From a bacterium (GTDB lineage Bacteria > Patescibacteriota > Minisyncoccia > JAHIHE01 > JAGLIN01): a stretch of 43,948 bases of DNA. How positions within the stretch are numbered: the stretch's first letter is position 1; every line of letters begins with the position of its first letter. The stretch is taken from NCBI GenBank assembly GCA_030638825.1, contig DAOWDU010000036.1:1-43948 (forward strand). Reading direction: 5' to 3'. A program made the position numbers and the translations under genes. Below the pieces are notes generated by a model. The model was not told where the DNA came from and ran no database searches. It worked only from the letters and a program-made list of their open reading frames with translations. Shown one piece after another: positions 1 through 43,948 of the stretch.

Positions 1-123
1 TATTTAAAAATAAAAATACTATTACATTTTTTAAATAAAATAAGAGCAAGAAAAATAGCAGAATGTTTCACAAACAGGGGAGATGATTGGGAATATTGTT
101 TTACAGAGATCTCAAAAAAATAA
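1..123 (+). CDS. C-terminal fragment of an unidentified gene
   Basis: An open frame runs from the window edge to a TAA at 121-123 and gives the last 40 residues of a protein. The end is basic and contains the segment ARKIAECFTNRGDDWEYCF. No family is recognisable from so short a piece. It converges with the nuclease gene on the other strand, leaving only 25 bases between the two stops. It could be a chance open frame, since the sequence upstream is outside the window. Confidence 0.4.
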   Translation, partial: YLKIKILLHFLNKIRARKIAECFTNRGDDWEYCFTEISKK

Positions 124-148
124 TTATTGTTTAGGATGTGAACTTATC

Positions 149-1258
149 CTATTTTTTTTCTTCTTTCAAACTCAAACTCTTAAATTCTTTTTTCAACTCT
201 TTTGCTTTCTCAATTTCTTTCTTATCTTCATAAGACAAACCCGACAAAACATTTTTTAATTTCACGGAATCAATGGAAATTACTTCGTTCCATTTATGAA
301 GCGGTTCTAAGACATTTTTCACTTTAAGAAGATCATAACTAAATCTTTGCTGGGCGGTTCTGGTGATATAAATTCCGTCTCCGAAAACTCGTTCTATTTT
401 TTCAGCATCGCAATATTCGTTAATCATTTTCTGCAATTCAGCGACTCGCTGTTTGTTTTTTTTATCTTCAGATTTTAGTTCGTAATATTCTTTTAAAACC
501 GCTTTAATGTTTATATCTTCTTTCTCCTCCTTCTTAAATTTATGCTGGAACATCGGACATTCTTTTTGATAGCCGCACCAGCCGCACAAAGCGTTTGGTG
601 TCGGAACGAAATTTCCTTTTCGGATTTCTGCGACAATGTCCAAAATGATTTCCTTTGTTTGTCTAATCTGCTCTGGCGTTCGGAAGCTGGAAAGTTTGAT
701 CCCGTGTTTTAGATAATACAAACTCAATTTAATCGGCTGATCAAGTTTTGGCCAACGATTTTTAACTGCCATACTATAAATGGACAGCTGAAAGTCGTTA
801 TCAATATCCTGCTGAGAGGGAAGTTTCTTGCCCGTTTTATAATCAATAATTTCAAACGAGCCGTCTGCCAATTTGTCAATCCGATCTATAATGCCCGAAA
901 GAGTTGTATCTTCTATATCCAGATTAAATCTCGTTTCCAAATCAATAACATTAAAATTCTTCGGATTATTTTTCTCATAATAATCTTGCAAAATCCTGAC
1001 GCCGTTTGCCAAAAAAGCCGCTTCTTCCTGCTTATCTTCAAAAATTTCACTGTTCCATAAATTATTATAATACTCCAAAACATCTTCAATCGTCGGTGGA
1101 ATTGGCTGTGGGTTATGCAGGAATTTTAAGACACTATGAATAATCGTCCCAAAAACCGCTTCCTTTGATTTGGGAGTTTTTATTTTATCAATGTTTTGAA
1201 ATTTGTATTTCAAACTGCAAGTCTGGAAAGTATTAAGAGCGGAATATGAAGTTCGCAT
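149..1258 (-). CDS. RecB/Cas4-family PD-(D/E)XK nuclease with Fe-S cysteines
   Basis: Predicted DNA exonuclease of the PD-(D/E)XK superfamily, the type found in AddB C-termini and Cas4. The 369-residue protein has an N-terminal Cys14, His41 in the motif GTIIHS, an acidic IIDRID segment (Asp125) and the IDYKTGK core (Asp139, Lys141). A C-terminal cluster has Cys223, Cys226 and Cys232. One early plus three late cysteines is the pattern that binds a 4Fe-4S cluster in this family. Residues 240-369 form a charged, probably helical extension of unknown role. No cas genes or CRISPR repeats are nearby, so a general repair or end-processing role is more likely than CRISPR adaptation. A TATAAT (minus strand, 1355-1360) lies about 97 bases upstream of the ATG. 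No ribosome binding site is visible. Confidence 0.85.
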   Translation of the reverse strand: MRTSYSALNTFQTCSLKYKFQNIDKIKTPKSKEAVFGTIIHSVLKFLHNPQPIPPTIEDVLEYYNNLWNSEIFEDKQEEAAFLANGVRILQDYYEKNNPKNFNVIDLETRFNLDIEDTTLSGIIDRIDKLADGSFEIIDYKTGKKLPSQQDIDNDFQLSIYSMAVKNRWPKLDQPIKLSLYYLKHGIKLSSFRTPEQIRQTKEIILDIVAEIRKGNFVPTPNALCGWCGYQKECPMFQHKFKKEEKEDINIKAVLKEYYELKSEDKKNKQRVAELQKMINEYCDAEKIERVFGDGIYITRTAQQRFSYDLLKVKNVLEPLHKWNEVISIDSVKLKNVLSGLSYEDKKEIEKAKELKKEFKSLSLKEEKK

Positions 1259-1401
1259 GGTTTTAGGATTTAGTATCTTTAGTTTTATGGTAGCTTATTT
1301 TTTTGGATGTGTAAATGTTTTAAAGAATAAAAAATTGAATATTAAATATTGGATATTATACTGAAACATTCTAAACATCAAATAACATAAAAATTTAAGA
1401 A

Positions 1402-1445
1402 AACCATAGCCTCTTTCTCACGGCCGTGAGAAAGAGGCTATGGTT
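1402..1445. repeat. Perfect 44-bp palindrome without a loop
   Basis: Two 22-base arms meet at the central CGGCCG with no unpaired base and no mismatch. The arms are GC-richer than the surroundings. There is no T-run directly after either arm, so it is not a standard terminator, although it lies between two minus-strand genes. It could be a protein-binding or recombination site, a cruciform, or a very stable RNA hairpin. Confidence 0.85.
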
Positions 1446-1472
1446 ATATATGATAAGTTTTTTTAAAAAAAT

Positions 1473-1499
1473 AAAAAAAGCGGAGTAATCCGTTTTTTT
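1473..1499. terminator. Bidirectional intrinsic terminator
   Basis: A short CGGA / TCCG stem around a GTAA loop is flanked by seven A on the left (with one bulged G) and seven T on the right. It can therefore end transcripts in either direction. On the minus strand it lies 87 bases downstream of the 54-aa gene. Confidence 0.6.
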
Positions 1500-1585
1500 G
1501 TAAAATAAGGCTGTTTTAAAAAGTAAGGGGTGAGGGATACAACAAATCCACAATGGGATATGTTATATCCACTCGTTTGAGGAGA

Positions 1586-1750
1586 TCAGGTGACTTGCAG
1601 TGGGCTACTATTACCATTGTTAAGGGCAAGTAGCGCTTCGCTATCCACTGATCTTTCAAGTGCGTCAAATATATGTGTCATCATACACATAATTTGATTT
1701 ACTTCTTTACGCAACTTGTTCTCAAGTCTTTCTATATTATTTTTTTCCAT
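1586..1750 (-). CDS. 54-aa protein of unknown function
   Basis: A short minus-strand gene starts at ATG 1750 and ends at TGA 1586-1588. It is supported by a strong GAGGAG ribosome binding site eight bases before the ATG and a good sigma-70 promoter at 1794-1821. The product is hydrophilic. Residues 1-40 look helical and amphipathic, including NKLRKEVNQIMCMM and ALERSVDSEALLAL, so a small coiled-coil or regulator-like protein is possible. The leader carries a hairpin with arms 1766-1771 and 1782-1787 just before the ribosome binding site. No family is recognised. The combination of promoter, binding site and terminator makes a real gene likely despite its size. Confidence 0.65.
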   Translation of the reverse strand: MEKNNIERLENKLRKEVNQIMCMMTHIFDALERSVDSEALLALNNGNSSPLQVT

Positions 1751-1765
1751 GTTTAATCTCCTCGT

Positions 1766-1787
1766 AGCGTCAAACTTTTAAGACGCT
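1766..1787 (-). promoter_or_regulatory. Leader hairpin before the 54-aa gene
   Basis: AGCGTC and GACGCT form a six-base stem with a ten-base loop between the promoter and the ribosome binding site. It may modulate translation or mRNA stability. This is inference from position only. Confidence 0.4.
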
Positions 1788-1793
1788 TTCATC

Positions 1794-1821
1794 ATTCTAA
1801 ATCAAAAATAAATTTCGTCAA
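1794..1821 (-). promoter_or_regulatory. Sigma-70-like promoter of the 54-aa gene
   Basis: Read on the minus strand, TTGACG (1816-1821) is followed by a 16-base spacer and TAGAAT (1794-1799). It is divergent from the ino1 promoter, whose -35 lies only 19 bases away, so the two genes may share a control region. Confidence 0.65.
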
Positions 1822-1839
1822 CCCCTCGCTACTATTTTT

Positions 1840-1868
1840 TTGCCTTTATTTTTTTAGAGGTGTATAAT
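1840..1868 (+). promoter_or_regulatory. Promoter of inositol-phosphate synthase
   Basis: TTGCCT (1840-1845), a 17-base spacer and a perfect TATAAT (1863-1868). The predicted transcript start near 1875 leaves a leader of nearly 60 bases before the ATG at 1933. Confidence 0.7.
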
Positions 1869-1932
1869 AAGAAAGTAAAAACAGTCTAGCAAAATTATAT
1901 TTTGTTTGACTCTAATAAATTAAGATAAAAAA

Positions 1933-3042
1933 ATGAAAACAAAAAAGAAGAATACCGCTTCAAAAAATAAGAAGCAAATAAAAATAGCAGTGGCGGGAGT
2001 GGGCAACTGTGTTTCAATGCTAGCGCAAGGTATTGAGTATTATAAAAAGAACAAGACGGATGTTGGTTTGATGCATTCTGATCTCGGAGGATATAAAGTT
2101 TCTGACATTAAAATCGTAGCGGCTTTTGATGTGAATGAAGATAAGGTGGGAAAAGATTTTGCGGAAGCAATTTTTGAACCAAAAACTATCAATACTGTAA
2201 AAATTGCCAATGTTCCAAAATCTGGAGTTAAAGTAATGAAAGCGCCAGTTCTTGATGGGATAGGAGAATTTTTGGGAACTAAAGTAAGAGTTTCCAATAA
2301 AAAAGATGTTGATGTCGTAGCTGCTCTTAAAAAAAGCGGCGCGGAAATTTTGATAAATTATATTCCAGTGGGCAGTTATAAGGCGACAAGATTTTACGCG
2401 GATGCGGCTCTTGAAGCTGGTTGCGCTTTTGTTAATTTCATTCCAGAATTTATCGCCTCTGATAAAGCTTGGGTAAAAAAGTTTGAGGAAGCGAAATTGC
2501 CTCTCATTGGCGATGACAATAAAGGTCAACTCGGAGCTTCTATTTTAAGCAGAGTTCTCGCTAATCTTTTCAAAGAAAGAGGAGGAAAAGTAGAAAGAAT
2601 GTATCAACTTAATTTCGGAGGAAATACAGACTTCTTAAATTTACTGGAACATTCTCGTTTGAAATTTAAAAAAATAAGCAAAACGGAAACAGTGCAAAGT
2701 CAATTAGCGAAAAGATTAGAGGATGAAAATATCCATATCGGTCCGAGCGATTATGTGCCTTGGTTGAAAAGCAGAAAAATTGCCAATGTCCGTATTGAAG
2801 GAAAAACATTTGGCGATGTTCCTATTTTGATAGATTTAAAACTTGATGTAGAAGATAAATCAGTAGCTAGCGGAGTAGCAGTTGACGCAATCAGATGCGC
2901 GAAAATAGCTCTTGATCGTGGCATCGGTGGAGTCCTTGAATCCGCCAGCGCCTATTTTATGAAATTCCCTGCTAAGCAATATCCTGATTGGAGAGCGAGG
3001 CAGATGTTGGAGGAATTTATTGAAGGGGAGAGGGAGAGATAA
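1933..3042 (+). CDS. ino1: myo-inositol-1-phosphate synthase
   Basis: Converts glucose 6-phosphate to inositol 1-phosphate with NAD as a recycled cofactor, the first step toward inositol lipids or solutes. The 369 residues match the short archaeal/actinobacterial form. Visible signatures are the NAD loop VAGVGNC after a basic N-terminus, FVNFIPEFIAS, the core GDDNKGQLGASI (family GDDxKSQ-type motif), the substrate-binding stretch NFGGNTDFLNL, GPSDYVPWL and the C-terminal GVAVDAIRCAKIALDRG. It is a single-gene unit with its own promoter and a hairpin terminator directly after the stop. No phosphatidylinositol synthase or inositol monophosphatase gene is in the window, so the fate of the product is unknown. 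No ribosome binding site precedes the ATG. Confidence 0.95.
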   Translation: MKTKKKNTASKNKKQIKIAVAGVGNCVSMLAQGIEYYKKNKTDVGLMHSDLGGYKVSDIKIVAAFDVNEDKVGKDFAEAIFEPKTINTVKIANVPKSGVKVMKAPVLDGIGEFLGTKVRVSNKKDVDVVAALKKSGAEILINYIPVGSYKATRFYADAALEAGCAFVNFIPEFIASDKAWVKKFEEAKLPLIGDDNKGQLGASILSRVLANLFKERGGKVERMYQLNFGGNTDFLNLLEHSRLKFKKISKTETVQSQLAKRLEDENIHIGPSDYVPWLKSRKIANVRIEGKTFGDVPILIDLKLDVEDKSVASGVAVDAIRCAKIALDRGIGGVLESASAYFMKFPAKQYPDWRARQMLEEFIEGERER

Positions 3043-3060
3043 AAATTCAGATATTTTAAA

Positions 3061-3096
3061 ACAGTATGGTAATATATATTATCATACTGTTTTTTT
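3061..3096 (+). terminator. Terminator with CAGTATG..CATACTG stem
   Basis: Two 14-base arms (one G-T pair) with a two-base loop at 3061-3090 are followed by a T-run. The same stem core recurs at 4451, 31847 and 35881. Confidence 0.85.
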
Positions 3097-3143
3097 AATA
3101 ATACTTTTTCATAAAAATTGGTTTAGCTATTTTCTTAGATGTG

Positions 3144-3149
3144 ATATAA
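3144..3149 (+). promoter_or_regulatory. -10 box (TATAAT) of the small-peptide unit
   Basis: A perfect TATAAT lies nine bases before the ATG of the 28-codon ORF at 3158. No convincing -35 is seen at normal spacing. Confidence 0.45.
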
Positions 3150-3157
3150 TATAAAAC

Positions 3158-3244
3158 ATGGAGGAGATAAAAAGTTTTTTTAAAAATAAAAACAAAAAGA
3201 ATAAAAAATGCAAACTTAGCAAAGTTTGTGGTACAGAATTATGA
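3158..3244 (+). CDS. Possible 28-aa lysine-rich leader peptide
   Basis: An ATG immediately after the -10 box opens a 28-codon frame ending with TGA at 3242-3244. The product is very basic, with a run of Lys and Asn, and has two cysteines near the end. Its last third overlaps a hairpin (CAAACTT / AAGTTTG). It would be a leaderless message, and it stops 29 bases before the GTG of the secreted-peptide gene. It may be a leader peptide controlling that gene, or just part of the leader. Confidence 0.3.
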   Translation: MEEIKSFFKNKNKKNKKCKLSKVCGTEL

Positions 3245-3273
3245 ACAGAAAAACGATTGCCTGAGGTGATAAA

Positions 3274-3516
3274 GTGAAGAAGTTAAGCAAAATAAATGGC
3301 AGAACAAAGAAAGTGTTGACTGTGGCGGTAGTTATCCTGTTAATTGCAACAACGATAATTACGGTTTCAGCGCTAAGTCCAGATGAAGCTGCTGGAAAAG
3401 TGTGTAAAGCAGGTTTTGAAAGCCAAGGATATGTATGTCCATGGTCGCCGCCATGGTGGTGGCCTTTCTCGGATTGTACATGGTACGGTCTGACTTGCGC
3501 GCGGACGGCTGGTTGA
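3274..3516 (+). CDS. Small secreted Trp/Cys-rich protein
   Basis: The frame starts at GTG 3274, chosen because a strong GAGGTGA sits five bases upstream. The product is 80 residues: a basic N-terminus, a hydrophobic segment at about 13-32 and a likely cleavage after VSA, leaving roughly 46 residues. That mature part has four cysteines (VCKAG, YVCPW, SDCTW, LTCAR) and a Pro/Trp knot, SPPWWWPFSDCTW, which suggests a disulfide-stabilised exported peptide. No family is recognised. A bacteriocin-like toxin, an adhesive surface peptide or a signal are all possible. It has its own hairpin terminator and is followed by a signal peptidase gene 96 bases on. Confidence 0.6.
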   Translation: MKKLSKINGRTKKVLTVAVVILLIATTIITVSALSPDEAAGKVCKAGFESQGYVCPWSPPWWWPFSDCTWYGLTCARTAG

Positions 3517-3525
3517 ATCTTTAAT

Positions 3526-3562
3526 GGAGAAGGGTTGCATTTTTTCTCTTCTCCCAATTTTT
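3526..3562 (+). terminator. Terminator after the secreted peptide gene
   Basis: GGAGAAG (3526-3532) pairs with CTTCTCC (3548-3554), then a run of T follows after CAA. Confidence 0.65.
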
Positions 3563-3612
3563 TGTAGGTTTTTTAATTTGTAAAATCATTAACTAATTAT
3601 TAATCTAAAAAT

Positions 3613-4395
3613 ATGCCACTATTTATAATCGCTGTCCTTGCAATTTTCGTTGTATTCTTTTTTTTGATTAGCGCTTTGATTCTCTTTGAATTGTCAAAAC
3701 TATTTAAGATTAAAAACGCTACTTATAAAAATTCAGTGATAATCTTATTGTCTTACGGCGTTGCTAGTTTTTTAATTAGCGGTTTTTTTGCTGGTCTTAA
3801 AATGGAGACAGTAATTAATTCTAGTTTTTTGCTTGTTCTTATTATTGAATTAATAACATTTTTTGTTTTTTATTATTTTTTTAAGAAATATTACAGAAGC
3901 AGTTTAAAAAAGTTTTTAGGAATATATATTAGTTTTTCAATAATCTCTACTATTTCAATGCTGATAATAATTGTGCCTCTTCGCGCATATATAACGGAAC
4001 CTTTTATGGTCAGCGGAGAATCTATGAATCCAACATATAACAACGGCGATTATTTGCTGATTGATAAATTATCAAATAAATTTGATCGTAGTGATATTAT
4101 TATTGCTCGCAATCCAAAAGAGCGTAATCAGTTTATTATTAAAAGAATTATCGGTTTGCCAAATGAAAAAGTAGAAATAAGAAATGGTGATGTTTTTATT
4201 AATGGTAAAATTTTAAATGAAGAATATATTATTAACAAAACAGATGATGATATTATGACAACTCTTGACGACAATCAATATTTTGTTCTTAGTGATAATA
4301 GAAGTGAGAATCTAGATTTAAGATTTCTTGGTCCTGTTTCTGAAGATGATATTGAGGGTGAAGTTTTTTACAAGACATCTATTCTTGCTAAATAA
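3613..4395 (+). CDS. lepB: Signal peptidase I with extended N-terminal membrane domain
   Basis: Membrane serine protease that removes signal peptides from exported proteins. Catalytic Ser137 lies in SGESMNPTY and the Lys general base is Lys177 in IIKRIIGLP. The last conserved box reads SDNRSENLDLRFLGPV; the usual form starts GDNR and has DSR, so this copy is slightly diverged. About 130 residues before the catalytic domain contain four hydrophobic segments, more than the usual one or two. The gene stands alone between two hairpin terminators and converges with the oxidoreductase at 4501. It directly follows a short secreted peptide gene, so a dedicated processing role is possible but unproven. 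Confidence 0.9.
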   Translation: MPLFIIAVLAIFVVFFFLISALILFELSKLFKIKNATYKNSVIILLSYGVASFLISGFFAGLKMETVINSSFLLVLIIELITFFVFYYFFKKYYRSSLKKFLGIYISFSIISTISMLIIIVPLRAYITEPFMVSGESMNPTYNNGDYLLIDKLSNKFDRSDIIIARNPKERNQFIIKRIIGLPNEKVEIRNGDVFINGKILNEEYIINKTDDDIMTTLDDNQYFVLSDNRSENLDLRFLGPVSEDDIEGEVFYKTSILAK

Positions 4396-4447
4396 GGTTT
4401 TTGAGTAGAAAATAAAAAGTTTCTTTAAGGTTTAGAAAAGAGTAAAT

Positions 4448-4485
4448 AAAACAGTATGGTAATATGTATTGCCATACTGTTTTTA
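4448..4485. terminator. Shared terminator between convergent genes
   Basis: The stem at 4451-4480 has 14-base arms, CAGTATGG..CCATACTG at its base and a two-base loop. It is flanked by A on the left and T on the right, so it can serve both lepB and the convergent oxidoreductase. Confidence 0.85.
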
Positions 4486-4500
4486 TTTAAATCAAATTTT

Positions 4501-5850
4501 TCAAACCATCCCATCCTCCTTCATAAACCTCAAAACTTCCAGCACCGAATATGACGCTCTCGTAATTCCCATGCTTCTCATATCCGTATCAGTCCCAACG
4601 AGATAAAGATTTTTAATCGGAGATTTTGGGGAAGGGAATTTCACGCCCGTTGTGATGGATGCTTTTTCAGGAATAGTAAATTGGGTGTGTTCAAAGTCAA
4701 TATTTTTTTTAATATTTGGCAGAGCGGTAAAAATGGAATGTTTTAGTTTGCTAAGCTGTTTTTCAAAACTATCTTCTTTTAAAACAGTTGTAAATCCAAT
4801 AAGCTGTTTATTTTTAGGGGCTAAATCAGAATCAAAATTTGAGACGGGGATTGCCCAGTAGGGAGTGTTTGTGTCAAAATGGACTTCTGATCCTGAGTAA
4901 AATAGCTCTGGTATTTTATTTTTTAAGCCCAGCCAGAGAGTAACGCTTTTTGTTTGTTTGATTTTTTTGAGATTAGCTTTGTATTTCGCGCTGAATTTAT
5001 CTGTGAGTTTTGGAAGGTCTTTCACAAATCCTGAATAAACAATAGCATTTCCATAATAAGTTTCCTTGTCAGTTTGGACGCCAGTTATTTTATTGCGCTT
5101 AATAATAAATTTGAGCGCTTTTTCATTTTTATTGAATGATATTCTATTTTTTGGAATAGAATTTAAAACGGAAGAAGTTATGTTTTGAATTCCTCCGAGC
5201 GGATATCCTTGCGAGCTGTAATTATGTTTGGCAAATTTAATGATTTTTTGAAGATGCTTTTTCACACTTCTGTCATTTTGATTGGTCTCATCAACAAAAC
5301 CAGATCCACCCAGCATTCTCCAGGCGGGAGTTTCTTTCATGGACTTGCCGCTCAGAAAATAGCAAATCGCATCTGTAAATTTAATTGATTTTGCTGAGAA
5401 GTTATAATTTTTAATATAATCATAAACGCTTTTTTCAAGGATATTTTTATGCAGGGAAGAATTTGCGACAGCGTCAATCATCGTTCCTGCCATTAGAATA
5501 CGATCTCTTTTTGAAAGGATACTAAAAAAAGATAATTGCATCAAAGTCAACGGTATTTCTTGCAATTCATTTTGCCAGCGCGCGTAATACGATCCGATTG
5601 GCGCGAATTTTGGCAGAACGGAAAAATAGTTGTCCATTAAAATTTTCAAAGGTCCGCTTGTAATGCTTGTAATCGCGTGCGGTCCTGTGTCTATATGATA
5701 CCCATCTATTTCATAAGTGCGGCAGTTTCCGCCAAGGTAATCGCTTTTTTCAATCACTAAAACATTCTTTTTTTCCTTACACAAAACAAGTGCTGTTAAA
5801 AGCCCGCTGATCCCAGCGCCAATTATGATGATGTCGTATTTTTTAGGCAT
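4501..5850 (-). CDS. CrtI-like FAD-dependent oxidoreductase
   Basis: A 449-residue flavoprotein of the phytoene desaturase / amine oxidase superfamily. The N-terminus has the dinucleotide-binding fold IIIIGAGISGLLTAL, then IEKSDYLGGNCRT and DTGPHAI. The C-terminus carries the FAD closing motif NLYLVGTDTDMRSMGITRA. Such enzymes desaturate, saturate or isomerise isoprenoid chains, or oxidise related substrates. With prenyl synthase, cyclase and reductase genes in the same window, an isoprenoid substrate is plausible, but the sequence alone cannot separate desaturase from isomerase or another oxidase. It is monocistronic and shares its terminator with lepB. Confidence 0.75.
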   Translation of the reverse strand: MPKKYDIIIIGAGISGLLTALVLCKEKKNVLVIEKSDYLGGNCRTYEIDGYHIDTGPHAITSITSGPLKILMDNYFSVLPKFAPIGSYYARWQNELQEIPLTLMQLSFFSILSKRDRILMAGTMIDAVANSSLHKNILEKSVYDYIKNYNFSAKSIKFTDAICYFLSGKSMKETPAWRMLGGSGFVDETNQNDRSVKKHLQKIIKFAKHNYSSQGYPLGGIQNITSSVLNSIPKNRISFNKNEKALKFIIKRNKITGVQTDKETYYGNAIVYSGFVKDLPKLTDKFSAKYKANLKKIKQTKSVTLWLGLKNKIPELFYSGSEVHFDTNTPYWAIPVSNFDSDLAPKNKQLIGFTTVLKEDSFEKQLSKLKHSIFTALPNIKKNIDFEHTQFTIPEKASITTGVKFPSPKSPIKNLYLVGTDTDMRSMGITRASYSVLEVLRFMKEDGMV

Positions 5851-5887
5851 AGGTTTTTTAGTTAGAAAGTTTGTAAAGTTATTGTAT

Positions 5888-5988
5888 TGCGGGAACTGGT
5901 TTTTTTAACCAGTTCCTAACATTTCAAAGATGCAATAATATTATTTGCTTAGGAAACATTAGGAACTGTTTACAAAACAGTTCCCGCA
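5888..5988. repeat. Composite inverted repeat of two hairpins
   Basis: The first hairpin pairs GGAACTGGTT (5892-5901) with AACCAGTTCC (5907-5916). The second pairs GGAACTGTT (5962-5970) with AACAGTTCC (5976-5984). The outer flanks TGCGGGAACTG and CAGTTCCCGCA are also inverted copies of each other, giving a nested palindrome of about 100 bases. It looks like a non-coding palindromic repeat (REP- or MITE-like). The rest of the 5851-6066 gap holds only this and the next repeat. Confidence 0.7.
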
Positions 5989-6017
5989 CCAGTGTTTGTG
6001 TGCTATTTTAAAATAGG

Positions 6018-6058
6018 ACACTGAGAAACACAGACTAAAGGCACAGACGAACACAGAT
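6018..6058. repeat. 41-bp dispersed repeat, copy 1
   Basis: A 41-base unit built on a CACAGA/CACTGA rhythm around the core GACTAAAGGCAC. An inverted copy with five mismatches lies at 17064-17104. Confidence 0.65.
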
Positions 6059-6066
6059 AGAATAAT

Positions 6067-8118
6067 CTATAATACACTATCTGGATCTACGTCAATGATC
6101 CAGTTTTTTTTGACTAAATTTAATAATGAATTTCTTAATTCAATATCTTCGCAAACAGATTTGATAATTATGTGCCAGCGGTATTTGTTGAATTCCTTAT
6201 AATTAGAAGCAGGGAAAGGTTTGATGATTTCAAATTTGTTTTTTAATTTCTGATCATTTTTTATTTTACTATCCAAAACGCGAAACATTCTTTCTGCTTC
6301 GTTTTGGCAATTTTGAGAATTGAAATCTTTGTAGATCAATTTAATTAATTGAGAAAAAGGCGGATAGCCGATGCCGTTTTTTAAAATCGCTTTTCTGTTT
6401 TCAATTTCGTCTGTGTAAAATTTATGGTTCGACAGGCTCACCATGACAGATTTAAACAATTCATTGTCTGGCTTATGCGTTTGAATTATAACTTGATGAT
6501 TTTCATTAGCTTTATTAGCAACAGACATTAAAAACTGAAATGACTTTTCGCGGGAATTGAATTCTGGCTGGTTGAAAATTATTTCGGGAAATAAAACTGC
6601 CGTCAAAGCGAGATTTTCTAAATTCCAATTTTTCAAAACCATCTGCGTGCCGATTAGAATATCAATCTTTTTATTTATAAAATCTTTATATATTTTAAGC
6701 TGCTTTGATTTATTTTTAATAATATCACTATCCAAACGAACTATCTTTATATTTTTATTCTCAAATAATTTTTTAATTTCTCCCTCAATTTTTTCTGAGC
6801 CATAGCCAAACGAACTAACGTTTTGCCCTTGGCACTTTGGACATTTCTTAATCAATTCTATCTTCTCTTGGCATTTTTGACAATACAAATAATTTCCATA
6901 AGAAACCAATGTCGTCTCGCAATTTTTGCATTGCGCTATCCAATGACAATCACGGCATTGGGTAATTGTATTATTTCCCAATCGTGGAATAAAAATTATC
7001 GCTTGCTTTCTTCTGTAAATATTTTCTAATAAACTATCCTGCAAATCTTCAGACAAAACAGAATAATTTTTTTTCTGCCGTTCAGCATTTATGTCTATGA
7101 TTTTAAAATTGTCATTGCGAGGAATGGAACGGAGCGATAGCGTAGTGGAATGACGAAGCAATCCCGTAACTACGCGCGAGGAATTTAATTGCGGGATTGC
7201 TTCAGTCGTTGCGACTCCTTCGCAATGACATTTATCTTTCACTCCATAATAACTTCCCACACTCGGCGCTGGCGAAGACAAAATAATTTTAGCTTTCCAA
7301 ATCTTTGCTAATTTCTCTGCGATTTTTATGCCGTGGTATCTCGGATTCATATCCCATTGTTTATAACTTGAACTATGTTCATCATCAGTAATAATTAACT
7401 TTAAATTTTTAAAAGACGCAAAAATCGCTTGTCTTGTGCCAATAATAATTTCTGCGGAGCCATTTTTTATTTTCTGCCATTCGTTAAAATATTGGTTTTT
7501 AGTTAACTCACTTGTTAAAATCGCGACTTTATCTTCTCCAAATTTATCCTTATAAAAACCAGCAAAATTATAAACATCAAAATATTCTGGGAATAAAATT
7601 AATGCTTGAGACTTACCGTTGTCATCCTGAGCTTGTCGAAGGATATCGCTATATAAATAATGTCTGTCTGCTTGCAGGTTATGAATGAGAAGAATTTTAT
7701 TCCCTGTAGCGGACAGGCATGCCTGTCTGCTACAGGGGCAAGCGCGCAATTCTATCTTTTTCCTCGCTTTATTTTTCGTAATAGTCGGAACGATGGTTTT
7801 AATAACTAAACTCAAAGGAGTATAATAATATTCAGAAATATATTCAGCTAATTTAATCTGTTCCTTAGATAAACTGACAGAATCGTCTAATAAATTTTCA
7901 ATAGGATTTAATTTATAGCCAGTTTTTTTAAGAACTTCTTTTTTCAAGTCATAAACAACGCCAACAATTTTCTTATTTCTAAAAAAAACTTCAACCAACG
8001 ATCCAGTTTTTATTTTCTTCTCAAATTTACTCGGCGTCACATAACTAAAAACCTGTGTCACGTCTCGTGGTAATTTTGTGGCAGGAATAATTTTTGCGAC
8101 TAATTTTTTATCATTCAT
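6067..8118 (-). CDS. priA: PriA-like primosomal protein with degenerate helicase motifs
   Basis: PriA restarts stalled forks: it binds fork DNA and loads the replicative helicase. The 683 residues keep the N-terminal DNA-binding region, the eight-cysteine zinc module (CRDCHWIAQCKNC to CPKC) and recognisable flanks of helicase motifs. The nucleotide loop normally reading GVTGSGKTE is NLQADRHY here, motif II is DDEH, motif III reads SSPAPS instead of SATPS, and the arginine-rich VAGRAGR reads VANKAN. ATP hydrolysis is therefore probably lost while DNA and zinc binding are kept. Four palindromic repeats are inserted in frame (6424, 7110, 7621, 7702). The predicted promoter (8125-8153) puts the transcript start at the ATG, so the mRNA is probably leaderless. 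Confidence 0.85.
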   Translation of the reverse strand: MNDKKLVAKIIPATKLPRDVTQVFSYVTPSKFEKKIKTGSLVEVFFRNKKIVGVVYDLKKEVLKKTGYKLNPIENLLDDSVSLSKEQIKLAEYISEYYYTPLSLVIKTIVPTITKNKARKKIELRACPCSRQACLSATGNKILLIHNLQADRHYLYSDILRQAQDDNGKSQALILFPEYFDVYNFAGFYKDKFGEDKVAILTSELTKNQYFNEWQKIKNGSAEIIIGTRQAIFASFKNLKLIITDDEHSSSYKQWDMNPRYHGIKIAEKLAKIWKAKIILSSPAPSVGSYYGVKDKCHCEGVATTEAIPQLNSSRVVTGLLRHSTTLSLRSIPRNDNFKIIDINAERQKKNYSVLSEDLQDSLLENIYRRKQAIIFIPRLGNNTITQCRDCHWIAQCKNCETTLVSYGNYLYCQKCQEKIELIKKCPKCQGQNVSSFGYGSEKIEGEIKKLFENKNIKIVRLDSDIIKNKSKQLKIYKDFINKKIDILIGTQMVLKNWNLENLALTAVLFPEIIFNQPEFNSREKSFQFLMSVANKANENHQVIIQTHKPDNELFKSVMVSLSNHKFYTDEIENRKAILKNGIGYPPFSQLIKLIYKDFNSQNCQNEAERMFRVLDSKIKNDQKLKNKFEIIKPFPASNYKEFNKYRWHIIIKSVCEDIELRNSLLNLVKKNWIIDVDPDSVL
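6424..6448. repeat. Short palindromic repeat inside priA (copy d)
   Basis: ATGGT and ACCAT flank the shared core TCGACAGGCTC. It reads in frame as MVSLSNH in PriA. The core matches the family at 7621, 24637, 24686 and 43293. Confidence 0.65.
7110..7230. repeat. 121-bp palindromic element inserted in priA
   Basis: The element is bounded by TGTCATTGCGA and TCGCAATGACA. Inside, GAAGCAATCCCG and GCGGGATTGCTTC form a second inverted pair. It adds about 41 residues to PriA, from CHCEG to PRNDN, exactly between two conserved blocks, without breaking the frame. Confidence 0.8.
7621..7644. repeat. Palindromic repeat inside priA (copy b)
   Basis: GTCATCCTGAGC followed by TTGTCGAAGGAT, read on the minus strand as ILRQAQDD in PriA. 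It is one of at least five copies of this family in the window. Confidence 0.75.
7702..7737. repeat. 36-bp palindrome inside priA
   Basis: Two 18-base arms around GCATGC with one mismatch (7711/7728). It encodes a Cys/Ala-rich insert (CPCSRQACLSATG) just before the degenerate nucleotide-binding loop of PriA. Confidence 0.75.
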
Positions 8119-8124
8119 AATTCT

Positions 8125-8153
8125 ATTATATATCTTTAATTAAAAAGTTCCAA
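8125..8153 (-). promoter_or_regulatory. Promoter of priA, giving a leaderless mRNA
   Basis: On the minus strand TTGGAA (8148-8153), a 17-base spacer and TATAAT (8125-8130). The expected start about seven bases on coincides with the ATG at 8118. Confidence 0.6.
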
Positions 8154-8261
8154 ATAATTGACTTTTTCTATTTTTGCTATATGATTAAAAAGTAAATTGT
8201 GAGATACTTAGAATTGAAAATTGATTGAAAATTAGAAATTAAAAATTGAAAATTTAACCCA

Positions 8262-8334
8262 CGGGGCGTGGCGTAACGGCTAACGCACTTGGTTTGGGAC
8301 CAAGGGACTCCGGGTTCGAATCCCGGCGCCCCGA
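8262..8334 (+). tRNA. tRNA-Pro (anticodon UGG)
   Basis: Acceptor stem CGGGGCG / CGCCCCG (8262-8268, 8327-8333), anticodon stem CTTGG / CCAAG around the loop TTTGGGA with anticodon TGG at 8295-8297, and T-arm CCGGG-TTCGAAT-CCCGG. The discriminator is A8334. The CCA end is not encoded and must be added by a nucleotidyltransferase. It lies between the divergent priA and zeta-like genes, a common integration target, but no integrase is near. Confidence 0.97.
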
Positions 8335-8360
8335 CACACAAGAAAAAGCAACCTCGCAAG

Positions 8361-8386
8361 GGGCTGTTTTTGTTTTACCACAGCCC
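8361..8386 (+). terminator. Possible terminator of the tRNA transcript
   Basis: GGGCTGT (8361-8367) pairs with ACAGCCC (8380-8386). The T-run begins only at 8410, beyond a GC-rich segment, so the assignment is uncertain. Nothing else is seen between the tRNA and the next promoter. Confidence 0.35.
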
Positions 8387-8446
8387 AAAGCGGGCGGTTT
8401 GAAGGTTCGTTTTTTTTCTTGTTGTTATTTTCTCAAGCTCCGCTGA

Positions 8447-8475
8447 TTGATTTTTTAGGTGGGGAGTGGTAAAAT
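8447..8475 (+). promoter_or_regulatory. Promoter of the zeta-like kinase gene
   Basis: TTGATT (8447-8452), a 17-base spacer ending GTGG, and TAAAAT (8470-8475). The GTGG directly before the -10 recurs at many promoters in this window. Confidence 0.6.
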
Positions 8476-8516
8476 AGAAACAGAATTTATAAAATCGTTA
8501 TTGTAAATATAAAACA

Positions 8517-9233
8517 ATGAGCAAATTATTGGAAGACAGCGAAAAAGCCAAAGATTTTATAAAAAAGAATAAGCGTTTATTGTTTGAAAAATTTGCCAGC
8601 ACTAAAATTTATCAACCGAACGAAAATCCTATTTCATTATTTATGGCTGGTTCGCCGGGAGCGGGAAAGACGGAATATTCAAAAGCGTTAATTAAAATGG
8701 CGGAAAGTTCCACGAATCCTATAGTCAGAATTGACGCTGATGAAATAAGAGAAATGATACCGCAATATAATGGCGCTAATTCTGATGTAGTGCAAAACGC
8801 CGCGTCTATAGGCGTGCATAAATTGTATAATTATGTTTTGAAAAACAAATTAAATGCGATGATTGACGGCACTTTTGCTAAGTTTGAAATTGTTCATAGG
8901 AATATTGAAAGATCGCTTAGCAGAAATAGATCTGTTGGAATATATTATATTTATCAAGATCCATTGATTGCGTGGGAATTTACAAAAAAGCGGGAAAAAT
9001 TAGAAGGTAGAAAAGTACCAAAAAAAGCGTTTGTTGAGGCATTTTTTAATGCTAAAGAAAATGTTATAAAAATCAAATCTATTTTTAAAGATGAAGTAAA
9101 AGTTTATTTAGTGATTAAAAATTATAGTAATAATATTGAGAAATTTTATCCAAAAGTTGCGCGCGTTGACAAATATCTTAAAGATAATTACAATGAAAAA
9201 AGATTATATGATTTATTAAAAGATGAAATATGA
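8517..9233 (+). CDS. Zeta-toxin-like P-loop kinase
   Basis: A 238-residue kinase. The Walker A loop GSPGAGKT is at 45-52, followed by VRIDADEIREMIPQY, which matches the zeta-toxin catalytic Asp region, then DGTFAK, and basic residues in the lid (KKREKLEGRKVP). Zeta toxins phosphorylate UDP-N-acetylglucosamine and block cell-wall synthesis; related kinases act on other small molecules. An epsilon antitoxin normally precedes zeta. None is visible upstream, but a 59-codon ORF overlaps the stop by four bases and may be its partner. A housekeeping kinase is possible. The gene lacks a ribosome binding site and begins about 40 bases after the -10 box. Confidence 0.8.
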   Translation: MSKLLEDSEKAKDFIKKNKRLLFEKFASTKIYQPNENPISLFMAGSPGAGKTEYSKALIKMAESSTNPIVRIDADEIREMIPQYNGANSDVVQNAASIGVHKLYNYVLKNKLNAMIDGTFAKFEIVHRNIERSLSRNRSVGIYYIYQDPLIAWEFTKKREKLEGRKVPKKAFVEAFFNAKENVIKIKSIFKDEVKVYLVIKNYSNNIEKFYPKVARVDKYLKDNYNEKRLYDLLKDEI

Positions 9234-9409
9234 AGATAAAGAACAATAAGAAAAATTTATTTGATCTACCGGAAAAAGAACAGGAAAGAATAATGAGAGG
9301 CGCGATTAGCAAGGCAAATAAGGATCAACGGGAATTATCAGATAGATATGACAAGAAATTCGGCAAAACAAAAACGGATAGTGATTGTCAGTTTTGTGAT
9401 TGTAAATAA
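9230..9409 (+). CDS. 59-aa protein overlapping the zeta-like kinase
   Basis: The ATG at 9230 overlaps the kinase TGA as ATGA, implying translational coupling. The 59-residue product is charged and probably helical (LPEKEQERIMRGAISKANKDQ), ending in a small cysteine cluster, CQFCDCK, that could bind metal. No family is recognised. Position suggests a cognate antitoxin or accessory subunit, the reverse of the usual epsilon-before-zeta order. It stops just before the structured RNA candidate. Confidence 0.6.
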   Translation: MKIKNNKKNLFDLPEKEQERIMRGAISKANKDQRELSDRYDKKFGKTKTDSDCQFCDCK

Positions 9410-9429
9410 GAATAACAATTTATTAACCT

Positions 9430-9570
9430 AACCTTCGGGCTTTTTGTTTGGAGTATGGTTTAAATCCATAAACACAAAAGCGGTCTTCTGATCGGTACTG
9501 TGTTTATGGTCTTTGCCTGAAAGGGCATTGGGTGATCTGAAAGGGTCGCCACCGACGGGGGACCTTTTTT
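9430..9570 (+). ncRNA. Structured RNA candidate ending in a terminator
   Basis: The region between the 59-aa and 58-aa genes is GC-richer than its neighbours and folds strongly. CCATAAACACA pairs with TGTGTTTATGG (11 bases) around a loop containing CGGTCTTCTGATCGG. Two small hairpins with a repeated CTGAAAGGG follow, then a GC-rich imperfect hairpin and six T at 9565-9570, which fix the direction as plus. It could be a free small RNA or an antitoxin or leader RNA. It matches no RNA family I can name. A 68-codon frame on the other strand is probably a shadow. Confidence 0.45.
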
Positions 9571-9571
9571 G

Positions 9572-9601
9572 TTGATGATGTTTTGGTACTTGTGGTATAA
9601 T
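9572..9601 (+). promoter_or_regulatory. Promoter of the 58-aa / nuclease / HNH operon
   Basis: TTGATG (9572-9577), an 18-base spacer ending GTGG, and TATAAT (9596-9601). Confidence 0.6.
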
Positions 9602-9632
9602 GGAGGTGTAATTATTAAAAAGTGTAAAAAAC

Positions 9633-9809
9633 ATGGAAAATTTTAATCCAAATAAATTAGATCAAAACGATAAAGACTGGATAGAAGAAGTGAGTGATGA
9701 TTGGCAAAAATATTTAGACAGATGGCTCTTAGATTATAAAAATGGAATTTTAGAAAAACAAGATATCATTAATGTTATTGAAAAAATTATTAAATATAAA
9801 TTAAAATAA
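9633..9809 (+). CDS. 58-aa acidic protein, first gene of a nuclease operon
   Basis: ATG 9633 to TAA 9809. The product is hydrophilic, with Trp-rich helical motifs (DWIEEVSDDWQKYLDRWLLDY) and a second helix, IINVIEKIIKYKLK. GGAGGTG lies 24 bases upstream, too far for normal initiation, so the start relies on frame and promoter position. It ends four bases before the nuclease gene, suggesting one operon. No family is recognised; a small regulator or antitoxin is possible. Confidence 0.6.
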   Translation: MENFNPNKLDQNDKDWIEEVSDDWQKYLDRWLLDYKNGILEKQDIINVIEKIIKYKLK

Positions 9810-9813
9810 AAAT

Positions 9814-10359
9814 ATGGAAAACAGTAAAAATGATTTTGATTCATTTTTAAGTTATTTAAAGGAAGCCTGTGAAAGCGTAGATGATAGCTATATTGAATTC
9901 AATATAGCTGGTTCTGATTGGAAATATAGAGAGCGTGTATATTGTTATGAACTTTATCATCAACTTCGTTGTGTTTTGGGAGAAAGTTTTCCCTATAAGT
10001 TAAATGGAGAAGTTGACAAAGCTGGTCATGCTATTGTTCTTGGTAAAAAGAAACCTGATTTTATTGTGCATGTTCCAGGTGAGATGGATAAAAATTTGGT
10101 AGTCGTTGAAGTAAAATTGGCAACAGCAATAAAAGATGAGTTTAAAAAATTAAGAGAAGATTTAGAAAAACTTAAAAGATTTCTCAATGAAGCAAATTAC
10201 AAAAATGCTATCATGTTAATATATGGCAATATTGAAAAAGATTTATTACGAAAAATTAAAGACGAGTTTAAAAATATAAAAATAGAAAAGGAGGAGCAGA
10301 TGTTATTAATTTTGCATCAAAAATGTGGAGAAGAACCAATCATAATATTTAATAAATAA
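9814..10359 (+). CDS. Predicted PD-(D/E)XK nuclease-like protein
   Basis: 181 residues. A helical start (RERVYCYELYHQLR) is followed by KKPDFIVH and VVVEVKLA, giving the spaced Glu, Asp and ExK of the PD-(D/E)XK fold. A long charged helix (residues about 105-130) and AIMLIYGN follow. This resembles small restriction-endonuclease-like proteins; the substrate is unknown. It sits four bases after the 58-aa gene and 36 before the HNH membrane protein, so the three probably act together. Base composition is AT-rich like its neighbours. Confidence 0.65.
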   Translation: MENSKNDFDSFLSYLKEACESVDDSYIEFNIAGSDWKYRERVYCYELYHQLRCVLGESFPYKLNGEVDKAGHAIVLGKKKPDFIVHVPGEMDKNLVVVEVKLATAIKDEFKKLREDLEKLKRFLNEANYKNAIMLIYGNIEKDLLRKIKDEFKNIKIEKEEQMLLILHQKCGEEPIIIFNK

Positions 10360-10395
10360 AACAGGAGAAAATCTTAATTATTTAAATATGCCGTT

Positions 10396-11967
10396 ATGAA
10401 TAATGATATTGTAAAATTATGTGAAGATGCATGCAAAAGTGAAATAAAATTTAGCTATGATAAGCTAAATGGAATTTTGGAAGAATGTGATTCAACTAAC
10501 AAGCTTTTAGAAAGATTAGATGAAGAAAAAGAAGCAACAGAAAAAGAAGAATCATATGCTGGTGCAGAAGAATATGATGAATATGGGAATGAAGTTAATG
10601 AATATGGCGAAACATTAGATTCCGAAAAAGCGATAGAAAGAGAACAGGGTAGAACAAATAATCTTGAAAATGATTATTATGCGAATTTGCCAAGTGATGA
10701 AAAAATGTTACTGTCAGACATTTCTAAAAACGAGAGTTTTTATGAAGATATAAATAAATCTTTTCCTGAAAGTAAAGAATTTATAAATAACATTTCTAAA
10801 TATGGTATAAAGGAAGAGGAATTGGGATATCTTGTTGGTAAAATAAAAGGTTTTGAGTCAGCATTAAATTTGTTAAGCAATTTTAAAGATGATGAATATG
10901 ATGAAGAATTAGAGGAATATAAGGGTTTTATTAAAGATATTACTCCGCTAATGGAAAAGCTTGAAGGTAAAGATGAAATTGTACACGCTATTTTAGATGA
11001 TAAAATTACAGTAGAGTTAGCGAAGAATCTCTTGGACAATAAACAATTTCAAAATACAGAGAATGAAGCTATCAATGAGGAAGATCAAATATCGGAAGAT
11101 TGTCAAAGTGTGACAATGTATGAAGACGGCATAGAAATTGGTGAATATTCTGGTAAAGTGTTGGATTCGGACGATGCGATTGAAGAGGAACGAGAATTGG
11201 AAAAAGAACACAGGATTGAAATGGAAGAATTAGAAGAACAGGATGATATAGAAAATGAGCTTGATGAAAATTTAGAATATAAAAATACAATAAATGCGGA
11301 CGATGAAGAAATATCTAACAGTGAAACATTTCCAACTGAACAATCATACAAGCAAATATACGATGCTTATATAAATTCAAATACATGGACGGAGAAAAAA
11401 GCAGAAATAGAAAATACATACAAATTAAATGATTGGAATATTGAATGCGTCAGATGTGGATCTAAATATAATCTACAAGTGCATCATAATTATTATATTG
11501 GTAATAAATATTTTGGATATGAAAATATAAGTGATACGGATTATCTATGTGCAAAATGTCATAGAGAGTGGCATGAGATTCAAAAATCTTCTAGTTTGTC
11601 ACAAAACAGATCACTAGAAGAATATTATCATTTTATTATTGCTGATGAAACAAGAGTTAATCAAATCAATCATCTTTTAATTAAAAAGATTAAAATAGAT
11701 GCTCTTGAAATTGAAAGTTATTTTTTACGAACGGATGTTATAGAATATAACAAAATATCAGCTAGATTAAATTGGATATTTTTAATATCAGTTATATTAT
11801 TATTTGTATACGGAATAGGTATTATTGTTATGATTATTGCTTCTTTTATTAAAAATGAAAAACCAGAAAATTTTGACTTATATAAACAAAAAAGAGATTC
11901 TTTAGAGTCAAAAAAGCGTTATTTAGAATTAAGAAAGTACCATAATATAATTAAAGAAGATGTGTAA
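10396..11967 (+). CDS. Acidic protein with HNH-like zinc motif and membrane anchor
   Basis: 523 residues in three parts. Residues 1-320 are very acidic and helical, with a duplicated motif (EYGETLDSEKAIERE and EYSGKVLDSDDAIEEE). Residues about 335-400 carry an HNH-like treble clef: CVRC (Cys351, Cys354), VHHNYY and CAKCHREWHE. Residues about 455-485 are one hydrophobic hairpin (WIFLISVILLFVYGIGIIVMIIASF). The layout, an acidic sensor, nuclease module and membrane end, resembles effector proteins of defence systems, but no named family fits. It follows a PD-(D/E)XK gene. An S49 protease gene lies 37 bases downstream in the same direction. Confidence 0.6.
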   Translation: MNNDIVKLCEDACKSEIKFSYDKLNGILEECDSTNKLLERLDEEKEATEKEESYAGAEEYDEYGNEVNEYGETLDSEKAIEREQGRTNNLENDYYANLPSDEKMLLSDISKNESFYEDINKSFPESKEFINNISKYGIKEEELGYLVGKIKGFESALNLLSNFKDDEYDEELEEYKGFIKDITPLMEKLEGKDEIVHAILDDKITVELAKNLLDNKQFQNTENEAINEEDQISEDCQSVTMYEDGIEIGEYSGKVLDSDDAIEEERELEKEHRIEMEELEEQDDIENELDENLEYKNTINADDEEISNSETFPTEQSYKQIYDAYINSNTWTEKKAEIENTYKLNDWNIECVRCGSKYNLQVHHNYYIGNKYFGYENISDTDYLCAKCHREWHEIQKSSSLSQNRSLEEYYHFIIADETRVNQINHLLIKKIKIDALEIESYFLRTDVIEYNKISARLNWIFLISVILLFVYGIGIIVMIIASFIKNEKPENFDLYKQKRDSLESKKRYLELRKYHNIIKEDV

Positions 11968-12004
11968 AATCAAAACAATAAACTAACCAACTAATCCCAA
12001 CCCT

Positions 12005-12832
12005 ATGAAACTACCAAAATATTTCTTCAAAAGATTATCGATTATAATACTTGTCCTAACAGTAATTACTTTTTGGACAGAACAGTATTATTTAAATTTT
12101 ACAGACGATATTTGGTATGATGACAATGAATCATCTTGCAATGTCTCAAACATAAAACTTCAAGGTGGTTTAATAACATACATCTCCAACGAAGGTAAAA
12201 ACGAATACGGCGATCTTCTTTGGGACGAAACCGCTTCGGAAGATATTGTTAGGGCTATTGAAAAAGCCGAGGATGATGATGACATTAAAGTCATTGTTTT
12301 GGAAATAAATTCACTCGGCGGATATCCCGTAGCCGCGGAAGAAGTAGCTAACGCATTAAAAAGAGCGAAAAAGCCAACAGTTGCTTTGATCAGGGAATAT
12401 GGACTTTCCGCCGCTTATTGGTCTGCCACTGGCGCTGATATAATCTTTGCTTCCCAAAATTCTGATGTTGGCAGTATTGGAATAACAATGTCTTATCTTG
12501 ACTATGCCAAAGAAAATGAAAAAGATGGACTGACATATAATCAATTAAGCGCTGGAAAATTCAAAGACACTGGAAATTATGACAAACCATTAACTCCCGA
12601 AGAAAAAGAATTGCTGATGCGAGATGTTAATATTCTCCACGAAAATTTTATCAAAGCAGTTTCTGATAATCGCAAGATGGATATTGAAAAAATAAGAGAA
12701 CTTGCCGATGGATCAGACATGCTTGGTCAAATGGCTTTAGAAAATAATTTGATTGACCAAATTGGTGGGAGATATGAAGTGGAAAAATATTTAATAGAAA
12801 AGATTAGCGAGGATATTGAAATATGTCAGTAG
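12005..12832 (+). CDS. sppA: Signal peptide peptidase SppA-like (S49) protease
   Basis: Membrane-anchored serine protease that degrades cleaved signal peptides or membrane proteins. It has a 275-residue short form with one N-terminal hydrophobic segment (residues 10-23). The ClpP-like core is visible: LEINSLGGYPVAAEE, catalytic Ser135 in YGLSAAYWSATGAD, SDVGSIGI, and the lysine region SAGKFKDTG (Lys185 or Lys187). This is the single-domain Ser-Lys form typical of archaea and Gram-positive bacteria. It ends the run of genes beginning at 9633 and is followed by a strong terminator. Confidence 0.9.
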   Translation: MKLPKYFFKRLSIIILVLTVITFWTEQYYLNFTDDIWYDDNESSCNVSNIKLQGGLITYISNEGKNEYGDLLWDETASEDIVRAIEKAEDDDDIKVIVLEINSLGGYPVAAEEVANALKRAKKPTVALIREYGLSAAYWSATGADIIFASQNSDVGSIGITMSYLDYAKENEKDGLTYNQLSAGKFKDTGNYDKPLTPEEKELLMRDVNILHENFIKAVSDNRKMDIEKIRELADGSDMLGQMALENNLIDQIGGRYEVEKYLIEKISEDIEICQ

Positions 12833-12854
12833 CTTATAGAAATTTGAGTCATCT

Positions 12855-12884
12855 AAAAAACCTGCCCAATCAAAGCAGGTTTTT
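12855..12884 (+). terminator. Terminator after sppA
   Basis: AAAAACCTGC and GCAGGTTTTT form a ten-base stem around CCAATCAAA. Confidence 0.85.
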
Positions 12885-12886
12885 AG

Positions 12887-12916
12887 TTGGACTGATAATT
12901 AAATAAATGATACAAT
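12887..12916 (+). promoter_or_regulatory. Promoter of hicBA
   Basis: TTGGAC (12887-12892), an 18-base spacer and TACAAT (12911-12916), starting right after the sppA terminator. Confidence 0.5.
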
Positions 12917-12975
12917 AACATTGACATCGGAAAGGAAATAGATTAGATTAATAAGTCCTAATAATAAACAAATTT

Positions 12976-13299
12976 ATGTCTTTATCTAAACAAATAAAAG
13001 ATCGTTTAATCAAAATTCTTTGGAACGGAAAAAGCGTCCCTAATGAACTTTTTGAATTGTCCCAATATTTTAGAAACTATGGACCGATTGAATTTGAATT
13101 TAAACAAGAAGACGGCAAAGTTATTGCTATTAGCAAAAACTTCAATCACGGCTCAATTGTAACATCAGGAAAAGACACAGAAGAACTTGAAGAAAATATT
13201 AAAGATGCTATTTTGACTTCTTTTGATGTTCCGTCATCCTATACGAAAGAAGCTGGAATTCATAAACTTGATAAAGAAAAATCGTCCGTCTTCGCTTAG
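12976..13299 (+). CDS. hicB: HicB-like antitoxin
   Basis: 107 residues. The central part, FEFKQEDGKVIAISKNFNHGSIVTSGKDTEELEENIKDAI, follows the HicB pattern: a strand-rich degenerate RNase H-like fold and a helix that packs on the toxin. HicB neutralises HicA and usually represses the operon. No clear DNA-binding domain is visible in the short C-terminus. The antitoxin comes before the toxin, the reverse of many hicAB loci. The end overlaps the beginning of the HicA frame. Confidence 0.7.
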   Translation: MSLSKQIKDRLIKILWNGKSVPNELFELSQYFRNYGPIEFEFKQEDGKVIAISKNFNHGSIVTSGKDTEELEENIKDAILTSFDVPSSYTKEAGIHKLDKEKSSVFA

Positions 13300-13531
13300 C
13301 GAATTGCCAAGTAAAATAAATAGGAAGAAATTTATTAAAGCTTTAGAGCATCTTGGTTTTGAGATAAGCGTAAAAGGCGGAAAAGGAAGTCATTATAAAG
13401 CGACTTGTATCAGAACCCAAAAATCAATAACGATACAATCAAATTTAAGTAAAAATGTTTTGTATTATTTATTGAAAGAAATAGAAAAAATAAATGGGAC
13501 AACATGGGATGATATTAAAAAAGAATTGTAA
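13226..13531 (+). CDS. hicA: HicA-like mRNA interferase toxin
   Basis: Residues from about Leu27 onward match HicA: LPSKINRKKFIKALEHLGFEISVKGGKGSHYK, with the catalytic His in GSHYK, then SITIQSNLSKNVLYYLLKEI. HicA cleaves mRNA during translation. The start is uncertain: ATG 13226 overlaps hicB by 74 bases, whereas TTG 13304 begins right at the conserved domain, five bases after the hicB stop. Both give an intact catalytic domain. Confidence 0.75.
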   Translation: MFRHPIRKKLEFINLIKKNRPSSLSELPSKINRKKFIKALEHLGFEISVKGGKGSHYKATCIRTQKSITIQSNLSKNVLYYLLKEIEKINGTTWDDIKKEL

Positions 13532-13545
13532 ATCAACAAAATAAT

Positions 13546-13643
13546 TTGTCGTAGGGATAGACCTATGTGTCTATCCCTAATATGCGACAAAATAAAATTT
13601 ATCCCATTTTCAAGACAGACACACAGGTCTGCCCCTACGACGA
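13546..13643. repeat. Pair of inverted 31-bp repeats, one a hairpin
   Basis: TTGTCGTAGGGATAGACC... (13546-13576) recurs as an inverted copy at 13613-13643 with about six differences. The first copy also folds by itself, AGGGATAGAC (13553-13562) with GTCTATCCCT (13569-13578), closed by TTGTCG / CGACAA. It resembles the short palindromic repeats elsewhere in the window and lies just before the broken rarA. Confidence 0.65.
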
Positions 13644-13645
13644 TT

Positions 13646-13679
13646 AAAATAACCGAGATTTGCAAATCTTGGTTATTTT
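13646..13679. terminator. Terminator-like hairpin after hicA
   Basis: AAAATAACC and GGTTATTTT close a stem that continues as AGATTT / AAATCT around a GC centre, with one G-T pair. It ends in T and is nearly symmetrical, so it may act in both directions. Confidence 0.65.
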
Positions 13680-13693
13680 GTTATGATAACATT

Positions 13694-13846
13694 ATGAATA
13701 AACAAATCAAAAACGCGCCTCTTGCTGATCGGATGCGTCCTGAGAAGTTGGAAGATTTTTTGGGTCAGGATGAAATAATTGGCGCAGGAAAATTATTAAG
13801 ACAAGCTGTCCTAAGCGATAAATTGCCTTCAATGATTTTTTGTTAA
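13694..13846 (+). pseudogene. rarA: Truncated rarA (mgsA) remnant
   Basis: RarA is an AAA+ ATPase acting at blocked replication forks. The 50 codons from ATG 13694 give a clear RarA N-terminus: PLADRMRPEKLEDFLGQDEI, GAGKLLRQAVLSDKLPSMIF. The reading then hits TAA exactly where the family continues WGPPGTGKT (Walker A). The following bases do not resume the gene in any frame; instead a promoter for the next gene begins at the stop. This is therefore a 5' fragment left by a deletion, not a frameshift. A full copy could exist elsewhere in the genome. Confidence 0.8.
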
Positions 13847-13847
13847 C

Positions 13848-13876
13848 TTGAAATGTTGCTGGTTTGGTGGTAATAT
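13848..13876 (+). promoter_or_regulatory. Promoter of the BtpA-family gene
   Basis: TTGAAA (13848-13853), a 17-base spacer ending GTGG, and TAATAT (13871-13876). It starts inside the last codons of the rarA remnant. Confidence 0.5.
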
Positions 13877-13914
13877 AAAAATGGAAATAAAATAATATCT
13901 TAATTTATATCATT

Positions 13915-14988
13915 ATGAATAATATTCCTGTTCCAGAAAAAAATAAAAAAATGGCTCAATTAATTGCGATGGTTCATGTGCCGTCAAATAATATTTTTCA
14001 GAATACTGTTTATTTGGATAAAATTGGAATAAAGACTTATTCTGTTGAAGAATTAAAAATTTTGAATAAAGTCAGAAAGATGTTACTCCAGCTTTTTGAG
14101 GAAGTTTTAGAGGAAAATAAATTATCATTTTTAGAGCAATGTCGCAGTTCAATTTTCATTTTTAAAAAAGAAGAAACTAGAGAAATAGAAAAGATGATGG
14201 AGGAATTGCCAATTGTGCAGTATTTAGTTGAAAGGGCTATAAGTGAAGTTGATATTTATGTAAAAAACGGGATTAGCGCAATAGAAGTTGAAAATATCGC
14301 TGCTCCGTATTTTATTGGAGATAAAACTCCGTTTGAGGATTTATTGATTTTAACCATTGTTTGCAGGGCTATTAGAAAAAAATATCCTAATCTCGTGATA
14401 GGACTGCATGTGTTATCCAGTAATGATATTGAAGCATTGCCGATTGCTATTATTTTTAATGTGTATTTTGTAAGATCTGAATCATCAATTTTTTCAGGGT
14501 TTAGACCAGAAGGTCAAACTGTAAATAATGCCAATTTGGCGAAGTTTTATTATTTAAGAAATTATTTGCAAGCTTGTCTAGGAGTAGAAGATTCAAAAGA
14601 CAGAAGGTATCCGCAAATTTGGTCAGATCTTCAGAAGAAGCACACAGTTTTTAATCAAGAATTAGCTGATCTTAAAGTTTGGCTCAAGAATATTTTATTT
14701 ATGAAGCTTGAAGGAGTAATTTTAACTGGCTCAGAGACAGGAAAAAATATTGCCAAGAAAGATCTTTTGATGGCTCGGGAAGAAATTGATAATTTAAAAA
14801 AGCAAACCCGAGAATATTTTGGAGAGTCGGTGGAAGTGCCGTTGATTACTGGTTCAGGATTGGATATGAATCTCTATAAGCAATATGCTGATTTTATAAT
14901 AACAGGCACTCAACTCAAAAAGAATAAATATTGGGAGAATGAAGTTGATGAGAAAAATGTTAAAGCGTTGGTTGAGAAGTTTAATTAA
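13915..14988 (+). CDS. BtpA-family TIM-barrel protein
   Basis: 357 residues. The second half matches the BtpA/SgcQ family: VKNGISAIEVENIAAPYFIG, PNLVIGLHVLSSND, the IFNVYFVRSE strand, GVILTGSETGKN and the C-terminal PLITGSGLDMNLYKQYADFIITGTQLK. The family has a phosphate-binding TIM-barrel fold and a poorly known biochemical role (a photosystem I factor in cyanobacteria; sugar- or nucleoside-linked in others). There is no photosynthesis here. Residues 1-95 are a helical extension not usual in the family. The stop lies 10 bases before alkD, so the two are co-transcribed. Confidence 0.75.
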   Translation: MNNIPVPEKNKKMAQLIAMVHVPSNNIFQNTVYLDKIGIKTYSVEELKILNKVRKMLLQLFEEVLEENKLSFLEQCRSSIFIFKKEETREIEKMMEELPIVQYLVERAISEVDIYVKNGISAIEVENIAAPYFIGDKTPFEDLLILTIVCRAIRKKYPNLVIGLHVLSSNDIEALPIAIIFNVYFVRSESSIFSGFRPEGQTVNNANLAKFYYLRNYLQACLGVEDSKDRRYPQIWSDLQKKHTVFNQELADLKVWLKNILFMKLEGVILTGSETGKNIAKKDLLMAREEIDNLKKQTREYFGESVEVPLITGSGLDMNLYKQYADFIITGTQLKKNKYWENEVDEKNVKALVEKFN

Positions 14989-14998
14989 GATTTAATTT

Positions 14999-15694
14999 AT
15001 GCCATCTCTATCTCAACTCAAAAAAGAATTAAAAAAATTAGCCGATCCAAAGCAGGCGGAAGTTTTGCAGAGGTTTTTTAAAACGGGGAAAGGGGAGTAT
15101 GGCGAGGGCGATATTTTTTTGGGTATTAAAGTTCCCGTTCAAAGAGAGGTCGCTGATAAATTTCAAGAGCTATCTTTAAAAGATATAGAAAAATTATTAG
15201 ACAGTAGAATTCATGAGCATCGGATGATGGCTTTGTTTGTTTTGATTAAGCAGTATAAAAAAGCTGATGAAAATACAAAGAAAAAGATTTTTGATTTCTA
15301 TTTAAAAAATGCCAAAAACATAAATAACTGGGATTTGGTTGATCTTTCCGCGCCGAAAATAGTAGGGGATTATTTGTTAGATAAGCCAAGAAGTGCTCTT
15401 TATAAATTAGCGAAATCTGAAAATTTATGGGAAAAAAGAATTGCGATTATTTCTACCTGGATTATTATTAGAAATAATGAGTTTGACGATACTTTAAAAA
15501 TCGCCAAAATTTTGTTAAACGATAAACATGATTTAATTCACAAGGCAGTCGGCTGGATGTTGCGGGAAGTGGGGAAAAGGGATCAGGAATTAGAAGAGGA
15601 GTTTTTGCAAAAACATTATTTAAAAATGCCAAGAGTGATGTTGCGATATGCGATTGAAAAATTTAAAGAGAAGAAAAAAGAAGTTTTTATTTAA
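14999..15694 (+). CDS. alkD: DNA alkylation repair protein AlkD
   Basis: HEAT-repeat DNA glycosylase that removes bulky or charged alkylated bases without flipping the base. The 231-residue length is typical. Catalytic-site residues appear as INNWDLVDLSAP (Trp111, Asp112, Asp115) and KAVGWMLREVG (Trp186, Arg189). LLDSRIHEHRMMALFVL is the usual HEAT helix pair. It follows the BtpA gene by 10 bases. No ribosome binding site is visible. Confidence 0.92.
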   Translation: MPSLSQLKKELKKLADPKQAEVLQRFFKTGKGEYGEGDIFLGIKVPVQREVADKFQELSLKDIEKLLDSRIHEHRMMALFVLIKQYKKADENTKKKIFDFYLKNAKNINNWDLVDLSAPKIVGDYLLDKPRSALYKLAKSENLWEKRIAIISTWIIIRNNEFDDTLKIAKILLNDKHDLIHKAVGWMLREVGKRDQELEEEFLQKHYLKMPRVMLRYAIEKFKEKKKEVFI

Positions 15695-15709
15695 GAAAAA
15701 ATATTTAGT

Positions 15710-15738
15710 TTGACAGTAATAAAAAATAGTTTTAAAAT
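15710..15738 (+). promoter_or_regulatory. Promoter of the small membrane protein gene
   Basis: TTGACA (15710-15715), a 17-base spacer and TAAAAT (15733-15738), a near-consensus promoter. Confidence 0.65.
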
Positions 15739-15788
15739 TTAGGTAGAAGCTTAAAAAGGAATAATTTTTATCAATTAAAACAAAAATT

Positions 15789-16127
15789 ATGAAGGACAAT
15801 ACACAAAAGGAAATCTCTAACTTAGATGAAAATGTCAAAGGGGCTCTCTGTTATGTTTTAGGATTTGTCAGCGGAATTTTCTTTATGCTAACTGAGAAGG
15901 AAAATAAATTCGTGCGATTTCACGCAATGCAGTCAATAGTGGTCTTTTTAGGTTTAACACTCCTGATGATGATTCCTTTTCTTGGCTGGATGCTTTCTGT
16001 TTTTATCGCGCCATTATCTTTGCTTCTCTGGTTGTTTTTAATGTATAAAGCGTATCAAGGGGAAAAATTTAAGTTGCCTGTTGTTGGCGATTTAGCGGAA
16101 AAACATAGCGAGAAATTTGGGAAGTAA
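15789..16127 (+). CDS. DUF4870/Tic20-like small membrane protein
   Basis: 112 residues. A short acidic N-terminus precedes a helix pair: ALCYVLGFVSGIFFML, then the conserved ENKFVRFHAMQSIVVF, a second hydrophobic run (LTLLMMIPFLGWMLSVFIAPL) and LLLWLFLMYKAYQGEKFKLP. This pattern fits DUF4870/Tic20-like proteins with three or four transmembrane helices. Their function in bacteria is not established. It is monocistronic, with its own TTGACA promoter and a terminator shared with convergent rpmB. Confidence 0.75.
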   Translation: MKDNTQKEISNLDENVKGALCYVLGFVSGIFFMLTEKENKFVRFHAMQSIVVFLGLTLLMMIPFLGWMLSVFIAPLSLLLWLFLMYKAYQGEKFKLPVVGDLAEKHSEKFGK

Positions 16128-16140
16128 ATATTGCAAATAA

Positions 16141-16176
16141 AAAACAGGATAAATAAATTTATTCTGTTTTTTAAAA
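16141..16176. terminator. Shared terminator between the membrane gene and rpmB
   Basis: 14-base arms (16141-16154 and 16157-16170), AAAACAGGATAAAT with ATTTATTCTGTTTT, and a two-base loop. It can end transcripts from both sides. Confidence 0.85.
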
Positions 16177-16181
16177 ATATT

Positions 16182-16358
16182 TTATTTCTCGTTTTTTGCC
16201 ATTGTCTTAATACACTTGGCGCAGATTTTAATTTTCTCGCCGTCAACAGTTTTTTTCTGAACATTAATAAATTGTTTTCTTTTTGTCGCAACATTGGAAT
16301 GACTGCGAGACTGGCTCGCCCTTGTTCCGCGGCCGCAAACTTGACATGTTCTGCTCAT
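16182..16358 (-). CDS. rpmB: 50S ribosomal protein L28
   Basis: A 58-residue minus-strand gene from ATG 16358 to TAA 16182. It starts MSRTCQVCGRGTRASQSRSH and continues NVATKRKQFINVQ, the L28 signature, with KICAKCIKTM near the end. Two CxxC pairs (Cys5/Cys8 and Cys46/Cys49) make it the zinc-binding form. It is divergent from the M50 protease gene and convergent with the small membrane gene. It is short and easily missed, but the match to L28 is clear. Confidence 0.93.
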   Translation of the reverse strand: MSRTCQVCGRGTRASQSRSHSNVATKRKQFINVQKKTVDGEKIKICAKCIKTMAKNEK

Positions 16359-16389
16359 AAAGATAGAATTAGATAGTTATGTATGATAA

Positions 16390-16395
16390 TATAAT
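16390..16395 (+). promoter_or_regulatory. -10 box (TATAAT) for the M50 protease gene
   Basis: TATAAT lies 26 bases before the ATG at 16422, in the 63-base divergent gap between rpmB and this gene. The region is so AT-rich that the -35 is unclear. Confidence 0.4.
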
Positions 16396-16421
16396 AAACT
16401 AATAAATTAATTTTGGCAAGT

Positions 16422-17051
16422 ATGTTTGAAACATTTCAAATCTTTTCTTTTGTTGTTTTAATTTTTTCTATTGTCATTCATGAATTTTCTCATGGCTGGA
16501 TGGCGTATTATCTTGGTGATTCAACCGCTAAAAATTTAGGGCGGTTAACTCTTAATCCTGTTCCACACATTGATCCTTTGGGATCGGTTATTCTGCCATT
16601 TATGTTATTGCTAACTAACGCTGGATTTATAATTGGCTGGGCAAAACCAGTTCCTTATAATCCCTATAATTTAAGAGATCAAAAAAACGGCGAGATGTTT
16701 GTCGCGCTGGCTGGTCCAGCGTCTAATTTATTAATAGCGGTAATTTTTGGAACTGCGATTAGGATTTTATTATTGCAAGGAATGTCGCCTGGAAGCAGTA
16801 TTATTGGATTTTTTAGCATCATCGTTTTCTACAATATTTTACTGGCTATTTTTAACTTAGTTCCAATTCCTCCTTTGGACGGTTCAAAAGTTCTTTTTCA
16901 TTTTCTGCCATATTCAATGCATAATGTGAGAGAGGTTTTAGAAAGACATGGATTTTTGTTTTTACTGATTTTTATATTTTTCGGTTTTCAATTGATAATC
17001 CCGGTAATGTTATATTTATTCGCTTTGATTACAGGGATTAATATTTTTTAG
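16422..17051 (+). CDS. Site-2 protease family (M50) metalloprotease
   Basis: Intramembrane zinc protease, 209 residues from ATG 16422; an upstream TTG at 16413 is possible but unnecessary. The zinc motif HEFSHGW (His20, Glu21, His24) lies in the first helix, ALAGPASNLLIAVIFG in the middle, and the third ligand motif NLVPIPPLDGSKVLF near residue 150. Five or six transmembrane helices and no PDZ domain are seen, as in short bacterial forms. Such proteases release membrane-bound regulators or clear signal-peptide remnants. The substrate is unknown. Confidence 0.9.
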   Translation: MFETFQIFSFVVLIFSIVIHEFSHGWMAYYLGDSTAKNLGRLTLNPVPHIDPLGSVILPFMLLLTNAGFIIGWAKPVPYNPYNLRDQKNGEMFVALAGPASNLLIAVIFGTAIRILLLQGMSPGSSIIGFFSIIVFYNILLAIFNLVPIPPLDGSKVLFHFLPYSMHNVREVLERHGFLFLLIFIFFGFQLIIPVMLYLFALITGINIF

Positions 17052-17063
17052 ATTATGTATTTA

Positions 17064-17104
17064 ATCTGTGTTTGTCAGTGCCTTTAGTCAGTGTTTTTCT
17101 GTGT
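17064..17104. repeat. 41-bp dispersed repeat, copy 2 (inverted)
   Basis: The reverse complement matches 6018-6058 at 36 of 41 positions, including the core GACTAAAGGCAC. It lies between the M50 gene and the rpsL promoter. Confidence 0.65.
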
Positions 17105-17148
17105 CTAATTTATAAATAGCACAGGTTCTAACATTAAATCATTTTCGC

Positions 17149-17177
17149 TTGACATATCACAAGCCTTCTGCTAATCT
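17149..17177 (+). promoter_or_regulatory. Promoter of the rpsL-rpsG operon
   Basis: A consensus TTGACA (17149-17154), a 17-base spacer and TAATCT (17172-17177). Confidence 0.7.
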
Positions 17178-17228
17178 TCATTTATCAATAGTAATATAAC
17201 AATTTAGCAATATAACAATTTAATCAAA

Positions 17229-17645
17229 ATGCCAACTATTCAACAATTAGTTAGAAAATCAAGAAAAAAATCTGTAAAGAAATCAAAGACGCCGGCTCTT
17301 GCTCGGAATTTTAATTATCTTAAAAATAAACCGAAGACAGCGAAAAGAGGTAATCCGTTTAAGCGGGGAGTTTGTGTTAAAGTTGGAACAATGACGCCGA
17401 CAAAACCGAATTCAGCTTTGCGTAAAATTGCGAGAGTAAAGCTAACAAATGGATCTGAAGTAACAGCATATATTCCAGGAATTGGACATACTTTGCAAGA
17501 GCACTCTGTCGTTATGATTCGCGGCGGGAGAGTAAAAGATTTGCCAGGCGTTCGTTATCACATTGTCCGCGGAGTTCTTGACGCTGGCGGAGTGGAAGGA
17601 AGAAAACAAGAGAGAAGCAAATATGGAACGAAGAGACCGAAGTAA
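17229..17645 (+). CDS. rpsL: 30S ribosomal protein S12
   Basis: Decoding-centre protein of the small subunit. 138 residues starting [14 protein letters not shown]. The conserved loops [12 protein letters not shown] and [26 protein letters not shown] are present. It is about 14 residues longer than E. coli S12 because of an insert after the N-terminus ([17 protein letters not shown]), as in several Gram-positive and CPR forms. The lysine at the usual streptomycin-resistance position (TKPNS) is wild type. It is the first gene of a short operon with rpsG. Confidence 0.98.
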
Positions 17646-17648
17646 AAT

Positions 17649-17769
17649 AATTTCAAAATCCAAAGCTCAAATTATTCCAAATCAAGTTCAAAATCTAAAT
17701 ATCAAAAATTGTAAATAATTTGATATTTGAACTTTGGGTTTGATTTGGAACAATTTGGATTTTGAAATT
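17649..17769 (+). repeat. 121-bp imperfect hairpin between rpsL and rpsG
   Basis: AATTTCAAAATCCAAA at the left pairs with TTTGGATTTTGAAATT at the right. Inside, CCAAATCAA pairs with TTGATTTGG and AATATCAAA with TTTGATATT. The long AT-rich imperfect palindrome lies in the middle of the operon. It looks like a mobile-type palindromic repeat and may also affect rpsG expression. Confidence 0.75.
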
Positions 17770-17856
17770 TGTAATTTATAAACAGTATCTAATATTACAA
17801 TACTTTATATTACAAGAATATAAACAATAAACAATAATACATTTTATAAAAAAACT

Positions 17857-18327
17857 ATGGGTCGAAGAAAAAAGAAAATTGACAGAGGAATTAAGCCTGA
17901 TTTTAAATATAATAACGCGCTGGTTTCCAGATTTGTGAATTATATAATGGAAGAAGGCAAAAAGAGCGTAGCGACGAGAGTTGTCTATAAATCTTTTGAC
18001 ATCATTAAAGAAAAAACAAAACAAGATCCGTTGGAAGTTTTTGATAGCGCGGTTAATAAAGTTAGTCCGATTTTGGAAGTGAAATCAAAAAGAGTCGGCG
18101 GCGCAAATTATCAAGTTCCGATAGAAGTTCGCGGCGATAGAAGAATTCAACTGGCGTTTCGCTGGATTATCAGCGCGGCGAAAAGCAAAAAAGGGAAACC
18201 AATGGCGGAAAAATTAGCGGAAGAATTAATAGACATAACCAAAAACGCTGGTTCGGCGATGAAGAAAAGAGAAGATGTTCAAAAGATGGCAGAAGCAAAT
18301 AGGGCGTTTGCGCATTTTGCGAGATAA
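17857..18327 (+). CDS. rpsG: 30S ribosomal protein S7
   Basis: Primary 16S rRNA-binding protein of the small-subunit head. 156 residues of standard length. MGRRKKKIDRGIKPD opens the protein; VGGANYQVPIEVRGDRR and the C-terminal AEANRAFAHFAR are canonical. In most bacteria fusA and tuf follow, but here a strong terminator ends the operon after rpsG. It is separated from rpsL by a 121-base palindromic repeat, unusual for this operon. Confidence 0.98.
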   Translation: MGRRKKKIDRGIKPDFKYNNALVSRFVNYIMEEGKKSVATRVVYKSFDIIKEKTKQDPLEVFDSAVNKVSPILEVKSKRVGGANYQVPIEVRGDRRIQLAFRWIISAAKSKKGKPMAEKLAEELIDITKNAGSAMKKREDVQKMAEANRAFAHFAR

Positions 18328-18352
18328 GTATTGAGAAATTATTTAGTTTTTT

Positions 18353-18394
18353 AAAACAGGATGATATTTCATAATATCATCCTGTTTTTTTTAT
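18353..18394 (+). terminator. Terminator of the rpsL-rpsG operon
   Basis: 15-base arms AAAACAGGATGATAT (18353-18367) and ATATCATCCTGTTTT (18374-18388) with a six-base loop, then a T-run. Confidence 0.9.
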
Positions 18395-18508
18395 TAATTA
18401 TTTATTAGTGGGTTTTTTCTGCTTGATTTTAAAGCAGTTTTATGATAAGGTAAAAGTAATTAAATAAAAAATAAAGCTAATTTGTTTAAGGTTTTAAAAT
18501 AAAATATT

Positions 18509-20536
18509 ATGAATTTATCACAACTTATAAAATCCACTGGGAAATATGATTTGACGATTTTTTCCGCGGAGAGTATAGACAGGATTGAAAAAAACGTTTT
18601 TGAAAAAAACGGAAAGCATTTTATTAAATGTTTGAAAAGAGAAAAAGATATTCAGGCAAAACCGGAGGAGATTGTGAGGCAGTTAATGTTGGACAAGCTA
18701 ATCAATGAATATAATTATTCAACAGATTTATTAAGGGTTGAATTTTCTATTTCATTTGGCAGGGAAAAGAAGTTGGCGGATATTATTATTTTAAATAAAA
18801 AAGACAAGACAAGCGTTTATTGCGTTTTGGAAATTAAGAAACATAAAGGAAAAGACGGAAAAGATCAGTTGAAAAGCTATACGAACGCGACTGGCGCGCC
18901 TTTGGCGATTTGGACAAATGGGGTTGAAATTAATTTTTATGAACGGCTTGATCCGAATTATTTTGAACCGCTTTCTGATATTCCAAAAGCGAATGAAACA
19001 ATAGATGATGTAAAGAATGAAATTTTTACTTATTTGGAGTTGATGCAGAAAGATAAACTTCAAGAAGAAAGAAAATCTTTGAAAACTTTAATTCAAGAAA
19101 TGGAGGATGAGGTTTTAGCGAATGCTGGCGTGGATGTTTTTGAGGAAGTTTTTAAACTGATTTTTATAAAACTTTACGATGAAATGGAAAGTTCGGAAGA
19201 TAGGCAAATGATTGAACGAGACTTTAAAAGAATTAAAAAACAAAGTCCAAAATTAACAGACAAGGAGATTTTAACCAAAATTGACAATAGCGATTTTAGG
19301 CAATTAGAGTTTAGAAGCAGGGGCGATGCGTATCATACAAAAGAAGTTATCAATAAACTTTTCCAAAAGTCAAAAGAAAAATGGCCGGGAGTTTTTGAAA
19401 AAGGCGAGCCATTGCGAATTACGGATGAAAACCATTTGCAAATCTGCATTGGATTTTTGCAAAATGTAAAACTTTTCAATTCTAATTTGCAAGTGATTGA
19501 TGAAGCGTTTGAATATTTAGTCAATAAATCATCCAAAGGCGAAAAGGGACAATATTTCACACCAAGAAATGTGATTGATATGTGCGTCTATATGCTTAAT
19601 CCAAAGCCAAGCGAATTTATGATAGACACGGCTTGCGGGTCTTGCGGGTTCACTGTGCATACGCTTTTTAATGTTTGGGAAAAACTTGTCCATCAAGGCA
19701 AAGCGAATTTTAGCAATTTTTCAAATCAGAAATTAACAAAAGAACAGAAAGATTATGTTTTAAAAGTTTTTGGAATTGACTTTGATGAAAAATCGGTAAG
19801 GGTTGCGCGAACTTTAAATATGATTGCCGGAGATGGCAGGACAAATGTTTTGCATTTGAATTCGTTGGATTATACAAGGTGGGAAGAAAAATTGAAAGAC
19901 AGAGAATGGAGCAGAACTTATTTAGAGGGTTTTTACAGATTGCTTGATTTAGCCAAAGACAGAAAAAATCCAAAGGAATTTAATTTTGATATGGTAATGG
20001 CAAATCCGCCTTTTGCCGGAGATATTAAAGACAAAAGAATGACGGCTTGCTATGAAGTGGCTTATAAAAAAGATAAGCAGATTGATAATATTTCAAGGGA
20101 CATTTTGTTTATTGAAAGAAATTTGGATTTTCTAAAACCGGGCGGACGAATGGCGATTGTCTTGCCACAGGGCAGGTTTAATAATACGAGCGATGAAAGG
20201 ATAAGAGATTTTATAATGGAACGGGCGCGCCTTTTGGCTGTAGTCGGGCTTGACGGCAACACTTTTAAACCGCACACAGGAACAAAAACTTCTGTTTTGT
20301 TTGTGCAGAAATGGGACGATAAAATCAATCCGAAAGTTGATGATTATAAAATTTTTATGGCGGTTAGCGAAAATTCAGGCAAGGATAATTCAGGGGATGA
20401 GATTTATGAGATTGATAAAAATGGAGAGAGGAAACTTGATGAGCATGGGCATTTGAAACAGAAGCATGATTTGGATAATATTGCTTTTGCTTTTGAGAAA
20501 TGGGGGAAGGAGAATGGGTTGAGTTTTTGGAGATAA
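18509..20536 (+). CDS. Fused restriction endonuclease-N6-adenine methyltransferase
   Basis: 675 residues in two parts. Residues 50-115 form a type I HsdR-N-like PD-(D/E)XK nuclease: LRVEFSISFGREKKLADIII (Asp91) and CVLEIKK (Glu108, Lys110). Residues 340-640 are an HsdM-type adenine methyltransferase: QYFTPRNVID, motif I TACGSCGF (the usual ACGSGGF with one Gly changed to Cys) and catalytic NPPF at Asn499. No helicase domain exists. This cut-and-modify subunit plus a separate specificity subunit matches BcgI-like type IIB/IIG systems rather than classical type I. The specificity gene is at 22233, after two extra genes. Confidence 0.85.
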   Translation: MNLSQLIKSTGKYDLTIFSAESIDRIEKNVFEKNGKHFIKCLKREKDIQAKPEEIVRQLMLDKLINEYNYSTDLLRVEFSISFGREKKLADIIILNKKDKTSVYCVLEIKKHKGKDGKDQLKSYTNATGAPLAIWTNGVEINFYERLDPNYFEPLSDIPKANETIDDVKNEIFTYLELMQKDKLQEERKSLKTLIQEMEDEVLANAGVDVFEEVFKLIFIKLYDEMESSEDRQMIERDFKRIKKQSPKLTDKEILTKIDNSDFRQLEFRSRGDAYHTKEVINKLFQKSKEKWPGVFEKGEPLRITDENHLQICIGFLQNVKLFNSNLQVIDEAFEYLVNKSSKGEKGQYFTPRNVIDMCVYMLNPKPSEFMIDTACGSCGFTVHTLFNVWEKLVHQGKANFSNFSNQKLTKEQKDYVLKVFGIDFDEKSVRVARTLNMIAGDGRTNVLHLNSLDYTRWEEKLKDREWSRTYLEGFYRLLDLAKDRKNPKEFNFDMVMANPPFAGDIKDKRMTACYEVAYKKDKQIDNISRDILFIERNLDFLKPGGRMAIVLPQGRFNNTSDERIRDFIMERARLLAVVGLDGNTFKPHTGTKTSVLFVQKWDDKINPKVDDYKIFMAVSENSGKDNSGDEIYEIDKNGERKLDEHGHLKQKHDLDNIAFAFEKWGKENGLSFWR

Positions 20537-20565
20537 ATTTATTAATTTTTTAACTTAAAATAAAT

Positions 20566-21171
20566 ATGAGTGAAATTATTTACATATTTACGAATGAAGC
20601 AATGCCAGGATATATAAAAATCGGATTTACAAATAATTCGGTTGAGGAACGATTAAGACAATTAGACAGAACTGGCGTGCCTCTGCCTTTTGAAATTTAT
20701 TATGCGTGCGAAGTTGAAAATGCGCGAGAAGACGAAAAATGGTTACATAATATTTTTTCTGATAAAAGAGTTAGGGATGGACGAGAATTTTTTAGAATGG
20801 ATCCAGAAAGAGTTGTAATTGCGCTAAAACGAATACAGAAAAAAGACATTACGCCAACATCTTTATCAACGGTCACAGAATCCGAACGGAAAGAAATAGG
20901 TGAAAAAAAGAAAATCAGAGCACGCTTTGATTTTAAGACATATGGTATTTCAATTGGATCTGAAATATATTTTTCACGGGACGAATCAACAAAAGCAAAA
21001 GTATTGCCAAATAATTCAGTAGAGCTTCACGGAGAAAAAATAAGTATTTCAAAATCTGCAAAAAAATTGCTTGGTTATAAGAAACCAGTTGCTGGTACCT
21101 TATACTGGATGTATGAGGATGAAACTTTAGATGAGCGTCGCAGGCGTATGGATAATGAAAAAATAAGTTGA
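20566..21171 (+). CDS. GIY-YIG (T5orf172-like) protein with RAMA/DUF4357-like domain
   Basis: 201 residues. Residues 1-90 match the T5orf172/Mug113 branch of GIY-YIG nucleases: IIYIFTNEAMPGYIKIGFTN, SVEERLRQLDRTGVP and the acidic REFFRMDPERV. Residues 120-190 (IGSEIYFSRDESTKAKVLPN, SISKSAKKLLGY, GTLYWMYEDETL) resemble RAMA/DUF4357 modules, thought to recognise modified DNA or RNA. It lies 30 bases after the fused methyltransferase gene, in the same operon. A modification-dependent nuclease or regulator is plausible. The domain match for the second half is tentative. Confidence 0.65.
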   Translation: MSEIIYIFTNEAMPGYIKIGFTNNSVEERLRQLDRTGVPLPFEIYYACEVENAREDEKWLHNIFSDKRVRDGREFFRMDPERVVIALKRIQKKDITPTSLSTVTESERKEIGEKKKIRARFDFKTYGISIGSEIYFSRDESTKAKVLPNNSVELHGEKISISKSAKKLLGYKKPVAGTLYWMYEDETLDERRRRMDNEKIS

Positions 21172-21228
21172 AAGTCATTTTGAAATCTAAAAAATGACAA
21201 AAATAAGTTAATTTTTTAGAAATAGATT

Positions 21229-22248
21229 ATGTTTAAACTTTGGAGCGAAAATAATAAACAAGCAAGAGATTTTCTTAGACCAGATTTGGGATTGAGAAAT
21301 TGGAACGACTTAACTGCGGAAGAAAAAAACAAAATCTGGCATTATTTAGATTGGTATTTTTTTGGTGCTCAAATAAAAGAACACTATGGAATGATGGGTG
21401 ATGTTGAGAAAGAGTTTTATGAATTTTATGGAGATCATGAAGAAAAAGAATGCAAGAGAAATACTATCAATATGACAATTATATATATAAATGAAAATTC
21501 CAAGGCAAAAAGTTTTGCTGGCACATATCTTAAAAATCCAAACTTAAATACGGCTTGTCATGATTTTTATAATATTTTTATAGAACAAGAAGAATTTGTA
21601 GTAATAGAATTATTATCTATTTATGCAAAAACATTTTATAAACTTACAAAAAATAGCGGTTATATTTTTAAATCCGAAAAGGAAACTAGAAAAAATTTTT
21701 TACAGCGAAAAACAGAAGCAGAGTTTAAGTCTTTTGATGATTTTTCAAAAATAATAAATGATGTGTTTTTACAATTTGGTGTTAAGTATTATTTAACAAG
21801 AGATGGTTTTATACCTCGCCAAGATACTAAAATAATAAAAGAAGTTTACGAGCCAGTTTTAAGTTATTTATCGGATAAAAAATGGGAAAAAGTTAATGAA
21901 ATATTATACGATGCTTTTTCTGATTACAGAAAAAATACACCGCAAGGATATAGTAGCTGTATTACTCATACCGTTTCTACTTTACAAGCTTTCTTGCAAA
22001 TTTTAGTTAATGGGAAAATTGGTAGCAGTGAGGGTATTAATAATTTTATAAAACAGGCACAGAAAAGAGAATTAATTCCAATGGATAAATTTTCTAGCGA
22101 AATTTTTAAAAACATTGAATCAGTTTTAATGAGAGAAAGAGGGAAAACGGGAGATGCTCATCCAAAGAAAGAATACGCTAATGAAAAAAATGCTCGCACA
22201 ATGTTAAATTTAGTGATGATATTTTTTCAGCATTGTATTCAAAAATAA
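21229..22248 (+). CDS. Abi_C/HEPN-like probable defence protein
   Basis: 339 residues, mostly helical. The C-terminus matches the abortive-infection C-terminal (HEPN-related) pattern: LMRERGKTGDAHPKKEYANE followed by NARTMLNLVMIFF. The Arg plus His about seven residues later is the R-X(4-6)-H HEPN RNase motif. Residues 1-230 (MFKLWSENNKQARDFLRPDLG to SYLSDKKWEKVNE) are not recognised. HEPN proteins cut RNA and can kill infected cells. It lies inside the restriction operon between the nuclease-methyltransferase and specificity genes, and its end overlaps the specificity frame by 16 bases. Confidence 0.6.
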   Translation: MFKLWSENNKQARDFLRPDLGLRNWNDLTAEEKNKIWHYLDWYFFGAQIKEHYGMMGDVEKEFYEFYGDHEEKECKRNTINMTIIYINENSKAKSFAGTYLKNPNLNTACHDFYNIFIEQEEFVVIELLSIYAKTFYKLTKNSGYIFKSEKETRKNFLQRKTEAEFKSFDDFSKIINDVFLQFGVKYYLTRDGFIPRQDTKIIKEVYEPVLSYLSDKKWEKVNEILYDAFSDYRKNTPQGYSSCITHTVSTLQAFLQILVNGKIGSSEGINNFIKQAQKRELIPMDKFSSEIFKNIESVLMRERGKTGDAHPKKEYANEKNARTMLNLVMIFFQHCIQK

Positions 22249-22844
22249 TTAAAAAGATTGAGGAATATAAAAATGGGTGGGATCATGTTAGAAATATAGT
22301 AGATCGGAAAAAAGGGGTTGAAGTTGGGAGCGAGGCATATCAGCAAGATGGGATGTCATTTGGGAGAGTTGCGGATTGTTCAATAAACGGAGTTGCGGAC
22401 ACAGGCAAGAAAATTTCAAAAGAACTTTATCAAGAATTAAAAAATGATTATCAGCCGAAGCGGGACGATATTTTATTTACCAAAGACGGAACAATCGGTT
22501 TAAGTTATGTTGTCAAAGAAGAATTTGAAGTAATTTTAAGCGGAGCATTTTTGAGATTAAGCTTAAAAGATAAATATCAAACATTTGAAAAAGAATGCTT
22601 GTCTCTCATTTTCAATTCTATTATTTCCAAAATGCAAGTTGAAAAATTATCAGGCGGAGCAATAATCGCCCACTTGAAACCATCTGATTTTGAAAAATTC
22701 AAAATTCCGCTTATCAATCTAAAAATTCAAAAACAGATTGCGGAGAAAATACGAGAAAGTCATAAACTAAGAAAAGAAAGCAAGGAGCTTTTGGAAGAAG
22801 CGAAAAAGAGAGTTGAGAAAGAGATTGAGAAAGAGGGAAAATAA
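22233..22844 (+). CDS. hsdS: Half-size HsdS-like specificity subunit
   Basis: 203 residues with one target-recognition domain: GWDHVRNIVDRKKGVEVGSE, YQPKRDDILFTKDGTIGLSY, SGGAIIAHLKPSDFEKFKIPL, then the coiled-coil spacer IQKQIAEKIRESHKLRKESKE. Full HsdS proteins have two such domains; half-size forms dimerise and recognise symmetrical sites. The start is uncertain: TTG 22233 overlaps the previous gene, and no better ATG precedes the conserved region. It ends the operon. Coding style resembles the fused subunit at 18509, with which it presumably works. Confidence 0.8.
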   Translation: MYSKIIKKIEEYKNGWDHVRNIVDRKKGVEVGSEAYQQDGMSFGRVADCSINGVADTGKKISKELYQELKNDYQPKRDDILFTKDGTIGLSYVVKEEFEVILSGAFLRLSLKDKYQTFEKECLSLIFNSIISKMQVEKLSGGAIIAHLKPSDFEKFKIPLINLKIQKQIAEKIRESHKLRKESKELLEEAKKRVEKEIEKEGK

Positions 22845-22876
22845 AAAAATCTTAAAACTTAACTTAACTTAAAACT

Positions 22877-24616
22877 ATGACAACTAAAAAACAAAATCTC
22901 TATCTCATAATTTCCTTCGCTTTAACTATAGGAATATTAGCTGATTATTTATTTTATCAAAAATCAATCGGGATTTCTTTTTTTGTGTTTAATTTAGTTG
23001 TGATTATTTTCTCGCTAATTTTAATTAGAAAATTTGGAATAAAAATAAATAAAATTCAAGTTTTTATTTTGCTCGCTCTCCTTTTATTTTCCGCTGGAGT
23101 ATTTTTAAGATCAAGTTCGTTTTTAACATTTTTTAATTTCTGGGGAAGCATTTATTTACTGTTTTTCTTTTTCAGTTTATTCCTGAATAAAAATATTCTT
23201 GATTTCAGTTTTTTGAAATACATTATTTCTCCGCCATCTTTTTTCTTAAAATCTTTTCGTGGAGCAGGAAGATTTATTGAGAAATGCAAAAACGCAATTC
23301 CAGAAAATAAAAAAATTGGTTCTGAAAAATTTAGAAGCGTGCTGAAAGGAGTTGTTATCGCTCTGCCTTTTTTAATTATCTTCTGCTGGCTTTTGTCTTC
23401 GGCGGATTTAGTATTTCAGGCGTATCTTGGAAAAATATTTAACTTTGATTTTAATCTTAGTATAATTTCAAGAACGCTGATAATTTTAGTTTTTACTTAT
23501 ATTTTTCTTGGAGTTTTCTCTAAGATTGCGGGAAGTAAAAACGGAGAAGAAATACAAGGTTCAGGACAGAGTCCTGAACCAACATCGATATCAACATCTA
23601 ATGAATCAGAAGATAAATCTTTAGGTTTTATTGAGTCGTCAACGGTTCTAATTTTGATTGAATTATTATTTTTGTCTTTTATTATTATTCAATTTTTCTA
23701 TCTTTTCGGCGGGAAAGATTATGTTTGGGGTATTGAGGAATATATTACTTATTCCGAATATGCTAAAAATGGTTTTAATGAATTACTCTGTGTTTCAATT
23801 ATTTCTTTTCTCTTGCTTTATGGATTAGAAAAGTCAAGTTTTAGAAAAAGCCTAAAAGAGAAAAAAATATTTAAAATCTTGAGCGCTGTTTTAATTGTAG
23901 AGATGTCTGTCATTATTTATTCCGCTTGGACAAGAATGGCTGTTTATGTTGAGGGCTACGGTTTGACTTTTTCCAGATTTTTAGTTTTTGTTTTTCTGCT
24001 CTGGATTTTTTCTGTGTTCTTAATTTTCCTTTATAAAAAAATATTCCAAGAAAAGAAAGAAGCGGTTTTTCTGTTTTCTATTTTTTGCTTGTCTCTTATA
24101 TTTTGGACGGGAATAAATATAATAAACCCTGATGTTTTTATCGCTAAAGAAAATATAAAAAGGATAACGCAGGGAAAAAAATTGGATTCTTATTATTTAT
24201 CCCGCTTATCTGTTGACGCTATTCCCGAAACAGTAAAGATTTTTCAGATGGATAATGTGAGCGAGGAAACAAAAATGGAAATAGCGAGAGATTTATATTA
24301 TCGCTGCGATTTTCTTTTTAGAAATAGATATAATTATGCCCATGGAAGCTTTTTGGGCGATCCTGTTTCTTTTAAAAGGAAGTTAGAAAGTGCCGAGAAA
24401 AATCAAAATAAAAATTGGCAGTCATTTAATCTCTCCAGAAAAAAAGCATTGAAAGCTTTGAATGAAAATTACGAAGAGATTGTGGAATATCAAAGCAAAT
24501 ATTTTAAGAAACAAGCGGAAGAGTGCTGGAAGGAGATAGAAGATTGTAAGGGAGTGTGGGGATGCCACGAAGGAAGATGTAAGATGTATGAAAAAAATGC
24601 GGAGATGGATAAATAA
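22877..24616 (+). CDS. DUF4173-like polytopic membrane protein
   Basis: 579 residues with about ten to twelve hydrophobic segments, beginning IISFALTIGILADYLFY and ending in a soluble C-terminal tail (residues about 430-579). The segment PFLIIFCWLLSSADLVFQAY and the later VEMSVIIYSAWTRMAVYVEGYGLTFSR fit the DUF4153/DUF4173 family. Function is unknown. The tail contains several Cys near the end (CWKEIEDCKGVWGCHEGRCK). A 23-base palindrome (23558-23580) is embedded in a cytoplasmic loop, coding GSGQSPEP. It starts 33 bases after hsdS and may be read through from the restriction operon. Confidence 0.7.
   Translation: MTTKKQNLYLIISFALTIGILADYLFYQKSIGISFFVFNLVVIIFSLILIRKFGIKINKIQVFILLALLLFSAGVFLRSSSFLTFFNFWGSIYLLFFFFSLFLNKNILDFSFLKYIISPPSFFLKSFRGAGRFIEKCKNAIPENKKIGSEKFRSVLKGVVIALPFLIIFCWLLSSADLVFQAYLGKIFNFDFNLSIISRTLIILVFTYIFLGVFSKIAGSKNGEEIQGSGQSPEPTSISTSNESEDKSLGFIESSTVLILIELLFLSFIIIQFFYLFGGKDYVWGIEEYITYSEYAKNGFNELLCVSIISFLLLYGLEKSSFRKSLKEKKIFKILSAVLIVEMSVIIYSAWTRMAVYVEGYGLTFSRFLVFVFLLWIFSVFLIFLYKKIFQEKKEAVFLFSIFCLSLIFWTGINIINPDVFIAKENIKRITQGKKLDSYYLSRLSVDAIPETVKIFQMDNVSEETKMEIARDLYYRCDFLFRNRYNYAHGSFLGDPVSFKRKLESAEKNQNKNWQSFNLSRKKALKALNENYEEIVEYQSKYFKKQAEECWKEIEDCKGVWGCHEGRCKMYEKNAEMDK
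23558..23580. repeat. Palindrome inside the DUF4173-like gene
   Basis: GGTTCAGGAC and GTCCTGAACC flank AGA. It encodes a Gly/Ser/Pro linker in a loop, so the insertion is probably tolerated. Confidence 0.6.
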
Positions 24617-24636
24617 ATATAGAACTTCTTCGCAGC

Positions 24637-24708
24637 TGTCATCCTGAGCCTGTCGAAGGATGGGCAAACTCGCTAAATTTATCACCCTTCGACAAGCTCA
24701 GGATGACA
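24637..24708. repeat. Inverted pair of the GTCATCCTGAGC repeat
   Basis: TGTCATCCTGAGCCTGTCG.. (24637-24659) and its inverted copy (24686-24708) have 23-base arms with one mismatch around a 26-base centre. Single copies lie in priA (6424, 7621) and at 43293. It may terminate the upstream transcript. Confidence 0.8.
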
Positions 24709-24735
24709 AATTTAGCTAAGAGTAATAAAGTAAAA

Positions 24736-25431
24736 ATGAAGAAAATAATTTCTAAAAAACTAATTATATTTTTATTGGCGCTAACAGCGCTAATTTTTTC
24801 TGGCGTGTTTTATTTTTTCAATTACACAAAAACAGGCGCTTTAATAATTTGGAGTTCAACTTATAACCCCTCTGGCTTACAAAGTTTAAGCGAGGAAGAA
24901 AAAGAGTTTTTGGAAAAATTTGTTGTTGCCGCAAGAGAACGAACAAATCACGAAGTTGTTTATGATCCTTCATATTTATCAATTGATTATCCCAACGGCG
25001 ATGTGCCGGAAAATCAAGGAGTTTGCGCCGATGTGATTATCAGAGCTTATCGGGAGTTAGGAATAGATTTACAAAAAGAAGTGCATCAGGATATGTCTGC
25101 CAATTTTGATTTATATCCAAAAATCTGGGGACTAAAAAAACCAGATCCAAACATAGACCACCGCCGAGTGCCAAATCTGATGATCTTTTTCAAACGCTAT
25201 GGACAAACTTTAGAAATCACGGAAAATCCTGATGATTACCTGCCTGGCGATTTAGTTGTCTGGACTTTTAATAAAGGAAAAACGCATATCGGGATTGTGA
25301 TAGATGAATTATCATTTGATAAACAAAGACCGTTGATCGTTCACAATGTCGGAGCGGGTCCGAAGATAAATGATGTTTTGATGAGATGGGAAATAATAGG
25401 GCATTTTAGATATTTTGGCGGGGAGGTTTGA
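24736..25431 (+). CDS. DUF1287 domain protein, secreted or membrane anchored
   Basis: 231 residues from ATG 24736. The earlier ATG at 24703 lies within the palindromic repeat and is unlikely to be used. One N-terminal hydrophobic segment (KLIIFLLALTALIFSGVFYF) acts as signal or anchor. The outside domain has ENQGVCADVIIRAYRELGID with a likely catalytic Cys, HRRVPNLMIFF, GDLVVWTFNKGKTHIGIV with the His, and IVHNVGAGP. This is the DUF1287 pattern, an NlpC/P60-like cysteine hydrolase fold. Peptidoglycan hydrolysis is a possible role. Confidence 0.85.
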   Translation: MKKIISKKLIIFLLALTALIFSGVFYFFNYTKTGALIIWSSTYNPSGLQSLSEEEKEFLEKFVVAARERTNHEVVYDPSYLSIDYPNGDVPENQGVCADVIIRAYRELGIDLQKEVHQDMSANFDLYPKIWGLKKPDPNIDHRRVPNLMIFFKRYGQTLEITENPDDYLPGDLVVWTFNKGKTHIGIVIDELSFDKQRPLIVHNVGAGPKINDVLMRWEIIGHFRYFGGEV

Positions 25432-25517
25432 AAGGGAGTGATTTTTTTGTTTGATTTTTTGAGTAAGAAATGATAAAGTAGGAGGGTAGATTAATAATTA
25501 AAAAATAATTCAAAACC

Positions 25518-27011
25518 ATGCAAAACCGTACTCTCTATTTCGGCGACAATTTAGAAATCTTACGGAAGAAAATCAAAGACGAGAGTTTTGATTTGATTTA
25601 TCTTGACCCGCCGTTTAATTCTAATCGAAATTACAATGTGCTTTTTAAAGAAGGCATCCAAGATAGCCCAGCGCAAATTAAAGCGTTTGATGATTCTTGG
25701 CATTGGACAAGAGAATCAAAAGAAGCGTTTGATTATTTGGTGACTAAAACCAATGAAGACATTTCCAGTTTAATGCAAGCGTTAGAAAAGATGGTTGGGC
25801 ATAATGATATGTTAGCGTATTTGACGATGATGACAGTTCGTCTGATTGAACTGCACCGGGTTTTGAAAAAGACAGGAAGTTTATATCTACATTGCGACCC
25901 AACCGCTAGCCATTATTTGAAAATTGTTTTGGATGCGATTTTTTGGAAGAAGAATTTTAGAAATGAGATTATTTGGTGTTATCGCGGAGCTGGATATCCT
26001 AAAAAAGATTTTGGTAAAAGGCATGACATAATATTCAGATATTCAAAAACAGATAATTATATTTTTAACCTTGATGATGTCAGAGAAGAATATGCTGAAG
26101 CGACAAAAGAGAGATTTAAATATCATATTGGAAACATAAGAAAAGGAAAAGATTTTGGAGCTCAAGAATTAAATCCTTTGGGAAAACAGCCTGATGATTG
26201 GTGGCAGATACAACCATTAGCTCCATCATCCAAAGAGCGGCTTGGCTATCCAACTCAAAAACCCGAAGCGCTATTAGAGAGAATAATCAAAGCAAGTTCA
26301 AAAGAAGGGGATTGGATTTTAGATCCCTTTTGCGGGTGCGGAACGACTGTCGCTGTTTCAGAAAAATTGAAAAGAAATTGGGTGGGGATTGATGTTACTT
26401 CTCTGGCGATAAATTTAATAAAATACAGAATTAAAAATCAGTTTGGTTTAGGAAATAAACAAATTTTTGTTGACGGACTGCCGACTGATTTAGCGGGAGC
26501 GAAAGAATTATTTGAAAAAGATCCTTTTGAGTTTGAATATTGGGCATCAGATTTGGTAAACGCTATTCCGCCACATGGCAAAAGCAAAGACAATATGCGA
26601 GGAGCGGATAAAGGCGTTGACGGAGTTATTAACATTCTCAGAAATATAGTTAACGGCAACAAAGAATACGGCAAAATAATTGTTCAAATCAAAGGCGGCA
26701 AAGTGCAAAGAAATCAAATAGCAACTCTGAAAGGCGATGTTGACAGAGAAAAAGCGGAAGCGGGAGTTTTCATAACCTTAGAAAAACCGACCAAGCCAAT
26801 GAAAAGCGAAGCGGTTGACGCGGGAACTTTTACTATTCCAATAACGAACAAAGTTGAATTTCCTAAAATCCAAATTTTAACTATTGAAGAATTATTGCGA
26901 GGGAAGAAGCCAGATTTGCCACGATATGGTTTAGTGAAGAATTATTACAAAGAAGCGAAAGCGAGTGAAATGGGAGGAGGCGGTTTAGTGCGGGAGGGGT
27001 TGGGGCTGTAA
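25518..27011 (+). CDS. Beta-class DNA methyltransferase fused to Mrr-like nuclease domain
   Basis: 497 residues. The motif order is DPPF (Asp30) first and DPFCGCGTT (from Asp269) late, the beta-class order of N4-cytosine or N6-adenine methyltransferases (type III Mod-like). Residues about 355-460 (GADKGVDGVINILRN ... GKIIVQIKGGKV) carry an Asp and a QxK motif of Mrr-type PD-(D/E)XK nucleases. A self-contained enzyme that modifies and cuts is therefore likely (type IIG-like). It is separate from the 18509 system and needs no specificity subunit. Target sequence cannot be deduced. Confidence 0.85.
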   Translation: MQNRTLYFGDNLEILRKKIKDESFDLIYLDPPFNSNRNYNVLFKEGIQDSPAQIKAFDDSWHWTRESKEAFDYLVTKTNEDISSLMQALEKMVGHNDMLAYLTMMTVRLIELHRVLKKTGSLYLHCDPTASHYLKIVLDAIFWKKNFRNEIIWCYRGAGYPKKDFGKRHDIIFRYSKTDNYIFNLDDVREEYAEATKERFKYHIGNIRKGKDFGAQELNPLGKQPDDWWQIQPLAPSSKERLGYPTQKPEALLERIIKASSKEGDWILDPFCGCGTTVAVSEKLKRNWVGIDVTSLAINLIKYRIKNQFGLGNKQIFVDGLPTDLAGAKELFEKDPFEFEYWASDLVNAIPPHGKSKDNMRGADKGVDGVINILRNIVNGNKEYGKIIVQIKGGKVQRNQIATLKGDVDREKAEAGVFITLEKPTKPMKSEAVDAGTFTIPITNKVEFPKIQILTIEELLRGKKPDLPRYGLVKNYYKEAKASEMGGGGLVREGLGL

Positions 27012-27070
27012 GGTTTGTCAAATTCTTTGCTCTCTGTTATCTTTAAGTCAAGAATAATAAATTTAAAATT

Positions 27071-27706
27071 ATGTTTAAAAAATCAGTGCCAATTATTTTT
27101 ATAGGATTAAGTATAGTTGTTGCAATGCTGGTTTTAGGGTGGGTTGTTTTTGTGAAGACGGATGATCCTGTTCAGGTGCCGGTGGTGAGTGATGGAGATG
27201 GTAAAGTTATTTCTGATGATCTAAGTAATAACGATATTTCTGGCGTTGATATCTCAGATTGGAAAACTTATCGGAACGAGGAATTTGGATTTGAGATAAA
27301 ATATCCAGAAGATTGGGATAATAAAAATTCAGAGTCAGTCATACTTTTTTCAGAAAATGGTCCTGTTGGGAGTAGATTTGGTTTTCGTGCAACAGAGAAA
27401 GACATATATGAAAGTCCCTTTTGGGTTAATGTCTATTGTATACCAGATATTGAAAATATTGGAGAATTAGAATATTTTGATTTTGCTCATAGTGGTGATA
27501 AAGTTTATCATGATGGTTACGATATTATAAAAATCGGTCATACTCAGGAAGAATTTTTTAGAATCAAAAATAAAACAGGTTCTTTTGTTGCTTATATAAA
27601 AATAAGAAATAGAAATTATTTTCAAATTAGTTATCATGATCCTGGAATTGATAATTTGCGTGACGAGACAGAACAATTGCTTTCCACCTTCAAATTTACA
27701 AAGTAA
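27071..27706 (+). CDS. Membrane-anchored PsbP-like-domain protein
   Basis: 211 residues. One N-terminal helix (VPIIFIGLSIVVAMLVLGWV) anchors an extracytoplasmic domain after an acidic linker. DWKTYRNEEFGFEIKYPEDW is the typical opening of the small PsbP/MOG1-like domains found in many bacterial envelope proteins, and the end IDNLRDETEQLLSTFKF also fits. The function is unknown. The gene has no clear terminator, and a palindrome lies 20 bases after the stop. Confidence 0.65.
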   Translation: MFKKSVPIIFIGLSIVVAMLVLGWVVFVKTDDPVQVPVVSDGDGKVISDDLSNNDISGVDISDWKTYRNEEFGFEIKYPEDWDNKNSESVILFSENGPVGSRFGFRATEKDIYESPFWVNVYCIPDIENIGELEYFDFAHSGDKVYHDGYDIIKIGHTQEEFFRIKNKTGSFVAYIKIRNRNYFQISYHDPGIDNLRDETEQLLSTFKFTK

Positions 27707-27725
27707 AATAATTCTCAACACCAAC

Positions 27726-27763
27726 TTTCTATCTTTTATTAGTAATCTAATAAAAGATAGAAA
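27726..27763. repeat. Perfect 16-bp-arm palindrome
   Basis: TTTCTATCTTTTATTA (27726-27741) and TAATAAAAGATAGAAA (27748-27763) with a six-base loop. CTCAAC and GTTGAG outside can extend it. No T-run follows, so it is not an ordinary terminator. Confidence 0.7.
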
Positions 27764-27794
27764 TACTGTCGTTGAGATAGTGTTTAATAAAAAA

Positions 27795-27878
27795 ATGAGG
27801 GAGAGAAAAAACATTTCTTGCTTGTCCTTTGACATTTCAAAATCCAAGTTTCTGCAGCGCTTGACGGATATATTGTGA
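27795..27878 (+). CDS. Possible 27-aa upstream ORF
   Basis: ATG 27795 to TGA 27878, within the leader of the large secreted protein gene and running into the 27852 hairpin. The product would be basic (MRERKNISC start). It has no ribosome binding site. It may be chance. Confidence 0.2.
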   Translation: MRERKNISCLSFDISKSKFLQRLTDIL

Positions 27879-27902
27879 TTGTATATCTGTCTGGCGCTGC
27901 AG
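27852..27902 (+). promoter_or_regulatory. Long leader hairpin upstream of the CHAP-vWA gene
   Basis: CTGCAGCGC (27852-27860) pairs with GCGCTGCAG, and the stem continues GACGGATATA / TATATCTGTC around TTGTGATTG, about 21 pairs with one mismatch. It ends 30 bases before the ATG, just upstream of the AAGGTGA ribosome binding site. It may control translation, or mark a promoter (TTGACG and TATCTG lie inside it, 17 bases apart). Confidence 0.6.
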
Positions 27903-27932
27903 TAGAGCAGTTGCCTTACAAGGTGAAATAAA

Positions 27933-30569
27933 ATGAAAACAAAAATAAAGAGTATTGCATTAATTGCAATACTAGGAATAGCAACGATGATGCTGATGTC
28001 TTCGGCTTCAGCTGCAATTAGCAATAACGATATTGCCAGTATAGCCATTGGTTATAATGGTCAAGACGGTGGTCAGTGTAAAGAATTTGTGCAAAAAGTG
28101 GTTAACGAAGTGGCAGGTGAGGATATTCTTGGTTCTGGCTATAAAAATTGTTACGAAAAAATAGGTATGGAAATCTTGCCAAGTCAAGCTATGTGGGGAG
28201 ATATTATCCAAACTCGTAATGATTCTGATCCAGAAAACTATTATTCAGGAACACATTCGGCAATAGTTCTTGAGAACAAGGGAGATAATAATTTCAAAGT
28301 AGTGGATTCAAATTGGAATATTATTCCTGATGAGATTGTCCGTATAGGCGATAGGAATCTGTTTGATTGGGCTTCTGGTTTTGGCACTCAGATACACTAC
28401 TATCGCTTAGGCACGACGGATCATTGGGATTTCAACATTTCTCCATATACCCAAGGTTGGGAAGCTATCAATGCTGAGGAATTTTCTGTGAATAGCGGGA
28501 AATATATTGTCAATCCAAAACAGATTGATCCGTATATTCGGCTTAACGGTCTCCTGCTTAACGCCGACAACTACGACGCTATAGAAATAAATATGGCTTC
28601 AAATTGTCCTGATGGGAATGCGACGATCTATTTTACGACAGAAAATTCGTCAAACTATGCTGAGGACAAAAATGTTTCATTTGAAGTCAATAATAGCGGT
28701 GATTGGTTTAATTATACAATCTATATGGCAAACCATGAATTGTGGAATGGAACAGTTACAGGAATCAGAATAGATCCAGCGGAAGAAGGAAGATCCTCAG
28801 GAGTAGACACATTTGGATTTGATTGGATAAAGGTGGTTGAAACAGACAAGAAACCGACGATTGTTAGTTGCGATCTTGATGATATTTTATATCAAGGAAG
28901 TGATACGCTGACTTTTGGGTATTGGATTAAGAACCCATTTGCCAACGACCTTGAAGATGTCAGATTGGGAGCGCAAATTAGAACGAGTAATCCTTTGATA
29001 GAATGGATTGACGATTCTGGCAATGATAAGGTAATCACTCTTAATTCTGGAATTTACGAAGAGCAGAGAAGATATGAGAGATTCTTTAAACTGCCAATTT
29101 TCGCAAGTGCTGGTGACTATGATGCCAACTGGATTGTTCTAAAACATAAGACAGGAGTTTGGTATAACAATAAAGAGAAAGCGAACGCTTTTGTGATTGG
29201 TGATTTATCACCAAAACCAAAACTTGATCTCATCTTTCTCTTTGACACCACTGGAAGTATGTGGGACGATATCGCAAACGCGCAAGCGTCAGCAAGTATG
29301 ATTGTGAGCGCTTTGGATCTCACAGGATTTGACTATCGCGTAGCGGTAGCTGACTACAGAGATTATCCAGAAAATCCACATGGAGAACCAGGAATTGATT
29401 ATGTCTATAATCTTGATCAATCGTTTTCAAGTGATAAAGATGTTATCATTAGCGCGATTGATGGTTTGACTCTTGGTTGGGGCAATGACTGGAATGAATC
29501 TGTTTATTCCGCTTTGGTAATGGCTATGTTGGATGTCAACAAAGACACTGCTAATTCTGACAACTATGGTTGGAGAGAAGAAGCTTTCAAGGCAATAATT
29601 CTGCTGGGCGATGCGCCTCCGCAAGATGATGGCGAACCAGACAATCGTGAGCCATGGATAGGTGGTTATAACCTTGACGATGTTGCATACTGGTCTGAGA
29701 ATATAGATCCGATCAGGGTGTATAGCATTGTCGTAGGTTCTGATCCTAACACTTACGCTGCGTTCTCTGAAATATCAGAAAGAACTGGCGGGAAAGTATA
29801 TTTATCGCCAAACGCTGATGATGTTTCAGCTGCGATTATCAAAGCCATTGAAGATATGGAAGATGATGGTTATGGCGTTGAGGTTGAAATAACTCCAATC
29901 TGGAACGAAACAGATCCCGGAAGTTCCGTGATATATTCAGTGAACATTACAAATAAAGGCGATCTCGCTGATGTTTATAATGTTTCATTTGAAGCAGAAA
30001 ACATTATGGGTTCTGACAGGGGCTATCCTTTGGCTATCCAATATTCTTGGATTACTTTCAATGATTCAGAAATGGGACTTAATCCAAGTATGTCGGAAAT
30101 CAGGTCGCTTGAGATAAGTGTTCCTGAAAACTGGGCTGGAATGGAAAATACAACTTATACTTTTGGCGTGAACGCAAAATCAGAGACAGACGCGGATGTC
30201 AGTAATACATCGTCTGCGGAGTTGAAGGTTAAAGCGAGCAAGAGAAGTATGGTGGAATATTCCAGATTGGAGATTCAGTGGCTGACTGAATTGGTTAATG
30301 GTTCAGACATCCATCACGGGACCAAGAATGCTTTGCTGATAAAATTGGCTAACGCAGAATTAAAGGTAGATCAAGCATTAGTTAATTTAGACAATGGCAA
30401 AGAAAAACCCGCTGACAATATGCTCAGGGTTTCGCAGAATTTAATGAACGCTTTTATTAATCAGGTTGAAGCGCAATGTGATAAGAAAATCACTCAACCA
30501 GATACGGAGGTATTAAAAGGAAAGGCAAACCAGACCATAGATGATCTGGAGAAAGCGAGAGAAGAATGA
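27933..30569 (+). CDS. Large secreted CHAP-like / vWA protein
   Basis: 878 residues, with a signal peptide ending SSASA (about residue 27). Residues 30-165 are CHAP-like: GGQCKEFVQKVV (Cys49) and SGTHSAIVLEN (His108). Beta-rich Ig-like regions follow to about 430. A von Willebrand A domain (about 430-640) has the metal site LFDTTGSMWDD and LLGDAPPQDD. Another beta domain (660-770) and a charged helical tail (780-878) end the protein. Many N-x-S/T sequons and the DTTGSM form recall archaeal surface proteins. A cell-surface adhesin with peptidoglycan-cleaving potential is plausible. A strong ribosome binding site precedes the ATG, unlike most genes here. Confidence 0.7.
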   Translation: MKTKIKSIALIAILGIATMMLMSSASAAISNNDIASIAIGYNGQDGGQCKEFVQKVVNEVAGEDILGSGYKNCYEKIGMEILPSQAMWGDIIQTRNDSDPENYYSGTHSAIVLENKGDNNFKVVDSNWNIIPDEIVRIGDRNLFDWASGFGTQIHYYRLGTTDHWDFNISPYTQGWEAINAEEFSVNSGKYIVNPKQIDPYIRLNGLLLNADNYDAIEINMASNCPDGNATIYFTTENSSNYAEDKNVSFEVNNSGDWFNYTIYMANHELWNGTVTGIRIDPAEEGRSSGVDTFGFDWIKVVETDKKPTIVSCDLDDILYQGSDTLTFGYWIKNPFANDLEDVRLGAQIRTSNPLIEWIDDSGNDKVITLNSGIYEEQRRYERFFKLPIFASAGDYDANWIVLKHKTGVWYNNKEKANAFVIGDLSPKPKLDLIFLFDTTGSMWDDIANAQASASMIVSALDLTGFDYRVAVADYRDYPENPHGEPGIDYVYNLDQSFSSDKDVIISAIDGLTLGWGNDWNESVYSALVMAMLDVNKDTANSDNYGWREEAFKAIILLGDAPPQDDGEPDNREPWIGGYNLDDVAYWSENIDPIRVYSIVVGSDPNTYAAFSEISERTGGKVYLSPNADDVSAAIIKAIEDMEDDGYGVEVEITPIWNETDPGSSVIYSVNITNKGDLADVYNVSFEAENIMGSDRGYPLAIQYSWITFNDSEMGLNPSMSEIRSLEISVPENWAGMENTTYTFGVNAKSETDADVSNTSSAELKVKASKRSMVEYSRLEIQWLTELVNGSDIHHGTKNALLIKLANAELKVDQALVNLDNGKEKPADNMLRVSQNLMNAFINQVEAQCDKKITQPDTEVLKGKANQTIDDLEKAREE

Positions 30570-30580
30570 AATTAAGTCGG

Positions 30581-30612
30581 GCTGGATTGTAGCGATTCAG
30601 CTTATTTTTTTT
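30581..30612 (+). terminator. Terminator after the CHAP-vWA gene
   Basis: GCTGGATT (30581-30588) pairs with GATTCAGC (30594-30601) allowing G-T pairs, followed by TTATTTTTTTT. Confidence 0.65.
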
Positions 30613-30639
30613 CGCCATTTTCCCATTTTATGTTATAAT
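30611..30639 (+). promoter_or_regulatory. Promoter of the geranylgeranyl reductase gene
   Basis: TATAAT (30634-30639) with TTCGCC 17 bases upstream (30611-30616). The T-rich -35 side resembles the cyclase and UbiA promoters. Confidence 0.5.
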
Positions 30640-30669
30640 AAAACCATAATAAAAATCACAAAATAAACA

Positions 30670-31809
30670 ATGCAAGAATATCAGACAATCATTATCGGCG
30701 CGGGACCAGCGGGGTTGATTGCGGGGAGACACTTGAAAAATGCCTTGATTTTGGATAAGAAAAAAGAGATTGGAAAACCTGTTCAGTGCGGGGAGGGGGT
30801 TAGTGAAAACGCTTTGGAGTTGCAGGGGATTGAGCCAGATGATTCCTGGATATCTTGCAAGATTCATAAGATGGAAAGGATTACGCCGAGCGGGAAAGTG
30901 ATTGGCAAATTTCATGAGGAGGCAATGGGGTATGTTATTAAGCGGGAGAAGTTCGAGAAATATTTAACGCAAGATCTTAGGGCGGAGATTAAATTAAATA
31001 CAAAAGTAATAGATTTAAAATTTGAAAATAATCTTTGGGAAGTAATTATAGAAGGTGGGGAGAAATTTAAATCAAAATATATTATCGGCGCAGACGGTCC
31101 AGCTTCAGTCGTGAGAAGAAAAGTTTTTCCAGAAAGTCAGGATAAAATAAAATTTGTCCCCGCTGTTCAATATTTGATAAAAACAGAAAAAGAGCTGGAT
31201 GACAAAACAATAAAAATTTATCTTGATAATGAAAAATACAATCATGGCTATGCCTGGATTTTTCCAAAGTCAAAAAATACCGCCAATGTTGGAATTGGCA
31301 GTATGGGAAATTTTGCGGAAGAATTAAATAAGTTTTTAGAAGAAATAATCAAAAAGAATTATGGCGATTACGAAATTATAGAAAATAGAAGCGGAACTAT
31401 TCCAGTCGCTAATATTTCCCAATGCAAACTTTACAAAAACGAAGCATTCTTAGTCGGCGACGCAGCTGGTCTAGCCGATCCAATTTTCAAGGGTGGAATA
31501 AGCCAAGCGATGATGTCTGGAAAAATAGCGGGGGAATGTATTTTAGAAAACAATCCTGATTCTTACGAAGCGAAAATCAAAACAATGCCTTTTGCGGATG
31601 AAAAATTAATTAAAGCGAGTGAGATATTCTATGGTTTTGATAATGAAGTTTTGGATGAGTTGGGGAATGTTTTTGAAAATAAAGAATTGTCTTATGCCCA
31701 AACTTTTCGTGGCGCTTTGAAAGTTTTATCAAGGTCAGCATTTTTGAAAAATATTAAAAAGTTTTTTATGCTAGTTTTTGCTTGGAAGAATAGTAAAGAT
31801 TGTATGTGA
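30670..31809 (+). CDS. Geranylgeranyl reductase family flavoprotein
   Basis: FAD enzyme that saturates double bases of prenyl chains using a reductant such as NAD(P)H or ferredoxin. 379 residues with IIIGAGPAGLIAGR (FAD loop), KPVQCGEGVS (family Cys motif), GADGPASVVRR, NHGYAWIFPKSKNTANVGIGS, and VGDAAGLADPIFKGGISQAMMSGKIAGE. These fit the bacterial/archaeal GGR family that acts on lipids, GGPP or quinone side chains. It is monocistronic, ending at a CAGTATG-type terminator, with the diterpene cyclase next. Substrates could be GGPP, its cyclised product, or a prenylated lipid. Confidence 0.88.
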   Translation: MQEYQTIIIGAGPAGLIAGRHLKNALILDKKKEIGKPVQCGEGVSENALELQGIEPDDSWISCKIHKMERITPSGKVIGKFHEEAMGYVIKREKFEKYLTQDLRAEIKLNTKVIDLKFENNLWEVIIEGGEKFKSKYIIGADGPASVVRRKVFPESQDKIKFVPAVQYLIKTEKELDDKTIKIYLDNEKYNHGYAWIFPKSKNTANVGIGSMGNFAEELNKFLEEIIKKNYGDYEIIENRSGTIPVANISQCKLYKNEAFLVGDAAGLADPIFKGGISQAMMSGKIAGECILENNPDSYEAKIKTMPFADEKLIKASEIFYGFDNEVLDELGNVFENKELSYAQTFRGALKVLSRSAFLKNIKKFFMLVFAWKNSKDCM

Positions 31810-31846
31810 GGTTTTACTAAATTAAACTAAAATGAATTTTAACAAA

Positions 31847-31880
31847 ACAGTATGGTAATATGTATTATCATACTGTTTTA
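31847..31880 (+). terminator. CAGTATG-type terminator after GGR
   Basis: Arms 31847-31860 and 31863-31876 with a two-base loop. The sequence differs from the 4451 copy by only one base. The cyclase promoter begins 35 bases on. Confidence 0.85.
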
Positions 31881-31911
31881 TATTTCATTTAGATGTCCGA
31901 TTTCAATTTTT

Positions 31912-31939
31912 TTGTCGCTTTCAAGTTTTGTGGTATAAT
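31912..31939 (+). promoter_or_regulatory. Promoter of the diterpene cyclase gene
   Basis: TTGTCG (31912-31917), a 16-base spacer ending GTGG, and TATAAT (31934-31939). It differs at only two spacer positions from the UbiA promoter at 35919-35946. Confidence 0.7.
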
Positions 31940-31975
31940 AAAAATAATAAAAGTATTAATGACAAATAATAAATT

Positions 31976-33466
31976 ATGAATCACAAGCGTAATCTTAGAA
32001 AAGAGGCGAAAGGGATATTGGACAATCTAGGTCAAGGCGGGATTTCGCCGTCGGTTTATGATACGGCTTGGGTGGCGAGAATTCCAGATAGTAAAAATCC
32101 GAAGAAGCCGATGTTTCCGCGGGCTTTGAATTGGATAGTCAGTAATCAGTATCCGAATGGCAGTTGGGGAGGAAAAATAGAATATTATCACGATCGGATA
32201 ATTTGCGCGCTTTCGGCGATTGTCGCTTTGAATAAATATAATGATAGCAAGAAATATCAGAGGGAGATTGAAAAGGGCGAGAAGTATATAAATAGCAATA
32301 TTAAAAATTTAAAAAAAGACAATTATCTTACGGTTAGTTTTGAGTTATTATTTCCCGCTTTATTAAAAGAGGCAAAAGGGAAAAAGCTTAATTTATTATA
32401 TAATGATAGCGTTGTTAAAAAATATTTGAAAATAAAAAATGAGAAATTAAAACTTCTTCCAGAAAATTTGATCTATAAAAAATTAACTACTCTTTCGCAT
32501 TCTGTCGAGTTTTTGGGTAATGATCTAAATAAAAAAGAAATTATTAAAGTTCAAAATAGCAATGGCTCTTTTTTAAATTCCCCATCGGCGACAGTTTATG
32601 TTTATCTGAAAACGGGTGATCAAAAATCGCTTGAATATATAAAAGAAATAATGAAAAAATTCAACGATGCCGCGCCAGTCAATTACCCGATAGATATTTT
32701 TGAAATTTGCTGGGTTCTTGATTCTCTTTATAGCATGGAATTAGAAAGTTCATTTACAAAAGAAATAAAAAGAAAAATAATTTTTTTGAAAAAACATTGG
32801 GGTTATCGGGGAATGGGATGGTCTACCTGCATTCCTCTTGCGGATCTTGATGATACGGCGATCGCCCTTGGATTGTTCAGAAAGAACGGGATGAAAATTT
32901 CTCCAGATGTTTTTGAAAATTTTATAACAGACGGAAAAATAAAATGTTTTGATGGCGAGTTCAATCCTTCACCAAGCCATATCATTCATCTTTATGACGC
33001 TCTGAAGGAATGTGAGGAAAGCGATTTTGTGGAGGATCTGAAAAAGTCGTGTCTAAATCATATTACAAAAATGCGAAACGCAAAAGGATACTGGTATGAT
33101 AAATGGCACATCTCGCCTTATTATACAACCTCGCATGCTATCTTTGCTTTTGGCGTTGAAAATGAAATTTCAAAAAAGGCGATTGATTGGATTATAAAAA
33201 CGCAAAGAAGGGATGGCTCCTGGGGGTTTTTTGAGAAAGGCACTTGCGAGGAAACCGCTTATTGTTTGCAAGTGTTGTTGCTTTGCTATGAAAAAAATAA
33301 AAAAATAAAAAAGCAATCTTTAGAAAAAGCGGCTGGTTATTTGAATGATAATTTTGAAAGTTATGATTATCCGGAGATGTGGATAGAAAAATGTTTATAC
33401 ACGCCGTTTGATATTGTGAGGTTTTATATAATTTTAAGTTTGATAAAATACGATGAAGTGAATTAG
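31976..33466 (+). CDS. Class II diterpene cyclase (copalyl-diphosphate-synthase-like)
   Basis: Protonation-initiated terpene cyclase, expected to fold geranylgeranyl diphosphate into a bicyclic diphosphate. The 496 residues match bacterial two-domain diterpene cyclases of about 500. Family marks are intact: SPSVYDTAWVARIP at 24-37, WIVSNQYPNGSWG, NGSFLNSPSATVYVY, the catalytic acid motif DLDD (Asp290, Asp292, Asp293) in LADLDDTAIALG, FDGEFNPSPSHIIHLYDAL, DKWHISPYYTTSHA, TQRRDGSWGFFEKG (409-422) and WIEKCLYTPFDIVR. No class I DDxxD domain is fused, so the diphosphate is kept for a second enzyme. Squalene cyclases are longer and lack YDTAW. The exact product cannot be read from sequence. Confidence 0.92.
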   Translation: MNHKRNLRKEAKGILDNLGQGGISPSVYDTAWVARIPDSKNPKKPMFPRALNWIVSNQYPNGSWGGKIEYYHDRIICALSAIVALNKYNDSKKYQREIEKGEKYINSNIKNLKKDNYLTVSFELLFPALLKEAKGKKLNLLYNDSVVKKYLKIKNEKLKLLPENLIYKKLTTLSHSVEFLGNDLNKKEIIKVQNSNGSFLNSPSATVYVYLKTGDQKSLEYIKEIMKKFNDAAPVNYPIDIFEICWVLDSLYSMELESSFTKEIKRKIIFLKKHWGYRGMGWSTCIPLADLDDTAIALGLFRKNGMKISPDVFENFITDGKIKCFDGEFNPSPSHIIHLYDALKECEESDFVEDLKKSCLNHITKMRNAKGYWYDKWHISPYYTTSHAIFAFGVENEISKKAIDWIIKTQRRDGSWGFFEKGTCEETAYCLQVLLLCYEKNKKIKKQSLEKAAGYLNDNFESYDYPEMWIEKCLYTPFDIVRFYIILSLIKYDEVN

Positions 33467-33565
33467 AGTGGATGTTCTCTGGAATTTTTAAGATTTTCTA
33501 TTTTATTAATTTTATTATTTTTGCTGAAAATCTATTTGTATTTTTCCAATTGTAGGAAATAATAT

Positions 33566-33594
33566 TTGACAAAATTTTAACAAACTTCTAAAAT
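33566..33594 (+). promoter_or_regulatory. Strong promoter with a long leader for the GNAT gene
   Basis: Consensus TTGACA (33566-33571), a 17-base spacer and TAAAAT (33589-33594). The transcript would start near 33601, about 180 bases before the ATG at 33780. Confidence 0.7.
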
Positions 33595-33650
33595 ACAACT
33601 AAGATATGAAAAATAAAAAATATTAGTTCTTTGAAAAGTAGTAATTGTTT

Positions 33651-33698
33651 GGAGCAACAGTTTAGTGATAAAGGTTTTTATTATTAAATTGTTGTTCC
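33651..33698 (+). promoter_or_regulatory. Structured leader element of the GNAT gene
   Basis: GGAGCAACAGTTTA (33651-33664) pairs with TAAATTGTTGTTCC (33685-33698) over 14 bases with two G-T pairs and a 20-base loop. The downstream leader has AGGGTTTATCTC and the purine-rich GGGCAGGAGAATGAG before the start. It may be a riboswitch or protein-binding leader. No ligand family is recognised. The rest of the 33467-33779 gap holds only this leader and its promoter. Confidence 0.45.
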
Positions 33699-33779
33699 GA
33701 ATGATTTATTTTTAGGGTTTATCTCTATTTTTCGGGCGACAAAAACAAAAAAGTCAATCGGGCAGGAGAATGAGAAAAT

Positions 33780-34580
33780 ATGAGTTTATATGGCAATAGG
33801 AATGTTTCAAATTTTGGAACTAGAAAAGTGAATTTGAGTGCAGAGGAAGAAGCGAGCGGAAATGTAGGAAAAGCCTTGACTCTTTCTACGAAGAGAGGAA
33901 GCGAATTAGCTTGGCGTTTCAACAAAGACAATCTGAGTTGGCTTAAGCGAAGAGAACTTTTTCAGGAAATTTATGGTCTTTGCAGAGAAAGTTTTTGTGT
34001 AAAGGACAGTTCTGAATTCAGGAATGATGTAAAACATCACATTTTTGATACGCATGAGATTTGCATTGTGCCATTCGGAAATGTTCCTGACGGTCTTAGT
34101 CCAACATGTTTTAAGACTGACAAGATTGCGGCATTTGCTTCCTATAACTTTTTGCATTATTGGACAAATAGAGAATTTATTTATTTTTCTGGAATAGTGG
34201 TTGATACTTCTTTGCAGGGACTCAATTATGGTTCTCTTCTGATGCAAGAAATTATGAAGAGTAATGGAATAAAATTGGCAGTACTAAGAACACAAAGTCC
34301 GGTAATGTACAACAGCTTTGCGAAAGTTTGCAAAGTCTTTCCTTCTTTTGATGGTAGAGAAATACCAGGAGAAATAAAAAACATAGGAAAGTATGTTGCC
34401 AGGAATATTCTTCGTATGTCGGATTATGATGAAGGAAAAATGATAGGAAAAGAAACTTACGGCAAGTCCTTATATGGAAAAGAGCCTATTCTTAATAATT
34501 CAGAATTGAATAGAATCTTTAAACAAAAAATAAATGCAAGCAGAGGAGATTCAATTATCGTGGTTGGAGAACTAAAATAA
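33780..34580 (+). CDS. GNAT-fold acetyltransferase-like protein
   Basis: 266 residues. The core SGIVVDTSLQGLNYGSLLMQEIMKSNG is the acetyl-CoA-binding strand-loop-helix of GNAT enzymes, followed by LAVLRTQSPVMYNSFAKVC, the family's final strand and helix. Residues 1-60 are an unusual polar lead-in and the 60 C-terminal residues are unplaced. Substrate is unknown. A GGAG ribosome binding site lies at a suitable distance, unlike neighbouring genes. The unusually long, structured leader suggests regulation. It sits between terpenoid genes but has its own promoter and terminator, so a pathway role is unsupported. Confidence 0.6.
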   Translation: MSLYGNRNVSNFGTRKVNLSAEEEASGNVGKALTLSTKRGSELAWRFNKDNLSWLKRRELFQEIYGLCRESFCVKDSSEFRNDVKHHIFDTHEICIVPFGNVPDGLSPTCFKTDKIAAFASYNFLHYWTNREFIYFSGIVVDTSLQGLNYGSLLMQEIMKSNGIKLAVLRTQSPVMYNSFAKVCKVFPSFDGREIPGEIKNIGKYVARNILRMSDYDEGKMIGKETYGKSLYGKEPILNNSELNRIFKQKINASRGDSIIVVGELK

Positions 34581-34606
34581 ACCAACCAGCAAATAAAATA
34601 AATTTC

Positions 34607-34640
34607 TGCTTATCTTTTCCTGAAGATAGGCAATTTTTTT
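34607..34640 (+). terminator. Terminator after the GNAT gene
   Basis: TGCTTATCTT (34607-34616) pairs with AAGATAGGCA (34623-34632), one G-T pair, then seven T. Confidence 0.8.
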
Positions 34641-34652
34641 AACTCATATTTT

Positions 34653-35831
34653 ATGAATAATAACAAGACAAAATATTTATTAGAAAAATTAATTAATTTC
34701 AATACTGAAAATTTTGATGATAAGCCGAGTGGATATACTTTGGATTTTTTGAGATTTATTCGGAAATATTTGAAAGAAAGTGGAATAAAATCAAAAATAC
34801 ATAAATATGATCTTAACAAAAAATACGATGGCAAAATAGAAAAAATAAAAAACAGAGGAATTTTGTTGACTGAAATTAATGATTCTAAAAAACCAATAAT
34901 TCTTTTAGAGGGACATACGGATACTGTTCCAATTGAAAGTAAAAATATTTCAAAAGCTATTTGTTCTGTAAAGGGAAATATTATAAAAGGCAGAGGAGCA
35001 GTTGATATGAAGGGTAGCATTGTTTCAATGATTTTAGCAATTCAGGAATTAAATAAAAATAAAAACTTAAAATATCAACCCGTTCTATTACTTACTTCTG
35101 ATGAGGAAGCCAACAATTTTGCTGGCATTAAACATTTTCTTAAGCTACAGAAGAAACACAAATATAATATTAAATTTGCAGTTTGCGGAGAGCCGACAAA
35201 CTTTGAAATTAAAATAAATTTTTACGGAGCGTTGTATATGATTATTGAATGTTTTGGAAAATCAGGACATGGCGCTAATAAATCAGAGAATGAAAACGCT
35301 ATTGAAAATATCGTTCCTTTCCTTAACGACTTATTAAAATATCAAAAAGAAATTTCTAAAATTCGTCATCCTCAATTAGGTTATTCAGTTATGAATATTG
35401 GAACAATAAGGGGAGGAAGAAAAGTAAATCAAGTTCCTTCTTCGTGCGTTATTGAATTTGCCGTCAGAACAGTGAAGAAAAATAATATTTATTTAAATTT
35501 ATTTAATGATATTGTAGAGAATAAAAAAATTCTACATAAAACAACGCAAGTATTTTCTTACGATCCTATTTGCGTTTCAAGTAATAATAAATTTGTCAGC
35601 GAACTAAAAAAATCAGTGTTAAAATCCGGAAAGAAATCTCAGTTTAATATTTCAAAAGAATTTTCTGAAGCTACTCTTCTTAATAAAGCTGGACTTGAAA
35701 CTGTTATGTTCGGTCCTGGTAATTCTGTTTATTCTCATTCGTCTAACGAAAAAATAAATATAAAAGATGTTTTGTTGACCAAAGAAATATTAGTTGATTT
35801 TCTTTCCCTTTCTTCACATTCTATACCATAA
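34653..35831 (+). CDS. M20 family zinc peptidase/deacylase
   Basis: 392 residues of the ArgE/DapE/CPG2 family, metal-dependent enzymes that hydrolyse amide bonds of small N-acylated amino acids or dipeptides. Zinc motifs are EGHTDTVP (His88, Asp90), GRGAVDMKGS, TSDEEANN, CGEPTNFEI, and a late His in NSVYSHSSNEKI. The dimerisation domain contains KSGHGANKSENENAIENI. Nothing fixes the substrate (acetylornithine, succinyl-diaminopimelate, dipeptides and others are possible). It starts 12 bases after the GNAT terminator, and no separate promoter is clear. Confidence 0.85.
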   Translation: MNNNKTKYLLEKLINFNTENFDDKPSGYTLDFLRFIRKYLKESGIKSKIHKYDLNKKYDGKIEKIKNRGILLTEINDSKKPIILLEGHTDTVPIESKNISKAICSVKGNIIKGRGAVDMKGSIVSMILAIQELNKNKNLKYQPVLLLTSDEEANNFAGIKHFLKLQKKHKYNIKFAVCGEPTNFEIKINFYGALYMIIECFGKSGHGANKSENENAIENIVPFLNDLLKYQKEISKIRHPQLGYSVMNIGTIRGGRKVNQVPSSCVIEFAVRTVKKNNIYLNLFNDIVENKKILHKTTQVFSYDPICVSSNNKFVSELKKSVLKSGKKSQFNISKEFSEATLLNKAGLETVMFGPGNSVYSHSSNEKINIKDVLLTKEILVDFLSLSSHSIP

Positions 35832-35878
35832 ACAAAAAATGGAGAATGTGAGTTTTTAATTTTTTAATTAAAATTATA

Positions 35879-35920
35879 AACCAGTATGATAAATATTAGC
35901 ATACTGGTTTTAATTTTTTT
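35879..35920 (+). terminator. CAGTATG-type terminator before UbiA
   Basis: AACCAGTATG (35879-35888) pairs with CATACTGGTT (35901-35910), then TTAATTTTTTT. Its T-run overlaps the -35 of the UbiA promoter. Confidence 0.8.
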
Positions 35921-35946
35921 GTCGCTTTTAAATTTTGTGGTATAAT
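35919..35946 (+). promoter_or_regulatory. Promoter of ubiA-histidine kinase operon
   Basis: TTGTCG (35919-35924), a 16-base spacer ending GTGG, and TATAAT (35941-35946). It is almost identical to the cyclase promoter at 31912-31939. Confidence 0.7.
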
Positions 35947-35982
35947 AAAATTAGTCAGGTTAATTTAATTAAGAGATAAAAA

Positions 35983-36840
35983 ATGAAAGTTGAAGAGATT
36001 TTACAATTTGTTTGGGAAGAGTTTGTTTATGGTGGACACTTGCTTTCATTGGGAGCGGTCAGTATTGTTTTTACTGCAGCTGTTTTATTGGAAGTTAAAA
36101 TCACTTGGGATTTTTTAGCAATTATTTATTTATGGACACGATCTGTTTATTTATTTTATCAGTTTGACGATTTCAAGAGTGATATTTTAACAAATTTTCA
36201 AAGAACCAAACACATTAAAAAATATGTCAAGTATATTCCTTTAATTATTTTTCTTTCCAATTTGATTATTATTGCAATTGCAATCTATTTTAATAAAGTG
36301 CATGCTCTAATTTTTGGTTTTTTACTATTTCTTTTTGGTTTGTGTTATAGTCTTTTTCTTAAAAAAATTACGAAAAATATAATTGCTTTTAAAAATTTCT
36401 GTGCTTCTTTAATGGGTGTATCGTTATTATTATTTCTTATTGTTTATTATCCTCCTTCTTTTTTCAATATGTCGTTGTTTCTCCTTATGATTTTTGTTTT
36501 TTTGAGGTGGTTTGTTAATACAAGTTTTCTTGATTTAAAAGATGTTGAAAATGATAAAAAAGAAAAATTGTTAACATTACCAATTGTTTTCAAGAAAGAG
36601 AAAATGTTCAATACTTTAAATTTAATCAATGTTCTTTCTGTAGCCCCTATATTTTTTGGTTTTTATCTAAAATTATTTCCTTTATTTTCCATGACTCTTC
36701 TTTTTATTATTCCATATTCTTTTTATTATTTAAATAAAATAAAAACAGAAAAAACAAATTCTTTTTTAAATTATGTCTTTGTTGACGGAGAATTTATTTT
36801 GTGGTCGGTTTTTATTTTATTTGGTAAGTTTTTGTTATGA
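35983..36840 (+). CDS. UbiA-family prenyltransferase
   Basis: Integral membrane enzyme moving a prenyl group from a diphosphate to an acceptor ring, glycerol phosphate or sugar. 285 residues with eight or nine hydrophobic segments. The first aspartate motif is FDDFKSD (Asp62, Asp63, Asp67) and the second DLKDVENDKK (Asp184, Asp187, Asp191), which bind the Mg-diphosphate; TLPIVF after it is typical. The first motif normally begins with Asn (NDxxD) and has Asp here. The promoter matches that of the diterpene cyclase, so its donor could be the cyclised diterpenyl or GGPP. The TGA overlaps the kinase ATG (ATGA). Confidence 0.85.
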   Translation: MKVEEILQFVWEEFVYGGHLLSLGAVSIVFTAAVLLEVKITWDFLAIIYLWTRSVYLFYQFDDFKSDILTNFQRTKHIKKYVKYIPLIIFLSNLIIIAIAIYFNKVHALIFGFLLFLFGLCYSLFLKKITKNIIAFKNFCASLMGVSLLLFLIVYYPPSFFNMSLFLLMIFVFLRWFVNTSFLDLKDVENDKKEKLLTLPIVFKKEKMFNTLNLINVLSVAPIFFGFYLKLFPLFSMTLLFIIPYSFYYLNKIKTEKTNSFLNYVFVDGEFILWSVFILFGKFLL

Positions 36841-38864
36841 TAAAATTAAGAAACAAAATTTGTAGTTATCTAAAATTATTGATATGTAGAGAAAAATATC
36901 AGAAATTAAATGAAATACAACAAATAGAATATATTGAAAAATTAGAAAACGAGAAAGAAAAGATTATTGCTCTACAGGAAACAATTAAAATTGTATCGGG
37001 AACACTAGATATTAAAGAAGTACTAGATATTATTTTAGATAAAATAGTAGCACAGCTTGGTTTTAAAACACCTTCTGTGTTTTTGGTGGATAAAAGCAGT
37101 AATTCTCTATGTGTGGGAAAGTTGTATGGAACATCAATCATTATGAATATTTTAGAGAAAGGGTTAAAAAAACCAATTTTGGATGCAAAACTTTCTTTAA
37201 CTTCTAAAGAAAACCTTATGGTAAAGGCGGTGATTACTGGCAAGATGTTTTATACTAACGATCTTTATGATTTTTCAATTCGGTTGGTAAGCAAATCTAC
37301 TGCATATTTAGCACAAAAAATGTATAGCAAAGTATACGGAATGAAGAGAATGGTTGCTATACCACTATCTGCAAAAGGAGAAATATTAGGAGTATTAACG
37401 GTTAGTTTGTCGGAAGATAGAGATTTGAATAAAAAAGAAGAAGAATTGTTAGCATCTTTCACTAGTCAAGCCGCAATTGCTATTTATAATGCTCAGCAAT
37501 TTGAACAAATCCAAACCCAAGTTAAACAACTTGAAGAAAAAACGGAAGATATGGAATCGCTTTTGGATATTTCGGAAGTCGCGGGGAGTTCTTTGAAAAC
37601 TAAAAATGTTGCGCAAAGAATTGTAGATAGCATCCCAGAAAATCTCAGGCATCTAGGATATGAGGGAGGCATCTTGGTTCTCTATAATAAAAGAGAAGGG
37701 TATGTTTATACTTACGCTTTAACAGAATCAAAGATTGTAAAAAAAGCGAAAAAATTATTAAACAAATCATTGAGAGAGCATTTAGAATATATTGATCAAG
37801 CAGATAATTTTGTAATCAAAACCATCAAAACAAAGAAAATGCAAGTTGGCAGCAAGCTGGAAGAATTTATCGCTCCGACCGTTAGTAAAAAAGTATGCGG
37901 GCTTATTCAGAAATTAGTTGGCGCGAAATCCTTTATTTCCATTCCCTTGCTTTCCGGAGGAAGAATTAAAGGAACGATTGTTTTTGTTGGCGTGAAGCCA
38001 AAGAAAAAAATAGTCCAAAGAGACAAAGACATTCTTTTTGGTTTTTCCTCTCATATCGGCGCGGCGATTGAAAATGCTCAACTCTATGAACAAACAGAGA
38101 AACAAATAAAAGCGCTGTCAATATTGAATGAAAATCTGAAGATGGCGAATATCAAGATGAAAGAACTTATGGAAATAAAGAATGAGTTTTTGCATATTAC
38201 TTCTCACCAGCTAAGAACTCCGCTGACGACAATTAGGGGAATGATTTCTATGTGGTACAGCGGAGACTTTGACGATTTATCAGAGAAAGAAAAGAGAAAA
38301 ATGTTGAAGAGAATATATATAAGCTCTGAAAGATTAAATAACATTACAAACGATATGCTGGATTCTTTGGAACTGGAAGGCGGGTTTATGAAGTTTCAAT
38401 TCAAGCAGATGTCTTTAAGGGAAATTATAAAAGAAACAGTAGATATTATGAAACCGAATTTTAACAAGAAAAATCTTTATCTAGAACTTAATGATAACAT
38501 AGATATACCAAAAGTTGAAGTGGAGCCGAATTATATCAGGCAGGTGTTTGTGAATACGATTGATAACGCCTGCAAATACACAAAAAAAGGCGGTGTTGAA
38601 GTAAACATTAAAAAAATTGGGAAATATGTGGAAGTCGCTATAAAAGATACGGGTATTGGCGTGAGCGAAAGCGATCAAAAAAAGATTTTCCTCAAATTTA
38701 CAAGAGGAAAAAGAGCCTCCGCCGAAAACGCTTCGGGAAGCGGGTTGGGATTATTTATCGCCAAGAAAATTGTTGACGCGCATAACGGGAAAATTGAATT
38801 TATTAGCAAAGGAGCCGGGAAAGGTTCGGTGGTGAAAGTGAGGTTGCTGGTGAAGCAGGGATAA
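36837..38864 (+). CDS. Double-GAF sensor histidine kinase
   Basis: 675 residues. Two GAF domains lie at about 40-220 and 235-425, each ending in IAIYNAQ or AAIENAQ helices. The dimerisation box is FLHITSHQLRTPLTT with phosphorylated His457. The ATPase end has NTIDNACKYTKKGG (N box), KDTGIGVSESD (G1) and GSGLGLFIAKKIV (G2). There is no transmembrane segment, so it senses an intracellular small molecule or redox cue. No response regulator is in the window. The ATG overlaps the UbiA stop, so the two proteins are made in coupled amounts, an unusual pairing. Confidence 0.92.
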   Translation: MIKLRNKICSYLKLLICREKYQKLNEIQQIEYIEKLENEKEKIIALQETIKIVSGTLDIKEVLDIILDKIVAQLGFKTPSVFLVDKSSNSLCVGKLYGTSIIMNILEKGLKKPILDAKLSLTSKENLMVKAVITGKMFYTNDLYDFSIRLVSKSTAYLAQKMYSKVYGMKRMVAIPLSAKGEILGVLTVSLSEDRDLNKKEEELLASFTSQAAIAIYNAQQFEQIQTQVKQLEEKTEDMESLLDISEVAGSSLKTKNVAQRIVDSIPENLRHLGYEGGILVLYNKREGYVYTYALTESKIVKKAKKLLNKSLREHLEYIDQADNFVIKTIKTKKMQVGSKLEEFIAPTVSKKVCGLIQKLVGAKSFISIPLLSGGRIKGTIVFVGVKPKKKIVQRDKDILFGFSSHIGAAIENAQLYEQTEKQIKALSILNENLKMANIKMKELMEIKNEFLHITSHQLRTPLTTIRGMISMWYSGDFDDLSEKEKRKMLKRIYISSERLNNITNDMLDSLELEGGFMKFQFKQMSLREIIKETVDIMKPNFNKKNLYLELNDNIDIPKVEVEPNYIRQVFVNTIDNACKYTKKGGVEVNIKKIGKYVEVAIKDTGIGVSESDQKKIFLKFTRGKRASAENASGSGLGLFIAKKIVDAHNGKIEFISKGAGKGSVVKVRLLVKQG

Positions 38865-38889
38865 AAATTGTTTTGTTCAATATAATTTT

Positions 38890-38917
38890 TTGGTTGTTTT
38901 TAAAAGTGTGGTAGAAT
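38890..38917 (+). promoter_or_regulatory. Promoter of the coiled-coil gene
   Basis: TTGGTT (38890-38895), a 16-base spacer ending GTGG, and TAGAAT (38912-38917). It has the same 16-base geometry as the cyclase and UbiA promoters. Confidence 0.55.
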
Positions 38918-38946
38918 GTAAAAAGGAAATAAATTAATTAAAAAAC

Positions 38947-39309
38947 ATGGAAACAAAAAAAGAAATAACAATTAATGAATTAGCTAACAAAGTAGATAAA
39001 TTGTCTGGAACAGTAAATGAACTATTTGGAACAGTAGACGAGTTGTCTGGAACGGTAGATAAATTAGCTGGGATAACGCAACAGGAGTTTGTGGCGGCGC
39101 AAAAAAGGATTGAAGCAATAGACAATAAGTTTGATGAAAAATTTAATCAGGTTTTAACTGGTCAGGATCATATTTTAAAAAGGTTGGAAGATTTAGAGAC
39201 GGATAACACAGCAGGCGCAACGGTTTCTCGGCGGCATGATGATGAATTAGAGAATTATGAAGAGAGGATTGTTGTTGCGGAGGGGAAGTTGGGGGTTGGG
39301 GCGGTTTAG
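38947..39309 (+). CDS. Small coiled-coil protein with heptad repeats
   Basis: 120 residues. Three seven-residue units in a row, LSGTVNE, LFGTVDE and LSGTVDK, give an almost perfect heptad, followed by QQEFVAAQKRIEAIDNKFDEKFNQVL and HDDELENYEERIVVAEGKL. No signal or membrane segment is present. Proteins of this kind are common in Patescibacteria and usually unannotated. It probably forms oligomers. The tail ending KLGVGAV is Gly-rich. Confidence 0.7.
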   Translation: METKKEITINELANKVDKLSGTVNELFGTVDELSGTVDKLAGITQQEFVAAQKRIEAIDNKFDEKFNQVLTGQDHILKRLEDLETDNTAGATVSRRHDDELENYEERIVVAEGKLGVGAV

Positions 39310-39319
39310 GATTTTGGGG

Positions 39320-39348
39320 TTGACAAGTTTTTTATTTTTGGTTATTAT
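39320..39348 (+). promoter_or_regulatory. Promoter of the 148-aa membrane protein gene
   Basis: TTGACA (39320-39325), 17 bases, TATTAT (39343-39348). Confidence 0.65.
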
Positions 39349-39385
39349 GTTAATAGTTTTAGAAGTATTAAAGAGGTGAACTTAA

Positions 39386-39832
39386 ATGAAAATTAGTGAT
39401 AACGGTTCTTTAGAATGTATGTTTGGAGCGTTTGTTATTATAGCGTTTCTTGCGTTTGGAAAATTCCTGCTTATATCTTTTGCGGGAATAGGAAGTCTTT
39501 TTTTGAGTTTGATGATAATTTTATTTGTTACATCGCTGGTAGTGATGTTTTTAATAGGATATTTATCAAAGTTCAAGAAAGTTGAAACTTCTGTTATGTG
39601 GGAACGGTTTTTGAGTGCAACAATCTTTGTTGTGTTTGCAAGTCTTTTCGGGTTTGTGTTGTTTATCCCGGCAGTCTATTATTTAGCAGGATGGTGGATT
39701 TATCACACAATTGGAACAGTCGTTGTAATTTCATTAATCCTTGCCAAAATAATGGTAAGATTAGTAGAAGGGAAAACTCCTCATCTTTTTGGGGAAAACA
39801 AAAAGCAAGAAAAAATAACTCTTGCTGGATAG
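39386..39832 (+). CDS. Small membrane protein of unknown function (148 aa)
   Basis: Starts at ATG 39386 with an AGAGGTGA ribosome binding site eight bases upstream. Four hydrophobic segments are visible (about residues 12-30, 33-57, 74-96 and 100-122), then a basic tail, LVEGKTPHLFGENKKQEK. No family is recognised. It is monocistronic, with a consensus promoter and a terminator whose stem includes the stop codon. The next gene shares this layout, suggesting related expression control. Confidence 0.6.
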   Translation: MKISDNGSLECMFGAFVIIAFLAFGKFLLISFAGIGSLFLSLMIILFVTSLVVMFLIGYLSKFKKVETSVMWERFLSATIFVVFASLFGFVLFIPAVYYLAGWWIYHTIGTVVVISLILAKIMVRLVEGKTPHLFGENKKQEKITLAG

Positions 39833-39859
39833 AGGATTAAATCTCTATCCTATTTTTTT
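39827..39859 (+). terminator. Terminator overlapping the stop codon of the 148-aa gene
   Basis: GGATAGAG (39827-39834) pairs with CTCTATCC (39843-39850). The TAG stop is inside the left arm. A T-run follows. Confidence 0.8.
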
Positions 39860-39871
39860 ATAAAATTTCTC

Positions 39872-39900
39872 TTGACAAACATGGACTTTTGTACTATTTT
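39872..39900 (+). promoter_or_regulatory. Promoter of the 133-aa membrane protein gene
   Basis: TTGACA (39872-39877), 17 bases, TATTTT (39895-39900). Confidence 0.6.
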
Positions 39901-39938
39901 ATAAATACAAATCAAAATAAAATTGGAGGTAGTAGTAG

Positions 39939-40340
39939 GTGAATGAACTTGAAATAATACTTTATGCGGCAGTCGCATTTGGAGCAGTACTTGCAGTAGT
40001 AGCGCTCAAGCAAAAAAGTCTTGAGGGCAAAATAACAATTTTGGGTGTAGCATTTATTGTGGAGTGTATATTGATGCCTTATGCATTGTATCTGCGCATT
40101 CCAGTATTCAGAGGACTTTTAAGCGGGTTATTTGATTTTATATCGACAGCCAGTCCAGAAGTTTCTGGAGCAAGAATGTTAACAGTTTTTTGCTTATATC
40201 TTGTTCCAGTAGCAATTATGTCAGTGTGTATGATAAGTAGTAAGGAGGTGGCAGAATACATAATGACATTGCGGGGAAAAATAACAGCAAGCAAAATTAA
40301 CGAAAACAGAAAGCGCTTAATAGAAGCGCCTGCAGGATAG
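39939..40340 (+). CDS. Small membrane protein of unknown function (133 aa)
   Basis: GTG start at 39939, supported by GGAGGT nine bases upstream. Three hydrophobic segments (about residues 6-22, 32-55 and 82-98) precede a basic amphipathic tail (EVAEYIMTLRGKITASKINE). No family is recognised. Like the previous gene it has its own TTGACA promoter, a strong ribosome binding site and a terminator that includes the stop codon. The protein ends in Ala-Gly, as do the 148-aa protein and the secreted peptide at 3274. Confidence 0.55.
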   Translation: MNELEIILYAAVAFGAVLAVVALKQKSLEGKITILGVAFIVECILMPYALYLRIPVFRGLLSGLFDFISTASPEVSGARMLTVFCLYLVPVAIMSVCMISSKEVAEYIMTLRGKITASKINENRKRLIEAPAG

Positions 40341-40367
40341 ACAATAAGTTTATATCCTGCTTTTTTT
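40332..40367 (+). terminator. Terminator overlapping the stop codon of the 133-aa gene
   Basis: GCAGGATA (40332-40339) pairs with TATCCTGC (40353-40360), followed by seven T. The TAG lies at the end of the left arm. Confidence 0.8.
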
Positions 40368-40384
40368 ATTTCTAAATTTTTTAC

Positions 40385-40413
40385 TTTACTTGTAATTAAA
40401 AACTCTGTATAAT
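40385..40413 (+). promoter_or_regulatory. Promoter of the Cys-rich pilin-domain gene
   Basis: TTTACT (40385-40390), a 17-base spacer and TATAAT (40408-40413). Confidence 0.6.
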
Positions 40414-40442
40414 ATAAACAGTTTTAGAATTAAGATAAAAAA

Positions 40443-42176
40443 ATGAAAACACAAAAATTATGTTTATTGGGAATCATGACAATTATAATCCTCCCTGTAT
40501 TTTTAGTAGTGGGAATTAATAAGACTAGCGCTGCCGCTTATCTTGGATGCGCTGAAAGACCGCTTGATGACGATTGTGGAATAGTTGTAACGGATCAAAG
40601 TTTGCTCTTTTGTGAATCTACTGAATGGTGTATGGCGATTCCGCTTGATGTATCTGCGTTAACGGGAGTGTATTCTCGCGCTGTGAATTCTTGTGATACA
40701 GGAAATAGGCATTGTAGAGAAGATAGTTGTAGCGGAATAGTAGCCAATGATGGTGACTCGTGTGTTGTAGTTGGAGGAAAAGGAGGATTTTTTGGAGGTT
40801 GTGATGAGAACGATAAAGAATATGGAACTTGGTCGTCTGGCAGATGTATTGCTTGTTCTGGAATTAATACAGAAAATGGAATTTGGGGAGATGCTATTGG
40901 AATTTATGCGGACATAGCAAAAGGAGGCGACTCAATGTGTGAAGCAAATGGCTGTGGCGCAAGTCCTGAATGCGACGAAAAAATGCCCACATGGGTTGAT
41001 CCAGGAGGTACAGGTTCTTGTGATGATCATTGTATTTGGACAGCAGCCGCAGTTTGTAATAATGATGGTACTTGTGCTGGAGCTGAAACGACCACAAATT
41101 GTCCGAATGATTGTTGTGATAAAGGTTGCGGAGCTGGATGTACAAACATCGTTGATTGTATGACTATTGAACCAGATTGCGCGGGAGCTTGCGTTGATCC
41201 GGCCTGTGTAACCGATACCGATTGTGGGTATTGGGTTTGTGATAGCGGCGCAGGTTATATAGCCGAAGACTGTGCTGCGGGAGGATTTGAAGATTGTAGT
41301 AGTATAGATGGAAATAATTGCGGTGGCGGGAAAGTTTGGAGTTGCGCTGGAAGTTGTAATATGATGTGCGATCCCCAGTGGTTTCCAGGAGGATGTTTCC
41401 CAGCTCCTCCGGCTCCTCCAACTCCACCATGTGTAGATGAATATGATGCTTGTGATTGTACTTGTGTGGTTGCTGGCTGTAATAATAATGGAGTGAAAGA
41501 TAACGGTGAAACAGGGGTAGATTGTGGAGGAGGAGGATGTCCCGCTTGTGCTGGTCCAGTTTGTGTTCCTGATGGATGCAATGGCAACTGTCCTGCTGGT
41601 TGCGGAGGAGGCGATGACCCAGATTGCGCAGGAGCTTGTTTGGATCCACTTTGCTTAACAGATATGGATTGTTGTACTAACACTCCTTGTGTTGCTCCTC
41701 AAGTATGTGATGAAACTACAGGAAATTGTGTAAATTGTATAACAGATGACGATTGCGTAGGAACTGATGTGTGTAATGGCGGAGTTTGTGTTGCTTGCAG
41801 TGGCGAAGGAGAAGATCCTGGAAGCGCTGATTTGTGTTGTGTTGGACTTAGCTATTTAGACATTGATGGCGATGGAAAATTCTTTTGCACTTCCGTTTGC
41901 GATCCGAACGCTTGGTTTTTTTGCAATCCATTAAGAGGATCAGTTGAAACGATTGTTCAAGCGGGGGAAACTATGTTAGGATATATTTTAGGACTTATCG
42001 GATCAATCGCATTGCTGTTTATTATTATAGCAGGAATGATGTATATGACTTCCGCTGGAAACGAAGAAAGAATTTCTTCCTCAAAGAAAATTTTAACGGG
42101 GGCTGTGATTGGATTAATGATTGCGCTTCTTGCCTATGGCTTGCTCCATGTTATTATGACGGTGCTTAATATGTAA
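40443..42176 (+). CDS. Cys-rich surface protein with C-terminal T4SS-pilin-like domain
   Basis: 577 residues with a signal peptide (LGIMTIIILPVFLVVGI) ending near SAAA. The ectodomain, residues about 35-490, holds roughly 65 cysteines in spaced CxxC and DCxG-type groups, with Pro-rich PAPPAPPTPP at about 320, and resembles disulfide-rich adhesion modules. The last 90 residues carry two helices (GYILGLIGSIALLFIIIAGM and ILTGAVIGLMIALLAYGLL) and the loop TSAGNEERISSSKK, the signature of the small TrbC/VirB2-like pilins common in CPR. Usually that domain is alone or has a short lead. Here a very large Cys-rich region is fused in front. It may decorate a pilus or anchor at the cell surface. Confidence 0.8.
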   Translation: MKTQKLCLLGIMTIIILPVFLVVGINKTSAAAYLGCAERPLDDDCGIVVTDQSLLFCESTEWCMAIPLDVSALTGVYSRAVNSCDTGNRHCREDSCSGIVANDGDSCVVVGGKGGFFGGCDENDKEYGTWSSGRCIACSGINTENGIWGDAIGIYADIAKGGDSMCEANGCGASPECDEKMPTWVDPGGTGSCDDHCIWTAAAVCNNDGTCAGAETTTNCPNDCCDKGCGAGCTNIVDCMTIEPDCAGACVDPACVTDTDCGYWVCDSGAGYIAEDCAAGGFEDCSSIDGNNCGGGKVWSCAGSCNMMCDPQWFPGGCFPAPPAPPTPPCVDEYDACDCTCVVAGCNNNGVKDNGETGVDCGGGGCPACAGPVCVPDGCNGNCPAGCGGGDDPDCAGACLDPLCLTDMDCCTNTPCVAPQVCDETTGNCVNCITDDDCVGTDVCNGGVCVACSGEGEDPGSADLCCVGLSYLDIDGDGKFFCTSVCDPNAWFFCNPLRGSVETIVQAGETMLGYILGLIGSIALLFIIIAGMMYMTSAGNEERISSSKKILTGAVIGLMIALLAYGLLHVIMTVLNM

Positions 42177-42212
42177 ATAAAATAACACAACTTTAATAAA
42201 CTAAATTAAATT

Positions 42213-43280
42213 ATGCCGATAGAAGATCACCTTGCTAGCTTGAAAAATAAAGTGGATGAAGAATTAAAAATGTTCTTTGATAATAAAATTAGGCAAATTA
42301 AAAGTCAGGAAAAACCTGATGAACTGTTAGAAATGACTGAAAATTTAAGAGAGTTTATTTTGAGATCCGGAAAGAGAATCCGTCCAATTTTATTTTATTG
42401 CGGATATATTATTGCGGGAGGAAGAGACAAAGAAAAAATTTTAAAAGCCGCGATTTCAATTGAGCTGATCCATTCTTTTCTTTTAATCCATGACGATATT
42501 ATTGATCAAGATAACTTTAGGCACGGCGGATTATCAATGCATTGCAGTTATAAAAATAAATATAAAAATAAAAATAAAAATTCCAAACATTTTGAAATTT
42601 CAATGGCAATAATTGTTGGGGATTTGGCTTGTAATTTTGGCTATGAAATTTTATCCGAAGCAGATTTTTCTTCAGACTTGAAAATTAAGACGATTAGGAA
42701 GATGAACCAAATTATTTCAAATACAGCTGCCGGAGAAGCTGCCGATGTGGAGTTAAGCGTGAATTCTAGTTTTGACGCTAATAAAATTGTTGAAATGCAA
42801 AAATATAAAACTGCTAAATATACTATTGAAGGACCGCTTCATTTAGGAGCGGTTTTGGCTGGAGCTGACAGCAAATTTTTAGAATCTATCAGCAAGTTTG
42901 CCATACCTCTCGGCATCGCTTTTCAAATTCAAGATGATATCATCGGCATCTTTGGAGATGAAAAGAAAATAGGAAAACCAATAGGATCAGACATTGAAGA
43001 GGGAAAGAAAACGCTTTTGATCACCAAGACTATTGAACAGGCAGATAATGAGCAAAAAGAAATATTGATTAATCTGCTGGGTAGCGCAAAAATAAATTTA
43101 AAAGAAATAGAAAAAGTAAGAGAGATAATAATAAAAACTGGATCTCTGGAACATTCTCAGAAAATTGCTGGCGAATTAATCAAAACTTCCAAGAGGCGTC
43201 TTGAAGAAATGAAAATTTTATCTCAACATCAAGGATTTTTAAATGATTTAGCCGATTTCATTGTAGGAAGAGAACATTAA
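42213..43280 (+). CDS. Trans-polyprenyl diphosphate synthase, GGPP-type
   Basis: Builds C15-C20 or longer prenyl diphosphates from IPP and an allylic primer. 355 residues. The first Asp-rich motif is HDDIID (Asp94, Asp95, Asp98), the second QDDIIGIFGD (Asp241, Asp242), with GKRIRPILFY near the start for IPP binding and GSDIEEGKKTLL after the second motif. Phe89 lies five residues before the first motif, as in archaeal GGPP synthases where an aromatic residue there limits chain length; this makes C20 likely but not certain. It would supply the diterpene cyclase, reductase and UbiA. It has its own terminator and no visible ribosome binding site. Confidence 0.92.
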   Translation: MPIEDHLASLKNKVDEELKMFFDNKIRQIKSQEKPDELLEMTENLREFILRSGKRIRPILFYCGYIIAGGRDKEKILKAAISIELIHSFLLIHDDIIDQDNFRHGGLSMHCSYKNKYKNKNKNSKHFEISMAIIVGDLACNFGYEILSEADFSSDLKIKTIRKMNQIISNTAAGEAADVELSVNSSFDANKIVEMQKYKTAKYTIEGPLHLGAVLAGADSKFLESISKFAIPLGIAFQIQDDIIGIFGDEKKIGKPIGSDIEEGKKTLLITKTIEQADNEQKEILINLLGSAKINLKEIEKVREIIIKTGSLEHSQKIAGELIKTSKRRLEEMKILSQHQGFLNDLADFIVGREH

Positions 43281-43292
43281 ATAAAGTGAGTC

Positions 43293-43321
43293 TGTCACCC
43301 TTCGACAAGTTCAGGGTGACA
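43293..43321. repeat. Palindromic repeat of the TCGACAAG family
   Basis: TGTCACCCT and AGGGTGACA flank TCGACAAGTTC. It is the same family as the copies at 6424, 7621, 24637 and 24686, with the stem bases changed in both arms so pairing is kept. Confidence 0.7.
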
Positions 43322-43324
43322 ATC

Positions 43325-43363
43325 AAAAAGTGGGTAAACTGTGGATAGTTTATCCGCTTTTTT
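43325..43363 (+). terminator. Terminator after the prenyl synthase gene
   Basis: AAAAAGTGGGTAAAC pairs with GTTTATCCGCTTTTT around TGTGGATA, with G-T pairs allowed. Confidence 0.75.
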
Positions 43364-43442
43364 GTTATGAAGTTGCGTTTTATTTTGTAAAATGCTTTAG
43401 ATAAGCAAAAAATTTATTTCTAAAAATTTGGACGAAAGTGGT

Positions 43443-43470
43443 TTGACTATTACTGTGAGTGGTGTATAAT
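43443..43470 (+). promoter_or_regulatory. Promoter of mraZ
   Basis: TTGACT (43443-43448), a 16-base spacer and TATAAT (43465-43470). Confidence 0.75.
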
Positions 43471-43489
43471 GGAACTATGGTGTAAAAAG

Positions 43490-43530
43490 GTGGATAAAAG
43501 TGGGGAAAACTAAAATAGAATGTGGATAAC
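43490..43530 (+). promoter_or_regulatory. MraZ box: direct GTGG repeats
   Basis: GTGGATAAAA (43490) and GTGGGGAAAA (43500) are exactly one helical turn apart, and a third GTGGATAAC lies at 43522. They sit between the promoter and the mraZ ATG, where MraZ binds in other bacteria to repress its own operon. Confidence 0.65.
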
Positions 43531-43538
43531 TAAAAAAC

Positions 43539-43948
43539 ATGTTTATTGGAGAATACAATCATAATTTAGATAGCAAGGGACGGTTGGCGGTGCCAGTTAA
43601 GTTTAGAGATGATTTGAAAAAAGGAGTTGTTATTACGAAAGGTCTTGATGGCTGTTTGTTTTTATATACAATGAGCGAGTGGAAAATTTTGGCAGAGAAA
43701 TTAAGCAAGCTTCCGATCAGCCAATCTAATACGCGCGCCTTTGCAAGATTAATGTTAGCAGGAGCGATGGATGTGCAAGTTGATAAGCAAGGGAGAGTGG
43801 TTCTTCCTGATTATTTAAGAAAATACGCAAGCCTTAAGAAAAAAATTATTATCGGCGGGTTGTATAATCGTCTGGAAATTTGGGATGAAAATAATTGGGA
43901 GAAGTATAAAAACAAAACTGAAAAAGAAAGCGGAGATATCGCGGAGAA
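43539..43948 (+). CDS. mraZ: Transcriptional regulator MraZ (3' end outside the window)
   Basis: First gene of the division/cell-wall (dcw) cluster; a DNA-binding protein with two AbrB-like SpoVT motifs that represses its own operon. The 136 residues present include IGEYNHNLDSKGRLAVPVKF and VQVDKQGRVVLPDYLRKYA, the two DxKGR/DKQGR repeats. The family is about 140-150 residues, so only a few are missing at the window edge. The start at ATG 43539 is fixed by the MFIGEY opening. mraW and ftsI-type genes should follow beyond the window. Confidence 0.95.
   Translation, partial: MFIGEYNHNLDSKGRLAVPVKFRDDLKKGVVITKGLDGCLFLYTMSEWKILAEKLSKLPISQSNTRAFARLMLAGAMDVQVDKQGRVVLPDYLRKYASLKKKIIIGGLYNRLEIWDENNWEKYKNKTEKESGDIAE

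Follow-up and report, generated by a model that had tools for sequence, protein, structure and literature searches.

The question raised by this locus is whether four genes transcribed in the same direction, encoding a nuclease-methyltransferase fusion (M), a GIY-YIG protein, a HEPN-like protein and a short specificity subunit (S), form a conserved four-gene defence system or a restriction-modification (RM) operon that has taken up interchangeable genes. A preliminary description of the window (the whole 43,948-nucleotide stretch that was analysed) had proposed a BcgI-like operon in which the two middle genes could provide layered defence. The reading favoured here, and considered fairly probable, is that of a horizontally acquired, helicase-free RM operon carrying putative defence cargo in the slot between M and S. 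M together with S would methylate a bipartite site and cut DNA that is unmethylated there, while the GIY-YIG protein, with its RAMA-like C-terminus, would act as a second DNA nuclease or a DNA-binding accessory and the HEPN-like protein as an RNase halting the infected cell, the two being added layers co-expressed with the RM genes rather than RM subunits.

The operon and its insertion site

All four open reading frames were found in the order and on the strand first described, and the spacings calculated from their coordinates (Table 1) reproduce the earlier values of 29, 57 and -16 bases. In keeping with the earlier claim no helicase gene lies within the operon, matches to HSDR_N in the host genome (1.15 Mb in 57 contigs) falling on other contigs only. 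In G380, a genome of the same genus, rpsG is followed directly by the DUF4153 gene and the block is absent, with the DNA alignment of both flanks ending at window position 18327 at the end of rpsG and restarting at about 22876 in the DUF4153 gene, with about 170 unrelated bases between. The same rpsG-DUF4153 order is seen in two other genera of the family, and an RM gene within 1.5 kb was found at none of 27 other rpsG loci. The empty site of this congeneric genome shows the 4.5-kb block to be inserted, and its arrival between rpsG and the DUF4153 gene is recent. A strong terminator lies behind rpsG, so that transcription of the operon probably starts from a promoter of its own within 18389-18508. 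The GC3 of the GIY-YIG and HEPN genes is lower than that of M and S (Fisher p 3e-7).

Table 1. Features of the inserted block, in window coordinates
Feature	Position	Strand	Basis
Inserted block, with rpsG and the DUF4153 gene on either side	18328..22875	.	alignment to same-genus genome G380
rpsG terminator hairpin, 5' of the operon	18353..18388	+	16-pair stem and T run (scan)
M: N-terminal PD-(D/E)XK (HSDR_N_2) fused to N6-adenine methyltransferase	18509..20536	+	Pfam; PADLOC; motifs located
GIY-YIG (T5orf172) nuclease with C-terminal RAMA-like domain (PADLOC PDC-S57)	20566..21171	+	Pfam, PADLOC, alignment, hhalign
HEPN-like protein, predicted RNase	21229..22248	+	sub-cutoff NCBIfam match; 52% identity to L015 protein
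Half-length S: single target-recognition domain and C-terminal helix	22233..22844	+	Methylase_S 1e-12
HEPN/S junction, proposed deletion scar	22230..22260	+	HEPN end kept in L015; S start kept in L017

M is a protein of 675 aa that matches HSDR_N_2 (1e-24, aa 52-159) and N6_Mtase (1.6e-32) in Pfam and MTase_I in PADLOC (PDLC03034, 5.6e-260), its best match among solved structures being the BsaXI RM protein (3.4e-24). All 16 aligned proteins retain D91...E108-x-K110 of the nuclease, and FTPR, motif I (TACGSCGF) and NPPF are all intact. The cysteine of motif I (ACGSCGF), previously singled out as unusual, is usual for this subfamily, with GSCGF common to five of the closest M relatives. The term BcgI-like suits M, in which nuclease and adenine methyltransferase share one chain as in the Type IIB enzymes BcgI and BsaXI, and the operon likewise has a separate S and no helicase or translocase subunit. 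The term does not extend to S, which has one target-recognition domain where the Type IIB subunit has two; in addition cargo splits M from S in the window, where cleavage, which in Type IIB falls on either side of a bipartite site, is predicted only.

The gap between M and S in relatives

Relatives of M at E<=1e-60 were found in 13 of the 380 genomes of the phylum, the window's genome included, and also on plasmids. Genes lie between M and S at 12 of the 14 phylum loci showing both, again including the window, with two loci (L020 and L094) left out of the count as the contig ends before S. These genes mostly sit at short gaps to, or overlaps with, M and S and their nature varies by locus. Where the window has the GIY-YIG and HEPN genes, other loci carry an AAA ATPase (L017, in which S runs off the contig), RhuM with a 258-aa protein (L018), Schlafen-AlbA (L021), DUF3800 alone (L022) or with a protein of 184 aa (L023), DUF6119 (L024), PemK with a protein of 185 aa (L025), NYN (L026) or an OLD-like protein (L027). 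A second M-S locus in the window's own genome (L097) holds DUF3800 and a 214-aa protein, and a locus in G380 (L096) a Y1 transposase and DUF5677. M and S adjoin directly at L019 and at L016, the latter with a GIY-YIG gene upstream, as they do in plasmid relatives from Klebsiella and Trichormus; in Picosynechococcus the two are fused.

The four-gene order of the window was absent from all relatives, and the pairing of GIY-YIG with HEPN never recurs. The idea of a conserved four-gene system was dropped, as a second example was not found and the contents of the slot differ almost every time. As judged from these gene orders the M-S gap is a swappable cargo position and not a fixed four-gene system.

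An exchange of cargo can be followed between L097 and its orthologue L096 in G380. Identity amounts to 84% over 3.2 kb of DNA spanning the flanking gene and M and to 81-93% in parts of S, with unrelated genes in between, and it breaks off no more than tens of bases from the end of M and the start of S. At the level of the alignment this shows that cargo was exchanged between two species of the same genus while M and S stayed in place, and we infer that such exchanges would proceed by recombination in the conserved sequence at the end of M and the beginning of S. The M proteins of L096 and L097 form part of a remoter branch (approximately 30% identity).

The half-length S and the two cargo proteins

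The preliminary description had spoken of a half-size specificity subunit, and S indeed has 203 aa and a single Methylase_S domain, against about 390-470 aa for S in relatives. It aligns best with full-length S from residues ~234-281 onward, that is with the second repeat, and by this alignment corresponds to the C-terminal half of an S with two domains. The S gene starts with TTG and has no obvious ribosome-binding site. The conserved C-terminus of the HEPN-like protein (HCIQK, stop at 22246-22248) overlaps the conserved start of the second S repeat (YSKIIKKIEEYK), and in its relative at L015 the HEPN protein runs on into a DUF3800 domain at the very point where the window protein meets S. 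A single deletion that began where the HEPN domain ends and reached midway into S probably gave rise to both the half-S and a HEPN-like protein lacking the DUF3800 tail, an origin that we infer rather than observe because HEPN has a single relative.

As it is seen at one locus only, the half-S may be a broken copy. Truncated S subunits can function as dimers, as in derivatives of EcoDXXI (PMC3874165; PMC6158711), and engineered half-S methyltransferases were found to dimerise and to methylate a palindrome (PMC6158711). Engineered nuclease-HsdM fusions gave no restriction, and an engineered enzyme with a separate half-S modified DNA, with restriction in vivo not clear (PMC6158711). Having one recognition domain the S of the window should pair with itself, so that two M and two half-S would address a palindromic target.

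The GIY-YIG protein matches T5orf172 in Pfam (6.3e-18) and PADLOC PDC-S57 (2.8e-67 over residues 2-197); the PDC-S57 profile is matched by all 17 homologues, in which Y6, K18, G20, R29, E57, R68 and E74 are invariant. The RAMA-like module attributed to it finds no match to the Pfam RAMA model (PF18755) at E<=10 at this locus, but a C-terminal profile of the 17 proteins has a remote yet real likeness to CcrM-type RAMA (hhalign P 1.5e-5, score 31.9), the best of 50 column shuffles reaching 14.5, about half of the real score. A single-sequence structure model (pLDDT 36) is too low in confidence to judge the fold, and against solved structures the profile gave no match and the single sequence one insignificant match. 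Viral contigs yielded no match to this protein; T5orf172 nucleases are common in phages, with phage matches always covering less than 80% of it.

The full-length GIY-YIG-RAMA family is present in 15 of the 380 genomes and adjoins or lies near RM genes at 11 of the 14 loci other than the window's, across Types I, II and III. The neighbours are Type I RM genes at L080 and L084, Type III at L077 and L089, a Type II-like RM with N6_N4_Mtase at L078 and, some genes away, at L087, an EcoRI-type methylase with a GmrSD-type gene at L083 and L086, an EcoRI-type methylase at L085 (where the contig ends after the methylase), a helicase-Eco57I fusion at L081 and the M family itself at L016; L085 and L086 were placed by sequence likeness to L083. 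L079, L082 and L088 are without RM neighbours. With ~1.6 methyltransferase-domain matches per genome, a random gene would fall within two genes of one in roughly 0.7% of cases, and a binomial enrichment figure is a rough guide only, given the general tendency of defence genes to cluster and the greater distance of L087.

The HEPN/Abi_C assignment made earlier has fared less well. No Pfam family, Abi_C included, is matched at E<=0.1, and what stands is a sub-cutoff NCBIfam match to STM4504/CBY_0614 (9e-8), together with an R304-x6-H311 motif (22138-22161) shared with the one relative; a PADLOC match to PDC-S32 is weak (6.9e-6). With one motif and one sub-cutoff match behind it, the HEPN identity is the weakest of the four gene calls, and a structure model from a two-sequence alignment (pLDDT 44) is too low in confidence to judge an all-helical fold. 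The single relative, L015 from Ca. Roizmanbacteria, is fused to DUF3800 and lies directly behind S of a Type I operon with an EcoEI-type helicase subunit. Relatives were absent from the other 379 genomes and from viral contigs, plasmids and solved structures, and a survey of the STM4504 family in 287 genomes returned the window's locus only, adding no HEPN relatives.

It had been reasoned that the middle genes would be chance cargo if they were absent from all relatives or occurred only far from RM genes. With the GIY-YIG family next to RM genes at 11 of 14 loci and the sole HEPN relative behind a Type I S, the cargo is RM-associated and interchangeable rather than there by chance, although this association may reflect clustering in defence islands and not joint function.

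Alternative readings and known systems

The observations at the HEPN/S junction also bear on whether the RM system still works. It is doubtful, if conceivable, that the operon is a decayed RM system in which S lost its first half to a deletion that perhaps also took a DUF3800 tail from HEPN, so that M has no working recognition partner and only the cargo, or nothing, is still active. Such decay would account for an S half as long as the others examined, for a conserved HEPN end joined directly to the conserved second S repeat and for the weak TTG start, but the frames of M, GIY-YIG, HEPN and the remaining S are open with their motifs intact, and dimers of truncated S can be active as described above. 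The HEPN gene could also be a guard of the PrrC type, with the RM complex keeping the RNase inactive until a phage anti-restriction protein frees it. The precedent of PrrC and EcoprrI and the at least 16 RM-linked HEPN clades (PMC3710099, PMC12707154) speak for this arrangement, which is nevertheless unlikely here, as the HEPN-like protein is without a PrrC-like ATPase domain (Pfam), and the swapping of cargo between conserved M and S and the different kind of RM beside the HEPN relative mean that no specific pairing of M with HEPN is visible.

The role of the GIY-YIG-RAMA protein has been open to a further reading, in which it is a Type IV enzyme cutting N6-methyladenine DNA and so catching phages with acquired methylation. 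Fusions of GIY-YIG with RAMA have been proposed as possible m6A-dependent nucleases (PMC11037411), to which the RAMA-like relation of the C-terminus would correspond, but the m6A preference of the one RAMA protein tested could not be confirmed (PMC11037411). That the family so steadily lies next to adenine methyltransferases of several types speaks against a general cutting triggered by m6A, of which the host would itself be the target; this makes a Type IV role quite unlikely, and modification reading, the trigger suggested earlier, fits poorly. A chance origin of the cargo, with a selfish nuclease of the homing type encoded by the GIY-YIG gene and the HEPN gene inserted as a stray, is very improbable. 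The uniqueness of the four-gene order and the abundance of T5orf172 nucleases in phages would suit such an origin, whereas the partial coverage of phage matches and the RM-adjacent position of the full GIY-RAMA family are against it.

What is supported is the reading as a helicase-free RM operon whose cargo consists of two predicted nucleases. A bolder version, rather improbable at present, would make the operon a natural 'proto-Type IIG' system in which a nuclease-methyltransferase and a separate half-S homodimer recognise a palindromic split site, with the GIY-YIG-RAMA protein as a partner common to adenine-methylating RM systems of Types I, II and III, one that reads methylation without attacking the host.

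Genes between RM subunit genes are already known, and the present finding extends this theme. Accessory, often defence, genes lie between RM subunit genes at the mlo/rlo Type I loci of Campylobacter jejuni (PMC5183652), as does DarTG2 in the Type I RptR-RM island of E. coli (PMC12255303); both are Type I with a helicase, whereas M of the window is a nuclease-methyltransferase fusion. PrrC-EcoprrI, at a Type IC locus (PMC3710099), resembles the window in that the gene of a HEPN-type RNase, here a predicted one, lies inside an RM operon, but differs in that the window has no ABC-ATPase, its RM is not Type I and inhibition of HEPN by RM is unseen. What is new here, going by the predicted proteins, is the theme of embedded cargo in a helicase-free RM family, accompanied by a half-S.

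In PADLOC, whose PDC families derive from 'guilt-by-embedding' (PMC10855318, PMC12988326) and whose PDC assignments are predictions, the GIY-YIG-RAMA protein is PDC-S57 and HEPN weakly PDC-S32, and the partners of PDC-S57 have here been surveyed across RM types. Membership of the methylation-associated defence system (MADS) was rejected, as M resembles MAD2 (303 bits; cut-off 720) and S MAD5 (58; cut-off 400), both far below the curated cut-offs, and no further MADS genes were matched in the operon.

The M-S gap of this helicase-free RM family of small-genome bacteria would offer a focused place to search for defence genes, and the company of varied adenine methyltransferases opens to direct test the question of whether N6-methyladenine is read by RAMA, ignored by it or inhibitory to it. 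A step that has been proposed for the origin of Type II enzymes from Type I could be tested on the half-S as a natural example. The engineered enzymes (PMC6158711) likewise have a nuclease on M and a half-length S dimerising on a palindrome; the window operon differs in being natural, in uniting both changes in one operon and in being known from sequence alone. Protein engineers, working with the building blocks of such a 'proto-Type IIG' enzyme, did not succeed in assembling from them an enzyme that restricts.

Cargo of the nuclease-methyltransferase loci

The second locus pairing a nuclease-methyltransferase fusion (M) with a specificity subunit (S) in the window's own genome and its orthologue in a second species of the genus carry unlike genes between M and S, providing a natural experiment on cargo exchange. 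DUF3800, fused to a relative of the operon's HEPN-like protein in a Ca. Roizmanbacteria locus (see table), also occurs unfused as M-S cargo in L022, L023 and L097. A closely similar subtype of the predicted GIY-YIG nuclease with a RAMA-like C-terminus is found in two relatives' loci: in L089 its gene separates the Mod and Res genes of a Type III system, in L016 it precedes M, and a similar small HTH gene is nearby in both.

In a more distant M clade, six loci (L022-L027) have a similar gene immediately upstream of M, with LexA DNA-binding and Peptidase_S24 domains confirmed by Pfam in L022 and assigned in L023-L027 by sequence likeness, hinting that these loci may be under DNA damage control.

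Features and their coordinates
Feature	Location	Details
LOOT RNA	window 9425-9550	Rfam RF03000, 65 bits
N6_N4_Mtase and Mrr-type nuclease domain fusion, RM-like gene	window 25518-27011	Pfam
Second M-S locus	L097, G000:C40 8000-20000	orthologue L096, G380:C85; cargo differs
HEPN relative, fused to DUF3800	L015:5929-7539

Genomic neighbourhood and methyltransferase content

Comparison of window 17229-24616 with relatives L029-L040 shows that, in the window organism's family, fusA does not come after rpsL-rpsG; it does so in most relatives from other families of the class. The RM-like N6_N4_Mtase/Mrr gene, 2.7 kb downstream of the restriction operon, is missing at the corresponding position in the same-genus genome G380 and is therefore probably a second insertion, separate from the operon. 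Profile searches of the window's whole genome gave four N6_Mtase and six N6_N4_Mtase matches, with the Pfam RAMA model identifying a RAMA-bearing methyltransferase on contig 54; methyltransferases are many given the small genome size.

Follow-up and report, generated by a model that had tools for sequence, protein, structure and literature searches.

Does the isoprenoid gene cluster in this stretch of DNA encode a conserved pathway to a cyclised diterpenoid, as an earlier note had proposed, or does it play some other role in its lineage? The 43,948-nt stretch analysed here, referred to as the window, comes from a bacterium of the Patescibacteriota, and the genomes of its relatives used for comparison are 0.5–1.5 Mb in size. 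The reading we favour, at a probability of about 0.5, is that the locus links an enzyme of terpenoid synthesis to a sensor histidine kinase of its own, the enzyme at this position being swapped between relatives. The substrate, the product, the action of a UbiA enzyme as the next step and the sensing of the product are inferred.

The four reading frames on which the earlier note was built, beginning at 30670, 31976, 35983 and 42213, were recovered, and family profiles and motifs confirmed the assignment of each. The gene at 31976–33466 (+ strand) encodes P0001, a 496-aa intact class II diterpene cyclase of the beta-gamma type, as identified by Pfam, PDB, fold and motifs. PF01397 (54 bits) and PF13243 (46 bits) both exceed their cut-offs, and the YDTAW and DLDD motifs described previously are indeed intact at residues 28–32 and 290–293, the latter (codons 32843–32854) constituting the DxDD acid motif of the beta domain. 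PDB searches matched Rv3377c (6vpt) with 243 bits over residues 19–495 and Arabidopsis CPS, the ent-CPP synthase AtCPS (3pya), with 254 bits over residues 8–379. An AlphaFold2 model, computed from an alignment including 31 relatives, is confident (pLDDT 93.2, pTM 0.93) and predicts the beta-gamma double alpha-barrel fold, the best PDB match by fold in Foldseek being Rv3377c (6vpt, E 9e-29, TM 0.86), with plant CPS (AtCPS), abietadiene synthase, PtmT2 and Tpn2 also matched. Comparison of the active site with those of known synthases, as the earlier note had suggested, gave a mixed picture. In phytohormone-type ent-CPP synthases the LHS and PNV motifs form a His-Asn dyad (PMC11795633). P0001 keeps the plant catalytic-base His as H175 (codon at 32498), in the sequence SHS, and PNV has become PVN, a combination that departs from the phytohormone type. 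Y475 (codon at 33398) aligns with the base Tyr479 of Rv3377c; this Tyr is near-invariant also among Anaerolineae cyclases and is by itself not diagnostic of a halimadienyl diphosphate synthase. With residues of both kinds present (H175, PVN and Y475), a bicyclic C20 diphosphate is therefore predicted as the product, but not which one. Activity of P0001 on GGPP is very probable.

Bacterial class II diterpene cyclases are considered the source of the plant terpene synthase family (PMC11469919). In our trees P0001 is the sister of the plant terpene synthase class II domain, with support of 100/98 when two plant rows are included and 99/94 on residues 8–345 with four plant rows, the plant rows being fragments from PDB alignments and P0001 having an odd composition. 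Topologies pairing P0001 with L002, L042, L003 or L034 are rejected (AU p 0.004, 0.027, 0.024 and 0.001, respectively), as is a position nested among the plant sequences (p 1e-6). AtCPS shares 38% of residues with P0001 and no more than 33% with any other non-plant row. Within the sampled set, to which the bacterial bifunctional enzymes of PMC11469919 do not belong, P0001 thus appears to stand closer to the plant class II domain than any other non-plant protein.

The cyclase gene is preceded by that of a geranylgeranyl-reductase-family flavoprotein, P0002 (30670–31809, + strand; TIGR02032, 194 bits against a cut-off of 159), in which the conserved Cys and the YxWxFP motif are found as CGEG (C40) and YAWIFP (Y194), in agreement with the family named previously. 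Orthologues 65–78% identical to it lie at the same locus in three other family genomes, G241, G234 and G190. Downstream of the cyclase are a GNAT-like acyltransferase, P0006 (33780–34580, + strand; PF00583 barely above cut-off), and an ArgE/DapE-type M20 deacylase, P0005 (34653–35831, + strand; PF01546, with TIGR01910 under its cut-off), neither of which has a counterpart at the relatives' loci; both appear to have arrived together with the cyclase. The UbiA-superfamily enzyme P0003 (35983–36840, + strand; PF01040, 44 bits against a cut-off of 34) occupies the position adjoining a kinase gene, which we term the slot. Its motifs are YQFDDFKSD (59–67) and DLKDVEND (184–191), the second Asp motif being intact and the first reading YxxxDxxxD in place of the usual NxxxDxxxD, and thus lacking the usual Asn, while most of the relatives' UbiA proteins have NxxxExxxD. 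P0003 is 36–54% identical to the UbiA proteins of five relatives, and its profile leans toward geranylgeranyl-transferring enzymes, namely DGGGP synthases and chlorophyll synthases.

The kinase gene overlaps the UbiA stop by 4 nt and encodes P0010 (36837–38864, + strand), a soluble sensor histidine kinase of GAF-GAF-HisKA-HATPase architecture that carries no membrane sensor; no response regulator was found beside it in the window. This kinase was absent from the earlier note and proved central. Between it and the prenyl synthase lies the gene for a 577-aa protein (40443–42176, + strand) with a C-terminal T4SS-pilin-like domain (PF18895 just below cut-off), which is present in G234 as well and is probably a passenger. 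The last of the four genes (42213–43280, + strand) encodes a short-chain trans-prenyl diphosphate synthase, P0004, identified by PF00348 (187 bits) and by PDB GGPP synthases; it reaches none of the NCBIfam equivalog cut-offs. Its DDIID motif at 94 has Phe at −5 and Leu at −4, and by established chain-length rules (Phe at −5) P0004 is probably a GGPP synthase, the C20 length suggested previously being deduced in this way. The reading frame at 4501–5850, previously counted in as CrtI-like, was rejected as a pathway member, as it scores 55 bits against a cut-off of 238, stays under every CrtI and CrtD cut-off and lies 25 kb away. An Rfam search of the window from 24 to 44 kb returned no match.

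The cyclase and UbiA genes are each preceded by a copy of the same stem-loop and promoter module. Copy 1 comprises a 16-bp terminator-like stem-loop after the reductase gene (31838–31885, + strand; fold −17 kcal/mol, z −5.9) and a promoter 37 bp before the cyclase start (31901–31946, + strand), of the form TTGTCG-N16-TATAAT with TG preceding the second hexamer. Copy 2 comprises a stem-loop at 35868–35920 (+ strand; fold −16.4 kcal/mol, z −6.4) and a promoter matching copy 1 at 35908–35953 (+ strand), 37 bp before the UbiA start. The promoter copies are 91% identical over 46 nt, and the 37-nt promoter core, allowing up to 3 mismatches, occurs at two sites only in the 44-kb window, with 0 expected. 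The palindrome 5' of both promoters was considered as a fixed-spacing operator, gave no fixed-spacing match and is read as a terminator-like stem-loop. Sharing of the module points to joint expression of cyclase and UbiA, and the two copies appear to mark the ends of an inserted cyclase-GNAT-M20 block.

Distribution of the cyclase did not follow that of the other enzymes. Among 384 genomes of the class, and likewise among 380 of the phylum, the cyclase was detected once, each time solely in the window genome, and it is missing from both congeners (G234 and G241) and from 11 further family members; these counts rule out that the lineage conserves it. Contamination or misassembly was also rejected, since the flanking reductase (65–78%) and UbiA (36–54%) genes have same-locus counterparts in relatives. 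The prenyl synthase is present in 12 of the 14 family genomes, and UbiA occurs in five other family genomes that lack the cyclase. Retention of the prenyl synthase without the cyclase is the outcome on which the earlier note had staked its pathway, and a conserved diterpenoid pathway does not survive it. Viral contigs searched with P0001 and with alignment A5 gave no match. Searches accompanied by positive controls detected IspG in 0 of 14 family genomes and HMG-CoA reductase in 0 of 14, and IPP and DMAPP are therefore presumably imported by the family. An archaeal-type ether-lipid route was discarded as unsupported because GGGP synthase (PF01884) is found in 0 of 14 family genomes, with 7 of 14 control genomes matched. 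The search for an Rv3378c-like gene, run with no positive control genome, was negative in all 14 family genomes; the same query succeeds in Anaerolineae (tblastn).

The family does conserve a locus, made up of a terpene-enzyme slot, a histidine kinase and a prenyl synthase, in which the slot gene is swapped between relatives. The gene order is rpsL-rpsG ... slot, histidine kinase, prenyl synthase, mraZ, rsmH, ftsL, ftsI, with the slot gene immediately 5' of the kinase and prenyl synthase in nine other family genomes; in G234 the slot and kinase genes are divergent and 28 bp apart. The kinase adjoins the prenyl synthase in ten family members, small genes intervening in the window and in G234. 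The slot is occupied by UbiA in G190, G218, G070, G115 and G257, preceded by the reductase in G190 and G115, and by a class I terpene synthase, P0009, in G234, where PF03936 and PF19086 are above cut-off (37.6 and 38.7 bits) and the class I motifs are present as DDLMD and NDISTHDID. In G226, G093, G134 and the congener G241, whose copy is cut by the contig end, the slot protein is 330 aa long and bears DDxxD and NSE motifs, which are found together in 3 of 3 full-length members (0.4–2.3% of shuffles); Pfam matches are weak and below cut-off (E 0.015 and 0.058), a PDB search gave no match, and hhalign comparison with class I synthases, P0011, P0012 and UbiA returned nothing. A 292-aa DDLLD protein fills the slot in G249, and a 317-aa DDFFD protein does so in G024, which belongs to another family of the same taxonomic order. 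On their motifs, and in the 330-aa case also on the weak Pfam matches, these three kinds of protein are putative terpene synthases; PF00348 matched none of the slot proteins. The window itself has the content reductase-cyclase-GNAT-M20-UbiA. In the Patescibacteria contig L050 a 41-residue cyclase relic, 56% identical to P0001, precedes a DUF2600 (large terpene synthase) gene, and this gene shares 4 nt with that of a GAF-type kinase. Overlaps of 4 nt between slot and kinase genes recur in the window, G190, G226, G115, G093 and G257, and in G024 and L050 from other lineages, which suggests translational coupling.

In the likeliest of the alternatives, GGPP synthesis, cyclisation, UbiA transfer and chain reduction form a dedicated pathway to a diterpenyl lipid, quinone or sugar, with the kinase an unrelated neighbour. 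The enzyme families, the promoter common to cyclase and UbiA and the leaning of the UbiA profile toward DGGGP and chlorophyll synthases speak for it, and the sequence from GGPP to a bicyclic diphosphate to UbiA, as proposed in the earlier note, remains coherent. However, the cyclase is unique within family and class, GGGP synthase is missing, the dedicated pathway leaves the overlaps and the co-swapping described below unexplained, and UbiA, which occurs without the cyclase in five relatives and gives way to terpene synthase-like genes at this position in congeners and other family members, is therefore independent of the cyclase. We consider a dedicated pathway of this kind unlikely.

The sensor of the kinase swaps along with the slot enzyme, whereas the catalytic domain does not. 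Within one genus, G093 (330-aa slot protein) and G257 (UbiA slot) are 94% identical in the C-terminal kinase part, whose similarity tracks the species, and only 41% identical in the N-terminal 7TM sensor, while G093 and G226, which share the 330-aa slot type, have sensors 74% identical. Nine genomes have a 7TM sensor, a small sample spanning three slot types; in these, sensors are on average 45.2% identical between genomes of the same slot type and 38.2% between genomes of different type, a fit reached in 1 of 504 label arrangements, namely the observed one. The same permutation was null for the linker (312 of 504), the kinase (310 of 504) and the prenyl synthase (276 of 504). Trees agree with this pattern, G093 and G257 grouping together in the kinase tree (98/97), whereas in the sensor tree G093 groups with G226 (100/100) and G257 with UbiA genomes from other genera (92/93). 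The window kinase, having no membrane sensor, stands outside the test. It is 85% identical to that of the congener G234 in the kinase part and 34% in the sensor, the slot enzymes differ, and both have GAF sensors in place of 7TM, so that this pair fits the co-swap pattern in kind.

As sensor and slot gene are adjacent, one recombination tract could move both without a functional link. The slot would then be a gene-exchange hot spot, and homologous recombination, by terminating within the conserved kinase part, would take the 5' half of the kinase gene along with the slot gene; the enzymes would have no purpose in common with the kinase. This is in keeping with the adjacency of slot and sensor and with an upstream anchor, rpsL/rpsG, that is 94–99% identical within genus g4. 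Yet every identifiable slot gene is an isoprenoid enzyme rather than random cargo, adjacency of enzyme and kinase recurs, involving different kinases, in Anaerolineae, L050 and G024, and sensors of the UbiA type are alike across genera, so that linkage by itself is an improbable account. Least likely is that the cyclase is a recently acquired horizontal passenger of no steady function, brought in within a cyclase-GNAT-M20 block whose terminator-promoter unit was duplicated, for although the cyclase is missing in both congeners, the block is absent from all relatives and two module copies flank it, the reading frame is intact with all catalytic motifs and a confident fold, its composition (GC 0.34, GC3 0.33) resembles that of host genes and it has its own promoter.

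Adjacency of a terpenoid-making enzyme and a sensor kinase has a parallel outside the Patescibacteria. When an alignment combining P0001, Rv3377c and two plant domains was run against GTDB genomes, it returned 51 loci, mainly from Anaerolineae MAGs. A same-strand histidine kinase follows the cyclase directly at 32 of the 38 loci with downstream room, nearly all of them in Anaerolineae, and an Rv3378c-like gene, recognised via PDB 3wqk (206 bits), lies beside the cyclase at 36 of the 47 loci with upstream room. Two distant lineages thus each have an operon that joins a diterpene-forming enzyme to a sensor kinase, an independent parallel. In the open-access literature we found no paper on operons of a diterpene enzyme and a sensor kinase in these lineages.

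In the coupled enzyme and kinase that we favour, P0004 would make GGPP, probably from imported IPP and DMAPP, and the class II cyclase would protonate it to yield a bicyclic diterpenyl diphosphate. The co-regulated UbiA enzyme, which we judge somewhat more probably than otherwise to act as the next step, may transfer the diterpenyl group to an acceptor or ionise the diphosphate in the manner of a terpene synthase, and the final steps may fall to the reductase, acyltransferase and deacylase. The adjoining GAF-type kinase would sense the product, either for feedback control or as a receptor in cell-to-cell signalling. We give even odds to sensing of the product or a precursor by the kinase, and use of the terpenoid as a signal between cells is doubtful.

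The closest known principle is the ComQ-ComX-ComP-ComA quorum sensing system of Bacillus (PMC4008528), in which, as here, an isoprenoid enzyme gene adjoins a histidine kinase gene, a polytopic and highly variable N-terminal sensor is joined to a conserved catalytic part, and enzyme and sensor co-vary among relatives as pherotypes. Membership of that system was rejected, as no ComX peptide gene lies between enzyme and kinase, whose genes overlap by 4 nt, the slot enzymes are terpene cyclases/synthases or UbiA and not PF00348 proteins, there is no adjacent response regulator and the window kinase is soluble. With the Rv3377c-Rv3378c pair, which makes 1-tuberculosinyladenosine, the locus shares a cyclase of the same fold (33% identity, TM 0.86) with Y479 corresponding to Y475, and the pairing of a cyclase with an enzyme using its diphosphate product; in contrast, no Rv3378c-like gene was found in the 14 family genomes, UbiA would take that role, and P0001 additionally keeps the plant-like His (H175). 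Likeness to the plant CPS/TPS class II enzymes extends to 38–39% identity to CPS and miltiradiene synthase, the DxDD motif and the His of the LHS motif, but P0001 has no alpha domain and, with PVN for PNV, half of the ent-CPP dyad is kept. The bacterial bifunctional cyclase/synthases of PMC11469919 are alpha-fused, whereas P0001 is a stand-alone beta-gamma protein, and none of the five reported there comes from the group of the window. UbiA and the reductase belong to the same superfamilies as the archaeal ether-lipid enzymes DGGGP synthase and GG reductase, the reductase keeping the Cys and YxWxFP, but GGGP synthase is lacking from all 14 genomes.

The cyclase bears on the open question of the origin of the plant terpene synthase family, and from gene neighbourhood it is predicted that kinases would also sense the Anaerolineae diterpenoids, which are related to the tuberculosinyl pathway. 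In its fullest and most tentative form, which we think less likely than the coupling itself, the locus would be a terpenoid pherotype system in bacteria with ultra-small genomes that are apparently unable to make IPP. Swappable cyclases and synthases would make a cyclic signal, a co-inherited kinase would read it, and strains with different enzymes would no longer understand each other, in parallel with Anaerolineae that carry an Rv3377c/Rv3378c-like pair; among known stand-alone enzymes, the cyclase lineage would at the same time be closest to the class II domain ancestral to plant terpene synthases. If true, a small-molecule terpenoid signal read by a sensor kinase of its own would add a new principle to that of the isoprenylated peptide ComX. 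The enzyme and sensor variants of the family are natural matched pairs, which makes the proposal directly testable, and, if it holds, they would offer a first handle on communication within a reduced bacterial lineage.

A trace of slot-enzyme exchange, in which one terpene enzyme upstream of the histidine kinase gene was substituted for another, is present at locus L050 as a 41-aa cyclase relic ending in a stop codon (L050:9947-10201; 56% identity to P0001, the class II diterpene cyclase of the window). Immediately 3' of the relic lies a DUF2600 gene, with which a GAF kinase is coupled.

A previous study reported no success in finding orthologues of the mycobacterial cyclase Rv3377c and of Rv3378c, the enzyme which uses its diphosphate product, in organisms other than mycobacteria, and an origin on plasmids from plant-associated bacteria was proposed (PMC11476799). 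An Rv3378c-like gene adjoining an Rv3377c-like cyclase is common in Anaerolineae (L003-L051, ∼40 Anaerolineae loci), also occurring at L048, and in the tree Rv3377c is placed within the Anaerolineales clade (97/93). At L048, from Legionella erythra, the Rv3378c-like gene is convergent and the adjoining cyclase, which may be broken or frameshifted, is divided between two overlapping frames (L048:9923-11525). A Theionarchaea archaeon MAG also encodes a class II diterpene cyclase (L042:9953-11422; 37% identity to P0001), and the gene after it is that of a HAD phosphatase.

Among other genes of the window, a zeta-toxin family kinase (8517-9233; PF06414, 135 bits) has a 94% identical counterpart at a rearranged position in the congener G234. 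A 577-aa protein with a T4SS-pilin-like C-terminus, encoded between the kinase and prenyl synthase genes (40443-42176; high GC, 0.434, and low GC3, 0.256), was seen in the same congener as well, and not in the loci of the other genera. The restriction-modification region (18509-22844 and 25518-27011), comprising an N6_Mtase-HSDR_N fusion, a Methylase_S specificity gene and a fusion of N6_N4 methylase and Mrr-type nuclease domains, has no counterpart at the relatives' loci examined. A myo-inositol-1-phosphate synthase (1933-3042; PF01658, 107 bits) is possibly connected with inositol lipids.

Judged by sequence identity, the prenyl synthase (genes L089, L085 and L090), like the slot enzyme, also seems to have been exchanged; that of family member G226 is 72% identical to those of G190 and G115, compared with 52–56% to those of its own genus. 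Neither IspG nor HMG-CoA reductase was found in any of the 14 whole genomes of the window's family while the trans-prenyl synthase is retained, and IPP/DMAPP are therefore presumably of external origin in this family.
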